This document shows positions 1 to 56,833 of a stretch of DNA of 56,833 nt, piece by piece. The number at the start of each line of letters is the position of its first letter. Position 1 is the first letter of the stretch. Under the pieces are notes generated by a model, which did not search any database, was not told the origin of the DNA, and saw only the letters and a list, made by a program, of their open reading frames with translations. A program made the position numbers and the translations under genes. Origin of the DNA: Candidatus Bathyarchaeota archaeon (GTDB lineage Archaea > Thermoproteota > Bathyarchaeia > Bathyarchaeales > DTEX01); NCBI GenBank assembly GCA_025059045.1, contig JANXEA010000006.1, forward strand, positions 1-56,833, in the 5' to 3' direction.

Positions 1-249
1 TTTCAGAATTTGCAGCTTGAACAGCTTTTCAGAAAGCTGAATGCTCCCAATCCCGAGTTACTTGCGAAGGAAGTCCAGTATTTCACAGCGGAGGAAGCTG
101 AAAAGAGAGACAAAATCATATTAGACTATTTTGGAGAAAAGGGAGTAAACAAAATAGTCAACACCATTCACGAATTTTTATTTACAACGCCGAGTCCCCC
201 GCAAGATGCGAAAGTTTTAGATGTCGGAGCTGGTTCCGGCTTTTTATGA
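1..249 (+). pseudogene. N-terminal remnant of a class I SAM methyltransferase
   Basis: The reading frame is open at the left edge of the window, so the start may lie outside; the first possible internal start is a TTG at 10. The translated end reads KVLDVGAGSGFL, which is motif I (the S-adenosylmethionine-binding glycine loop) of class I methyltransferases, and a TGA stop follows at once. A working enzyme needs roughly 100-150 further residues with motifs II-IV and none follow. The same frame after the TGA runs about 30 codons without recognisable methyltransferase sequence. I read this as a decayed or truncated gene. Substrate unknown. Confidence 0.6.
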
Positions 250-513
250 GATTTGACGCAGTATATTCAACGTTGTTCTCATCACATTATTTTGTTCTCT
301 CCTACTAGAACTACAAAATTAATAATCGACTCCTGTTATGTTTGAGCAATTACTTGAGCGGTTTTTATTAAGCTTTATGCTACATTAAGGAGCCCTCAGC
401 AACCAACAGCACAGTAGCCATGTTATACAGGAGAATCCTCGAATCTGAATTGAGGATTATTGTGGAAAATCTTTTTAGGGTACTTAATGAATTATGGGCG
501 GAGAGGACTTAGA
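250..513. other. Non-coding stretch after the methyltransferase remnant
   Basis: No frame here looks coding and no RNA gene is recognisable. It probably holds decayed 3' sequence of the methyltransferase and the promoter of the following gene. A GGAGAGG-like ribosome site lies at about 499-505, just upstream of the ATG at 514. Confidence 0.4.
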
Positions 514-1179
514 ATGAAATGCGATTTGAAGTCGATGACTTCTCTTCTAATGCGAACAATAGCATTAGTGTTCTTTCTCATGCTCTCTATTGGGTCAACA
601 ATCAACCATGCTGGGTCTCTCTCAATCCAGACGGATAAGGGGGTCTACAATATTGGCGACTACATCTCGGTGTTTGGAACAGCGGACCCAAACGCGTCAT
701 TATCGATCAGAATCTTTGATCCTTCAGGTCTTTTGAAGGCCAATGTGTCGGCTGTAGCGGATATTAATGGAACCTACTCAGCCCAGGCGATCTACATGCT
801 GAGGCTGACTGATGAGCCAGGCGACTGGAATATTCAATTATTCTCTGCAGCTTCCAATGGAACTGCCCAGAAATCCTTCAAGGTTATCCCCATATGGGAG
901 AGGATTGAAAGCCTTGGAAACGAAATTTCTGAACTGAGGAGCATAACCGATATGCTTAGAGAGAGAGTTGCGGATCTTGAAGCATTGGTTAATAGTTTAT
1001 CCTCAGGTATGGTCGGTGTCCAATCAACGCTTTCATGGCTGACTTACCTTATATACGGGGCAATCGCAGTCTCAGCGGTCTCAGCAGTGGTGAGCACACT
1101 GGCATTACTACAGTACTTGAGGAAACGGGAAGTTTATATGAGAATCGTTGGAAAGACAGAAAAACCTAAAAGACGATAG
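514..1179 (+). CDS. Membrane-anchored exported protein with Ig-like domain and coiled coil
   Basis: About 221 residues. I chose the ATG at 514 because GGAGAGG stands just before it; the frame can also be opened from a TTG at 460. After a basic N-terminus comes a hydrophobic signal or anchor helix (residues ~15-35). A beta-rich region follows, with the pattern DKGVYNIGDYISVFG and several Asn-x-Ser/Thr sites, resembling the macroglobulin/Ig-like modules of archaeal surface proteins. Next are a short heptad-rich segment (SLGNEISELRS to ADLEALVNSL), a second membrane helix (~175-200) and a basic tail. The likely topology is an external domain held by C-terminal anchoring. Function unknown; it may be a cell-envelope or substrate-binding accessory protein. 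Confidence 0.7.
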   Translation: MKCDLKSMTSLLMRTIALVFFLMLSIGSTINHAGSLSIQTDKGVYNIGDYISVFGTADPNASLSIRIFDPSGLLKANVSAVADINGTYSAQAIYMLRLTDEPGDWNIQLFSAASNGTAQKSFKVIPIWERIESLGNEISELRSITDMLRERVADLEALVNSLSSGMVGVQSTLSWLTYLIYGAIAVSAVSAVVSTLALLQYLRKREVYMRIVGKTEKPKRR

Positions 1180-1232
1180 AACCATCATCTTAGACTCCTA
1201 CAGCTGAAAATGTAGAATGAATGGCTTGAAAG

Positions 1233-4532
<3,300 letters not shown>

Positions 4533-5918
4533 TTATTTCTCAATTTCCAGCCAAGGATAGAGCTCCTTGAGCTTCTGCATTGCCTCTTTAACCTTCTCTT
4601 CAGGATACTCATATGGCATTAGTTTTCCATTGAGATAATCATCATACGCCTGCATGTCGAAGTATCCGTGGCCGCAGAGTAAGAAGAGTATTGTCTTCTC
4701 CTCACCTGTTTCCTTGCATTTTAACGCTTCGTCGATCACAGCTTTTATCGCATGCGCTGGCTCGGGTGCTGGGATAAGCCCCTCAGCCTTAATGAATATG
4801 CTCGCAGCATTGAACACGTCCACCTGATTGTATGCTACAGTTTTCACTATTCCCTCACGGTTTAGGAGGCATAGTGTCGGTGCTTTTCCATGATAACGTA
4901 GACCACCTGCATGTATTGGGGGCGGCACGAACATGTGCCCTAGCGTATACATCTTGAAGAGCGGGGTCAATCTCGCCGTGTCCCCATGGTCATAGGTGTA
5001 GAAGCCCTTTGTAATCGAGGGACATGCAGTCGGCTCCACTGCAAGAAACTGAACATCCTTCGGAGCTTTTCCTGAAACCTTATCATAATAGAAGGGCCAA
5101 TACAATCCTGAAAAACTGCTTCCCCCGCCTATGCAGCCGACGATTAGATCCGGATAATCATCTACTTGTTCCAGTTGCTTCTGCGTCTCTAATCCTATGA
5201 TCGTCTGATGGAGAAGAACGTGATTTGCTACACTTCCAATCGAGTATTTAGCATCATCATGGGTGACAGCATCCTCAACAGCCTCACTTATCGCTATTCC
5301 TAGGCTTCCAGGGCAATCTGGATCCTCCTTCAGGATCCTTCTGCCGCTCTCCGTCCTATCAGTGGGGCTGGCATAAACCTCTGCGCCCCATGACTCCATA
5401 AGGACTCTTCTATATGGTTTCTGAAGATAACTAACCTTAACCATGTAGACTGTAGCCTTGATCCCAAGCATCATGCACGCAAATGCTAATGCGGATCCCC
5501 ATTGACCAGCACCAGTTTCAGTAGTAAGCCTCTCGACCCCATCCTTCTTCGCATAGTATGCTTGTGCAACAGCCGTGTTTGGCTTATGGCTTCCTGGCGG
5601 GCTTACCCCCTCATACTTGTAGTAGATCTTTGCAGGTGTTCCCAGAGCTTTCTCTAGCTTCTCTGCCCTATAGAGTGGGGTTGGCCGCCAAGCCCTATAA
5701 ACTTCCCGAACCTCCTCTGGGATGCTAATCCATCTCTCCTGGCTGACCTCCTGCATCACACACTCTTTTGGGAACAACCTCATCAACTTTTCAGGTTTCA
5801 CTGGCTCCCTTGTCATGGGGTCAATGGGGGGTGGAAGAGGCTTGGGAAGATCTGGGAGAATACAGTACCACTTCTTCGGTATGCTTTCCTCGTCCAATAC
5901 AATCTTTTTCGGCGCCAC
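4533..5918 (-). CDS. trpB2: Tryptophan synthase beta chain, TrpB2 type
   Basis: PLP enzyme joining indole and L-serine to make L-tryptophan. The chain is 461 residues, longer than ordinary TrpB (~400), and has the N-terminal extension and the [12 protein letters not shown] opening typical of the TrpB2 group. Lys112 in [11 protein letters not shown] is the Schiff-base lysine; [12 protein letters not shown] (~259-270) holds the PLP phosphate. No trpA or other trp gene is adjacent, which is usual for TrpB2; it may salvage indole or work with a distant TrpA. The promoter carries TGTACA-like elements (see 5942-5997) suggesting tryptophan-responsive control. Confidence 0.93.
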
Positions 5919-5941
5919 CTTCTATCGCCTCATGACCATTA

Positions 5942-5997
5942 GTGCATATTTTTGCACATTTACGCCATATTTAAGCCTTTGCGTACAACAGTGTACA
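5942..5997 (-). promoter_or_regulatory. trpB2 promoter with TRP-box-like operators
   Basis: A TATA-like box (minus strand CTTAAATATG, about 5967-5976) sits between two short inverted repeats: GTGCA-6 nt-TGCAC at 5942-5957 and GTACA-4 nt-TGTAC at 5983-5996. The latter contains TGTACA at 5992-5997, the core of the TRP box bound by the repressor TrpY in Methanothermobacter, where trpB2 is a known TrpY target. The inner repeat would overlap the transcription start. Repeats are seen; the regulator is inferred. Confidence 0.5.
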
Positions 5998-6027
5998 TAA
6001 AGAGTATGATTAAAAATCGATTGGCCT

Positions 6028-6705
6028 TTATCTCTTATCTACAAGGGTTGCTTGCTTGATCATCAAACTTCCCGCACAACCTTTCCAGAAGGTCTCCGCC
6101 TCCAAGATTCTAATTCTCTTGTTGAAAAACGGCGCGTCCGTCACGAATGTCTCATACTCACCGCCTTCCCCAACTAGAGATATATTGAATTTCTTAGCAA
6201 CTTCGACGAGTTCTTTTAGAGATTGCTCATCAATCTTCCTTCCAAGCCAATTCTCACCTAGACCATATGCATATACACCCGTAATTATCGTATCAAACCC
6301 CGAAGAAACAATCTCATTCATCAGTTTCATTGGGTCCACTTGCCAAAGAGGAGTGATCGATTCCAAACCAAGTTCCCAGCATACTCGATCAATACGCTGC
6401 TTCTGAAAACTTGAGGATATCACACCTGAGACTACACCCTCGACATCCAGATCCCGCAGCAGATTCTTCAGGTCATTGATCTCTTCCTTCTCGCTTCTTG
6501 AATTAGACACTGTCTTCTTCAATGGTATTCCTGAAGCTTTAGCAAAAAGACTTGTTAAGTTAATGTTTGGGTAATGGAAGAGTAAACTATCCTCTCTTTT
6601 AGGTATAACTGTCGCCAAACATTCAACATATAAGCCCATTTTAATGGCCCTATATAGAGCGAGGGACGAATCTTTCCCACCACTTATCAGCGCAGCAACC
6701 CTCAT
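6028..6705 (-). CDS. dph6: Diphthine--ammonia ligase family ATP pyrophosphatase (Dph6)
   Basis: PP-loop ATPase of the DUF71/COG2102 group that amidates diphthine on elongation factor 2, the last step of diphthamide synthesis. SGGKDSSLAL at residues 8-17 is the PP-loop that binds ATP; the C-terminal EGGEYETFVTDAP is the signature of the group. Length (225) matches single-domain archaeal Dph6. It starts 23 bases after the geranylgeranyl reductase stop, so the two are probably co-transcribed. Family membership is firm; the exact substrate rests on homology. Confidence 0.85.
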   Translation of the reverse strand: MRVAALISGGKDSSLALYRAIKMGLYVECLATVIPKREDSLLFHYPNINLTSLFAKASGIPLKKTVSNSRSEKEEINDLKNLLRDLDVEGVVSGVISSSFQKQRIDRVCWELGLESITPLWQVDPMKLMNEIVSSGFDTIITGVYAYGLGENWLGRKIDEQSLKELVEVAKKFNISLVGEGGEYETFVTDAPFFNKRIRILEAETFWKGCAGSLMIKQATLVDKR

Positions 6706-6728
6706 TCCAATCCCGAAAAGGATTTATC

Positions 6729-8069
6729 CTATCTAAAAAATATCCTGCTGACCTCCATCTTCCATGAGGGCAGCCCACTAGGATCCTCTGGATATTCAAG
6801 GTAGAGTTCTCTGGCTTTCTTGCTTTCCTCAGCCATTTTCCTCAGTTTTACAAGTAAAGATGGGCGACCCAGCCCTTGAAAGATTCTTCGAGCGGCCTCA
6901 GTTATGTTTAGGCGTATATTTTCTCCCATGCTAGCCGATAGTACGTCATCCTCTTTTATAAGGCGGCACCTCATACCATGATTGAGATCCTCGTTTGACA
7001 ATCCTTGAAGGAAAAGTCTGAAAACATCCAGCCCAGCCTGTTTTGCGCCGTAAGTTCTCATATACCTAACATTTATGGACCATAATTTCTCTAGGCTTGG
7101 GCAGCCGTCCTGTAAAGACTCGGAGATGACTTCAGCCGCTATTTTTCCTCCCATCATCGATGGACCCATCCCTCCCCCATGAATGGGGTTGACTTGGCAT
7201 GCTGCATCTCCAATCACAACTACACCGTTACCGACAAAAGAATCTAAAGGTCTTCTAGTCGGCACGCAGCCTCCGCCACCATCCAAGAGCTTAGATCCCT
7301 TAAAGAGCGGCATCGATATTACGAATTTTTGAAGATTAGTCTTCGGATTTGGGTATCCCTTCACTGCAGCTACACCAAGGCCCACATTAACCTTAAAGTC
7401 TTTCTTAGGGAAGATCCAGTAATACCCGCCTGGCGAAACTTCCTGGTTAAGATAGATCTCCAGGAATCCCGCTTCCATATCTTGCCCCTCAACTTTTCTA
7501 ATTTCTCTATAGCAGACAACTAAGTCCTCTCGTGGAACGCTTAATGGCACCCCAATCTCTGGCGGGAGCTTAGTTCTGACAGCTGCGTAGACCCCGCTCG
7601 CATCCACTGTTACGTCTCCACCAATTTCAATTTTAGATCCGTTATCTAATCTTCTTGCCCTAACTCCTTTCACGAACCCGTCTTTGACAATAGGCTCCAG
7701 GACACGGGTTGAGTCCAATAGTATGGCGCCTGAGTCTAAAGCGTCCATTAAAAGCCTCTGTCCAAACGCGTGACGGTTGACCATAAATCCTGTCAATCCT
7801 TCACCCGAAATCTTGAATACGGTTTCCCGGTCTGGAGAATAAATCTTAACGCCCTCAACTTCGCCATCAAGCTCATCACCTCTTGGATACCGTATACCAA
7901 GATTGTCGAAGTGATGTTTTCCAATGGCATCCCCGCAGACCTTGGCGCCGATCCTTGACATCTCCTTCTGATCGAGGATGCATACTTTAAATCCAGCGGT
8001 GGCCAATGTTTTTGCAGCCAAGCATCCAGCTGTACCAGCACCAACAACTATCGACTCATACTTCTCCAA
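6729..8069 (-). CDS. Geranylgeranyl reductase family FAD protein
   Basis: Flavoprotein of the family that saturates the isoprenoid chains of archaeal membrane lipids (digeranylgeranylglycerophospholipid reductase) or related polyprenols. The N-terminal Rossmann motif VVGAGTAGCLAAK (residues ~8-20) binds FAD; KVCGDAIG (~43-50), the lipid-cavity motif GYYWIFPK and the second FAD motif IGDAACQVNPIHGGGM are all present. At 446 residues it is slightly longer than typical members (~400). The start is a TTG; a TATA-like box 45-55 bases upstream serves it. Archaea carry several paralogues and which chain this one reduces cannot be told from sequence. Confidence 0.88.
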   Translation of the reverse strand: MEKYESIVVGAGTAGCLAAKTLATAGFKVCILDQKEMSRIGAKVCGDAIGKHHFDNLGIRYPRGDELDGEVEGVKIYSPDRETVFKISGEGLTGFMVNRHAFGQRLLMDALDSGAILLDSTRVLEPIVKDGFVKGVRARRLDNGSKIEIGGDVTVDASGVYAAVRTKLPPEIGVPLSVPREDLVVCYREIRKVEGQDMEAGFLEIYLNQEVSPGGYYWIFPKKDFKVNVGLGVAAVKGYPNPKTNLQKFVISMPLFKGSKLLDGGGGCVPTRRPLDSFVGNGVVVIGDAACQVNPIHGGGMGPSMMGGKIAAEVISESLQDGCPSLEKLWSINVRYMRTYGAKQAGLDVFRLFLQGLSNEDLNHGMRCRLIKEDDVLSASMGENIRLNITEAARRIFQGLGRPSLLVKLRKMAEESKKARELYLEYPEDPSGLPSWKMEVSRIFFR

Positions 8070-8114
8070 TCAGATTTCTCCAACTTTTTAACACTCTGGA
8101 TTTACTCATCAAAA

Positions 8115-8124
8115 CTTATAAATC
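8115..8124 (-). promoter_or_regulatory. TATA-like box in divergent promoter region
   Basis: CTTATAAATC on the plus strand reads GATTTATAAG on the minus strand, about 45-55 bases before the geranylgeranyl reductase start. It may serve only that gene; the radical SAM gene begins at 8211 in the opposite direction. Confidence 0.45.
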
Positions 8125-8210
8125 ATGCAGTAAGCTAGCATCTATCAACTTTTGATAAACACATATACCACCCAATAATATGGGAAATTAGAAAACGAAA
8201 GGTTATCAAG

Positions 8211-9230
8211 ATGAGGTTAATATTGCCGAAACCTGTTTCAGCCGGCATTATTTTATCGTACACTTGCACATGCGAGTGTAAGCATTGCATGTATGCATGT
8301 TCCCCTAAATGGAAGGATGGGTGGATTAATACTGCTGATGCTGAAAAGATTATTAAAAGTCTATCGGGAACGATTCAGGTAAGCCCGTTTGGGCGAAGGA
8401 GGGTTAGCATTAACTATGGTCTCCACTTCACTGGCGGAGAGCCTTTCCTGAACTTCAATCTCCTAGTTAAACTTGTCAGGATTGCCAGCAAGTTTAACAT
8501 TCCCTCCACTTTTGTTGAAACAAACTCTTTCTGGAGCATGGATGACAGTACCGCCAGATCCAAGATGATTATACTGAAAGATGCAGGTCTAGACGGTATT
8601 CTCGTAAGCGTCAATCCTTTCATTCTCGAGCATATCCCATTCGACAGAACTCTTCGAACCATTAGGCTGGCCCGAGAGGTTTTTGGCGATAACGTGATAG
8701 TCTATCAGGAGATGTTCCTCCACCAATTCATGATTCTAGGAGTTAAAGGAACATTGCGGTTAGAGGAATACTTGAAATGTGCGGGCCCAGGCGGTCTGAC
8801 AAACGTTGAATTGCTTCCGATGGGGAGAGCTTGCTATAAACTTGCACAGTTTTTCCGAAAATTCAAATCTGAAGTCTTTTTCCATGAATCCTGCCTAAAT
8901 GAGTTGACCCGTCAATGGCATGTTCACATCGATTGTTACGGGAACTTTATACCGGGTTACTGTGGCGGTCTCTCTCTAGGCAATGTGACAGGAGAGGAAT
9001 CACTTTGCCGAGAAATAGATCTTGATAAACACCCAATAATCGCATGTCTACTCTCTACTAACGGGCTGGAAAAACTTTACAGAATGGCCGTTAATGAGTT
9101 TGATTACCGAAGCTTACCAGATGGCTATATATCTAAATGCCACCTGTGCGTTGACATAAGAAAGCATATTTCCTTACAGACCTCAGAGTTTCTCGAGTTA
9201 AGGCCTAAAGAATTTTATGAGAATCTTTGA
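8211..9230 (+). CDS. Radical SAM protein
   Basis: 339 residues. SYTCTCECKHC near the N-terminus (~16-26) provides the CX3CX2C triad for the [4Fe-4S] cluster that cleaves SAM; FTGGEPFLNF (~76-85) is the SAM-binding GGE motif. The C-terminal part has DCYGNFIPGYCGGLSLGN, resembling the region just before auxiliary-cluster (SPASM/twitch-like) domains, and a final KCHLC cysteine pair. This architecture is common in enzymes that modify peptides or cofactors, but no small precursor peptide is recognisable nearby. It is encoded alone, divergent from the lipid reductase. Function unknown beyond the superfamily. Confidence 0.85.
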   Translation: MRLILPKPVSAGIILSYTCTCECKHCMYACSPKWKDGWINTADAEKIIKSLSGTIQVSPFGRRRVSINYGLHFTGGEPFLNFNLLVKLVRIASKFNIPSTFVETNSFWSMDDSTARSKMIILKDAGLDGILVSVNPFILEHIPFDRTLRTIRLAREVFGDNVIVYQEMFLHQFMILGVKGTLRLEEYLKCAGPGGLTNVELLPMGRACYKLAQFFRKFKSEVFFHESCLNELTRQWHVHIDCYGNFIPGYCGGLSLGNVTGEESLCREIDLDKHPIIACLLSTNGLEKLYRMAVNEFDYRSLPDGYISKCHLCVDIRKHISLQTSEFLELRPKEFYENL

Positions 9231-9306
9231 GAACATGGGCTCCCTTAAAAATCACCATCTTCTCCAAACTTGCGGCGAGAACACAATTTCGAATATGGCA
9301 GGGGTT

Positions 9307-10056
9307 TTACTTCGAATCGGCTATGAGACGAACCTTCCGAATAGCGGCATATGGTCTCATTAGGGCATAAGCAAAATCAATTCCCATCCACTCTTTATAA
9401 AAAGAAGCCAATTTCTTGACTAAAATAAACCTTCGTTTAAATTTTCGTCTTATCTTTTTAGCAAGTTGCTCATCAATTTCTCCATTTCTAACTCTTGCAA
9501 TGAGATCATTATAACCCTCAATTATTGCGTCTATTTCTCTCTCAATCCGCTTTCTAACATCACCTAACATTCTTTGCACGGACTGCTCATTCACCACGAC
9601 AACGCGTGGAATCATAATAGCATTTTCGTCAATCCGCCGGATTAGGTCTAAAAAAGACCTTGCATCTACTAAGCTCCGATCTCCGTCGAGAATGTCTTGG
9701 AATTGAGAGAATGCATATACACCGCGACATAGGCGAATGCATGGGGAAGCTCTTAGCAGGTTTCCAATCTGCCCCTTATTAACATCCTTCGGGAAATGAT
9801 AGGCAACAATAACCAAGCTTCCAAGATCAATGGATATGCCATCTTTATCAAACCTTGGTTTTCTCTTCTCCCGTATCCTCTTCAAGATTATCGGAGAATT
9901 TTTTCGAAGAACCCTCATAACATCGCTTATTTTTTCATTCTCCACCTGCCAGAAAGATCGGCAGATCCTTCTACACTCCAGCATCCGCAGCTTTTGAGCT
10001 ATTTCTACTCTCTCCTTAAGGCTTTCTGAAGATCTATATACGACGAAGTAAACCAT
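9307..10056 (-). CDS. Unknown protein with two Cas2-like ferredoxin-fold repeats
   Basis: I do not recognise a named family. Residues ~1-62 (opening MVYFVVYRSS, then RRICRSFWQVE) follow the beta-alpha-beta-beta-alpha-beta pattern of Cas2/PaaX-type small ferredoxin folds. Residues ~80-155 (SLVIVAYHFP, then IRLCRGVYAFSQ) repeat the same layout. A basic helical C-terminus (~165-249, including KKIRRKFKRRF) looks suited to nucleic acid or ribosome contact. There is no CRISPR array or cas gene in the window, so a CRISPR role is not supported. It lies 61 bases downstream of the cytidylate-kinase-like gene on the same strand and may share its transcript. Confidence 0.6.
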   Translation of the reverse strand: MVYFVVYRSSESLKERVEIAQKLRMLECRRICRSFWQVENEKISDVMRVLRKNSPIILKRIREKRKPRFDKDGISIDLGSLVIVAYHFPKDVNKGQIGNLLRASPCIRLCRGVYAFSQFQDILDGDRSLVDARSFLDLIRRIDENAIMIPRVVVVNEQSVQRMLGDVRKRIEREIDAIIEGYNDLIARVRNGEIDEQLAKKIRRKFKRRFILVKKLASFYKEWMGIDFAYALMRPYAAIRKVRLIADSK

Positions 10057-10117
10057 ATCCGCTCATCATACAGTTTGATGAATAGTGATGAATCTATCGA
10101 TTCTCAGCGAACCATAC

Positions 10118-10663
10118 TTACTTCTTCATTCTTCCGATTTCATAGAGAATTAGATCAGCTGCCTCTTCATGAGTTCTCGTGCCCGTATTGATTACCAGAT
10201 CATAGTTATTGGGGTCAAGCCAATCTTTCTTGAAGAGTTTTTCAACCATATGCTTTCTTTCACTATCGCTTACACGAATTGCCTCCTCTGCTTCTTCGAT
10301 AGTTATATTTCTGGCCTTAGCTATATGTCTCACCCTTTTCTCTTTCGGGGCTACTAGAAGAACTTTAAAGACGTTAGGTTTATCAAGAAGCATAAATGCG
10401 GATCGACCCTCGATAATTAGATCGCCTCTTTTAATCAACTCGTCAATCTTACTTCTAATCATTTTGTCCAGATCAATCTCTCCTGATGCTACATGCTGCT
10501 CGAATTCCATAAATGACTCTGTGGGGTGAACTCCTCTAAACTCCACTACTATGCTCTTGATTATTGCTGCAGAGTTTATGAAATTTATTCCGAGCTTGGT
10601 TGAAAGTATAGTTGCAACCTCTGTGCAACCGGCTCCTAACTCGCCAGATAGGGCTATTATCAT
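10118..10663 (-). CDS. Cytidylate kinase-like P-loop protein
   Basis: About 181 residues, starting at the ATG at 10663. A GGAGGT ribosome site lies 7 bases before it, and that site overlaps the only upstream alternative (GTG at 10678), ruling the latter out. The N-terminal MIIALSGELGAGCTEVA is a P-loop of the kind seen in the cytidylate-kinase-like family, where the usual GK[ST] lysine is replaced (here Cys). A LID-like segment with RNITIEEAEEAIRVSDSERKH and an Arg-rich stretch follow. It probably phosphorylates a nucleotide or related small molecule, but the altered P-loop means CMP kinase activity should not be assumed. Confidence 0.75.
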   Translation of the reverse strand: MIIALSGELGAGCTEVATILSTKLGINFINSAAIIKSIVVEFRGVHPTESFMEFEQHVASGEIDLDKMIRSKIDELIKRGDLIIEGRSAFMLLDKPNVFKVLLVAPKEKRVRHIAKARNITIEEAEEAIRVSDSERKHMVEKLFKKDWLDPNNYDLVINTGTRTHEEAADLILYEIGRMKK

Positions 10664-10791
10664 TCTATAAACCTCCACTCACACCAAAACGATATTGATG
10701 TTACTGCTAAAAAATCTTACCGTTGAGCATTGATCCAAATCACGCCATTAATTTTTTATTCGGAATCAACTTTTATCTTTAGCGTGTAAAC

Positions 10792-11292
10792 GTGCGTTCT
10801 GTTAAGATCTGTCCCAGTGATAATCGAATGGTTGAAGAGAAAGATTCACCACTGAAAAAGAAGGTTGAGGGAGAGTTTGAAGAGAAGACTCCTAATATCG
10901 ACAAGCTAGTTAAAACCTTAATTCAAAGCTTTCTGAAGTCTGGCAGTAATTATGGAGCCATCACAGACATTGAAACGGACATAAATAGCATATACAGGGT
11001 AGTCAGCAATTATATAGATAGAGAAAAGATTGATGTTTATGCATTGAAACTGGATAATCGAATTCTACTCTCAAAGACCAATGAGGATTTTGATGAGATT
11101 TATGAAGTTGTAAAAATGAAGTCCAAGCTTCAGGAGAAAAGAGATGTTATTGAATTGTGGGATGATCCGGAGAATAAGATCCTTCACGTAATTGTGCTTC
11201 CAGTAAGGAAGCATTTTCCAATTGAATATGGGGACATTAAGGAGAAGCAAAGAATAATAGAGAAATTATCATTAATGGCTTGGCAGATATAA
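10792..11292 (+). CDS. Conserved-looking hypothetical protein
   Basis: 166 residues from a GTG at 10792; an ATG at 10828 is an alternative start. I recognise no family. The N-terminus is charged and probably disordered (~1-35). The rest alternates helices and strands: a helix around DKLVKTLIQSFLKS, then YALKLDNRILLSK and KILHVIVLPVRKH as strands, giving a small alpha/beta fold. There is no signal or membrane segment. It converges on rps12 and is encoded alone. Confidence 0.55.
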   Translation: MRSVKICPSDNRMVEEKDSPLKKKVEGEFEEKTPNIDKLVKTLIQSFLKSGSNYGAITDIETDINSIYRVVSNYIDREKIDVYALKLDNRILLSKTNEDFDEIYEVVKMKSKLQEKRDVIELWDDPENKILHVIVLPVRKHFPIEYGDIKEKQRIIEKLSLMAWQI

Positions 11293-11325
11293 GAATTTTG
11301 AGCCATTCAAAGTTCGAATGTAAAC

Positions 11326-11763
11326 TTAGCGCAAAGGTTTCTCTTTTCTTCCCAAAACCAGCTCTTTTAGTGAGACGCCGTTTACTGTGACCACTTTCCA
11401 TCTTACTCCAGGAATGTCTCCCATGGCTCCTCCTTCAGATCCGCCGATACCCTCGACTATTACTTCATCATGTTCGTCAACTACGTTCAAAGCTCCATCG
11501 CCTGGCAGGAAAGCTGTAATGACCTTTCCATTTTTTATCAGTTGGACGCGGACGCACTTTCTTATAGCGCTGTTTGGCTGTTTGCTTTCTCTCCCAACCT
11601 TTTCAAGAACTATTCCCCTAGCCATCGGGGCGCCCTCGAGCGGGTCGGATTTTACGTCTAGCTTTAATATTCGCCTTTTATAGTCTATGCTCTTCCATCT
11701 CATTTTCTTCCTTTTCTGTCTGAGTTTCCTGGCGGCGAATAACCCTCTCGGGGATTTTTTCAT
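11326..11763 (-). CDS. rps12: 30S ribosomal protein S12 (uS12)
   Basis: Decoding-centre protein of the small subunit. The archaeal/eukaryotic-type sequence has the hallmark [20 protein letters not shown] and the FLPGDGALN segment; the C-terminus follows the VLGRKEKP pattern. Length 145 is typical. ATG at 11763 with GAGGA about 9 bases upstream. It ends the rpoB-rpoA-rpl30e-nusA-rps12 block but is separated from nusA by 124 AT-rich bases, so it probably also has its own promoter. The usual next gene, rps7, is absent; the following gene is on the other strand. Confidence 0.97.
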
Positions 11764-11800
11764 GTTTTTTCCTCAACAGATCCTATTATTCACCTATCTC

Positions 11801-11820
11801 CTATTATTTATATTTATCTT
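11801..11820 (-). promoter_or_regulatory. Probable rps12 promoter (TATA-rich)
   Basis: The nusA-rps12 gap contains a minus-strand AT-rich box (GATAAATATAAATAATAGG) about 40-55 bases before the rps12 ATG, compatible with a TATA box and a short leader. Confidence 0.4.
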
Positions 11821-11887
11821 TCCAATTTATTTGCCAAAAATTTTGTAGATCTATGATCTCATTTAATCTGGAAAACAAGATTGTAGG

Positions 11888-12325
11888 CTAAACTATTGAG
11901 ACATTACTTATTTGGAAATACTTCTTTGCTAGGAGTCTCACCTTTTCAGCGTTTTTTCCATTTTTGCCGATCGCTATCCCCTTATCTCTAGGATCCACGT
12001 GAACAGATGCCACAGTTTCACCGTTAGGTTTCTCAGATATGCGTATCTCTCTCACTCTAGCTGGCTTGAGCGCATTCTTGATAAACTGGGCAGGATCTTC
12101 AGAGAATTCTATTATCTCATGCTTCTTACCAGTCATTTTTTCGAGTAGGGAGAGATTTTTTCCACCCTTCCCTATCGCGATTCCGGCATCACCTTCTTTA
12201 ATGACGAATATGATGCGGTTAAACTCCTCATCTATGATGCAGTCGCGGACGGTTGCACCCGTAATGCTTTCGAAGAGAGCGATGTGTTTTATCTCGGTAT
12301 TGGTCAGCCTTATTCCTTTAAACAA
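11888..12325 (-). CDS. nusA: Archaeal NusA-like transcription factor
   Basis: Short archaeal NusA, 145 residues, made only of the two KH RNA-binding domains. Both KH GxxG loops are visible: AIGKGGKNLS (~51-60) and AIGKNGKNAEK (~117-127). The bacterial N-terminal and S1 domains are absent, as is normal for archaea. It starts with TTG overlapping the last codons of rpl30e, so translation is coupled. Confidence 0.93.
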   Translation of the reverse strand: MFKGIRLTNTEIKHIALFESITGATVRDCIIDEEFNRIIFVIKEGDAGIAIGKGGKNLSLLEKMTGKKHEIIEFSEDPAQFIKNALKPARVREIRISEKPNGETVASVHVDPRDKGIAIGKNGKNAEKVRLLAKKYFQISNVSIV

Positions 12326-12629
12326 GGGTGCTCACCGCTAGCTCTAAGATGTCCGAGTCACCTGGATCCCTTATCGCGATTGCTGACAAGGGGAAAGGTT
12401 TGCCACAGAGCCTGCCGAGATCGATGCTTGTCCTCGGCGATACGACGATGGGGATATCGGAGAGTTTGCAGCAATATTCAATTTTATCCCTTATCTTTTG
12501 TGGGCAGTTAGATGAGAGTATGATGAGTTTTACCTTTCCTGTCGCTGCTCCCTGTAACGCGGAGTTTGCGCCGAACGCGACTTTTCCTGTCTTTACAGCC
12601 ATAACGATTGAATTGTCTAGGTCAGCCAC
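12318..12629 (-). CDS. rpl30e: 50S ribosomal protein L30e
   Basis: 103-residue RNA-binding protein of the L7Ae/L30e fold. GKVAFGANSALQGAATGKVK and LIILSSNCPQ near the N-terminus match the family and kink-turn-binding surface. The GTG start overlaps the rpoA stop codon, and its end overlaps the nusA start by 8 bases. This position between rpoA and nusA is its standard archaeal place. Confidence 0.95.
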   Translation of the reverse strand: MADLDNSIVMAVKTGKVAFGANSALQGAATGKVKLIILSSNCPQKIRDKIEYCCKLSDIPIVVSPRTSIDLGRLCGKPFPLSAIAIRDPGDSDILELAVSTLV

Positions 12630-15600
12630 TATTCTGCCCCCCTTTCACCTTCCATCACATTAGCAGACATATAAATATCTACGAGACCCGTCCCTATAGG
12701 TATGGCTTGTCCAACTATGACGTTCTCTGTCACACCTTTCAATACATCTCTTTCTCCCTTGACCGCCGCTTCGACAATGTTAGGAACCGTGATCTCAAAT
12801 GAAGCTCTTGCAAGCACGCTTGCCTTGCCCCCGCTCACTCCGTGCCTTCCAATCTGACGTACGCTGCCAGTTGCAGTCATGATATCTGCGACAAGCATTA
12901 TGTGTCTCAAGTCTACGTCCAATCCCTGTTCCTCGAGTACGCTGCTCGCCTCCCTTATCAGAGCGTTCCTCGCCGCTTCGATGCCAAGCGTCTTTGCTAT
13001 CTCATGAATGTTGTTCGTCAGCGTCCTTTTAGGATCAACACCTTCTACTTCTAGCACCTGAGATAGATTTGAGCCCTCTGTTCTGATAACCCATTCTCCC
13101 TCTTCCTCGGTCACCAAGATCCTTTTTATTCCAGGAATTCCTTTAATATGGTAAGCTGATATCTGCTCCAACAGTTTCTTCGGATTCTGTTGTTTTTTAG
13201 GCCCTATAGTAATAGCTTCTCCCTTCACCTCTACAGAAAATCTAGGAGAAACAAGCGCATTGATGACGTCATCATGTGTGACCCCACGCTCCTCCATCCT
13301 CTTCTTATCAAGCTTAACTATTATATTGTTCGTCTCGACATCTAGCAGTATACTTTCCGCAACATCTTGGATGGTTGTGTATAAGATTTTTCTCGCTACC
13401 TCTGTCGCTTTCTCCCTGCTTTTCCTGTGATCCTGGTCTAGATGTATCAGCATGGTCGGTGTCGACGGCTCCCTCCTTGCGTCAACGATCTCTATCAGAC
13501 GTGGAAGACCTAATGTGACATTCTGCTCTCTTACACCAGCGTAGTGAAAAGTCCTCAGCGTCATCTGTGTGCCTGGTTCACCTATTGATTGAGCGGCTAC
13601 TATTCCAATTGCTTCGCCAGGCTCGACTAGTGCACGCTTATAATGTTCAACGGTAAGTTTGACAGCTAGGTCTACGCCTTCTTCAGAGAGCTTGGATTTG
13701 TAGAGGTTCCTCCTGAGCTCTTCAACAAGAAGTGGATTTAACTCATTTTTGACCTCTTCAAGCCGCTTCTCTATATAATCCTCTCTTGCTCCTTTCCTAG
13801 TTTCCATCATCAGCTCTATCTGTTCGATTAGCCTAGCAACGTTCACAGCTTTCCCATGGTCACTTTTTGCGGGATCAACGCCGTCCTCACCATACTTAAA
13901 TTGGATAATGTCGCCTGCAGAGTTTCTGACTGTTCCGTCGTATTCGACGCGAAGATGTTCCATCGCGTTTATCAGCCGCCTCTGCATGTACCCGCTCTGT
14001 TGGGTCCTGACAGCCGTATCGACTAATGCGTCTCTGCCCACCATTGTGTGGAAGAAGAATTCAAGAGGATTCAGCCCATCTCTGAATGAGGAGTATACAA
14101 AACCTTTTGCCCTCGGCGAGGCATCTCTCATTTTGAAGTGGGGCAAAGCTCTCTCGACATATCCACGCTCAATTCTTTTTCCACGAACCGATTGTTGACC
14201 TAGGCATGCAGACATTTGACCGATGTTTATTAATGAGCCTCTTGCACCACTCCTGGTCATTATAACGCCGGAATTCTCCATTTCAAGATCCGCGTCAGCG
14301 ATTTTTCCTGCCTTTTCGAAAGCCTTTGAAAGCTCATTCATGACGTAGATCTCAAAAGAGTCTATCAGGCTCTGTCCCGGAAGTCGCTCCAGTGTTCCTT
14401 CCTGTAGCGCTTTCATGAAGGATTCAACCTTCTTCTCGGCCTGCTTGATGGTCTGCTGGATTTTGGATTTCGCGTCAGAGGAGAGGTCGAGATCCTTGTA
14501 TGAGTAGGAGAAACCTCTCATGGTTATGAACCTTGACAATAGTCGACTCATCTTGTCAAGGAAGATTCTTCCAGTTTCAGTTCCGTAATCCTTTATTATT
14601 CTATGGAGAAGGCTTTCAGATTTCTCGGCGCCTATCGAGTTCTTGTCTATTACCCCGCTTAGAAGCTTCCCATTCTTTATTATGACGTAAGCATCGTAAG
14701 GACATTTTTCACGTATACATACATCACAGTTGCGGCATATGCTTGCTTTTAGCGCGTAATTCAGGTCTTTTGGGAGGAATAGACTGAATATCTGCTTCCC
14801 CGTCCAGATCTCTTTCGGCTCCTTGATTGCAGGTTCAGGTAATTCGCCCTCATAATTCGCAGAAATTAGCAGCTCGCATACTTCTTTCTTTGTGAACTGG
14901 GTCGTCTTCTTCGTGAGGAGATAAGCAGCGGTTATGAAGTCTCTTATCGCGCCAATTATTGGACCTCCAAACCTGGGTGATAGAATGTGATTCTGCACTT
15001 CCATCAGTATTAGGGCCTCGGTTTGCGACTCTTCACTTTGTGGAACGTGAAGGTTCATCTCATCTCCGTCGAAATCCGCATTATAAGGCGGACACACGCA
15101 GAGGTTTAATCGGAAAGTCTTGTAAGGCAAGACTCTAACATAATGCGCCATTATTGACATCCTATGCAGTGACGGCTGCCTGTTAAATATAACGATGTCT
15201 CCGTCTCTGAGGTGCCTCTCGACAATGTAGCCAGGCTCCAAAGCTTCCGCTATTTTCTCCCTGTCGGTGACGAACTCAAGCCTTACCCTTTTTCCGTCAG
15301 GCCTAACAATATATAATGCGCCGGGGTAATTTTCAGGACCGTTCCTGACAAGTTTCTTCATCTCCTCAATATTCCACTCTGTAACTCTCTCTGGAACTGA
15401 AAGTTTCATTGCTACGGTAAGCGGCACTCCAACCTCATTCACGTTAAGGTTTGGGTCTGGACTTATCACTGTACGGGCTGAGAAATCTACCCTTTTACCC
15501 GATAGGTTGCTTCTAAACCTTCCCTCCTTACCTTTTAGGCGCTGTGATAGTGTCTTGAGCGCTCTCCCAGACCTATGCCTAGCCGGCGGGATCCCGGAAG

Positions 15601-16456
15601 ACTCGTTATTAAAGTATGTTGTGACATGGTATTCTAGAAGTTCGGAAAGGTCTTGGATGATAAGTGTGGGAGCTCCAGCCTCAATATTCTCCTTGAGGCG
15701 TTCATTTATCCTTATTATGTCTACAAGCTTATGTGTTAGATCGTCTTCGGATCTTATTCCCGACTCAAGTGTTATTGATGGCCTTACATAGACTGGTGGT
15801 ACTGGAAGGACTTGGAGAATCATCCATTCCGGTCTAGCGTTTTTGGCGTCAAATCCTATCAGTTCGAGGTCCTCATCAGGGATCCTTTCAAACCTCTCTC
15901 GAATCATGCTTGCAGTTAGCCTTTGTGCGCCCTCCTCTAGATGCTCATAAAATATTGTGGGCTTAACAAACTCTATCTTATGCTGCTTGGTCGCGCAAAA
16001 TGGACATTCTCTAGTCTTTTTGGCCTTTTCAAGAACAGAATTGTAGAATTGGGAGGGGACTGATCCCATAATCTTCTTAACTCGTTCAATCTGTCTCCTC
16101 GCTCTCGTTATTGTCTTCTCTGGCAGGAGTATGCGTCCACAATTCTTGCAGAAAGCCTGTAATAAGTCATGAATCTTCTTTGTAAATTCGACATGTATTA
16201 TTGGGACAGCGAGCTCTATATGTCCAAAATGCCCCGGACATCTTGCGGCAGTATTGCCGCATGTTCTGCATCTTTGGCCGGGCTCAAGTACCCCCAGCCT
16301 GTTATCCATCAGTCCTGAGGGAATTACGGCTCCATCCTCATCATAGGTGTCCGCCGTTTTTATTTCAACCACAGACATCTTTCTGATAACTTGCGGCGAA
16401 ATTATTCCAAATCGGATTTCGTCTATCAGTTTTTCAAATGTCTCTTCAATTGACAT
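12629..16456 (-). CDS. rpoA: DNA-directed RNA polymerase subunit A, unsplit (A'+A'')
   Basis: Largest catalytic subunit, 1275 residues. The clamp zinc site CRTCGNTAARCPGHFGH lies near residues 62-78 and a second Cys set follows (CPFCATKQH). The catalytic loop NADFDGDEM places DFDGD at residues 461-465, which chelates the active-site Mg2+. The C-terminal part corresponds to A'': GEAIGIVAAQSIGEPGTQ and the trigger/jaw region LRTFHYAG are continuous with A'. In most archaea A' and A'' are separate genes; here no stop or restart separates them, a form known from Thaumarchaeota-related lineages. It starts on the base after the rpoB stop. Confidence 0.97.
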   Translation of the reverse strand: MSIEETFEKLIDEIRFGIISPQVIRKMSVVEIKTADTYDEDGAVIPSGLMDNRLGVLEPGQRCRTCGNTAARCPGHFGHIELAVPIIHVEFTKKIHDLLQAFCKNCGRILLPEKTITRARRQIERVKKIMGSVPSQFYNSVLEKAKKTRECPFCATKQHKIEFVKPTIFYEHLEEGAQRLTASMIRERFERIPDEDLELIGFDAKNARPEWMILQVLPVPPVYVRPSITLESGIRSEDDLTHKLVDIIRINERLKENIEAGAPTLIIQDLSELLEYHVTTYFNNESSGIPPARHRSGRALKTLSQRLKGKEGRFRSNLSGKRVDFSARTVISPDPNLNVNEVGVPLTVAMKLSVPERVTEWNIEEMKKLVRNGPENYPGALYIVRPDGKRVRLEFVTDREKIAEALEPGYIVERHLRDGDIVIFNRQPSLHRMSIMAHYVRVLPYKTFRLNLCVCPPYNADFDGDEMNLHVPQSEESQTEALILMEVQNHILSPRFGGPIIGAIRDFITAAYLLTKKTTQFTKKEVCELLISANYEGELPEPAIKEPKEIWTGKQIFSLFLPKDLNYALKASICRNCDVCIREKCPYDAYVIIKNGKLLSGVIDKNSIGAEKSESLLHRIIKDYGTETGRIFLDKMSRLLSRFITMRGFSYSYKDLDLSSDAKSKIQQTIKQAEKKVESFMKALQEGTLERLPGQSLIDSFEIYVMNELSKAFEKAGKIADADLEMENSGVIMTRSGARGSLINIGQMSACLGQQSVRGKRIERGYVERALPHFKMRDASPRAKGFVYSSFRDGLNPLEFFFHTMVGRDALVDTAVRTQQSGYMQRRLINAMEHLRVEYDGTVRNSAGDIIQFKYGEDGVDPAKSDHGKAVNVARLIEQIELMMETRKGAREDYIEKRLEEVKNELNPLLVEELRRNLYKSKLSEEGVDLAVKLTVEHYKRALVEPGEAIGIVAAQSIGEPGTQMTLRTFHYAGVREQNVTLGLPRLIEIVDARREPSTPTMLIHLDQDHRKSREKATEVARKILYTTIQDVAESILLDVETNNIIVKLDKKRMEERGVTHDDVINALVSPRFSVEVKGEAITIGPKKQQNPKKLLEQISAYHIKGIPGIKRILVTEEEGEWVIRTEGSNLSQVLEVEGVDPKRTLTNNIHEIAKTLGIEAARNALIREASSVLEEQGLDVDLRHIMLVADIMTATGSVRQIGRHGVSGGKASVLARASFEITVPNIVEAAVKGERDVLKGVTENVIVGQAIPIGTGLVDIYMSANVMEGERGAE

Positions 16457-19400
16457 TCATGCTCTCTCCTTAAGCTTGAGTCTTGGCGAAATACATAAGC
16501 TCATCAGCTCCTGTAGAAGAAGCTTAAAGGCATATGAGACCTCCACTGGCGAGATCCTAGCCTTTTCTTCACAGATCTGGCAAACGTAGGTTCTCTGCCT
16601 AATGTCATAATATGCGATGTATCCGCAGTTCTCGCAGATATAGAGAATATACTTGTCCGACTCTTCCAGAAGCCTATCGCGGAGAAGCATTGCAGCTCCA
16701 TGCCCGATTAGGCAATCCCTCTCCATTTCCCCGAAGCGTAACCCTCCGCCCCTTGCTCTGCCTTCTGTAGGTTGCCTCGTCAGCATCTGCACCTGTCCTC
16801 TTGCCCTCGCATGTATCTTGTCAGACACCATATGGTGGAGTTTTTGATAGTAGACGATACCTATGAAGATGTCTGCGACATATTTTTCTCCGGTGATACC
16901 GTTGTAGAGAACCTCTCTCCCCGTATAACTGAAGCCATGTTCGATGAGTAACTTTTCAAGTTCTTCACCCTCATCGCCTATGAATGGTGTTCCGTCCGCG
17001 TATTCCCCTTTTACCGCCGCTACTTTACCAGCAATAGATTCTAGGAACTGCCCTATCGTCATCCTTGATGGAAAAGCGTGGGGATTGATTATTATGTCTG
17101 GAACAACCCCGTCAACACTGAAGGGCATGTCTTCTTGAGGGACAATCATCCCTATGACCCCTTTTTGTCCATGCCGAGAGGCGAATTTGTCTCCGAGTTC
17201 CGGAATACGTTCGTCGCGGACTCTGACTTTGACTAACCTGCTTCCCTCATTTGTTTCAGTTATGAATACAGCATCAACTATGCCATTTTCGGAGGGTCTC
17301 ATGTCAATTGATGAATCCCTCATGGTTGGACCTTTGACCTCAAACTCCTTGTACTCCTCAAGGAAACGTGGCGGACTGATTCTTCCTATTAGTACATCTC
17401 CGCCTGATACAGCCGATTCTATACCAACTATTCCATCCTCCTCGAGGAAACGATAGTATTGTTCGCCTCTATATCCGCGGGTTCCCGGCTCAGGAATAAC
17501 TAGGCGATCTCTAAGCCCGCCGAGGTATTGCCTGCACTCTGCATCGTATATTCTGTAGAAGGTCGAACGGGCTAGACCCCTCTCTATTGAAGCCTTATTG
17601 AAGATTAATGCGTCCTCCATGTTGTATCCTTCAAATGATATGACAGCTACGACACAGTTCTGCCCTGAAGGGCGGATATTATATCCTATCACATCCATAG
17701 GTTTTGTCTGTACAAGCGGCTTTTGGGGATAATGGAGTATATGTGACCTTGAATCGACCCTTAATGGAAAGTTCACCGCGTATATGCCCAGCGCCTGTTT
17801 TGCCATTGCGGACTCATAAGAGTTTCTTGGTGACTGATTATGTTCTGGGTAAGGTATGATTGAGGCGCAGGCTCCTAAAATCGAGTATGGCGTTATCTCA
17901 AGATGTGTATGCTCTATTGTCAATTCTTCAGCACTGACCGCTATCAACGCATTCTCCTCTTCCTCCGCATCCAAAAATTCGATTATACCATTCTTGACAA
18001 GGTCCTCCCAAGACCATTCCCTATCATTTATCTTTCTCACATGCTCAGGTGTGAGTCTAGGCCTTCCGTTTTCTACTATAATCAGCGGACGTAAAACCCG
18101 CCCTTCGTCACAGTTCACGTAAACTTCATCATTCTGCCCATACTCCTTAGAGAAGTAGGCGACGTTGATCTCATGCGATATATCCCCATTTCTACGATCT
18201 TCTCTGATTTCTGTAACTAATTCCCCCGGTGCGATGTGAAAGCCAATCGGGCATCCATTAAGGAAGATTTTTGCTCCAGACGAACGTAAAGCTTCGCTTG
18301 CATCTTCAAAAGGTATGACACCCCTTCTAAACAAGTATTCCTTAACCTTTTCTTCGTTTAAGCCCACGGATATCGTGGCCGACAGGGCAAGGTTCTTGAC
18401 GAGTCCGCAGTTTGCACCCTCAGGAGTCTCATTTGGGCATAATCTTCCCCAATGCGTGGCATGCAGATCTCTCGCTTCAAAGTTCGGTTGGCTGCGGCTT
18501 AGAGGCGATTGTAGTCTCCGCAGGTGACTGTATGTTGACAGCATGTTAGTTCTGTCGAGCAGCTGAGTGACTCCTACCTTACCTCTCCCCCAATTTCCTG
18601 TAGCTAGGGAGTGTTGAAGCTTATCCGATATTATGCCTGGTCTAACAGCAACTGAGACGCTTATCAGACGTCTCTTTAACCCCATTCTCTCTAGCTGATA
18701 CTTTATATCACGGCATAGGTTTCTGAATGCAATTCTGAAGAGATCCGCGAGGAGAGGACCTGCAAGTTTTAATCTTTTATTTTTAAAATGGTCTTTATCG
18801 TCCTGTTTTCGTCTGCCAAGCTTAAGCTCTATAACCCTTGAAGCCATTTCACCAAGGAAATATGCTTTAAACTTTCTTCTATCCTTGGTTCTTCCAATGT
18901 GGGGAAGGAAGTTCCTGTCAAGAATTGCTTCAGCTTTCTGAAGACGGTAACTTTTGACCTGTCCATGAGCGACCCTGTTGCCAATGAATAGCAAAGCATC
19001 CTCAACAGTGTCTACTCCGCTAGCCTCCTCAAAGGAGGGTTCAAGTTCGCCCTGAATCGTCTTGTCTATAGACACGGCCTCAGCAATTTCCTTGTCGGAT
19101 TCGATGCCAAGAGCCCTCATTAGGATTATGAATGGAATTTCTGATGGTACGCCAGGAACAGAAACATGCAGGGAACCGTCAGCCTTCATTCTCATTTCTA
19201 TTCTAGCCTTGAAACCCACTGTGGTTGAGAATACCTTAGCCTGGTAAATGGGATTAACTCCCCTCGTGTCAATGTCGACAAGAATTCTATTCGGGGCCAG
19301 ATCCTCAATCGCTACGATTACACGCTCAGAACCGTTGATTATGAAATATCCTCCGGGATCTAGCGGATCTTCACCTTGACGTATGAGTTCTTCTTCTGAA

Positions 19401-19849
19401 AGACCTGAAAGAAGGCAGTACTTAGACTTCAACATTGTGGGCAGATCGCCTATATAGACTAGCTCTTTCTCAAACTCCTTATCGTCGATCACGGGAGTCA
19501 TTTCCACAGAAAGAGGCATAGCATAAGTCAAGTTTCTTAAGCGCGCCTCTTGAGGGTAAATCTCATGCCTTGTGCCGTCCACCTCCGTAACATATGGTCC
19601 ATAAATGACGTCGTTCTCCGACTCTCGCACAACATATATTCTACCAAATTTTATCTTGTATGGACCCTCAGGCACCTCGATCTCTATCTCGCCAACCTCG
19701 TTAATAATCTCCTGAAGCCCATGCTCAACAAAGGCGTTATAAGAATCTAGATGCTGCCGAACCAGTCCCTTGTCCTCGAAAAAAGCCCTCTGAATTAGAT
19801 TGGCATCTTCATAATTAATCAAACCATGTCCTTCCCCCTTCACGAACAT
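16457..19849 (-). CDS. rpoB: DNA-directed RNA polymerase subunit B, unsplit
   Basis: Second largest RNA polymerase subunit, 1130 residues, unsplit (methanogens and haloarchaea split it into B' and B''). Conserved stretches include NETPEGANCGLVKNLALSA, GYNMEDALIFNKAS and KFASRHGQKGVIGMIV (nucleotide and hybrid binding). RGGGLRFGEMERDCLIGHGA and the zinc site CENCGYIAYYD...CQIC lie near the C-terminus. ATG at 19849 with GTAGGAG just upstream. It heads the five-gene block; rpoH, normally just upstream in archaea, is not recognisable there. Confidence 0.97.
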   Translation of the reverse strand: MFVKGEGHGLINYEDANLIQRAFFEDKGLVRQHLDSYNAFVEHGLQEIINEVGEIEIEVPEGPYKIKFGRIYVVRESENDVIYGPYVTEVDGTRHEIYPQEARLRNLTYAMPLSVEMTPVIDDKEFEKELVYIGDLPTMLKSKYCLLSGLSEEELIRQGEDPLDPGGYFIINGSERVIVAIEDLAPNRILVDIDTRGVNPIYQAKVFSTTVGFKARIEMRMKADGSLHVSVPGVPSEIPFIILMRALGIESDKEIAEAVSIDKTIQGELEPSFEEASGVDTVEDALLFIGNRVAHGQVKSYRLQKAEAILDRNFLPHIGRTKDRRKFKAYFLGEMASRVIELKLGRRKQDDKDHFKNKRLKLAGPLLADLFRIAFRNLCRDIKYQLERMGLKRRLISVSVAVRPGIISDKLQHSLATGNWGRGKVGVTQLLDRTNMLSTYSHLRRLQSPLSRSQPNFEARDLHATHWGRLCPNETPEGANCGLVKNLALSATISVGLNEEKVKEYLFRRGVIPFEDASEALRSSGAKIFLNGCPIGFHIAPGELVTEIREDRRNGDISHEINVAYFSKEYGQNDEVYVNCDEGRVLRPLIIVENGRPRLTPEHVRKINDREWSWEDLVKNGIIEFLDAEEEENALIAVSAEELTIEHTHLEITPYSILGACASIIPYPEHNQSPRNSYESAMAKQALGIYAVNFPLRVDSRSHILHYPQKPLVQTKPMDVIGYNIRPSGQNCVVAVISFEGYNMEDALIFNKASIERGLARSTFYRIYDAECRQYLGGLRDRLVIPEPGTRGYRGEQYYRFLEEDGIVGIESAVSGGDVLIGRISPPRFLEEYKEFEVKGPTMRDSSIDMRPSENGIVDAVFITETNEGSRLVKVRVRDERIPELGDKFASRHGQKGVIGMIVPQEDMPFSVDGVVPDIIINPHAFPSRMTIGQFLESIAGKVAAVKGEYADGTPFIGDEGEELEKLLIEHGFSYTGREVLYNGITGEKYVADIFIGIVYYQKLHHMVSDKIHARARGQVQMLTRQPTEGRARGGGLRFGEMERDCLIGHGAAMLLRDRLLEESDKYILYICENCGYIAYYDIRQRTYVCQICEEKARISPVEVSYAFKLLLQELMSLCISPRLKLKERA

Positions 19850-20346
19850 AAACTCCTACATTCTTACATGAGCGGTAACTCAGCGGCATTCCTCCCAGAG
19901 ACGAATCTTCATCGATCGCTAAAGTTCTCATGATCGTCCTGAGGCCTTCTGAGAGCTAAAGAGTAAACGACACTTGGTCTTTATAAACGTTACCGTTTCA
20001 GCGTGATACCCTTTATGTGCAGCGTTTCCAGCAATCCCACATGAACTTTTAGGCCTAGGAACAGAGTAACATACTTCGCCGCGAAAAATCACGGTTAGTA
20101 ACATTTTGTCAGTAAAATTCGCAACCAAGAAATAGAACTTTGTCACCCTAATCTAAAATTCTATTGAACCTTTAATCTGCTGGATCTATTGGGAAACAGT
20201 AGGGAGAGACAACCCTACAAAATATACAAAGATCATGATTTGTAAGAGAACATGATAAAGTACCTATGTGTTCTCAAAATTTTGATCACCAGCATCACTA
20301 TAGTAAGAAAAATATATATTGACGCTTTGAACGTAGTATTATCCGG
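19850..20346. other. Spacer between rpoB and tRNA-Asp, with both promoters
   Basis: About 500 bases without a convincing gene. A minus-strand TATA-like TTTATAAA at 19980-19987 could start the rpoB transcript with a leader of about 100 bases. A 72-codon minus-strand frame at 19928-20146 lacks any RpoH features and has biased, low-quality composition; I do not call it. The right end holds the tRNA promoter. Confidence 0.5.
20308..20320 (+). promoter_or_regulatory. TATA box of tRNA-Asp
   Basis: AAAATATATATTG lies about 30 bases upstream of the mature tRNA 5' end, the normal distance for an archaeal tRNA promoter. Confidence 0.65.
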
Positions 20347-20453
20347 GCCCTGGTAGTATAGTCCGGCCTAGTATAAGCGGCTGTCGCCCGCTAGACATCA
20401 CGGAGGAAAACCTCTGTGACGAGAACCGGGTTCAAATCCCGGCCAGGGCGCCA
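20347..20453 (+). tRNA. tRNA-Asp (GTC) with an extra hairpin in the variable loop
   Basis: The acceptor stem GCCCTGG (20347-20353) pairs with CCAGGGC (20443-20449), then discriminator G and encoded CCA to 20453. The anticodon stem AGCGG/CCGCT (20376-20380, 20388-20392) encloses loop CTGTCGC with anticodon GTC at 20383-20385. The T arm is CCGGG-TTCAAAT-CCCGG (20426-20442). Between the anticodon stem and T stem are 33 bases instead of 4-5, containing a 9-bp hairpin (20398-20419, loop AAAA, one G-T pair). Removing about 29 bases would give a normal class I tRNA-Asp, so this is probably a non-canonical intron; an enlarged variable arm is the alternative. Confidence 0.93.
20393..20425 (+). other. 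Putative non-canonical tRNA intron / variable-loop insertion
   Basis: The insertion is bounded by two AGA triplets (20393-20395 and 20422-20424). The hairpin TCACGGAGG-AAAA-CCTCTGTGA lies between them. Excision between the AGA repeats leaves variable loop AGAA. A strict bulge-helix-bulge is not obvious, though relaxed forms are known for archaeal non-canonical introns. Confidence 0.55.
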
Positions 20454-20748
20454 AACCCTAATTGTTAGTTCCTTCTATAAAAATCAGGCTGGGCGCAACG
20501 GCTTCTTTTTTGAAGGAAATGTCACTTAACAATTGATTATTTTCTGAACCTATAAGGTCATCATATTTCACAGTCTCGTAATCATCGGCTATCAATTTTT
20601 TTCTAGTGGTCTTGTATTGCTATTGTTTATAGATTGATTTTGTTAGCCTGCTTCTGCCGCGCATTTTCGCCTCACAGGTTTTATTTTTCAGCAATCATAA
20701 GCGCGTATCCCGCATAAAATTTTCTTAAAACCGACAAGCTTTATGCAA
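20454..20748. other. Spacer between tRNA-Asp and the AOR gene
   Basis: About 295 bases with no supported gene. A T run (CTTCTTTTTTG, about 20503-20513) may help end the tRNA transcript. The AOR gene ends here on the other strand. Confidence 0.35.
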
Positions 20749-22506
20749 TCATTTTATTCTATCAAATATTTTCTCAACCACCTCCCGTATGTATTGTTCG
20801 TTGATACTGCCTAATGGTGTTGGGGTCTCAAGTAGCCTTTTAGGAACCTTTATGCCGAGAGGATCGAAGCCCTCTTCAATCTTTTGTTTATTTTTTGTTG
20901 TATAGATCTTCCAGGCTAGCCTTGTTAAATCGTCCTCGCTTAGGTTGTAGTCTAAGCTATTTAAGGCCTTTACTACATTTTCCTTTCCATATAGTCCTCT
21001 TGCGAATAGGCATATTACTAACGAGTTAAGAACTTGCCTCCAAGCCTCTTCTTCCCGAATAATCCTTGCCGCCTCGGAAGTGCTAGGTAATTTTCCACCT
21101 GACATAATGATCTTTTGATCCATTGAGTATGCTCCTGAGTCCAGGTGGGAATGCCTAAACCCTATTATAAGTGAGGAAATAAATAGTGGTCCGGTGTGAT
21201 AGCCCGCGGGCTCTACATTGTTGAATGATACTGCAAAGTCGCGGCCTCCGTATTTTGATGCTAGCGCCTGTACACCTTTAGCAGCCGTCTTGTAGAAGTC
21301 GTTTGCCTGCTCGCTTATGTATTGAATTGCCTTGATATAGTTTTTCCAGTCTCCCCACCTAAGCGGAATAATAGTCTCATTCTCGCTTATAATACCCTTC
21401 TCAAGAGCTTCAGTACACCACGCCAGGACGGCTCCAGTAGATATAACATCGACCCCTTCCGCTTCTAGAACATGAAAAATCTTTAGTAGACCAAATCTGT
21501 CGCATATACCGAGATTGCTTCCTACGGCGTATATGGGCTCATAGTCATATGAGACGAACTCCGTCTTGAAGAAATATTTCTCATCTTCATACTCCTCCCT
21601 TATCGCAGCAACGTGTATGCATGCAACAGGGCACATGCTACATGCAACCCTTCTTGCAAGGACGTTTCTAGCGAACTCCTCGCCGCTAATATCTTCTGCA
21701 TTCTCGAATCTTCCTGAAGAAAAGTTTCTTGTCGGAAGCGCGCCTATCTCATTGAGCGGCATCACGTTCTCTGCGGTTCCCAAGTCATGATACTTCTTCG
21801 CTACCGGAGACCTTACCGCCAGTTCCCAAAGGTTCCTATAGGTCTCCCTGTATGCTCTGACGTTTGGGAGTTTGAAACCGCCGCTTCCTATGATAACTAA
21901 AGCTTTCAGATTCTTTGATCCGAATACTGCCCCCAGACCCATCCGACCGAAATGTCTGTAGGTCTCTGTTGTGACACATGCATAGTGAACCAGCCTTTCG
22001 CCAGCCCTGCCTATCCTCGCTATAGTTCTGAAGCCTGCACCTCCTGTGACTTCTCTCAGAACTCTTCCAGCACTTAGACTATTCATTCCCCATAATGCAC
22101 CTGCATCTCTAAACCTGGTCTTTTCGGATTCCACAACTAAATAAACAGGCCTGTCGCTTGCCCCTTTAATCACAATAGCCCCGTATCCAGCATATCTAAT
22201 CGCTGACGCGGATCTTCCTCCTGCATGAGACTCGGCAAAGTATCCATCAAGCGGAGACTTAAAGGCGGCTACAGTCTTCGAAGCCATGGGAAATAGACCA
22301 GAGAGAGGACCGACAGAAAATATCACAGCGTTCTCTGGACCAAGAGGATCAGCTTCTTTTGAAACCTCCTCTCTATATAGCTGCGTTGCAACCCCTATTC
22401 CACCAAGCCATTCTTCAAAAAGATCTGTTCTATCTTCCACCCAGCACATTTTTCTCGTAAGATCTATGTATAGCACTCTGGAGAGGGTCTTAACCCATTC
22501 AACCAT
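20749..22506 (-). CDS. Aldehyde ferredoxin oxidoreductase family protein (tungsten/molybdopterin)
   Basis: About 585 residues from the ATG at 22506, one base after the ferredoxin stop and with GGAGG upstream; the frame's earlier starts would sit inside the ferredoxin gene. AOR-family enzymes oxidise aldehydes or related carbonyls using a tungsten bis-pyranopterin and a [4Fe-4S] cluster. HFGRMGLGAVFGSKNLKA is the pterin-contact region; CSMCPVAC plus the Cys in DVISTGAVLAWC supply the cluster. The N-terminal EEWLGGIGVATQLY and FAESHAGGRSAS also match. Substrate cannot be told; the polyferredoxin partner makes it resemble two-subunit AORs or BamB-type enzymes. Confidence 0.9.
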   Translation of the reverse strand: MVEWVKTLSRVLYIDLTRKMCWVEDRTDLFEEWLGGIGVATQLYREEVSKEADPLGPENAVIFSVGPLSGLFPMASKTVAAFKSPLDGYFAESHAGGRSASAIRYAGYGAIVIKGASDRPVYLVVESEKTRFRDAGALWGMNSLSAGRVLREVTGGAGFRTIARIGRAGERLVHYACVTTETYRHFGRMGLGAVFGSKNLKALVIIGSGGFKLPNVRAYRETYRNLWELAVRSPVAKKYHDLGTAENVMPLNEIGALPTRNFSSGRFENAEDISGEEFARNVLARRVACSMCPVACIHVAAIREEYEDEKYFFKTEFVSYDYEPIYAVGSNLGICDRFGLLKIFHVLEAEGVDVISTGAVLAWCTEALEKGIISENETIIPLRWGDWKNYIKAIQYISEQANDFYKTAAKGVQALASKYGGRDFAVSFNNVEPAGYHTGPLFISSLIIGFRHSHLDSGAYSMDQKIIMSGGKLPSTSEAARIIREEEAWRQVLNSLVICLFARGLYGKENVVKALNSLDYNLSEDDLTRLAWKIYTTKNKQKIEEGFDPLGIKVPKRLLETPTPLGSINEQYIREVVEKIFDRIK

Positions 22507-22507
22507 T

Positions 22508-22912
22508 CTAAATTGCCTCCTCCAGTTTGAGGACACCATGAGGACAAAAACTGGCACAATAGCCGCAGCCCACGCATATTACGGGTTTCATCCATTCTGA
22601 ATCCCACATGACCGCGCCTATGTCACATGCATTTACACAATGCCCACAACCTATACATTTGCTTGAATTTAAGGTCACGCCGCCTCCATCCTTCACTGTC
22701 AAAGCTTCGACAGGGCATACCCTAGCACATGGAGGGTCTCTGCATGATCTGCAAACGATTACGGTGAAGCCCCTTTCAACACCACCTAAAGATCTGACGC
22801 TAATTGCACTCTTGTTCAGTCCAGCATAGCCAAACCTGCTCGTGCATGCAAGCATGCAGAGCTGGCAACCAACGCACTTATTTGCATCTACAACAGCAAG
22901 CCGCTTAATCAT
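22508..22912 (-). CDS. Four-cluster ferredoxin subunit for the AOR enzyme
   Basis: About 134 residues from the ATG at 22912, chosen because GGGAG stands 9 bases upstream; two ATGs further up (22921, 22936) are possible. Four cysteine groups are visible: CVGCQLCMLAC, CRSCRDPPCARVC, CIGCGHCVNAC and CVGCGYCASFC, enough for four [4Fe-4S] clusters. This is the HycB/DmsB-like electron-transfer plan. It is directly followed (1 base) by the AOR gene, so it is almost certainly its electron-transfer partner in the cytoplasm. A GTTTATTAG element near 22957-22966 could be the TATA box of the pair. Confidence 0.9.
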   Translation of the reverse strand: MIKRLAVVDANKCVGCQLCMLACTSRFGYAGLNKSAISVRSLGGVERGFTVIVCRSCRDPPCARVCPVEALTVKDGGGVTLNSSKCIGCGHCVNACDIGAVMWDSEWMKPVICVGCGYCASFCPHGVLKLEEAI

Positions 22913-23065
22913 GTGAAGCATCTCCCAAGCTCTCATCTCTAGAACATCTAAACACTAATAAACTTGTTCTGTTCGCATATCCAATAAGCTGCATTTTCGG
23001 GATAAAACTCCGCATGCTTTGTTTCCTATTATTCTTGGGATCTCGCAGCCGGAGAGGACTAATTT

Positions 23066-24466
23066 TCATCCTGAAATAAGAGTTGTCACACTTTCGGCTG
23101 GAAGCGTGGCTCTAAGCGAGTTTTCTGAGACTATTATATTGCCAAGGTATGTGCAGTTTTCAGATGAGGATGTCCGATACTGATGAAACGATCTAACGTT
23201 TAGGTTTTGCAATGTAACCGTCACGTTGAATGAGGTTTTGGCCCTATTTATTGCGATTATTGTCACTCTTCCATTCTCCTCGTTTATATAGGCCGATGCT
23301 AAGACATCCGTGTTTGTTGCGGTTGCCAATATTCTTCTTGACCCAGGCGCTATGAACTTAAAGAACTGCTTGACTGCGTAGTATTTTGGCGTAATCTCAT
23401 AGTTGGTGCCGTCTTGTCTAATGCTTATCAGCCCTGTTCCTCTGTACCAGAAAAGTTCCCACACAATGTATACTGATGCGTTTGTATGGGTTAGCACGTT
23501 GTGGATGTGCTGTACTGTGTATATTGCTTCTTTGTATGTTCCCGCATCCTCTGTTCCCAAGTAGCTGTATTCCGTCTGCCAGATAGGCCTCCCATACTGG
23601 GCGCCGAGCCTTGCCACCGCCTGCATATAGGCAATTTTCTCATCCGGAGCGAAGAATGATGTATCGTAGTTGTGGAAGGCAAATATGTCAACGTATTTTG
23701 CTGCTCCCGGATCAGCCATGACTGTTGAAATGTAAGTTGCCGCTGCGGAGACACCTGAGGTTTCGGGCATCAATATCTTCGCATTTATTCCCTCACGCTC
23801 AAATTTTGCGCCAACCCTCTTTATAACATCTCTTAACTGTTCAGGCGAATAGGTGCAGGTCTCCCAACTGGCTGTATAATCAGGTTCATTCTGTATGCTT
23901 ATCCAACTAATCTCTATCCCATGAAAGTTTTTATAGCCTATTATGTACGCGGCCAACCACTCTGCAAATTCGTCGTACATTTCCGGCAACAGGTATCCTC
24001 CACCTGTCTCGTTTCCAGTACTCTTCATCCATGCCGGGGGACTCCAGACCGAAGCGACAAACTCAGTTACGCCCCTCTTCTTTGCCTCCAGCGCATTCCA
24101 GACTTGATCTAAATCAGTGCTGAAGTTAAAGGCACTCCAATTAAAGTGGTTCGGATCTTCATCGTCATTTACTTTCTCGATCTGAGTCCAAACCCTCAAC
24201 CTATACATTGTGATGCCGAGATCGGAGAAAAGGAGATCTGTAGCCTCCGTTCTTTTCGGTTCCATCAGATTTCGCAAGAGACCCTCATAATATGCGCCTG
24301 CACCCCCAAATGCTTCTATGACCTGATATTTCCTTGAACCGTCAACCGTCAGGGATACAGTTCCATCCTGTTTTTCGCCTGTCCGCATCATTATCCAGTA
24401 CGTCATAACAGATGCCGAGACCAAGATTAACACGGCAACTAATATTGCTAATTTCCTACCACTCAT
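23066..24466 (-). CDS. Exported glycoside hydrolase family 30 enzyme (xylanase/glucanase type)
   Basis: 466 residues. A signal or anchor helix occupies ~5-27. Mature sequence opens with the GH30 beta-strand region (TVSLTVDGSRKYQVIEAFGG). The (beta/alpha)8 barrel carries ISIQNEPDY with acid/base Glu194 and PIWQTEYSYLG with nucleophile Glu299. A C-terminal beta-sandwich of GH30 type closes the chain. It probably cuts xylan or a beta-glucan at the cell surface, since no cytoplasmic form is apparent. It is encoded alone on the minus strand, divergent from the GH42 gene. Family firm; whether glucuronoxylan, beta-1,6-glucan or other is inferred. Confidence 0.88.
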   Translation of the reverse strand: MSGRKLAILVAVLILVSASVMTYWIMMRTGEKQDGTVSLTVDGSRKYQVIEAFGGAGAYYEGLLRNLMEPKRTEATDLLFSDLGITMYRLRVWTQIEKVNDDEDPNHFNWSAFNFSTDLDQVWNALEAKKRGVTEFVASVWSPPAWMKSTGNETGGGYLLPEMYDEFAEWLAAYIIGYKNFHGIEISWISIQNEPDYTASWETCTYSPEQLRDVIKRVGAKFEREGINAKILMPETSGVSAAATYISTVMADPGAAKYVDIFAFHNYDTSFFAPDEKIAYMQAVARLGAQYGRPIWQTEYSYLGTEDAGTYKEAIYTVQHIHNVLTHTNASVYIVWELFWYRGTGLISIRQDGTNYEITPKYYAVKQFFKFIAPGSRRILATATNTDVLASAYINEENGRVTIIAINRAKTSFNVTVTLQNLNVRSFHQYRTSSSENCTYLGNIIVSENSLRATLPAESVTTLISG

Positions 24467-24856
24467 ATTTGAGCCTCACAATATAGATCTGCATATCCCA
24501 TTACATTAACATATTCGATTTTCCCCAGTTATATTAATCCTTCATTCGTTAGTTAAGCCTTAAATTATTAGGCTAAATTTTCGCGTAGATAGATTTTGTC
24601 TCATCTTCAGGATGCGGCTGATGTTAAAATCCATAAAACTTGTCAGTATCTCTCTTGATAGTTGCCTGAGGATTGGGCGCTGTCATCAGACTGGAGAAGT
24701 TGTGCGGGGATTTACTAGCGGATCTTTAACTAGATTCTGAAATATGTTTTATAACGGAATGGAGCTACTCTTTTGTGTATGCTCAACATTCTGACCCAAA
24801 AAAAATATATCCGCACTCGAAATTGTGAATATGGTTGAGATACTCGTCGGGTTGGG
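24467..24856. promoter_or_regulatory. Divergent promoter region between GH30 and GH42 genes
   Basis: About 390 bases without a supported gene. GGATTAATATAAC on the minus strand (near 24527-24539) could be the TATA region for GH30. AAAAAAAATATATC (near 24797-24811) could be the TATA box for GH42. No clear shared operator was seen. Confidence 0.4.
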
Positions 24857-26875
24857 TTGAAATTGTTTCCATTCGGGATCGATTATTATCCAGAACACTG
24901 GCCTGAGAGGAGGTGGCCCATAGACGTCGCATTGATGAAGAATGCTGGCTTTAATGTTGTGAGACTCGCTGAGTTTGCGTGGAGCAAGATGGAGCCTAGA
25001 GAGGGCGAATATAATTTTGAATGGTTGGACAAAGCCATTAACATGCTTTCCTCGAACGGTATGAGAATTATTCTGGGAACACCTACTGCTGCTCCTCCGC
25101 CATGGATAGTAAAAGCTCATCCCGACATTCTCAGAGTAGATGGGCATGGTAGGAGAGCGCCGGAGGGGACACGGAGAAACTACTGCCCCAATAATCCACA
25201 CTATAATAAACATTCAGAGAGGATTGTGGAGGCTATGGTCTTCCATTATAGGGAAAATAGGAATGTTATAGGATGGCAGGTTGACAATGAGTTTGCTGGC
25301 GATCCGTGTTATTGCAACAATTGTATTAACGCATTTAGAGAGTGGTTAAGAACCAAGTATGAGTCTATTGATAGAGTGAATGAGGAATGCGGGCTTATCT
25401 TTTGGGGTCAAGAGTACGGTGACTGGGATGAGATCTATCCGCCTAAACCGCCCTTGAGTATGCAGAGTCCAAGTCTCAGTCTAGAGTGGCAACGTTTCAC
25501 GAGCGATTGCTGGATTAAGTATGAAAAAATGCAGGTGGACATAATCCGTAAGTATGCGCCGCACCAATTCGTAACCCACAATTTCATGGGCATGTATAGA
25601 TGGCTTAATTATTTTAAGCTCGCTGAGCCTCTTGATTTCGTCTCTTTCGACTATTATCCATGGCGCAAAACGTATGTTAACCTTATCCACATGGCGATGA
25701 GCCACGACATAATGAGAAGCCTTAAGAAGAAGCCTTACTGGATAATGGAGCTTCAGTCCGGAGCAATTAAGTCCAGTCAAGCTCCAATACCGCTTCCAGG
25801 CCAGATTAGGCTTTGGACCTTCCAATCAATAGCTAGAGGCGCTGATGGCATACTCTATTTTCGATGGAGAAGCTGCAGGTTTGGGTCTGAGGAGTATTGG
25901 CACGGAATCCTCGACCATGACGGGGTTCCGAGAAGAAGGTATAATGAGATCAAGAGAACCGCCGAGGAAATCCACAAACTTGCGCCATATCTTGAAGGCA
26001 CAGTACTTAAGCCTGAAATTGCAATAACGCTGGTCTATGATGCCCTCTGGGCATGGGACCTCGAAATCACTTTCGGAGATATGAATTATTATGGCAGATC
26101 GGCTTGGGAACCCACACTAGATCTGTATGGCGCACTGTATAGGAGGAATGTGCTAGTCGATTTCGTTGATCCCGAATCCGAGGAACTAGGTCAATACAGA
26201 GTTTTGCTCGTCCCCTCATTGATGCTGATGAACAAAAAGGTCGAGGAAAACCTTAGAAGCTATGTTAAGAACGGCGGAACATTAATTGCAACCCCAAGGA
26301 CAGGCGCGAAGAACTGGAATAATATTATTGTAGAGGAAACCCTGCCTGGCGCCTTATCAGACGTTTTCGGAGTCACAATAGAAGAATATACAGGTGTGCC
26401 TGACGAAGAAAAAATCAGGATTGAGACTTCAGAAAACTGGCTTGGAAAACAGAAGGCTTATGAATGTGGGAAATGGGCTGAAATGCTGGCACCAGAGAAG
26501 GCAGCAGTAATAGCCAATTATCGAACTGGAATCTATGATAACAAACCAGCCGCAACAGTCAACCGCTACGGAAAGGGTACGGCGATGTATATTGGAATTT
26601 TTGCTGAGGAGGGATTCTATCTTGATCTAGTCGATTGGCTGATTAGTCAGGGGAAAGCCAAGTCGATCATGCCTTCTGCTACAGGATTCGAAGCCACAGA
26701 AAGAAGGAGGTTGGATTGCCGAATCGTCTTCGCGTTGAACCACACCCAGAATTCTATTAGTATCCCATGTGAGGGAAAAGAGTTTAAAGATATTCTGTCA
26801 GGTCAGAGAGTGGGCGATCGATTAGATCTTAAAGCCTTCGACGTCAAGTTTCTCATAGGGGAGATGGAGGCTTAA
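24857..26875 (+). CDS. Beta-galactosidase, glycoside hydrolase family 42
   Basis: Retaining beta-galactosidase, 672 residues, no signal peptide. The start is a TTG that yields KLFPFGIDYYPEHWP, the usual opening of the family. In GWQVDNEFAG, Glu145 is the acid/base; in PYWIMELQSGA, Glu298 is the nucleophile. Cys110, Cys151, Cys153 and Cys156 (YCNNC spacing) match the structural zinc site of GH42 enzymes. After the barrel (~1-375) come the trimerisation domain with a glutamine-amidotransferase-like fold (~385-590) and a small C-terminal beta domain. It likely releases galactose (or related sugars such as arabinopyranose) from imported oligosaccharides alongside the GH2 enzyme. Confidence 0.93.
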   Translation: MKLFPFGIDYYPEHWPERRWPIDVALMKNAGFNVVRLAEFAWSKMEPREGEYNFEWLDKAINMLSSNGMRIILGTPTAAPPPWIVKAHPDILRVDGHGRRAPEGTRRNYCPNNPHYNKHSERIVEAMVFHYRENRNVIGWQVDNEFAGDPCYCNNCINAFREWLRTKYESIDRVNEECGLIFWGQEYGDWDEIYPPKPPLSMQSPSLSLEWQRFTSDCWIKYEKMQVDIIRKYAPHQFVTHNFMGMYRWLNYFKLAEPLDFVSFDYYPWRKTYVNLIHMAMSHDIMRSLKKKPYWIMELQSGAIKSSQAPIPLPGQIRLWTFQSIARGADGILYFRWRSCRFGSEEYWHGILDHDGVPRRRYNEIKRTAEEIHKLAPYLEGTVLKPEIAITLVYDALWAWDLEITFGDMNYYGRSAWEPTLDLYGALYRRNVLVDFVDPESEELGQYRVLLVPSLMLMNKKVEENLRSYVKNGGTLIATPRTGAKNWNNIIVEETLPGALSDVFGVTIEEYTGVPDEEKIRIETSENWLGKQKAYECGKWAEMLAPEKAAVIANYRTGIYDNKPAATVNRYGKGTAMYIGIFAEEGFYLDLVDWLISQGKAKSIMPSATGFEATERRRLDCRIVFALNHTQNSISIPCEGKEFKDILSGQRVGDRLDLKAFDVKFLIGEMEA

Positions 26876-26929
26876 CGTAATTCGGAAACTATATAATTTT
26901 TAGATAAAAGAAAAGTGGACCTTCTCTGA

Positions 26930-28867
26930 TTAATATGGTGCAGCCCACATTCCTCTGGCAATTATCGCAACTGCGCTTCCAGCAACCACCATGATACCTT
27001 CACCTAGGAGAACACCCGCGTACATAACCCCTCTATATTTATCCCACCACTCTTTTCCCATCATCTTAGCAATCAGCCGCCCGATGATGGCTCCGATAAA
27101 TGTGGCGACGGGATATGGTGGAGCTGACGATAACCCGCTAGCGATACCTACAGCTGTGGCTGCGAATCCAACGCGATCAGCCACTGCATATATTATGCTT
27201 CCTGCCAGGAGGCCATATAGGATTCTGGTAGGCTCAAAGAACACCCCTGCTTCTGGTGACACTAATAGAGATTGAAAGGTTGCTTGAACAGGCCACGACA
27301 TCAGAACGCCTGGATAAACATAGGAGGGGATAGGCGCGATGCTCCAAAGTGACTGCATGAAAAAGAAGCCAGCGATCAACGCTATTGGGAAGATTATATA
27401 CTGCGCCTTTACGTAATCCATGAGCTTAGTCTTCGTCATCTCACATATCTTGAAGGGTTCTGCCGCAGGTGAAGGTGCATAGATCGGCACGAACCATGCG
27501 TTTATACCTGGATAGCCGGATGCTCTAAACGTCATTTCCCTCATGTAGGGTACACCAACTGATACTCCTAGTCCTTGAGCTCTGGCAACAATTAGCATCG
27601 AAATGAATGGCCAAACAACATTTAAGAATATCAATATAGGTAGTGGGCAATCCGGCGCAAGCCACCAATCGAAAAGCGATAGCCCCAGAGTTGCGATAAT
27701 AAACGGTATTATGATCCACCAGACAGAGAAACCAAGGGGAGATTCTGTCTTCAATCTCCTCAATGCGCTAAAAGTCCTTCTCAGGATGTTTGGGTGTAGT
27801 ACTAGGGGCATGATCCCAACAGCTATGCCCATTCCTATCATTGGCATAGCCCAAACGTGGAGGACGGATCGTTGCCATAGAGTTTGTATCGGCATTCCAT
27901 AGACATATTCGTTTGCAAGCCCCGTTATCTTATTTGATACGAGCAAGTAGTTGCCTACAAGATAAGCCGTAATTGAACCAATTAAGCTTCCCAAGACTAC
28001 CTTAAAGGGTATTATAAATCCAACAGTCATAATGGCTAAATCTGTAGCTATGCCAAAGGAGGCTCCAGGGAGGGCAAGTTGAATAAAACTGTTGAGGTCG
28101 ACCCATGGCACTGGCACTATAGATATGGTTACGCCCCAAAGAACTGTGCTTAGAAGCGGTGCCACATATATTATTAAGCCATATATTGCTGCGAATGAGG
28201 CAGTAGCCACCATTGCTCCCATTCTCTTCCAGTCTCTTTGAATTAATGTCTCAGTAGCTTCTACTACTGGCCTAGCTGTCGGAAAGGGCAGCTGCTCCAC
28301 ACGGGCATAGAGTATATAGGCTAATATTGTCAAGCAAATGTCGCCGAACATAGCCGCAACGTAAAAGGCTATTGTGTTCAATAATATTGGCATCCATTCT
28401 GGGTGTATAAGAGTCCTAGCCATAAAGACCTCATAGGACGGTGAATAGAATGATGGGATTTTGTCAGCAATTCCAAAGGCTTGAGAGTATGGAGAATATT
28501 TAAGGTAGGCTTGGTATATCCAGCCAGGGTGGCTGAGAGCACCCATCTCAGGAGCTAAAAACCACCAGTATTTTATTGTTTGACCAGATGCAAGGTATAT
28601 GATTATCGCCTCGTTTATTGTTAAGGGGTTTCCGGTTATAGAGCATATCTCAATGAAAAGCAGGATTGTAGCCCACTGGATTGCGCCCATAACTGGAACT
28701 CCGCCAATCTGGAGATGTAAATAGGCAAGTCCAGGCTGAAAGACAAAAACTATGTACATTAATGCTAGTAGCGACCGCCATGTGAGGCCTCCTTTAAAAA
28801 AGGATATAAGAGTAGTTGTTGACGAATTGGATCCTTTTTTCTCATCACTGGATTCTCTAGACGTCAA
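26930..28867 (-). CDS. OPT-like polytopic membrane protein (transporter candidate), paralogue 2
   Basis: 645 residues with about 14 hydrophobic helices. Near residue 190 it carries EQLPFPTARPVVEATETL, which resembles the LPFPTG-type motif of the oligopeptide transporter (OPT) superfamily; large uncharacterised families of this kind (I believe DUF6784/DUF6785) share it. The 705-residue protein at 34471-36588 has a related motif (EALPYPLATANS) at the same depth, so the two are probably paralogues. The TTG start overlaps the stop codon of the giant pseudo-peptidase gene (TTGA), which implies translational coupling and joint function. Cargo unknown: peptides, glycopeptides, metal chelates or saccharides are all possible. 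Confidence 0.75.
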   Translation of the reverse strand: MTSRESSDEKKGSNSSTTTLISFFKGGLTWRSLLALMYIVFVFQPGLAYLHLQIGGVPVMGAIQWATILLFIEICSITGNPLTINEAIIIYLASGQTIKYWWFLAPEMGALSHPGWIYQAYLKYSPYSQAFGIADKIPSFYSPSYEVFMARTLIHPEWMPILLNTIAFYVAAMFGDICLTILAYILYARVEQLPFPTARPVVEATETLIQRDWKRMGAMVATASFAAIYGLIIYVAPLLSTVLWGVTISIVPVPWVDLNSFIQLALPGASFGIATDLAIMTVGFIIPFKVVLGSLIGSITAYLVGNYLLVSNKITGLANEYVYGMPIQTLWQRSVLHVWAMPMIGMGIAVGIMPLVLHPNILRRTFSALRRLKTESPLGFSVWWIIIPFIIATLGLSLFDWWLAPDCPLPILIFLNVVWPFISMLIVARAQGLGVSVGVPYMREMTFRASGYPGINAWFVPIYAPSPAAEPFKICEMTKTKLMDYVKAQYIIFPIALIAGFFFMQSLWSIAPIPSYVYPGVLMSWPVQATFQSLLVSPEAGVFFEPTRILYGLLAGSIIYAVADRVGFAATAVGIASGLSSAPPYPVATFIGAIIGRLIAKMMGKEWWDKYRGVMYAGVLLGEGIMVVAGSAVAIIARGMWAAPY

Positions 28868-31800
28868 CTAGAGACTCCACCTCCTTTTACCTCCAATTTT
28901 TTCTTTTCTAATTCCGAGATCCTTTCTTCATATTTTCTTCTCTCTTCATCTGAGAAACTCCGCCATAGTAATATTTGTTTCCTTAGTAGATCAATAAATT
29001 CTCTTCCAAACGTAACCCATGACCCTTTTGGTCCCGCTGTGCGTCTCATATCTATACGAATCATATGTCTTCCGACATCTTTTTCTTTTACATCACTGAT
29101 CCTAGTATCCTGGATTATGCCAAGCTCATAGGGAACAAGTGTTGCCTCAAAGTGTAATGTTCTAGTCAGCAGTTTCGGGGAATCTTCTTCAATGTAATGT
29201 ATCGGAGAAATTGTGCGAAACACCTCTGAATCCGGGGCCATATGAACTTCTGCAAGTTCGTTTAAGAACGCTAGCATTCCGTTAGCTTCCCCATCGCGTG
29301 TCGTTGTAAAGGGAAGTGTGACATCCCAAATATCTCCCCTCGGCGAAGGTATCTTCCATTTACGTTCAAGCGATGGCGTTACAAGCTTCGATGCTACAAA
29401 TATGGGGTATATCGTGACTGCGATCGTGACCCCCATCATGAGCGTCACGGCATTTACCACCATAGTTGACCCGGGGTTCAGCTGGATTCCGACCCCACGC
29501 GATGCAAAAATCATACCTGCAAGATAGCCTCCTGCGCCGCCGAGAATAGCGTAGGTGATGGCTTCCGCGAAAAATAGGAATCCTATATGGAATGGGGAGA
29601 GCCCTACAGAGCTTAGGGTGAAGATGTCTCGCTTTCTTTCTTCAATTGTTCCAAGCATAAGATTTAGTATGACCATTGAAGCTATGACCAGAGGGATAGA
29701 CTGGGTCTCCCAACCAGCAAGCGTCATAATGTTCTGTGGGAAAAGACTGTAAACTGTTCCGTTGAATCCTATGTAAAGCGGGATTGAATATCCAGAGTGT
29801 ATCGTCTCCTTATAAAATTCTTCAGCCATACCTAATATGAGAGTCTTGTTATTCTCGTATTCCGGCTTCATTTTTATTGCAACGCTCACAATCATTCCCT
29901 TAAAGGCGCTAAGGACGGTCTTATATGGGATAAGTATTATCTCGGGCTCGAATACATCAGTTGCAGGTTTTTCTGGATTTGTACCGAAGTAAAGTCTTGA
30001 CCCGTATCCTGGGAGCCTAGTATCCATCGGCGTATACGCACGGTTGTCGAGATCGACAATCTTATTATATATTGTTTCATCCAGTACTCCTATCACCGTA
30101 AATGTAAAGCCGCTCAGCTTGATCTTGTCTCCTACTCGAACACCAAGTTCCTTTCGTAGTTGAGTACCGATAATCGCAACATAGGGATCCATGTCTTTCT
30201 CGAACCATTTTCCCTCCACTAATCCTGCGTTGGGTGAAGTTATTGTAACGTTAACCTCTTGCGGCGTAACTCCTAGAACAGCTAATATTGGAGTGCTGGA
30301 CCATCTACTTCCATCCAACGTTGTTAAGTACCAACCTCTCCCAATGGTTCCCATGTAAGCCCATGCTCTTGGGGCGAGTATTGCAACATCTGAGAACCGG
30401 CCCTCTAGCTCTGTTAGCAATACTTTCCCTAACTGTGGCCCAGTCTGGAAATAGCCTGTTCCCTCATACTCCCCAAATGCCGCGTTTCCATAATTCCACT
30501 GATGAACAAATATGCCTGTATATGTGGCGGGCCAAGCTTGTACGCCAGGCACTATAGCTCTTAATGCACCTGTTGACGTGAACAGAACGACGCCGAGAGT
30601 GATTAATAGAATGGAGACCAATATGAGTGATGTTCTGAGTCGCCTCTTTCTCATATTGCTGACGCCTAACGAGAAGCTGAGAAGAGCAACGCTTGTTCTT
30701 GTCATCTCGATCCAATGGACCCCCATGACTTTCTCCCTCATTCTTTTCACGGCATCTATGAATGAGGTGTAAATTATTCCTATTAATGGAGCGGTCATTA
30801 ACAAGACTACGAAACCTACTATCACCATTAGAATATTACTTGCTAATACGAATCCTGGATGCGTCCCAGACAGGATTATTAATGGTACAACATATCCAAT
30901 TATAGAGGTCAGGATACGCTTTATTCCTCTTGTTTGAGCTATTAACCTCTCAAATATTAGTGCAAACGGCACAAGAACGACTCCGAAGAATGTTATAGCG
31001 TTAACCGAATCTTCAGTCATTTTTCTTAATTCTAGGTAACGTTCTCTTTCAGTTATTAATAGTTTATATTGTAAACTTTCTAGTTCAGTATAATTATATG
31101 TCTGAAGGGCGCGAAGTGCTCTGTTAAAGAGCTCCTCCGACCCAGCAGAAGAAATTGGAGGTGCAATCCCGGAGCGCAGCAGCCGTCCTTCCCGCATCTG
31201 ATTCTGGCCGCGCCAATCAATCGCCGCTTTTAGAGTTGTATGAGTAATTGTTATCTGCTCTCCTATTCCCACCACATAGCCTGCGCCTAGGGGATTATCT
31301 GCTGAGGAGTTCGTCAACGCCATGAAGGGGTATAGTAGAGTGTAAGTGGTTCGAGTTAGTATCTCTAGAGGCGTATTTGCAGGAACATGTAGAACTGCGA
31401 CACTCAGTCCCTGCCCACCATGCATATAGCCCTCCCAACTCCATGTCTCTACAGCCGAATGAGTAGCAAATTCGTTCACTAATATCTGGGCCGCCTGATC
31501 CTGTGGCCCATTTCTATAATATATATCCCAAAAATCGAATAGGACAATGTTGCCGCATTCAAAGAGAGTGTATGATCCAAAGGACTGTGGATTTACACCT
31601 AAGCCGCTTGGCACATAAGTGGTCTGAGTTCTACCTGCACCTGTTCCTCCTCCAACAGCGGATGATGGTCCCCAATATGGGCCAAACCCAGGAGCATGAG
31701 TTATCTGTCCTGTTGTCTCATTCAAAACAAAAGCTCGGACCTGATATGGAAGGCCACCTATCTTTCCTGTTAATCTCTGCCCATGCATCAATCCAGGTAT

Positions 31801-33573
31801 ATATACATGACCCTTTTCATCAGCAGTAACATAGACCCATGGGAAGTTTTGCCATTGAGATAGGGCTCCGCTGTCAGGCGGCCATATCCTATAAATGAAA
31901 AGAGCGTTTGGAACAGGGTCATACCACGCCTTTGTCACATTATAAATATTGATGTCGCCTTCGACATCAGTCCACTTCGGATTGTCACCTGCCGCAAATC
32001 CAGGTTGCCACTTCCTAATCAGATCCTGAGCTGAGCCGGAAACCCCAAGATCAGTATTCACTATTACATAAACATATGGATATATGGCTCTCAATTTATA
32101 CTCTATTATTTCCCAATCCAGTTTATCAGGGGTATCAAGAGGCGTATATGTATACTTCTCGAAAGCCAGATAACTTGCCCATGTAAATGCCGGACCACCC
32201 AAATTTACGAGGGGGTCACTATCACTGTATCTATATGGTCCACCAATTAGATCTGACCATGTTATCCCAAATTTTGATCCTAACGCGTCCCTTGTGATCC
32301 TAGCTTTGTCAGAAGTCTCAGAATTGGGATCATATGATAACTCCGGCATGTTCAACCTGGTAGCTAGATCCGGAAGTATTACGGTAAAGAACCATTTGTG
32401 GAACGCTGATGCTGCATCAAAGAAGGAACCTGGACCTTCACCCCAGCCCCAAAGGGCAGCTCCACGAACATTCGGCATAATGAAGCGATTTACATCATTT
32501 ATATCGAAGTTCATTTGTAGGTGAACCCTGCTTCCCCAATTCTCCCATCTGTCAATTATATAGTCTTTCACAAACCATCTTGAACCTGAGACACCTTGGT
32601 TTGTACCTGAGAACGCGATAAAAACTAGCGTATACATATTGGAACCCCTATGACTTGCAAAATATTTGGCCAGCTGCAGAACTACGGAGATGCCTATGGC
32701 CTCACGGGCTCCAGGCGCAAGGGATGGAACATATGAGAAGCTATCATATGAAGCCGTGATCAGGATATAATTATCTGTGCTGCCTGGCAAATATCCGATC
32801 ACATTTCTTGCTTGAACCTGTCTAAACTTCATGTTTGAAAACAGTGTTACGATTGAGCCTTCTTGGCCAATCAATTTTTTAGCATCATCTGCTTTTACAT
32901 AGAGTCTAGGGAAGTAGTACGCCATCGTATCCAAAACCTTCATGCTGAACTCTTGTATGCTTGAGTCCTCAGGCTCTATGAAGATGACGGCTTTGGCGCC
33001 ATATTTCGCTGCAATTAGCCAGTTGTACTGGCTATTCATCTTCATTAAGACTATGCTGCCTTCGACTTTCTTTCCGTTAAAATCCTTTACCTCTCCTTCG
33101 CCTACATAGATAAGTCTACCACTGATGCCGCCAGGGGGCGTCTGCACTGGACTAACCATATTTGGCATGAATGGGAAAAGAGTGACATTATCCCCGTTCG
33201 GAAGTATTAGACATGCACCTTCATCTATCGGTACAGTTATATTATAATAATGATAGCTTACATCTCTCAGGCCATACCTTTTGAACTCATTGTAAATGTA
33301 CTCAGCTGCCTTGTAATTGCCCAGATACCCCGTGAATCGCGTACCAAAATTGCTAAACGTTGCTACGTGACCCCGTAGTTCTGTTATATTCAGAGCTTTA
33401 AGAGCAGGTGTGACATAGTCAAAGGTTGGAGTGGTCATAGGTCCGATGTACGATGATCCAGAAACCGAGCGTAGAGCCCCCCCAATTGAAACAAATGTTA
33501 CAAGAATCAGGAGGAAGCAAACTATAATGCTAGACGAATTAAATAACTTTCTCGTGAAGAAAAGGGTTCCCAT
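28864..33573 (-). CDS. Giant pseudo-M28 peptidase / FtsX-like permease fusion
   Basis: 1569 residues from the ATG at 33573 (a TTG 51 bases upstream is an alternative). In order: signal helix (~8-35); an M28-like ectodomain with inserted PA domain (~60-500); a further extracellular region (~500-830); membrane helices (~850-930); an FtsX/MacB-like unit starting near 975 with periplasmic-type domain and three more helices to ~1395; and a charged cytoplasmic tail. M28 zinc ligands are replaced: ASYDS where AHYDS is expected (~274-278), GAREAIG for GADDNASG, SGTNQG for the EE motif, and SDSDPL for SDHxPF. It should therefore bind, not cut, peptides. No FtsE/MacB ATPase is nearby. Leaderless start is plausible. 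Confidence 0.82.
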   Translation of the reverse strand: MGTLFFTRKLFNSSSIIVCFLLILVTFVSIGGALRSVSGSSYIGPMTTPTFDYVTPALKALNITELRGHVATFSNFGTRFTGYLGNYKAAEYIYNEFKRYGLRDVSYHYYNITVPIDEGACLILPNGDNVTLFPFMPNMVSPVQTPPGGISGRLIYVGEGEVKDFNGKKVEGSIVLMKMNSQYNWLIAAKYGAKAVIFIEPEDSSIQEFSMKVLDTMAYYFPRLYVKADDAKKLIGQEGSIVTLFSNMKFRQVQARNVIGYLPGSTDNYILITASYDSFSYVPSLAPGAREAIGISVVLQLAKYFASHRGSNMYTLVFIAFSGTNQGVSGSRWFVKDYIIDRWENWGSRVHLQMNFDINDVNRFIMPNVRGAALWGWGEGPGSFFDAASAFHKWFFTVILPDLATRLNMPELSYDPNSETSDKARITRDALGSKFGITWSDLIGGPYRYSDSDPLVNLGGPAFTWASYLAFEKYTYTPLDTPDKLDWEIIEYKLRAIYPYVYVIVNTDLGVSGSAQDLIRKWQPGFAAGDNPKWTDVEGDINIYNVTKAWYDPVPNALFIYRIWPPDSGALSQWQNFPWVYVTADEKGHVYIPGLMHGQRLTGKIGGLPYQVRAFVLNETTGQITHAPGFGPYWGPSSAVGGGTGAGRTQTTYVPSGLGVNPQSFGSYTLFECGNIVLFDFWDIYYRNGPQDQAAQILVNEFATHSAVETWSWEGYMHGGQGLSVAVLHVPANTPLEILTRTTYTLLYPFMALTNSSADNPLGAGYVVGIGEQITITHTTLKAAIDWRGQNQMREGRLLRSGIAPPISSAGSEELFNRALRALQTYNYTELESLQYKLLITERERYLELRKMTEDSVNAITFFGVVLVPFALIFERLIAQTRGIKRILTSIIGYVVPLIILSGTHPGFVLASNILMVIVGFVVLLMTAPLIGIIYTSFIDAVKRMREKVMGVHWIEMTRTSVALLSFSLGVSNMRKRRLRTSLILVSILLITLGVVLFTSTGALRAIVPGVQAWPATYTGIFVHQWNYGNAAFGEYEGTGYFQTGPQLGKVLLTELEGRFSDVAILAPRAWAYMGTIGRGWYLTTLDGSRWSSTPILAVLGVTPQEVNVTITSPNAGLVEGKWFEKDMDPYVAIIGTQLRKELGVRVGDKIKLSGFTFTVIGVLDETIYNKIVDLDNRAYTPMDTRLPGYGSRLYFGTNPEKPATDVFEPEIILIPYKTVLSAFKGMIVSVAIKMKPEYENNKTLILGMAEEFYKETIHSGYSIPLYIGFNGTVYSLFPQNIMTLAGWETQSIPLVIASMVILNLMLGTIEERKRDIFTLSSVGLSPFHIGFLFFAEAITYAILGGAGGYLAGMIFASRGVGIQLNPGSTMVVNAVTLMMGVTIAVTIYPIFVASKLVTPSLERKWKIPSPRGDIWDVTLPFTTTRDGEANGMLAFLNELAEVHMAPDSEVFRTISPIHYIEEDSPKLLTRTLHFEATLVPYELGIIQDTRISDVKEKDVGRHMIRIDMRRTAGPKGSWVTFGREFIDLLRKQILLWRSFSDEERRKYEERISELEKKKLEVKGGGVSS

Positions 33574-33697
33574 ATTTATCAGATCTAAATATTGACAGTT
33601 TTCTAGAATAAAAAGATTTTCCAAGATTTTGAATTTAAGTTCACTACGTAATATGTATGGTCTTAAGTTTTTGAAATGGTTCTAATTTCTAGTGTGC

Positions 33698-34387
33698 TCA
33701 ATTTCCTTTTTTAGGTTGAAACTCTTCCCCAACAGTTCTGAAGATCTCATTGAAGAGCTGAATAATTGAGTTCGCCTTCTTCTCTATGAATGGCATTTCC
33801 TGGAATAGGGTTGACAAATTGACAAGCCATGTGACACGGTCAGGATTCTCGTAGTATGCCGCAATTTTTTGATATATTGAAGCATTTGCAGTGTCAGTTT
33901 CACTTAATGTCTCAGTTCCTACTTGTCCTGAGTACAGACAGATGGACAGATCTGAGGGATTAATTGATTTTATGAGGTCAACTACCCGCATTTTCTGTTT
34001 AAGAATATTGCACAATCTCTCGGATATCTCAAGCATTGGAATATATTTCTTCAGCCTATCAAGATCAGGATGAGGTTTGAAGACCACTTCTTTCCTTAAT
34101 ATTCCTTTGACCTCTATTACACATTCCATACCTTTGAGCATTCGGTATAACTTCACAGATTCGTCATTCATTTCACTTTTCTTAAACATCTCATGAATAC
34201 CGATAATATGCCACTTAGTCTCACCAAATCCGAAGATGCCTACAACACTTTGTCTAAAGGCTAAGCCATGAATAAAAGATGGCGGCTTTGGATCGGCTAA
34301 AATTGTACCTCCACTAGTAAGAGTATAGTTTTGAATGTGTCTACCAAAGACTCTTATGATGAATGGTTTTTCTTTTCCGCCCATCAT
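33698..34387 (-). CDS. Unknown soluble protein between the fusion and an OPT-like gene
   Basis: About 229 residues from the ATG at 34387; TTG (34393) and a second ATG (34384) are alternatives. No family recognised. The N-terminal half is beta-rich (FIIRVFGRHIQNYTLTSGGT), the C-terminal half helical; no signal, membrane helix or metal motif. A minus-strand TATA-like TTTATAATTAAAAT at about 34407-34421 lies 20-33 bases upstream of the ATG, so it probably has its own, nearly leaderless transcript. Its position suggests an accessory or regulatory role for the transport genes, but nothing in the sequence proves that. Confidence 0.6.
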   Translation of the reverse strand: MMGGKEKPFIIRVFGRHIQNYTLTSGGTILADPKPPSFIHGLAFRQSVVGIFGFGETKWHIIGIHEMFKKSEMNDESVKLYRMLKGMECVIEVKGILRKEVVFKPHPDLDRLKKYIPMLEISERLCNILKQKMRVVDLIKSINPSDLSICLYSGQVGTETLSETDTANASIYQKIAAYYENPDRVTWLVNLSTLFQEMPFIEKKANSIIQLFNEIFRTVGEEFQPKKGN

Positions 34388-34445
34388 TCCCAATGTGACC
34401 CTAGATTTTAATTATAAATTGTATTTAATCGATATAAGTTTTAAC

Positions 34446-34462
34446 AAAAAAAGGGAAAAAAA
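34446..34462 (-). terminator. Double poly-T terminator after the 705-residue OPT-like gene
   Basis: On the minus strand, 8 bases after the stop codon, two runs of seven T separated by CCC form a typical archaeal oligo-T terminator. It implies that the upstream transporter is not read through into the next gene. Confidence 0.65.
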
Positions 34463-34470
34463 GGGTCATT

Positions 34471-36588
34471 CTAGTGTGGAGACAAGCCTATTGCAACATT
34501 GTTTACAACCACTGCCAAACCAAGCGAAGCTGCGACCCCAACCATGAGCGGCATTGCTTTCTCTTCGTATAGTTTCAATCCGCCAACCTTTAATATAATC
34601 CACTTTAGCACCAACGCAATGATACTTGGGAAGAATAGAAAATCGACGACCCATAAGAAACCTAGGGCCACACCAGCAGCGTTCAGCGGGAACCATGGAA
34701 ACTTTGATCTTAAGATGTAGATGCAGCTTATTCCGATGGCGGTAACCACAAACTGCACCCACTGACCCGCCACGGGTTGGGCAATAACGCCTCCTCGCCA
34801 GTAATCTCCAACTACATTAGTGCTGCCATATGTCGGACCTCTCTGGAAGTAATTGCTTGGCGAGCCGTCATATGCAAACTCTTTCAGTCTTGTTGCGCCA
34901 TACATGCACCAGAACTGTAGTAGCATGGGCGGTGTGATCGCCGCTCCAACAACTGTTGCGATGATTGCTCCTATCAATATGTATTTTGCGTGGACACGGT
35001 TAAGGGAGGCTATCTTGAAGTAGTGCAGCAGATATGTGAAGGGCGCGGCTCTGAAGACCTGGTCGAACCAGCTTACATCAGCGCTCAATACTAGATATCT
35101 CGTCTTCAGGTCGCTTATGTAGAATGGTGACCCTGTATCCGCGAACCAGTAAGTTTTCATCCCCTCGTTCCAGTTGTGGGCGAACATGTTACAGTTTATT
35201 GGGCTCACCAATACGCCGAACTCTGCCTCCGTTCTCGCCGATCCTATCATGTACATCCAGCCCGTTGCCACTACCCAAATTATGCCAGCAATGTAAGGCA
35301 AGACTCCAAACTGTTTGCCACCGGTTGTTCTGAAATCCCACATGAAGACATACCATAGCACACAAATAATATATCCGATGACTAGGTATCTTAGCTTCAT
35401 TGGCTCTCGTTTCTCAACCTCAGGGCTCCCTTTGCCGAACACTGCCTTGATCATATCGATTACTTCTGCTCTATGAATCCATAGTGGGAAGTATACTAGG
35501 CCGAACATTGCGCCAAAGGCTGAGAAGGCTCTAGCGCCCCAATCACGCGTCCAAGCCTGCATCATTGGCCCCGTAAAGCCTCTCCAATTGGTTGTGACAT
35601 CGTTGCCATAGGATCCAGCTTCCCATATGCCCAAGTAGACCGGGAGACATTGCAAAAGGTAGCATGCGAAGAAGGCGCCTACGATATAGCTGAGCAGGGT
35701 GGTTGTCGGCACTAGGAAGGCTCCCGCTACCCACATGGGTTGCATGTTAAATGTTAAGCAAACATTATAAAGGCCTAAGCTATTGCGCATCCCCGACAGA
35801 TTTGTCTGAGGCGGATAGACCCAGTGTTCAGGCCACCTACTTAGACCAAGCCATGGAAGAGTATCTACGCCCCACCATGGAATGAGCAGGATGAAACCTA
35901 CAACAAATCCAATCCAAAGATAGATATTCGCTAAGATTTTAGGTGTCCCTTTCTCTGTCTTTTCGTATACCTGGTTTATAACCATCGAGTTGGCTGTTGC
36001 CAAAGGATATGGTAAGGCTTCAATGTCTATCCACATTCTCCTCCATATTGAAGCTAAGAAGACATATGACAAGAGCAGGGGCATCACTGTCAGTATACTA
36101 ACTGTAAGGGATGGAATCCATTTATCCCAAGGTACTGGTCCACCATACATCCAAGAGTTCCAGTACTCAGCAACATTAGGGTCAGGACCGAAGATCCAAT
36201 TGCGTTCCGCACCATAACCAAGCGTCCACCTGTGGAATGCGGATGCACCCCGCGCAACGCCCAACATTGTAACTGTCCACATAAGACCTTGGTACAAAGG
36301 AAACATCCATACCGCCATCATCATGGCTAGGATAACTATTAGTTCCCCTTTTCTAACTCTTGGTCCTATCAGTGCTGCTACAGCCGAAGTTATCAACGGA
36401 AGGAAAAGAACCATAGTAAATTCAGTACACCAGTTTCTAGTCCAGACATCGCCCATTTTGAAGTCAAACCATGCACCAGCTCTTGTGAATAGCGTAAAGT
36501 AGCCTATGAACGCCAACAATATAACGACACAGACGACACCGATAAGATAGGTCACTGGCCGGATTTTCTCTTCGATTATCTCTGACAT
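34471..36588 (-). CDS. OPT-like polytopic membrane protein (transporter candidate), paralogue 1
   Basis: 705 residues, about 14-15 hydrophobic helices. The segment EALPYPLATANSMVINQVYE near residue 190 parallels the OPT-like motif in the 645-residue protein at 26930-28867. Unlike the partner it has a large charged loop in the middle (~375-400, GSPEVEKREPMKLR). ATG at 36588 is preceded by GGTGG and by a TATA-like TTTATAAA at 36623-36630, giving a very short leader; a double poly-T terminator follows. It is predicted to sit in the membrane and move an unknown solute. Confidence 0.75.
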   Translation of the reverse strand: MSEIIEEKIRPVTYLIGVVCVVILLAFIGYFTLFTRAGAWFDFKMGDVWTRNWCTEFTMVLFLPLITSAVAALIGPRVRKGELIVILAMMMAVWMFPLYQGLMWTVTMLGVARGASAFHRWTLGYGAERNWIFGPDPNVAEYWNSWMYGGPVPWDKWIPSLTVSILTVMPLLLSYVFLASIWRRMWIDIEALPYPLATANSMVINQVYEKTEKGTPKILANIYLWIGFVVGFILLIPWWGVDTLPWLGLSRWPEHWVYPPQTNLSGMRNSLGLYNVCLTFNMQPMWVAGAFLVPTTTLLSYIVGAFFACYLLQCLPVYLGIWEAGSYGNDVTTNWRGFTGPMMQAWTRDWGARAFSAFGAMFGLVYFPLWIHRAEVIDMIKAVFGKGSPEVEKREPMKLRYLVIGYIICVLWYVFMWDFRTTGGKQFGVLPYIAGIIWVVATGWMYMIGSARTEAEFGVLVSPINCNMFAHNWNEGMKTYWFADTGSPFYISDLKTRYLVLSADVSWFDQVFRAAPFTYLLHYFKIASLNRVHAKYILIGAIIATVVGAAITPPMLLQFWCMYGATRLKEFAYDGSPSNYFQRGPTYGSTNVVGDYWRGGVIAQPVAGQWVQFVVTAIGISCIYILRSKFPWFPLNAAGVALGFLWVVDFLFFPSIIALVLKWIILKVGGLKLYEEKAMPLMVGVAASLGLAVVVNNVAIGLSPH

Positions 36589-36622
36589 TTTTCCACCGAA
36601 TAATTATATTTCCCAGCCTGAG

Positions 36623-36630
36623 TTTATAAA
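36623..36630 (-). promoter_or_regulatory. TATA box of the 705-residue OPT-like gene
   Basis: TTTATAAA lies 35-42 bases upstream of the ATG at 36588, with the expected start of transcription about 10 bases before the ATG. Confidence 0.55.
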
Positions 36631-36797
36631 ACTTATTATATCATGCTACCTTACCATGTTACATATGCATATTTCAAATAGATAGGTGAAAAATTGATCG
36701 TCTAACGTGCTATATCTAAAGGTAAACACAATAGATAATTATTTGAAAATATATATTGAAACGGAATAGCATGAGAACTCAAGGGAGCTTGCTAAAA

Positions 36798-36810
36798 TTT
36801 TAAATATAAA
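36798..36810 (+). promoter_or_regulatory. TATA box of the small membrane protein gene
   Basis: TTTTAAATATAAA lies about 32-44 bases before the TTG at 36842. A GGTGAAAGGGG ribosome site stands immediately before that TTG. Confidence 0.5.
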
Positions 36811-36841
36811 TTGATCATCATAAAAGAATTGGTGAAAGGGG

Positions 36842-37336
36842 TTGTCGAAACTCTTGAAAAGAGGTATGGTAAGCGGAACAAATATTGCACGCATAATTGC
36901 CTTGGCCATAATTGCCATAATTGTTGTTATCTATTTCGCAACTAGACCACCACCAGCTCAACCTGACATTAAGATAACGGGCTCATTCTCATTTGATCTA
37001 GAGACAGACAACGTGAACCCCACAGTTAAAACCATAAGGATAGAGTCCGTTAACGGTTTTAGTGGCTCAGTAACGATCAGTCGAGGATCATTAGTGTGGC
37101 CTTCAGGGTATACTGGACCCACTCGTGTCGATATTACAATAAGCCCTCAAACAGTTAATGTGCCTAGCGGGGGATATGCAAGTGTAACTATTAGCTTTCT
37201 GGCACCTTCAACTGTTTGGGATACGTATTTACAAGCATCTGGTTGGCCCACATTTACCTTCGATCTGATAGTGACAGGCGGCGGAATAACCCGTACCCAA
37301 ACATTCTCGATACGTGTAGCCAATATGGTAACATAA
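36842..37336 (+). CDS. Small membrane-anchored exported protein with an Ig-like domain
   Basis: 164 residues from a TTG with GGTGA upstream. One N-terminal membrane helix (~15-32, ALAIIAIIVVIYFA), a Pro-rich linker (RPPPAQP), then a single beta-sandwich (~40-164) rich in Ser, Thr and Val. The strand pattern VNGFSGSVTISRGSLVWPSG followed by PSGGYASVTISFLAP is like the NPCBM/Ig-type repeats of archaeal surface proteins. It sits between an OPT-like transporter and the GH10 xylanase, so it could help bind substrate at the surface, but no binding residues are recognisable. Confidence 0.6.
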   Translation: MSKLLKRGMVSGTNIARIIALAIIAIIVVIYFATRPPPAQPDIKITGSFSFDLETDNVNPTVKTIRIESVNGFSGSVTISRGSLVWPSGYTGPTRVDITISPQTVNVPSGGYASVTISFLAPSTVWDTYLQASGWPTFTFDLIVTGGGITRTQTFSIRVANMVT

Positions 37337-37774
37337 AATCCAATATCTTTCTTTAAATCATAGCAATGTCTAACCCGAGACCATAATTACTTCTTTTTTT
37401 TGGCGCATTTCATAATGTATTTTAACCATATAACAAGCAGATGGATCCCAACTGTTCTCTCATAGGAAAACCTGCATACACTTATGTCTTTCCGCATTTC
37501 CAGCTATTCACATGCTCTCGAGATCGCTGCGACAAACCAGGATAATATCTGTCCTTATTTAAGACATATTTATTAAATAAAGTGTGAAGTCTGTGAAAAA
37601 CTTAGCCTAAAATAAAATTCGATATGATTCTTCTAGTTTCATTCTGCTAGCTAACAACTTCGCAAATCATGCTAGGAAGTCGCCCTCTGTCCAGCATAAC
37701 TAACAGCTATATTTTTTAATCTAGACAAATTTTTTATATTATCATCAAGAAATAAATAAAACTCAGGGATTCCA
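37337..37774. other. Spacer upstream of the GH10 gene
   Basis: About 440 AT-rich bases without a supported gene. A run of eight T at 37394-37401 probably terminates the small membrane protein transcript. TTTTTTATATTA near 37730-37741, 34-45 bases before the GH10 ATG, is the likely TATA box. Confidence 0.45.
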
Positions 37775-38899
37775 ATGCCATTCTCGAAAATGGATTTGGC
37801 ACGTGGAACCATTCTTGGAATAATAGTAGGGGTTCTTTTGGGATACTTTGCAAGAACGGGAGAATTGGAAGGTATGAAAACAAGAATATCGAACCTTGAA
37901 TCTCAAGTTGGACAATTGAGAAAGTTTGCGCCATCATTGAGAACACTTGCTGAAAAATGCGGAATATATATTGGTGCAGCAGTTGAACCCGACTACCTAA
38001 CTATGGATTATGCTGAAACGCTTAAACGTGAATTCAACATGGTAACGACTGAGAACGTCTTGAAGTTCGGACCAGTCCATCCTCAGCCCACCGTATATTC
38101 ATTTGCAGGAGCAGATCGGGTGATTGAGTTTGCTGAAGCGCATGGTATGAAGGTGCGGGGGCACACTCTCGTTTGGCACTCTCAGCTTCCCAGCTGGATT
38201 ACAGCAGGACGGTACACTCGAGATGAGTGGATTCAGATTCTAAGGGATCACATAATGACAGTGGTTGGTCGGTACAGAGGACGAATTTATGCTTGGGACG
38301 TTGTGAACGAGGCTATAGATGACTCCGGTGCTTTAAGAAATACAATATGGCTACAGAATATTGGTCCAGAATATATCGAGTTGGCTTTCAGGTGGGCTCA
38401 TGAGGCCGACCCAAATGCGCTTCTGTTCTATAATGACTATGGCGCTGAGGGCTTAGGTGTAAAGTCAGATGCTGTATACAATTTGGTTAAAGGACTTTTA
38501 GAGAAGGGGGTGCCAATCCATGGTGTTGGCCTCCAGATGCACATAAGCGCAGACTCTCCTCCATCCCCGCAAAGTGTTGCCGCTAATATAAGGCGCTTAA
38601 ATAATCTTGGTCTAGAAGTACACATAACGGAGATGGACGTGCGTCTGAGAACGCCTGCCTCACAGTCTGATTTGATCAAGCAAGCGGAAATATATCGAGA
38701 CATTTTAGACGTATGCCTCTCTGCTGAGAAATGTACAGCTTTTGTCATGTGGGGGTTCACAGATCGTTATTCGTGGATACCAAGCACATTTGGCGGATAT
38801 GGCTCGGCGCTCATTTTTGATGAGAGATACGAGCCTAAACCAGCCTATTACTATATTCTTCAGAAACTTATCGAATACTCCAGCCAAAGAAACGTTTAG
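37775..38899 (+). CDS. Membrane-anchored endo-1,4-beta-xylanase, glycoside hydrolase family 10
   Basis: 374 residues. An N-terminal membrane helix (~10-26) and short coiled-coil stalk (~28-50, LEGMKTRISNLESQVGQLRK) anchor a single GH10 barrel (~60-370). WDVVNEAI carries acid/base Glu179; HITEMDV carries nucleophile Glu286; RGHTLVWHSQLPSW (~128-141) is the substrate-binding stretch. It cuts internal bonds of xylan by the retaining mechanism and should face outside the cell. No carbohydrate-binding module is fused. It ends 5 bases from the convergent caspase-like gene. Together with GH30 it supplies the extracellular step of xylan breakdown. Confidence 0.95.
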   Translation: MPFSKMDLARGTILGIIVGVLLGYFARTGELEGMKTRISNLESQVGQLRKFAPSLRTLAEKCGIYIGAAVEPDYLTMDYAETLKREFNMVTTENVLKFGPVHPQPTVYSFAGADRVIEFAEAHGMKVRGHTLVWHSQLPSWITAGRYTRDEWIQILRDHIMTVVGRYRGRIYAWDVVNEAIDDSGALRNTIWLQNIGPEYIELAFRWAHEADPNALLFYNDYGAEGLGVKSDAVYNLVKGLLEKGVPIHGVGLQMHISADSPPSPQSVAANIRRLNNLGLEVHITEMDVRLRTPASQSDLIKQAEIYRDILDVCLSAEKCTAFVMWGFTDRYSWIPSTFGGYGSALIFDERYEPKPAYYYILQKLIEYSSQRNV

Positions 38900-38904
38900 A
38901 TCAT

Positions 38905-39795
38905 CTACGGAACATTCCGAGCCTGAAACAATCTTAGTATCTTGTATGCTACGCCGACCCCTAGCACAATTATCGCCGCTGCGTAAAAAATAATATCCAC
39001 ATTTAGATTCTCATCTATTTTCAATTCATTAAGACGAAGATCCCCATCCCCAAAATACACGAGCCTCGCGCCGCTTACCGGATCCGGAACTGTGAATGCT
39101 AAAGACTGAGTAACTGTTAAACCTCGCGTGCAAATAATGTGGAAAAATAGACCATCCATTTTTACACCATGCTCCACACCTACAAGACAAGACCAGCCGA
39201 TAAAGCATTTAGCGCCAAGCTTTAGAAAAACATCGGCTAAGCTAGAGTTATTGCCAGAGAAGCATGCATCTATAAATACTAATGCATCACTGTACTGGCC
39301 GTCGGTACCGTAAAAGTAAAAGAATTCAGGGGTAATGTAGTAATATCCCTTTAAGCTTTCATCCAGTTCGAAGCATCCTATACGGCCTGATTCAATGTCG
39401 TCTTTATAAATCTCCTCTTTCCCTAGCTCTTTCTTTTCCCGTGTGAAGATCACGACCTTATTCGAGTCTAAGAAGCCATGAGTATTAATGTAAATAACAC
39501 CGTAACCCTCATTGTCAATTCTTTTGAGAAGATCTAAAGTAACATCTTCATTTTTATAATAATCCACAGAGTAGCCTGCCCGCTCAAGATTATATATGAT
39601 ACTCTGAATGGTTATGTTATATACGTTGAATAGCGGCATATAGTAACTGCCCAGATCGCTAAACTCTCTATTGAACGGATCTATAACTATCGCTTTATTC
39701 GATCTGGGAGTGCTTCCCGAGCCCGCCTCTACAAAATTTACAATGATAATCAGAATAATGGAGATAATGATTAAAGACCCGTTTCTCCATGCCAA
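38905..39795 (-). CDS. Membrane-anchored caspase-like (clan CD) protein
   Basis: 296 residues. Signal or anchor helix (~8-23), an alpha/beta domain, and a C-terminal membrane helix (~268-288). The fold has the clan CD peptidase dyad: IYINTHGF with His106-Gly107 and ALVFIDACFSGNN with Cys178, each after a hydrophobic strand as in caspases, metacaspases and legumains. The first beta-alpha unit (AIVIDPFN...LERAGYSVDYYKNED) also matches. The catalytic domain is predicted to lie outside the cell between two anchors. The start is a TTG with AAAGGTT upstream. Substrate unknown; a surface-protein processing role is possible. Confidence 0.75.
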   Translation of the reverse strand: MAWRNGSLIIISIILIIIVNFVEAGSGSTPRSNKAIVIDPFNREFSDLGSYYMPLFNVYNITIQSIIYNLERAGYSVDYYKNEDVTLDLLKRIDNEGYGVIYINTHGFLDSNKVVIFTREKKELGKEEIYKDDIESGRIGCFELDESLKGYYYITPEFFYFYGTDGQYSDALVFIDACFSGNNSSLADVFLKLGAKCFIGWSCLVGVEHGVKMDGLFFHIICTRGLTVTQSLAFTVPDPVSGARLVYFGDGDLRLNELKIDENLNVDIIFYAAAIIVLGVGVAYKILRLFQARNVP

Positions 39796-39955
39796 ATATT
39801 CGCAACAACCTTTTCGCTAGACAACTAAATGATTGTCTCCGAAGTATAAAAACTGTTTCATTCAAATTACCGATATTACCTATTCTAAAACTAAATAGCA
39901 AATGATGATTGTAAATAAGAAGCTTCTAACACTGCAGGGTGATTGGATGAGACTA

Positions 39956-40255
39956 TTACCACCAAACTGTTTCGCATGGGTTTCCCGTTAGCACGTCTTC
40001 TGTCTCTTTAGGATCTAGAGTTTTCATCACTCCGAGCTTGAAATGCCAGTCGAAGCAGCAGTATCTTACAATCTTTACTTCTTTGCCTTCTATTCCTTCA
40101 GGCAATTTTTCGTTCGGAGTTCTTTTCGAGAAGCATTTTAGCTCTACGGTGAAGATGCATTTCTCCCACTTTTCCCCCTCCTCATCGACCACAAATTCTC
40201 CGGTCCTCTCAACATCTAAAGCGACACCCTGTAGTTTTTTAATAATTCGGGGCAT
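39956..40255 (-). CDS. Unknown small protein
   Basis: About 99 residues from the ATG at 40255, chosen because GGTGACGG stands just upstream; an ATG at 40267 is in the same frame. No family recognised. It contains two adjacent cysteines (RYCCFDWHFKLG) and an acidic stretch; it may fold as a small alpha/beta unit. No membrane segment. A 19-base perfect palindrome lies in its promoter (40286-40304), which suggests regulated expression. Confidence 0.55.
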   Translation of the reverse strand: MPRIIKKLQGVALDVERTGEFVVDEEGEKWEKCIFTVELKCFSKRTPNEKLPEGIEGKEVKIVRYCCFDWHFKLGVMKTLDPKETEDVLTGNPCETVWW

Positions 40256-40285
40256 ATCCGTCACCATTCAACATCAAACGTCATC

Positions 40286-40304
40286 AATACTTAATTTAAG
40301 TATT
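40286..40304 (-). promoter_or_regulatory. 19-base palindrome overlapping a probable TATA box
   Basis: AATACTTAA-T-TTAAGTATT is a perfect inverted repeat with 9-base arms. It lies 31-49 bases upstream of the ATG at 40255, where a TATA box is expected, so a dimeric repressor bound here would block transcription. Confidence 0.5.
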
Positions 40305-40430
40305 ATCAAGAAACCTTCATATAGCATTTAGGTAATGCGGGCTTTTGATAAGTCTGTGAATCCTACTTTTTGTCTAACGGCAATGACTCTAAGGAGAAAT
40401 AATGTTAACCATTTTCGTCCACGGAATCTT

Positions 40431-41735
40431 TTATGGGTAGACCCTGTTGATTAATCTTGGAAAGGCTATTGCATCTCTAATGTGGGTTAGCTTACAAATC
40501 CATGCGATTGTTCTTTCAACACCAAGTCCAAAGCCTGAGTGCGGTACAGATCCATATTTTCTGAGGTCTATGTACCACTCATAATCTTTAGAATTTAGTC
40601 TTTCGTCTTCAATCCTCTTGAGCAGCTCATTTAAGTCGTCGATTCTTTGCCCCCCGCCCGTGATCTCTCCATATCCTTCCGGCGCTAGCAGGTCTACCGA
40701 TAATGTTACTTCCGGTCTACTAGGATCTGGCTTGTGATAGAATGCTTTGACACTTTTGGGGAAGTGTGTTACGAAAAAAGGTTTATCAAATTTCTTTGTC
40801 AGCTTCTTCTCTTCTACATATCCTAGATCATCTCCCCAGCTGAAGTTTAAGCCCTCTTGGCGGAGAATATCGACAACTTCGTCGTAAGTTATCCTAGGAA
40901 ACGGTGGCTTCATCTTAGTCAGATCCTCCGTCCTGCGCCCTAATGCTTGAAGATCCTCAGCAGCCATATTGCATAGCGAATCAATAATGTATGAAAGAAG
41001 ATCCTCTTGAACCTTCATAATCCCCTCTAGGTCACACCAAGGCACCTCAACTTCTAGATGCCAAAACTCAGTGAGATGTCTGCGGGTACGCGATTTCTCT
41101 GCACGAAAGGACGGTGCAATTGTGTATATCTTTCCTAAACTTGCTATTGCCGCCTCAGCATATAATTGCCAGCTCTGGCTCAAATATGCTTCCTGACCGA
41201 AGTATTCAACCTTGAAAAGTGTCGATCCGCCTTCACACGCTGCAGTAATCAGTGTCGGAGCATTAAACTCCGTGTATCCGTTATCATTAAACCATTCTCT
41301 CGCAGCACTTAAGAATTTAGCTCTTACACGTAATATTCTCTGCATCTTCTGACTCCGTATCCATAGATGACGATGATCAAGCAGAAACTCTGGGCCGTGA
41401 TACTTCTTCGCAATAGGATACCCCTCATCTGAGAGATGAAAGATTTTTAGATCTTGAACCTGTATTTCATATCCTCCAGGAGCCCTTTCATCCTTTCTTG
41501 CCATCCCGGTAATCTCAATAGTCGACTCCTGCGTGAGCTTTCCAATCTCTCTAAACTTCTCAGAGCCGACAACATCCTTCTTAACAGTGCATTGGATTAA
41601 TCCGGTTCCGTCACGAACCAGAAGGAAATGTATACCACCACTGGAGCGCTTATTGTCTAGCCATCCTCGAATCGCGACCGCCTTGTCAGCATATTCTCCT
41701 CTAAGTATGGATGATACGCTGATTGTCATGCTCAT
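40431..41735 (-). CDS. asnS: Asparaginyl-tRNA synthetase
   Basis: Class IIb synthetase charging tRNA-Asn, 434 residues. An N-terminal OB-fold anticodon domain (~5-105, with AVAIRGWLDNKRSSGGIHFL) is joined to a class II catalytic core. Motif 2 is in FRAEKSRTRRHLTEFWHLE and motif 3 in GFGLGVERTIAW. YFGQEAYLSQSWQLYAEA and FVTHFPKSVKAFYHK favour Asn over Asp, since AspRS usually has QSPQLYKQ. The ATG at 41735 has GAGG upstream. A dedicated AsnRS means this archaeon need not use the transamidation route for Asn-tRNA. Confidence 0.92.
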   Translation of the reverse strand: MSMTISVSSILRGEYADKAVAIRGWLDNKRSSGGIHFLLVRDGTGLIQCTVKKDVVGSEKFREIGKLTQESTIEITGMARKDERAPGGYEIQVQDLKIFHLSDEGYPIAKKYHGPEFLLDHRHLWIRSQKMQRILRVRAKFLSAAREWFNDNGYTEFNAPTLITAACEGGSTLFKVEYFGQEAYLSQSWQLYAEAAIASLGKIYTIAPSFRAEKSRTRRHLTEFWHLEVEVPWCDLEGIMKVQEDLLSYIIDSLCNMAAEDLQALGRRTEDLTKMKPPFPRITYDEVVDILRQEGLNFSWGDDLGYVEEKKLTKKFDKPFFVTHFPKSVKAFYHKPDPSRPEVTLSVDLLAPEGYGEITGGGQRIDDLNELLKRIEDERLNSKDYEWYIDLRKYGSVPHSGFGLGVERTIAWICKLTHIRDAIAFPRLINRVYP

Positions 41736-41849
41736 TTAGGGAAACCTCATTACAAATTTTATGCTCTACAGATTGGTATAAGAAAGCATTTCTATAAGCA
41801 TTTTTAATGTGCAGACGGTTGGTTTCTTGTGATATTTCCGTCCGCAAAT

Positions 41850-42505
41850 TTACATCTGCCTTTTCTTACCTTTCCAGAACTTGGGTCTCAATCTTTTCCT
41901 CTCGATATTTTTCAGTCGAGCCTGAGCCATCGCGATCCTTGTCTTTGAAGGTTCACGTCTCCGCCGCAGCTTAACCTTATATGCTAGCATTTTGAGCGCC
42001 TCTTCGGATGATCTATCCCTTCTTCTCTTCCTATCGATGTCTATTCCATTTTTCTCACATTGATCCTTCTCGAATTTCACTTTAAAAGATATCGGGTCAA
42101 CCGAGGATACATGCCAGCCAACCGTCATCCACGCCTTAGAATGCGAATTAACCCAACTATTTTTCCACCAGCTCTTATTTCCAGCCGAACCTGGCAACTT
42201 TTGCCCTATTATTTCTTCAATTTTCGAAAAAGATAGTGTGACCTCATCACAGTATTTGCCAATCTTCGCTAGATATTCACCCAACTTGAAGTATTTATAA
42301 TGGGATAACTTGGGCATTATCTGTTTCTTTCCACACCCTAGACATAATGGTGATCCATCGTCACCGTGTACGCTACAGTTTCCACAGTATAGAAGATTGC
42401 ATTTGGAGCAGCGGACCAGAAGTCTAATATGGTACTCGATTCCGCAAAGTGAACAATGTTCTTGAAGGCGGAAGATCTCATCCCCAAACTATTTGCTTTC
42501 ATCAT
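41850..42505 (-). CDS. Zinc-finger protein with an apparent frameshift near its N-terminus
   Basis: The 155 residues from the ATG at 42317 are preceded in the same frame by 57 more codons that clearly code. They hold four CxxC pairs (CSLC, CSKC, CGNC, CLGC), i.e. two zinc sites. That frame closes at a TAG (42489-42491) with no ATG, GTG or TTG in between. A double ATG at 42500-42505 lies in the neighbouring frame. One extra base in the CCCC run at 42482-42485 would join them into one ~218-residue protein. The centre (GSAGNKSWWKNSWVNSHSKA) looks like a DNA-binding-type domain shared with other uncharacterised proteins; the C-terminus is very basic. Sequencing error or true mutation cannot be distinguished. 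Confidence 0.65.
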
Positions 42506-42608
42506 GGTTGATAAGCATATTAAAGCCTTATGTTTCATTCCCCTAGATTCTTGACATTAGAAAAACGTTAAATCATATTTGATGCAAACTAGCTATTTCG
42601 GTGATAGT

Positions 42609-44102
42609 ATGAAGACAACACCAATCGGGATGGCTATTCTTAACGATGAGAGAGAACATGTTTGGAGAGCGAATAGCCGAGAATGCATGGAGAATGTTCA
42701 GAGATGGGCTGAAATAATCCGAAACGGCGTAAAGAATCTTGATGGAACTTCACCAGAAGTCGTTGTGGGGTCCGAAACCATAACATCTCCGAAGTCGGCT
42801 AGAAAGGTTGGTGAGGAACTTTTGAGAGCAGGCTGCAGATCAATCATCCTATGCTACTATGTCTGGGACTTTCCATTCCTTGTCTGGCCCTTCATAAATA
42901 CTATTGGAAGAAACAAGCCCATACTTTGCCTTTCAAACAATAGCGGAAAGTATCCCGGAAATGTTGGATTGCTTGCAACTGATGGCGCGTTAAGGCAAGT
43001 GGGGATCCGAACTCACCGAATAGTCGGGGACATGAACGATCCTGAGACACGCGCAAAGGTAATTAGTTGGGTGAGAGCCGCGCAAGCCTACACAAACATT
43101 CAAAATGAGGTTTATGGTATGTACGGCGGCCACTCAATGGGTATGGAGACAGGGTACTTCCATCTTGTCCCCATAATCAAAACATTTGGTGTGACAGTTA
43201 GCCAAATAGATCAGCTCTTACTCGTAAAGGTTATGGAGACAATCGACGAGAAAGAAGTTGAAAGAGGACTTAAATGGTTTGAGGATCTCTTAGGGGACCG
43301 TATAAGATATGATGGAAAAATGCTTACAAGAGAGACGCTAAAGACGCAAATTCGACTTTACCTGGCAATAAAGAAGGTAAATGAGGAAAAGGGATTTGAC
43401 TTCTGCGGTCTAAAGGGTCAAAGAGAACTCACAGAGTATGTCTGTTTAGGCGACGTCCCAGAAATGCTTCTGAATGATCCATATGATTGGAATGGTCCTA
43501 AGGAACCTACAGTCTGCGCAACAGAGGCGGATTCCTTAGCAGCTGTAACTATGCAGTTGTTAAAATATGTTAGTGGTGGCCTACCTGTCCTCTTCATGGA
43601 CGTCAGACTCTATCACCGAGATAAAGATTTGTGGGACTTCTGCAATTCAGGAAATCATGCGAGCTGGTACGCTTCTAGAAGTATGGATCCAAAAGAGAAT
43701 TTCAAGAAGGTTACATTACATCCTGCATTAGAATACTATTTTAAGGCGGGAGGAGCGTCAGTCGAATTCGATGCGGCACCCGGAGAAATCACCTTTGCTC
43801 GCCTTGGCCTATGGGATGACAGGCTTTATATGCTGATAGTTCTCGGGGAGGCAGTAGAGTTGCCTCCTGAAGAGAGAAAAGCTATAAATGCAGAGACAAA
43901 TCCGACATGGCCGCACGTCCACGCTAGGCTAAATTCTAGTTTTGAGGAATTCATAAAGCTTTTTCCATGCAACCACATATTGGGCGTTGCAGGCAACTAT
44001 ATGCAGGAGCTTATCTACCTCTGCGAGATCGCTGGCATCGAGCCGGTAGTACTAGGTCCAGAGGGGAAAAACTATATACAACCAATTTGGAAGCGAGTTT
44101 AA
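42609..44102 (+). CDS. L-fucose/L-arabinose isomerase family protein
   Basis: About 497 residues. I chose the ATG at 42609 because GGTGAT stands 4 bases upstream; a TTG at 42579 is the alternative. The protein has the two Rossmann-like halves and C-terminal domain of the FucI/AraA fold. Candidate Mn2+ ligands are the Glu in CATEADSLAAVTMQLL, the Asp in VLFMDVR and the His in PCNHILGVAGN. GGHSMGMETGYFHLVP is a conserved mid-region stretch. It would interconvert an aldose and ketose such as L-fucose or L-arabinose. The surrounding glycosidases fit this, but no kinase or aldolase is adjacent. Substrate uncertain. Confidence 0.8.
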   Translation: MKTTPIGMAILNDEREHVWRANSRECMENVQRWAEIIRNGVKNLDGTSPEVVVGSETITSPKSARKVGEELLRAGCRSIILCYYVWDFPFLVWPFINTIGRNKPILCLSNNSGKYPGNVGLLATDGALRQVGIRTHRIVGDMNDPETRAKVISWVRAAQAYTNIQNEVYGMYGGHSMGMETGYFHLVPIIKTFGVTVSQIDQLLLVKVMETIDEKEVERGLKWFEDLLGDRIRYDGKMLTRETLKTQIRLYLAIKKVNEEKGFDFCGLKGQRELTEYVCLGDVPEMLLNDPYDWNGPKEPTVCATEADSLAAVTMQLLKYVSGGLPVLFMDVRLYHRDKDLWDFCNSGNHASWYASRSMDPKENFKKVTLHPALEYYFKAGGASVEFDAAPGEITFARLGLWDDRLYMLIVLGEAVELPPEERKAINAETNPTWPHVHARLNSSFEEFIKLFPCNHILGVAGNYMQELIYLCEIAGIEPVVLGPEGKNYIQPIWKRV

Positions 44103-44137
44103 TAGGGATCAAGAATTCCGCTTAGCTAGTTAGACAT

Positions 44138-44890
44138 TCATAAGATCTTATTTTCTAGGATTGCCGAGAGCTCCTTACCAAACGCTGATCTCAAAAGTTC
44201 ATGGGGCCTCCCGATTCTTTCCTCCAACCCTGGATCGAAACTTATTTCGCCTAAAAAATTAGTCCCCAACTCTTCTGCAATCTTCTTTATTCTGGAAACC
44301 TTTCCAATCTTCATATTTTCAATAACACCTAAAATTGGCAAACCGGTTTCAAGAAGTAAGCTGAGAAGTTTTTTGACCGTTTCGACAGAGAGGAGTGAAG
44401 AATTGGTTATTACCAGATATTCTGTTCTTTTCAGGTAACGTGCAATATCCAGAAAAGTATCTCCTATGCCAGGCGGCATATCCAAGAAAAGCAGGTCTAG
44501 ACTATCCCAGCGTGTCACTGCTAACATATCAAGCAATGCGTCAGAGACCTCTGCACCCCTTAGTGGAAGCGGACGATTCTTTGAATATGCAAGGATAGAC
44601 ATGAACTTTACTCCATTAACTTTTATGGGGACAACTCCCTTATCCTCGCTAAACTTTAGGGAAACTTCGCCCATGATTGTATGGTCCGACGGCCCTGTAA
44701 AGTCTAAATCAAACAAGCCTGCTTCAAACCCTCTCCCAGCAAGGACTAAAGCTGATACTGTTGCGATAAGGGATTTTCCAACCCCACCCTTACCACTAAC
44801 CACGCCTATTATTCTATCAACGTTCTTCAGTCTATGATCTATAATTCTTGATCTTGGATCAATCAACTCCACTCTTCCTCTTTCCCACAA
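44138..44890 (-). CDS. hypB: MinD/Mrp-type ATPase, probable hydrogenase nickel insertion factor HypB (ATPase type)
   Basis: 250 residues. The deviant Walker A VSGKGGVGKSLIA (~32-44) is that of the MinD/Mrp/NBP35 group; FLDMPPGIGDT is the Walker B/switch region. It lacks the C-terminal CxxC of Fe-S carriers in this group. It overlaps hypA by 32 bases and hypE is divergent from hypA. In Thermococcus a MinD/Mrp-type ATPase takes the place of the GTPase HypB and binds HypA, so the neighbourhood strongly suggests this role. The exact start is uncertain (TTG at 44890; a GTG at 44872 has GAGG before it). Confidence 0.78.
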   Translation of the reverse strand: MWERGRVELIDPRSRIIDHRLKNVDRIIGVVSGKGGVGKSLIATVSALVLAGRGFEAGLFDLDFTGPSDHTIMGEVSLKFSEDKGVVPIKVNGVKFMSILAYSKNRPLPLRGAEVSDALLDMLAVTRWDSLDLLFLDMPPGIGDTFLDIARYLKRTEYLVITNSSLLSVETVKKLLSLLLETGLPILGVIENMKIGKVSRIKKIAEELGTNFLGEISFDPGLEERIGRPHELLRSAFGKELSAILENKIL

Positions 44891-45272
44891 TATTCTTGAC
44901 CCAGACGCCTTTCCCCTTCACGATATTATAGTCCGGGCTACCGCATCTTGGACACCTTAAAAAAGCGTGAGCGATTTCTGGAATGAAGTGGATGGCCTCT
45001 AGGGCTTCTTCATCCATCTTAACATCTTTAAATGACCAGAAATTAGAGCATGATCGACATTCAAATTCCGCGTTCTCTTTCTCAATCCTGAAAACCGCCC
45101 TATTAAGCTTACACGTCTTGAGATTTGAGAGAGCGAAAATGAATATTTCCTCATCTACTTGTTGGAGTTCCCCTAGCTGCAGGACAACTTCCTTAACTTC
45201 CTCAAGATCCTCCCTTTCGGCGATTTCTTGTAATGCGTTTAGGACCGCCTCTGCAAGGGCCCACTCATGCAT
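44859..45272 (-). CDS. hypA: Hydrogenase maturation nickel metallochaperone HypA
   Basis: 137 residues. MHEWALAEAVL at the N-terminus supplies the nickel-binding His2-Glu3. The zinc site is CRSC...CPRC, with the long archaeal loop between. It delivers Ni2+ to [NiFe]-hydrogenase large subunits together with HypB, encoded just downstream and overlapping. The ATG at 45272 has GGAG 8 bases upstream. Divergent from hypE. Confidence 0.94.
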   Translation of the reverse strand: MHEWALAEAVLNALQEIAEREDLEEVKEVVLQLGELQQVDEEIFIFALSNLKTCKLNRAVFRIEKENAEFECRSCSNFWSFKDVKMDEEALEAIHFIPEIAHAFLRCPRCGSPDYNIVKGKGVWVKNIVGKRKSGVD

Positions 45273-45417
45273 ATGAGTTACTCCAACACTAAGTTATTTA
45301 AGACTAACGTCGAGGATGAATGGGTAAACCAAATCTTCGTGAAGCAGTCCGCCTGAAATATCTTTTAATCCAGAATATTCTTAGTTTAAGTAGAATCTAG
45401 AGCATTTGAGGTGGTAT

Positions 45418-46500
45418 ATGTTGGCTGTCTCAAGAAGCGAGCACGTAACCATGTTACATGGGGCCGGAGGTTTAGTCATGCATGACTTGATCAAAGATCG
45501 CATAATTAAGCACTTTAGCGGTGCGAGCAGAATGCTGAGTACAGATGTGCCCTTAGAGGCTTTGGATGATGCAGCAGTCATTGAAGACCTCGTACTGAAG
45601 AGTGATACTCATGTTGTTAAACCAATCTTCTTTCCTGGAGGCGACATAGGTCGGCTTGCAGTCTCAGGAACAGTCAATGACATTGCTGTGATGGGGGGCC
45701 AGCCAAAAGCTTTGGCTTGCGGCCTAATTTTAGAGGAGGGACTTAGGATGGACGAACTGGATAAAATTCTTACAAGTATGCGTGAAACTTGCCTTGAGGC
45801 GGGCACTGCAATTATAACAGGGGACCTAAAGGTTGTTGAGAAGGGTAGCTTAGGCGGCTGTATAATAAATGTTTCAGGGATCGGTTTCAGAAGCGAATAT
45901 CTAGACATAAATCTCTCAGTTGTAAGACGATTCAGGAAAAACTTTTCACGACGCTGGATTCTCGATTCAAATATTTCGCCTGGCGATAAGATAATAATTT
46001 CTGGGACGATAGCGGATCATGGTTTGGCCGTACTATCAGCCCAAGAGGAGTTGAAATTTGGAGGCGATATAAGATCGGATGTTAAGCCATTGAATCACCT
46101 TATCGATCGTCTACTCGGAGAAGTTGGGGGAGTTGTTGCAATGAAGGATCCAACCCGTGGAGGATTAGCAGATGCTCTAAACGAGTTTGCAGAGAAATCA
46201 AATGTCGGCATAATGATTGAGGAGAGTAAGATCCCTATTAGGCGGGACGTCCAAGTTGCATGCGAAATGCTGGGTTTGGACCCCTTAGAAATCGGGAATG
46301 AGGGAAAGATTGTGATAGGAATTGTCCCAGAAAAGGCCGAGGAAGCTCTTGACCTTTTAAGGTCGACTGAAGAAGGGAAATATGCGGAAATTATTGGAGA
46401 AGCAACTGCCGAGTTCCGGGGGGTAGCAATGCGAACAGTTGTGGGCGGCAAAAGGATAGTACTAAGACCGATGGGGGATCCTATTCCCAGAATATGCTGA
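45418..46500 (+). CDS. hypE: Hydrogenase maturation protein HypE
   Basis: About 360 residues from the ATG at 45418, preceded by GAGGTG; a TTG at 45406 is in frame. HypE dehydrates a thiocarbamoyl group on its C-terminal cysteine to thiocyanate, the source of the CN ligands of [NiFe]-hydrogenase. The chain ends in PIPRIC with the required terminal Cys. LHGAGG near the start, the PurM-type ATP-binding fold (SGTVNDIAVMGGQP) and KDPTRGGLADALNEFA are all present. HypC, HypD and HypF are not in the window. Confidence 0.94.
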   Translation: MLAVSRSEHVTMLHGAGGLVMHDLIKDRIIKHFSGASRMLSTDVPLEALDDAAVIEDLVLKSDTHVVKPIFFPGGDIGRLAVSGTVNDIAVMGGQPKALACGLILEEGLRMDELDKILTSMRETCLEAGTAIITGDLKVVEKGSLGGCIINVSGIGFRSEYLDINLSVVRRFRKNFSRRWILDSNISPGDKIIISGTIADHGLAVLSAQEELKFGGDIRSDVKPLNHLIDRLLGEVGGVVAMKDPTRGGLADALNEFAEKSNVGIMIEESKIPIRRDVQVACEMLGLDPLEIGNEGKIVIGIVPEKAEEALDLLRSTEEGKYAEIIGEATAEFRGVAMRTVVGGKRIVLRPMGDPIPRIC

Positions 46501-46550
46501 GAGTAAGAAATGTTTACTATATAGAATTATAAGAGAACTGGGTGAATGAA

Positions 46551-46889
46551 TTGAATCAAGAAGAGAACATGATTATCAGGTGTTTGTCTTCTCTCTCGTC
46601 ATTTGAGAGAGATGTTTTGTTGGCTACTTTGAATGTACCAAAGGGAAAAGTGACGACCTATAAGAGGATAGCGATAAGGATTGGTAGACCAAAAGCTTGT
46701 AGAGCAGTTGGAAACGCTTTACATCGAAACCCGTTGCCAAGGACGATTCCTTGCCACAGGGTTGTGCGGTCAGATGGTATAATTGCCGGAGACCCTGAAG
46801 AAGTTTCTTTCAGAAGAAGACTTCTTGAGCAAGAGGGAATACCAGTAGTTGGGAACCGAGTGAAAATTAGCGAAAAAATACTTTACTGA
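46551..46889 (+). CDS. ogt: Methylated-DNA--protein-cysteine methyltransferase (Ogt/MGMT)
   Basis: About 112 residues. I chose the TTG at 46551 with GGTGA 5 bases upstream; a GTG at 46542 and an ATG at 46569 are alternatives. It repairs O6-methylguanine by taking the methyl group on the Cys of PRTIPCHRVV. The helix-turn-helix region (GKVTTYKRIAIRIGRPKACRA) with its Arg finger precedes it. Only the C-terminal catalytic domain is present; the N-terminal domain of larger members is missing, a variant common in archaea. Confidence 0.92.
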   Translation: MNQEENMIIRCLSSLSSFERDVLLATLNVPKGKVTTYKRIAIRIGRPKACRAVGNALHRNPLPRTIPCHRVVRSDGIIAGDPEEVSFRRRLLEQEGIPVVGNRVKISEKILY

Positions 46890-47004
46890 CGCCAAGATGA
46901 TAATCTGTGCGGAAAGCAATAAAGTTTTAATAATCCCACGTCTGGTTAATTAGATGCCTATTAAAAGATGCTTGAATTAAGATTCGAAGGAGCGGGAAGT
47001 TATA

Positions 47005-47619
47005 TTGAGTGGAGATCAAACTCAGTATCTTTATGTTCCAGGTGCAACTACGGTTGGAGTCGTCTGTAAGGATGGAGTAGTTCTCGCTTCGGAGAAGAGG
47101 GTTTCATACGGATCTTTCGTTATGAGTAAGTCTGGGAAAAAAGTCTTCAAAATAACGGAAAGCATCGGCGCAGCTTGCGCTGGTCTAGTATCCGACATGC
47201 AGATCCTCATACGCGAGGTAGGCGCCTATGCAAATCTTTATAGACTCGAGTCCGGTCGTCAAATATCGGTGAAGTCCGCAGCAAAAATGGTTTCGAACCT
47301 TCTTTTCAACCGTAGACTCTTCCCATTAATAACTGAGACGATCGTTGCGGGAGTAGATGATGAAGGACCATCCATGTACGTGCTCGACGTTCTCGGTTCA
47401 AATATTCAGGATAAGTATACGGCTGTGGGTTCAGGAGCAGAGATAGCTATGGGGACGCTTGAGGATGGCTACAGAGATGACCTAACAGTTGAAGAGGGGA
47501 AAGACTTAGTAACACGCGCAATCAAATCAGCAATAAGCCGAGATGCAATGAGCGGAGACGGCATAGACTTTCTAATCATAACAAAGGACGGTATTCAAGA
47601 GGAATCCATCAAGTTCTAG
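47005..47619 (+). CDS. psmB: Proteasome beta subunit with Ala in place of Thr1
   Basis: 204 residues, from a TTG with AAGGAG upstream. It aligns without gaps to the Thermoplasma beta subunit. The propeptide ends VPG and the next residues are ATTVGVV where active subunits have TTTVG, so the catalytic Thr1 is Ala. Glu17 and Lys33 are kept (ASEKR, GKKVF), as are RDAMSGDGID and AVGSGAEIAMG. No other beta gene is in the window. If processed at the usual place the subunit would be inactive and need an active partner; cleavage one residue later could still leave Thr at the N-terminus. Confidence 0.9.
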   Translation: MSGDQTQYLYVPGATTVGVVCKDGVVLASEKRVSYGSFVMSKSGKKVFKITESIGAACAGLVSDMQILIREVGAYANLYRLESGRQISVKSAAKMVSNLLFNRRLFPLITETIVAGVDDEGPSMYVLDVLGSNIQDKYTAVGSGAEIAMGTLEDGYRDDLTVEEGKDLVTRAIKSAISRDAMSGDGIDFLIITKDGIQEESIKF

Positions 47620-47645
47620 TCTCAGTGAGCTACTTTATGCCTTGA

Positions 47646-48332
47646 ATGGAGACCTCGAAGCAGATGACTGAACCATTCAACCTTTCAGATTCAGAAGGTG
47701 AGTTTCTAGTAAAACTGGCCAGAATGGCTGTAGACAAGACCCTCAGATATGGTGAGATCATTTCTCCGCCTCCAGACACCCCTGAAAAGTTTCAGGAGCC
47801 AAGAGGCGTATTTGTAACCTTAAATAGTATTTCAAACGGGCAGAAGAGTCTTAGGGGATGCATAGGATTTCCCTACCCCACATATCCGCTTGTCCGCGCG
47901 GTTATAGAGGCAGCAGTAGAGTCTGCAACTAGAGACCCCCGTTTCCCCCCTGTCTCTATTTCCGAGCTGGACAGTACACTGTTTGAGATAAGCGTGCTCA
48001 CAAATCCAGAGTTAATATCTGTTTCCTCTCCAACCGAGTATCCATCCAAGATCAATATTGGGTCAGATGGGCTTATAGTTGAGAGAGGGTTCTATAGAGG
48101 ATTACTTCTTCCTCAGGTGCCGATAGAGTGGGGATGGGACGCAGAAGAGTTCCTATGCCAGTCCTGCATGAAGGCTGGACTGTCCCCTGATTGCTGGGTT
48201 CTGAAGGGGACAAAGATCTACAAGTTCTCTTGTATTATTGCAGAGGAGATAGAGCCTAATGGCAGAGTCGTCGTTGTGGATCTACGCGAAAAGAATGGGG
48301 CTTCCAAACTCGAATCGCTTCTTAGGCGGTAG
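47646..48332 (+). CDS. AMMECR1 domain protein
   Basis: 228 residues; an ATG at 47664 is an alternative start. The family marker LRGCIGFPYPTYPL and the second conserved block (LLLPQVPIEWGWDAEEFL, then CMKAGLSPDCW) are clear. AMMECR1 proteins occur across archaea, bacteria and eukaryotes with no settled activity; human AMMECR1 is linked to a developmental syndrome. It follows psmB by 26 bases on the same strand and may share its transcript. Confidence 0.9.
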   Translation: METSKQMTEPFNLSDSEGEFLVKLARMAVDKTLRYGEIISPPPDTPEKFQEPRGVFVTLNSISNGQKSLRGCIGFPYPTYPLVRAVIEAAVESATRDPRFPPVSISELDSTLFEISVLTNPELISVSSPTEYPSKINIGSDGLIVERGFYRGLLLPQVPIEWGWDAEEFLCQSCMKAGLSPDCWVLKGTKIYKFSCIIAEEIEPNGRVVVVDLREKNGASKLESLLRR

Positions 48333-48359
48333 AATAATATTACAAAAAAAGGCGGAAGG

Positions 48360-49424
48360 TCAAACAAGCGGAAAAATAGGTGTCTTCGTCAATTTCACCG
48401 TCTTGCCATTCAGTACCGCTAACGTGTCCTCAATTCTCACGCCACCGAATCCCGGAATATATATTCCAGGCTCGATTGTTATAGTATTTCCGTAAGACAG
48501 TGTGTCTGTGCTTCTAGGCCCGATAGTTGGCGGCTCATGAACATCTAGGCCCACACCATGCCCCAGGTTATGCACAAAATATTCACCATACCCCTTAGAC
48601 TCAATTAAGGATCTAGCTTTTTTATCAACTTCTTTGGCTTCTACACCGGGATGAATCCTCTCAATTGCTATGCGCTGTGCCTCTTCTACAACCCTGTAAA
48701 CCTCGGATTGTTTCGCACTTGGCTTTCCAATGACAAATGTCCGTGTGAGGTCTGCACAGTATCCCTGAACCCTTGCGCCTATATCTATTACGACGAGATC
48801 ACCGTTTTTCATCTTTCTCTCGCCACATCCTCCATGCGGAAATGAAGAGTTCAAACCGGATGCAACAATTGATTCGAAAGCGAAGCCTTCTGAGCCTGCT
48901 TTTCTCATTTCATACTCGATCTCAGCAGCCACTTCACGTTCCCTAAGTCCTGGTTTCAAGATTTCAACAGCTTTTTCCATAGCGCGAGATGCGAGTTTAG
49001 CCGCCTCCATCATAAATTGTAATTCAGATTCGTCTTTAACTTTACGTAGATCCCAAACCATACTGTCTCCTGTCTCAAGCGCCCTCTTCTTCAAACTCTT
49101 CTTTATTTTGAGATACGAGTCAGCTCTCAATGTGTCGAATCCTATACGTTCAAGACCTAAAGACATTATTCTGCGGCTCAGTATCTCTTCTAAGTCTTCG
49201 CCGATTCTAAGAAGTTCAACGCAAACGTCCCTTGCGTATTCTTTGGCGGCTTCAAAATTTACGCTATAAACAAAAAGAATACAGTCTCCGTCTTCAGGTA
49301 TAAGTAGGGCTGAACCACCGGAGAAGTTGGTAAAATACTGCATATTCTTAACATTCATGATCAGGAAACCATCGAGGTTTCTGCAAGAAAATTTCTCTCT
49401 TAGTGCTTCGATGCGGTCTCCCAT
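48360..49424 (-). CDS. pepQ: Xaa-Pro dipeptidase / aminopeptidase, M24 family
   Basis: About 354 residues, starting at the ATG at 49424 with GGAGGAAG upstream (an earlier in-frame start adds 9 residues). Cleaves bonds next to proline using two metal ions. The creatinase-type N-terminal domain (~1-125) precedes the pita-bread domain with ligands in VVIDIGA, CADLTR, LGHGVGLDVHE, ITIEPGIY and VRIEDT. Dipeptidase versus aminopeptidase specificity cannot be decided here. Convergent with the AMMECR1 gene. Confidence 0.92.
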   Translation of the reverse strand: MGDRIEALREKFSCRNLDGFLIMNVKNMQYFTNFSGGSALLIPEDGDCILFVYSVNFEAAKEYARDVCVELLRIGEDLEEILSRRIMSLGLERIGFDTLRADSYLKIKKSLKKRALETGDSMVWDLRKVKDESELQFMMEAAKLASRAMEKAVEILKPGLREREVAAEIEYEMRKAGSEGFAFESIVASGLNSSFPHGGCGERKMKNGDLVVIDIGARVQGYCADLTRTFVIGKPSAKQSEVYRVVEEAQRIAIERIHPGVEAKEVDKKARSLIESKGYGEYFVHNLGHGVGLDVHEPPTIGPRSTDTLSYGNTITIEPGIYIPGFGGVRIEDTLAVLNGKTVKLTKTPIFPLV

Positions 49425-49518
49425 ACAAGTCTTCCTCCGCCACCATACCATGCTGTCTTAGCCAGATAAAATGAGTTATAATGTTGTGTATTTGGAATTC
49501 AAGTCTAAATTATCTCAG

Positions 49519-50025
49519 CTACCAGTGATTATAACGTACAATTTCATCCAGCGGTTTTCGATCCACCACAGGTCCCTTTCTCTCAGCTGGATAGCCGAGT
49601 TCAACCATTGCAACTATGCGTGCACCTTCTGGAAGTCCGAGGACTTTCTTTATCTCCTCTTCTTCATGGAAGACGCCAAGCCAACAAGTTCCAAGACCCA
49701 GTTCCCACGCTTCTAAAACAAGGTTTTGTAGGGCGATTGCCACATCGATTTTCCAGAAGTCTGTACCGGGAAAACTTTCGCTGGGGATTGCGCATCCGAC
49801 GATTATAATTGGAGCCGTCAGAACTGGTCCTCTTCGATGAGGCGGTCGAAGACTTTCCTTCACTTTTTGATCTGTTACAATTATGAAACGCCAGGGCTGT
49901 CTGTTGCCAGCTGACGGCGCAAGCCTTGCCGCTTCTAGAACTCTTAAAAGTTTTTCTTGCTCTACGGGCCTAGGCTCGAATACCCTTATACTTCTCCTTG
50001 TTCTTATAGCATCGAAAACATCCAT
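49519..50025 (-). CDS. Nitroreductase family FMN protein
   Basis: About 168 residues from the ATG at 50025 (GGTGG upstream); a longer frame to 50109 begins with sequence unlike the family. AIRTRRSIRVFEPRPV and LAPSAGNRQPWRFIIV are the FMN-binding N-terminal motifs; LGLGTCWLG and VAMVELGYPAERKGP complete the fold. Members reduce nitro groups, quinones or flavins with NAD(P)H, or dehalogenate; the physiological substrate is unknown. Confidence 0.9.
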   Translation of the reverse strand: MDVFDAIRTRRSIRVFEPRPVEQEKLLRVLEAARLAPSAGNRQPWRFIIVTDQKVKESLRPPHRRGPVLTAPIIIVGCAIPSESFPGTDFWKIDVAIALQNLVLEAWELGLGTCWLGVFHEEEEIKKVLGLPEGARIVAMVELGYPAERKGPVVDRKPLDEIVRYNHW

Positions 50026-50148
50026 ATATGCCACCGAGATGAATGAGATCGTGACTCCTATAAGCCTATTGGTGAAGCCCCGGATCAATAAGTCCTCATT
50101 GGACGCCAAATATATTAATTGGGTAGATCATTCTTCTAATTTATTGAA

Positions 50149-50601
50149 ATGAACGACATAGAAATTGCAAAAAAAATACTGGTCAAAGATAATCTTTCGC
50201 TCGCAATAGTAAAAAAGGGTGAAATTATCTTCCGATCAGATGCGACTGGTATTGTAGGTCTGCTTACGGCTATAGAAAGATTGGGCGAGAAAATGCATAA
50301 ATCTTCCGTGGCAGATAGAATTGTTGGAAAAGCCGCTGCACTCCTCCTTGCAGGTTCTCACGTCGATTTTGTTTATGCTGAAATTATGAGCAATGAAGGA
50401 TTAAAGGTTCTGAAGGAGAATAATGTTAACTTACAGTATGGAAGACTTGTTCCATTTATACTGAACAAGCATAAGAATGATATTTGCCCCTATGAGAAAT
50501 TCTCTTCATTATTAAGCTCGCCTGATGAAGCCTTCGAGATGCTAAGAAAGTTTGCAGATAATCTTAATCTCTTTCCGATATATGATTCCCCAAATGGCTG
50601 A
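50149..50601 (+). CDS. DUF1893 family protein
   Basis: 150 residues. NLSLAIVKKGEIIFRSDATG, ADRIVGKAAALLLAGSHVDFVYAE and the late CPYEKF match the DUF1893 family, which has a cytidine-deaminase-like fold but lacks most zinc ligands. Function unknown. The ATG at 50149 has no strong ribosome site. Convergent with the AAA+ gene, two bases apart. Confidence 0.8.
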   Translation: MNDIEIAKKILVKDNLSLAIVKKGEIIFRSDATGIVGLLTAIERLGEKMHKSSVADRIVGKAAALLLAGSHVDFVYAEIMSNEGLKVLKENNVNLQYGRLVPFILNKHKNDICPYEKFSSLLSSPDEAFEMLRKFADNLNLFPIYDSPNG

Positions 50602-50602
50602 T

Positions 50603-52363
50603 TCAGTCGGGATAAATCTTTTTTAAAACTTCTTTCGGGTCAAACGCTTCTTTTGACCTAACCGAAGCCTCTTCCACATATAATTGGATAGCAAACTTCA
50701 ATGCTTCCTCACTCACCGGTATGAAATCCAAATCGGACCTAAAGTAATCCATTAATGAGGCTGCACATGCGAATCGTAGAATTTTATCTTCTAGTCTGGC
50801 GGAGAACTTCACAATCTCCTCTTGAATCTCTCCCAGTATCGCTTCTCTCGCCTTGGATACAACGTCGAAAACTTTTGGAGTGACCATGATGGGTTTCGGC
50901 TGGAATTTACCCTTCACTAGAAAATGGCCTGTTTGAATTCCATATACCAGGGTCAAGTGATCCCGAATCTTCTTAGATCCCTTCTCGATATCTATGGCGC
51001 CAAGCGCAAGCTTCATCTGGCTTCGCGTTATCTCAATAAACCTTTCTTTTGTCAATCTATGCAGTCTGCAGAGCATCCTATCCTCGATTGCGTTAAAGTT
51101 CGGATCTTGAACTGTAACTAAGTATCCACGATCCTGAACCGAGACATTGTAATTTACTGAGAAGAATGAAGAAAACCGGTATGGACCTATTATCCCAGTA
51201 TGGGTCTCATATTTTATCTCACCCTGCTCCATCGCTATTTTAAGGGGCTCAACCATCCCCTTATATCTAAAAAAATCGTTAAACTCTGGGACAATGAAGT
51301 TGAAGACCTTCCCAGCATAGGCCTGCCCTATTCTTATGAAACGTGCAGGCGTCATTCCGCCGCAGTAGCGATTTCTTCCAGGTATTCCATGCGCCCCAAT
51401 TTTCGCGTCGGGTTTGCCTAGTATCATGTCCCTTGTAGAGAAGCTCTTACCAGTTCCAGGATCGCCAAAAAGCGCAAGTGACCATCCTGTTTTTTTCCCT
51501 GTCTTTCCCCGCTCGTGAATAATATCTGTATTTGCAAGACCATACTGCTGTGTTATGCTTAGCAGACTATCAAAGCACAGTAGCGGTCCGAATAGGTCTT
51601 CTAGGTAAGCTGATAATGAAGATATGCCGAATTCTTTTCCAAATTTTATAGTTTCCTCAAGTCTTTTCTTTAGAAGGTCGTTCAAGTATTCATCAAGTTC
51701 CCGATCCATTGCTTCAACTCTTTTTTTCTCTTCTTCTACGTAGTCAATCCGCTCCTGCGCCTCTCCTGTAGTGTAGACCTGCTCAGTTATCTTTCCAGGA
51801 GGTCTACTCTTTAGACCAAGTTCGATCTCAAGTATAGGCAGCGTCTCTCTCGGTATTTGCCATTCTCGGTATTTTTCACCTTTATATAATGGCGCAATTA
51901 TTCCAAGCCTTTCCAGCTCATTCAAAGCATCTTGTAGATCTATCTTCTTTACAGTTTTTCGTAATTCTTCGAAGGATGCGCTGCCACCCAACTTTATCAT
52001 TGTCTTCAGTATTGAAATGGCTTCTGTGCCTATTCTCAGCACGGATTTTTGGATACTGTCCTGAATGTTTTTCCATGAACCCTCTAGGCTTAGCTTACCA
52101 CCCTCCAACGTATAGAACATCCCTCTAAAAACAGCCCACTCTCGGGGGTTAAATTCTCTAAATATAGATTTTAAGCCTTCATCATCAATGTTGGAAGATA
52201 TTTCGAGGGCTGCTTCGCCTTCATCTCTTATAACCCAGCCGTTTGGAAACTGATCGAAAAAACGAATCTTCAGTCTCTTTCCAATCCTGTATAGATCTAT
52301 TATATGAAATGCTCTTTTCAATAGGATGGCGCGTTCAAGAACCTTCTCTTTTTCTTCTCCCAA
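50603..52363 (-). CDS. AAA+ ATPase with N-terminal winged-helix region
   Basis: 586 residues. The N-terminal third is alpha/beta with a winged-helix-like stretch (~115-160, KTMIKLGGSASFEELRKTVKK); a coiled segment (~200-245) follows. The AAA+ core has Walker A ALFGDPGTGKSFST (~298-311), Walker B FNFIVPEFNDF (~354-364), sensor Asn404 and Arg-finger candidates near 429-433 (EDRMLCRLHRL), a layout that recalls MCM-type helicases. No zinc motif or known accessory domain is present. It lies 91 bases after the coiled-coil gene on the same strand. I cannot assign a named family; a DNA- or protein-remodelling motor is likely. Confidence 0.78.
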   Translation of the reverse strand: MGEEKEKVLERAILLKRAFHIIDLYRIGKRLKIRFFDQFPNGWVIRDEGEAALEISSNIDDEGLKSIFREFNPREWAVFRGMFYTLEGGKLSLEGSWKNIQDSIQKSVLRIGTEAISILKTMIKLGGSASFEELRKTVKKIDLQDALNELERLGIIAPLYKGEKYREWQIPRETLPILEIELGLKSRPPGKITEQVYTTGEAQERIDYVEEEKKRVEAMDRELDEYLNDLLKKRLEETIKFGKEFGISSLSAYLEDLFGPLLCFDSLLSITQQYGLANTDIIHERGKTGKKTGWSLALFGDPGTGKSFSTRDMILGKPDAKIGAHGIPGRNRYCGGMTPARFIRIGQAYAGKVFNFIVPEFNDFFRYKGMVEPLKIAMEQGEIKYETHTGIIGPYRFSSFFSVNYNVSVQDRGYLVTVQDPNFNAIEDRMLCRLHRLTKERFIEITRSQMKLALGAIDIEKGSKKIRDHLTLVYGIQTGHFLVKGKFQPKPIMVTPKVFDVVSKAREAILGEIQEEIVKFSARLEDKILRFACAASLMDYFRSDLDFIPVSEEALKFAIQLYVEEASVRSKEAFDPKEVLKKIYPD

Positions 52364-52454
52364 ATCCTCTCGCCTCTCCCGACAAACACTTTATGTCAAC
52401 TCCCAATCTAAAGACTTATTAGCAGACATGATTCCATGAGATTGAAGGCTGTTC

Positions 52455-54092
52455 TCAGAGATAAAGCTTCAAGATTTCATCTTTCTCTTTTGAGGTTATC
52501 CAGCCCTCCTCTTCAAGCCCATCAAGCCCTTTTCTTAACTCCTCCCCAAAACTCGACATTTTAAGTAGATTCTTTGCCTCACATATTCCTCTGACATATT
52601 CCCTAAATAATGGGTCCTTTTCCAAACTCTTTCTCATGCTTTCAAAGATTAGTGAGTTTATTTCTGGCGATTTTGGGGAAAGCAGCATATGCATCCTTGA
52701 TTCAAGACTGAACGAAAAAAGTGCTTTCTTAATTCTGTCCACAATCCCACGATAGCTCTCAATCATGACTGGTGGGTGAACATCAAACCTCTTCTTTTCT
52801 TTAGACTCATATATGACCAAGTAGAACGGTATTTCGATCAGCAATGCATCTTCAGCTTTGTAAGGCAATACCCTCCCTTCAAAATCTTTTATACTCCTAT
52901 TTCTTTTTTCTATGAGGCTCTTTATCTGAGATTCTATCACATCTGCTTTTCTTTCAATTTCGCTGATTTCATCTCGTCTCTTTGAAATCTCCTCGTTTCG
53001 AGAATTTTCCAGAGCCTCCACTTTCTTGATTTCCTCGGCGGTTATTTCCAAATATCTTGTTTCTACTTCAGCTATTCTCTTCTCATATTCGGTCTTTATC
53101 TTGTCCTTTGATTTCTTGATTGTACCTAGGTGTTCAACGAGTTTCTTCAACGTTTTTTTCTCAACTTCAATCCTATAATCCAGTCGGCTTGTACTTCTTT
53201 TTGGATACTTTTTCTTTTGCTCTTTTCGCCGCTTTTCCAGCCCATCCACTACAAGCTCCACATCCTTAATTCTCTTTGAAATCCTCTCTTCTTCTTGAAG
53301 AAGCTTCTTTAACTTCTCCTCTGCTTGCGCTCTTTCTTTCTTGATCTCTTTTTCCTTCTCCTTAGCCATGATCTCGATCTTTTTATTTAGGAACTCTCTT
53401 GCTTCCGAAATTATTGACTCGTATTCTCTCCATATATGCTCAATCTCTATTGCTATTTTCTCTTTATGATACTCAGTCTGCTCGCCAAGTACTCTGAGCG
53501 CGAATTTAAGCGCATCAACATCTTCCGCCAATCTTTCCAACTCATGAATGTACAAGTATGCTCGCTCCCTCGCTTCACCCTCAGGAACTCTGAGAAGATC
53601 TACATTTGAAATTGGCATCCCGCACTCGGATGCGCATCCTTCCCTCACGAGGCTTAATAATGAGGTGGATAAATGTTCGCTATAAATTACTGAGTTCAGC
53701 GTTTGGGTCTTTTGGGAAGCGAAGCCCGCGAAAGTCTTAATATTATTGTTAAGCGTCTCTTTGAATGTTTCTAATGATGTTGAGGACTTGATTAAATCCT
53801 CTGTGAAACTCTTAATGCTAGGAACTTCTTCCTTTACTAGCACGGTTGTGCATAGTGCTGCACCATCAACTATTATACAGTTTTCTTTCCAAGGAATAAG
53901 CCATAATGGATATTCAAGTTTAGATATGGCCTCTATTTTTTCCGGCGTCCCAATAAATGAGGTCTTCTTTCTTCTTGCTTCTGAGAGACATACGATCGCG
54001 GCTTTTTCCATTTCATTTGTAAAAGGTTTATCTCTTCCGGGTTTTAGACTAGCATAAGGTAGAATAAGCCTTTGCTGCATCTGTTTAGCCAT
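52455..54092 (-). CDS. Long coiled-coil protein paired with the AAA+ ATPase
   Basis: 545 residues. An N-terminal globular domain (~1-180, with LPYASLKPGRDKPF) and a C-terminal globular domain (~430-545) flank a highly charged coiled coil (~190-425, rich in EKEKEIKKERAQAEEKL-type heptads with a hinge-like break near KKYPKRSTSRLDYR). The plan looks SMC- or Rad50-like, but there is no Walker motif, so it would need a partner ATPase. The gene just downstream encodes one. No membrane segment. Family not recognised. Confidence 0.7.
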   Translation of the reverse strand: MAKQMQQRLILPYASLKPGRDKPFTNEMEKAAIVCLSEARRKKTSFIGTPEKIEAISKLEYPLWLIPWKENCIIVDGAALCTTVLVKEEVPSIKSFTEDLIKSSTSLETFKETLNNNIKTFAGFASQKTQTLNSVIYSEHLSTSLLSLVREGCASECGMPISNVDLLRVPEGEARERAYLYIHELERLAEDVDALKFALRVLGEQTEYHKEKIAIEIEHIWREYESIISEAREFLNKKIEIMAKEKEKEIKKERAQAEEKLKKLLQEEERISKRIKDVELVVDGLEKRRKEQKKKYPKRSTSRLDYRIEVEKKTLKKLVEHLGTIKKSKDKIKTEYEKRIAEVETRYLEITAEEIKKVEALENSRNEEISKRRDEISEIERKADVIESQIKSLIEKRNRSIKDFEGRVLPYKAEDALLIEIPFYLVIYESKEKKRFDVHPPVMIESYRGIVDRIKKALFSFSLESRMHMLLSPKSPEINSLIFESMRKSLEKDPLFREYVRGICEAKNLLKMSSFGEELRKGLDGLEEEGWITSKEKDEILKLYL

Positions 54093-54148
54093 CCTAACTG
54101 TGCCAACGATTAAATGGTGGTAGGATCATATCTAATCCAATTCTTTTT

Positions 54149-54901
54149 CTAAGTATATAGGAAGCTAAGGGCTTTATCAACAGTTCCGGCGTCGAGTTTT
54201 TCATACGCCTCTGTGCTTCCAACATCATACCAAAAAGCGTCTGTAATATATCCGTATACCCTATCTTTCTTTTCCATAATATATGGGATCACTTCCCCCA
54301 TGAGGTCTAGTTCTCGTTTGTTCTTTATTAGCTCCTCCATGCTTTGCAAAGTTTCACCTTCTAGGGCTGCGATTGCGATGCTGACAGGTTTTTCATACTC
54401 CGGTTTCTCTTTAAATCTGGTGATACGCCCGTCTTTTCCTAAGTCTGCAACTCCAACCCTAAGCGAGAATCCTCTCGATAGGGCAATAGTGGCCTGTGCA
54501 TTCTTCCCTCTATGATAGTTTAGGAAATCAGTTAGATTCATGTTTGTAAGAATATCTCCATAATACACTAATAGAGTGTCGTCCCTATTTATGGCACCTT
54601 TACGGTACGCATTAACTATGGCTCCAGCTGTCCCCTTTATTTTCGGATCATCATAGACATATGTCACGTTAATATTGAACCTTGAACCATCCTCAAAGTA
54701 ATTCACGATTTGCTCTGCCTTATATCCAACAAGCAATATTACTTCCATAATGCCATGAAACTTGAAAAGCCGAAGGACATACTCTAAGAGCGGTCTCTGC
54801 GACCTTCCAATAGGGATCATCGTCTTCTGAAAGTAGTATGTGATAGGCCTAAGTCTTTTCCCCTCCCCTCCACATAAAACTACTCCTTTCACTCGCCCCA
54901 T
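54149..54901 (-). CDS. Sugar-1-phosphate nucleotidyltransferase
   Basis: 250 residues. VLCGGEGKRLRPITYYFQKTM is the nucleotide-binding loop of the family making NDP-sugars from NTP and sugar-1-phosphate; YVYDDPKIKGTAGAI and YGDILTNMNLTDFL (metal-binding Asp) follow, with TRFKEKP and FWYDVGSTEAY near the C-terminus. No acyltransferase (left-handed helix) domain is fused. Probably serves glycosylation or capsule sugar supply; whether dTTP, UTP or GTP is used cannot be told. Confidence 0.9.
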   Translation of the reverse strand: MGRVKGVVLCGGEGKRLRPITYYFQKTMIPIGRSQRPLLEYVLRLFKFHGIMEVILLVGYKAEQIVNYFEDGSRFNINVTYVYDDPKIKGTAGAIVNAYRKGAINRDDTLLVYYGDILTNMNLTDFLNYHRGKNAQATIALSRGFSLRVGVADLGKDGRITRFKEKPEYEKPVSIAIAALEGETLQSMEELIKNKRELDLMGEVIPYIMEKKDRVYGYITDAFWYDVGSTEAYEKLDAGTVDKALSFLYT

Positions 54902-54950
54902 ACTCTGCCTCCAAATGAAAGCTCTAAAGGATTGACGTCTAAAGGTTTAT

Positions 54951-55292
54951 TTACGCCTTCTTTGTATCGGACCCGGTTACGGTTTGACTTGAACCTTCAG
55001 ATTTCTCTTCCTCTTTTGTTTCTGCCTCTATCTCCTTCTCTATCTCCTCTATAGGTTTAGGCGGAGGTGTAGTTGCCATTGTCCAACCAATCCATGCGCC
55101 GATGAACATCACACCAAAAAACGCTATTAAGACCACGAGGGCAACTGCCCAGAAAGGAATTTCCCCTGCAGATACCCACGGAAACATCCATGAAACCGCT
55201 CTGGGAGCAAATATTAGAACCGCGTATCCAATCATAAGAATAATACATACAACACATATTAGAGCTCCAATCACCTGATCCTTACTTGCCAA
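54951..55292 (-). CDS. Small two-helix membrane protein with acidic tail
   Basis: 113 residues from a TTG with GGTGAT 6 bases upstream. Two membrane helices (~7-30 and ~45-72) joined by a short loop, then a Pro-rich linker and a highly acidic tail (EEIEKEIEAETKEEEK). No family recognised. A TATA-like TTTATAAAT at about 55330-55338 (minus strand) is its likely promoter, so it is divergent from the rRNA gene. Confidence 0.65.
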   Translation of the reverse strand: MASKDQVIGALICVVCIILMIGYAVLIFAPRAVSWMFPWVSAGEIPFWAVALVVLIAFFGVMFIGAWIGWTMATTPPPKPIEEIEKEIEAETKEEEKSEGSSQTVTGSDTKKA

Positions 55293-55420
55293 AATTTATC
55301 ACCACGAGAAACAAGTAGCAATATCACTATTTATAAATCTTATTATAAGATCGACATTACTAATAGACAATATCAGGGTCAGTTAAAAAATTGCAAAAAG
55401 GCTCAGCAGCTTGTTGAGAT

Positions 55421-55431
55421 AAATATTTATT
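55421..55431 (+). promoter_or_regulatory. TATA box of the rRNA operon
   Basis: AAATATTTATT is the best TATA-like element upstream of 16S. It would start transcription near 55455, giving a leader of about 190 bases. Confidence 0.5.
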
Positions 55432-55459
55432 AAGGAGCCTAAAGATACAAATAACACGT

Positions 55460-55592
55460 CGAGCTTAAAGCTCGCAACCGCAACTTAATGGCGGCGTCAA
55501 CACGGATGAAAAAGGCGGACAGCCTCTGAATGATGTGTTGACCTCCAGTTGCGGGAACAAGACATGCGGATCTAAGTCGGAAGACTTAGATC
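55460..55592 (+). other. Structured 5' leader of 16S rRNA
   Basis: Several perfect stems are visible. CGAGCT/AGCTCG at 55460-55474. CCGCAACT (55478-55485) pairs with AGTTGCGG (55547-55554). Inside it GTCAACAC (55496-55503) pairs with GTGTTGAC (55535-55542), capped by AGGC/GCCT. Then a 10-bp hairpin GATCTAAGTC-GGAA-GACTTAGATC spans 55569-55592 with a GNRA loop. These probably guide processing or folding of pre-16S rRNA. Confidence 0.6.
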
Positions 55593-55647
55593 TAAGGTGG
55601 GTTTGGCGCATCGTGCTTCCAGTTTCAGCCTAACCGCGACCGTCCTA

Positions 55648-56833
<1,186 letters not shown>

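Follow-up and report, generated by a model that had tools for sequence, protein, structure and literature searches.

Two OPT-like membrane proteins and a giant protein that joins a peptidase-like ectodomain to an FtsX/MacB-like permease are encoded side by side in the genome of a Bathyarchaeota archaeon. What could such proteins do together, what could drive them, and what would they carry? The locus lies on a contig of Candidatus Bathyarchaeota archaeon, of which we analysed a stretch of 56,833 nucleotides, here called the window. On re-checking, the coordinates, strand and gene order given for the OPT pair and the giant in the original prediction were correct, and the order on the minus strand is OPT_A, P0003, giant and OPT_B:

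34471..36588, minus strand: OPT_A, a 705-aa multi-pass OPT-superfamily protein (Pfam DUF6785 and DUF6784; homology to OPT_B)
33698..34393, minus strand: P0003, a 231-aa protein with homologues in four other giant loci (L033, L034, L053 and L072)
28864..33624, minus strand: giant, a pseudo-M28/PA/FtsX protein (Pfam, topology, motifs, AlphaFold2 and Foldseek)
30991..33393, minus strand: ectodomain of the giant as modelled, residues 78-878 (AlphaFold2 and Foldseek)
26930..28867, minus strand: OPT_B, a 645-aa OPT-fold transporter (family match to PF03169, AlphaFold2 and fold search)

The stop codon of the giant overlaps the start of OPT_B by four bases, and OPT_B begins with a TTG that has a GGAGGTG motif upstream. 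The giant is 1586 aa long when read from its TTG and 1569 aa when read from the ATG at codon 18, the latter matching the length first reported.

A conserved module present in several copies

The gene arrangement is not due to chance, as the same genome (1.42 Mb, 98% complete) contains six paralogous loci with OPT_A, giant and OPT_B and the neighbourhood is conserved elsewhere. The giants of the other loci in this genome share about 29-32% identity with the window copy; among the OPT_B proteins the value is 26-36%. The complete module was also found in Bathyarchaeota, Brockarchaeota, Thermofilales and Armatimonadota, and a genome scan identified relatives both in archaea (Bathyarchaeota, Brockarchaeota, Thermoprotei/Thermofilales and an Alkanophagales bin) and in bacteria (Armatimonadota, Latescibacterota and Poribacteria).

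Among the 24 archaeal giant loci flanked on each side by 6 kb of sequence, OPT_A was present at 19 and OPT_B at 22; 18 loci had both OPT genes and 23 had at least one. The suspicion of a conserved system was thereby upheld, and so was the co-occurrence of the giant with both OPT genes that had been proposed as its check. In bacteria, six of seven giant loci had at least one OPT gene. The distances among giants and among OPT_B proteins were strongly correlated (r 0.90, 54 loci; permutation maximum 0.14), and a correlation was also seen among the six paralogues of the one genome (r 0.76), for which species phylogeny cannot account. This is a genuine and widespread system, and its six copies in a genome of 1.4 Mb probably make it a major route for nutrients.

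The giant carries an M28 fold with a dead active site

Pfam models for Peptidase_M28 (5e-13), MacB_PCD (3.5e-11), FtsX (8e-7) and, weakly, PA (0.0025) all matched the giant, bearing out the proposed M28/PA and FtsX/MacB fusion. The ectodomain matched 2ek8 in a profile search (E 2.8e-35), and its AlphaFold2 model (mean pLDDT 83.6) retrieved M28 aminopeptidases in Foldseek (E 1.8e-24). When aligned with M28 relatives, the window protein has S292, E308, N342, D374 and Y493 at the five zinc-ligand positions: a histidine is replaced by S292, the bridging aspartate by E308, the glutamate by N342 and the last histidine by Y493. D374 is the sole ligand kept, in agreement with the claim that four of the five are replaced. 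The position of the catalytic glutamate is taken by T341.

The loss is a property of the whole family. The Glu-Glu pair is absent in 58 of 58 aligned full-length relatives, which have neither the two-zinc site nor the catalytic glutamate; no member retains more than three of the six M28 site residues, and D294 is invariant. A modelled M28 fold lacking the zinc site, set beforehand as a check, was thus recovered in both its parts. As the catalytic pair is gone in all members, we rejected peptidase activity of the giant. The nearest non-enzymatic relatives with known structure are transferrin receptor 1 (E 3.7e-17), nicalin (5.5e-15) and nicastrin (5e-4).

OPT_A and OPT_B are diverged members of one superfamily

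OPT_A matched DUF6785 (4e-22) and DUF6784 (4e-10) in Pfam, and a profile-profile comparison showed it to be homologous to OPT_B over 600 columns (E 3.8e-45), so that the description of the two proteins as twins was apt. The window OPT_B alone had no Pfam match above threshold; at the level of the family, 26 of 53 members matched the OPT model PF03169 (best 1.1e-15). A sequence search of the PDB with OPT_B returned nothing, and matches there came only from the fold search: the only significant PDB matches of the AlphaFold2 model (pLDDT 89.1) were to barley Yellow stripe 1, an Fe(III)-DMA transporter (TM 0.67-0.73, E 2e-8). The predicted OPT fold holds for OPT_B by its model and for OPT_A by homology to OPT_B. 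The OPT family is best known for transporting peptides and metal-nicotianamine chelates, and those of its carriers that have been characterised are regarded as driven by protons, without an ATPase.

The giant has one FtsX unit and a candidate partner encoded elsewhere

Averaged hydropathy placed eight transmembrane helices in the giant. The N-terminal part consists of TM1 (near residues 33-46), the ectodomain with its pseudo-M28, PA and beta-domains, and TM2-4 (near 878-890, 908-920 and 932-951). The C-terminal part is an FtsX unit made of TM5 (near 1003-1015), a MacB_PCD ectodomain and TM6-8 (near 1306-1321, 1354-1369 and 1388-1403), followed by a domain of about 160 aa. A motif of the form E1329-R1330-x-R-E/D ... 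G1341-L-S-P1344 (ERxRE..G) is near-invariant in the giants, with R1330, G1341 and P1344 kept in 58 of 58, and occupies the position of the FtsX/MacB coupling helix that contacts the ATPase. The giant thus has the FtsX domain, the MacB-type ectodomain and the coupling motif of a type VII ABC permease.

It has only one such unit. The C-terminal unit matched the short FtsX protein described below (hhalign probability 98.9%), whereas the four N-terminal helices showed no homology to FtsX (hhalign probability 0.1-0.7%), and we rejected a self-sufficient double FtsX like YbbP. With a single FtsX-like unit, the C-terminal one, the giant would require a second FtsX half.

In Armatimonadota and Poribacteria, the operon order is giant, OPT_B, a protein of about 300 aa and a PqqD-like protein, and several Armatimonadota operons continue with a short FtsX (about 200-240 aa) and a LolD/MacB-type ATPase. 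The short FtsX matches MacB (3.5e-23) and, from these sequences, is the obvious candidate for the second half of the giant's permease. The genome of the window contains one short FtsX on another contig (L109, 9202-9834; 44% identical to the Armatimonadota gene), adjoined by an ATPase (9913-10647) that is 71% identical to its Armatimonadota counterpart. The original statement that no partner ATPase is encoded nearby is correct for the window, where we found no LolD-like ATPase among the open reading frames, but does not extend to the Armatimonadota operons, to several archaea with the ATPase beside the module or to the rest of this genome.

To place these numbers in context, we surveyed 300 Thermoproteota genomes, drawn evenly, defining a short FtsX as an open frame of <260 aa with E up to 1e-28. 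OPT_B was present in 47 genomes, the short FtsX in 47 and both in 41; the P value is inflated by relatedness (about 1.6e-37, Fisher test), and the pairing spans about 17 families. In all 47 carriers the short FtsX is single, against up to six modules per genome. Six genomes had a short FtsX and no OPT_B. Conversely, six of the 47 OPT_B genomes lacked a short FtsX even at a relaxed threshold (G242, G259, G285, G228, G043 and G005); some of these are drafts, fragments or decayed copies, but G242 is 91% and G285 92% complete. Among giant-carrying genomes, 34 of 44 matched the short-FtsX profile, 33 of them with a short open frame, the match in G315 being a frame of 416 aa.

The ATPase directly follows the short FtsX in most genomes inspected. 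In two single-contig genomes a stretch of about 25 kb encodes the giant, OPT_A and OPT_B, the short FtsX and two ATPases; in one family (f36) about 10 kb separate the short FtsX from the OPT genes; and at one locus (L068) an ATPase gene immediately precedes those of OPT_A and the giant. That linked ATPase is the closest relative of the unlinked one in the genome of the window, with full support (100/100). Operons, adjacency and co-occurrence point to the LolD-like ATPase as a candidate partner. With the coupling motif intact and the short FtsX/ATPase pair co-occurring, we rejected an ATP-independent permease as the default.

Genomic neighbours point to oligosaccharides

The window module is surrounded by genes for carbohydrate-active proteins and by one further gene:

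23066..24466, minus strand: GH30-type glycoside hydrolase (Pfam)
24857..26875, plus strand: GH42 beta-galactosidase-type protein adjoining OPT_B (Pfam)
37775..38899, plus strand: GH10 xylanase-type protein upstream of OPT_A (Pfam, E 8.8e-109)
38905..39795, minus strand: 296-aa protein (weak ABC2_membrane_3 match, E 0.02)
42579..44102, plus strand: L-fucose isomerase family protein (Pfam)

The nearest relatives (L030, L031 and L032) keep the GH30 beside the giant (59-61% identical; a split ORF in L031) and the 296-aa protein beyond OPT_A (46-50% identical). Given the GH30, GH42, GH10 and L-fucose isomerase neighbours and the retention of the GH30, the gene content suggests xylan-type or related oligosaccharides as the substrate of the window copy.

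Across archaeal loci, the neighbours include polysaccharide enzymes (pectate lyases, GH10, GH30, GH130 and apiosidase) as well as MocA oxidoreductases, xylose-isomerase-like barrels, L-fucose/arabinose isomerases and TrmB sugar regulators. Carbohydrate-type families with at least two members made up about 20 of 123 neighbours in comparison with three of 133 control proteins, the control set being without nearly all carbohydrate families found beside archaeal modules. Two of the six modules in the genome of the window (L021 and L025) had no obvious carbohydrate gene nearby, and the Armatimonadota operons no obvious sugar genes. URO-D-like proteins (7) were also frequent among the archaeal neighbours. 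ABC exporter genes near some modules (cluster 0) were discarded for their inconsistent linkage.

Proposed mechanism and alternatives

On balance, we think it somewhat probable that the modules are related importers of oligosaccharides, which each have a dead-peptidase receptor and an OPT pair of their own but draw on one common type VII ABC system for energy. The substrates would most likely be oligosaccharides released from plant-type polysaccharides. Outside the cell, the dead M28/PA fold with its beta-domains would bind or gate the substrate; in the membrane, the giant would supply one FtsX half-permease, pairing with the ectodomain-less short FtsX and the LolD-like ATPase, which, encoded once and apart from the modules, would serve all six copies. 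OPT_A and OPT_B would form a heteromeric OPT carrier, and the ATP-driven movement of the FtsX pair would pass to the ectodomain, which would hand the substrate to the OPT pair or gate it. We infer here a physical complex, the direction of import, the class of substrate and the coupling of ATP to the OPT carrier. Counting against this reading are the genomes in which OPT_B and the short FtsX do not go together, the two modules of this genome and the Armatimonadota operons that have no obvious sugar genes, and the view of OPT carriers as proton-driven. More tentatively, it is possible that the modules belong to a novel class of primary active importers. In these, an FtsX-type ABC motor would act by mechanotransmission through a dead-peptidase receptor to drive a two-subunit OPT carrier; one such motor would serve many substrate modules in trans, and archaea and some bacteria would rely on the system instead of sugar ABC importers for plant polysaccharides.

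The same parts could be divided differently. The OPT pair, its fold intact, may be an ordinary ion-coupled carrier, while the giant, together with the short FtsX and the ATPase, would work by mechanotransmission to make the substrate ready outside the cell, either by stripping or presenting glycans or by controlling secreted hydrolases, as FtsEX does with cell-wall hydrolases. FtsEX and YbbAP-TesA spend ATP on periplasmic partners and not on transport (PMC11491553, PMC12646458), and secreted-looking hydrolases are found beside some modules. A conserved secreted partner is missing at most loci, however, and the tight gene overlap and the parallel divergence of giant and OPT_B suggest direct cooperation with the carriers; we consider this division of labour unlikely.

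The ancestry of the components would instead suggest an importer of peptides, glycopeptides or metal chelates, with peptides bound by the dead M28 fold and moved by the OPT carriers as in the oligopeptide and Yellow stripe transporters. The M28 origin of the ectodomain, the substrates for which OPT members are best known and the fold match to an Fe(III)-DMA transporter are in line with this. Against it, the archaeal neighbourhoods are centred on carbohydrates and the substrate-binding residues around the M28 metals are replaced, and the early guess of a peptide or glycopeptide substrate found little support; we regard it as distinctly improbable. A machine for export or for assembly of the envelope, with glycolipids, S-layer glycans or secreted enzymes as examples of its cargo, could lie near sugar genes because it handles sugar-containing polymers. 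This would agree with the outward transport by the relatives MacB and LolCDE and with the PqqD-like proteins of the bacterial operons, but is very improbable: the presence of as many as six diverged copies in a genome of 1.4 Mb, next to catabolic genes (isomerases, GH130 phosphorylase and TrmB), is a better match for substrate-specific uptake.

Little is known of the uptake of polysaccharide-breakdown products by Bathyarchaeota, Brockarchaeota and other uncultured thermophilic archaea. Oligosaccharide import by these modules would link OPT carriers to FtsX-type motors, two fields of transport without a known connection, and give DUF6785, DUF6784 and many unannotated giant proteins a testable role. 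If ATP truly drives the OPT transport, the system would be categorically new.

Comparison with known systems

Our search of the open-access literature (DUF6785, OPT with FtsX, Brockarchaeota with OPT; subscription papers and preprints lay outside its scope) found no description of such a system, in line with the initial impression that no uptake system of this make-up had been described. The individual folds are known; their combination is not.

To our knowledge, described OPTs act alone. The module shares its fold and Pfam matches with the OPT superfamily (oligopeptide/Yellow stripe, PF03169; DUF6785/DUF6784), but has two diverged subunits that are usually tied to an FtsX-type giant. With the dead M28 receptors (transferrin receptor 1, nicastrin and nicalin) the giant shares a PA-containing or related M28 ectodomain, which here is fused to an ABC half-permease and found in prokaryotes. 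A classical sugar ABC importer (CUT/peptide type) has a solute-binding protein and type I permeases; we found no such families in the module itself or in the neighbour families that we listed. One ATPase powers several sugar ABC systems in the case of MsiK in Streptomyces and MsmK in Streptococcus (PMC4519317, PMC4890002), and a similar economy is proposed here from the single short FtsX per genome. Those systems are type I importers with binding proteins, whereas here the second half-permease would also be shared and the carrier is of the OPT type.

The system also resembles the type VII ABC transporters (MacB, LolCDE, FtsEX, BceAB and YbbAP-TesA), with which it shares the FtsX/MacB_PCD domains, the ER-x-RE coupling motif and, as a candidate partner, the LolD/MacB-like ATPase; in YbbAP, too, large ectodomains work with a partner protein (PMC12646458). 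It differs from them in that the giant has only one FtsX unit, preceded by a four-TM part with a dead M28 ectodomain, and in that the ectodomain-less candidate partner half-permease is encoded in trans, OPT carriers are attached and many modules would share one motor. We assign it to the type VII ABC systems, as one with OPT partners.

Probable decay and loss of modules

An OPT_A gene remnant of 221 aa is found at L024:3841-4506 (C7:49840-50505), and its C-terminus is similar to the OPT_A of L025, a module of the same genome as the window, which suggests that the module was duplicated recently and then decayed. In one genus among the relatives, the loss of OPT_B and that of the short FtsX half-permease are correlated: a same-family genome (G043) has a decayed OPT_B with four in-frame stops (C53:24763-25272) and no short FtsX, and a genome of the same genus (G261) has neither.

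Related and neighboring genes

Proteins of about 1000 aa, present also in relatives, are kin to the C-terminal FtsX part of the giant and lack the M28 part; one of the three listed carries a CarboxypepD_reg domain, and the one in G196 adjoins a short FtsX.

L026:1461-4511, L021:15699-18722, L028:9016-12027: FtsX proteins without M28 part
L041:17722-19050, L081:1783-3277: about 300-aa protein with PqqD-like protein
L109:6642-6977, L113:10200-10601: small CPCG-motif protein
L022:5884-7473, L026:4658-7747, L026:7863-9482: pectate lyase-PKD/BamB-like PQQ beta-propeller proteins
Window 12629-16456: RNA polymerase largest subunit, 1275-aa reading frame

The pair of an about 300-aa and a PqqD-like protein is conserved in the bacterial operons and one archaeon, and a PqqD-like protein also precedes the short FtsX at two loci (L115 and L116). 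The CPCG-motif protein, which adjoins the ATPase or short FtsX in the window's own genome and one complete genome, is possibly a further accessory part.

Two modules (L022 and L026) have pectate lyase-PKD and BamB-like PQQ beta-propeller proteins next to them, one of these a fusion of both kinds. The most frequent neighbor family of archaeal modules is the uroporphyrinogen decarboxylase family, URO-D (7 of 123 neighbors), which fits no obvious sugar pathway. Within the window, Rpb1 domains 1-5 all lie in one unsplit frame, in contrast to most archaea, where the RNA polymerase largest subunit is split.
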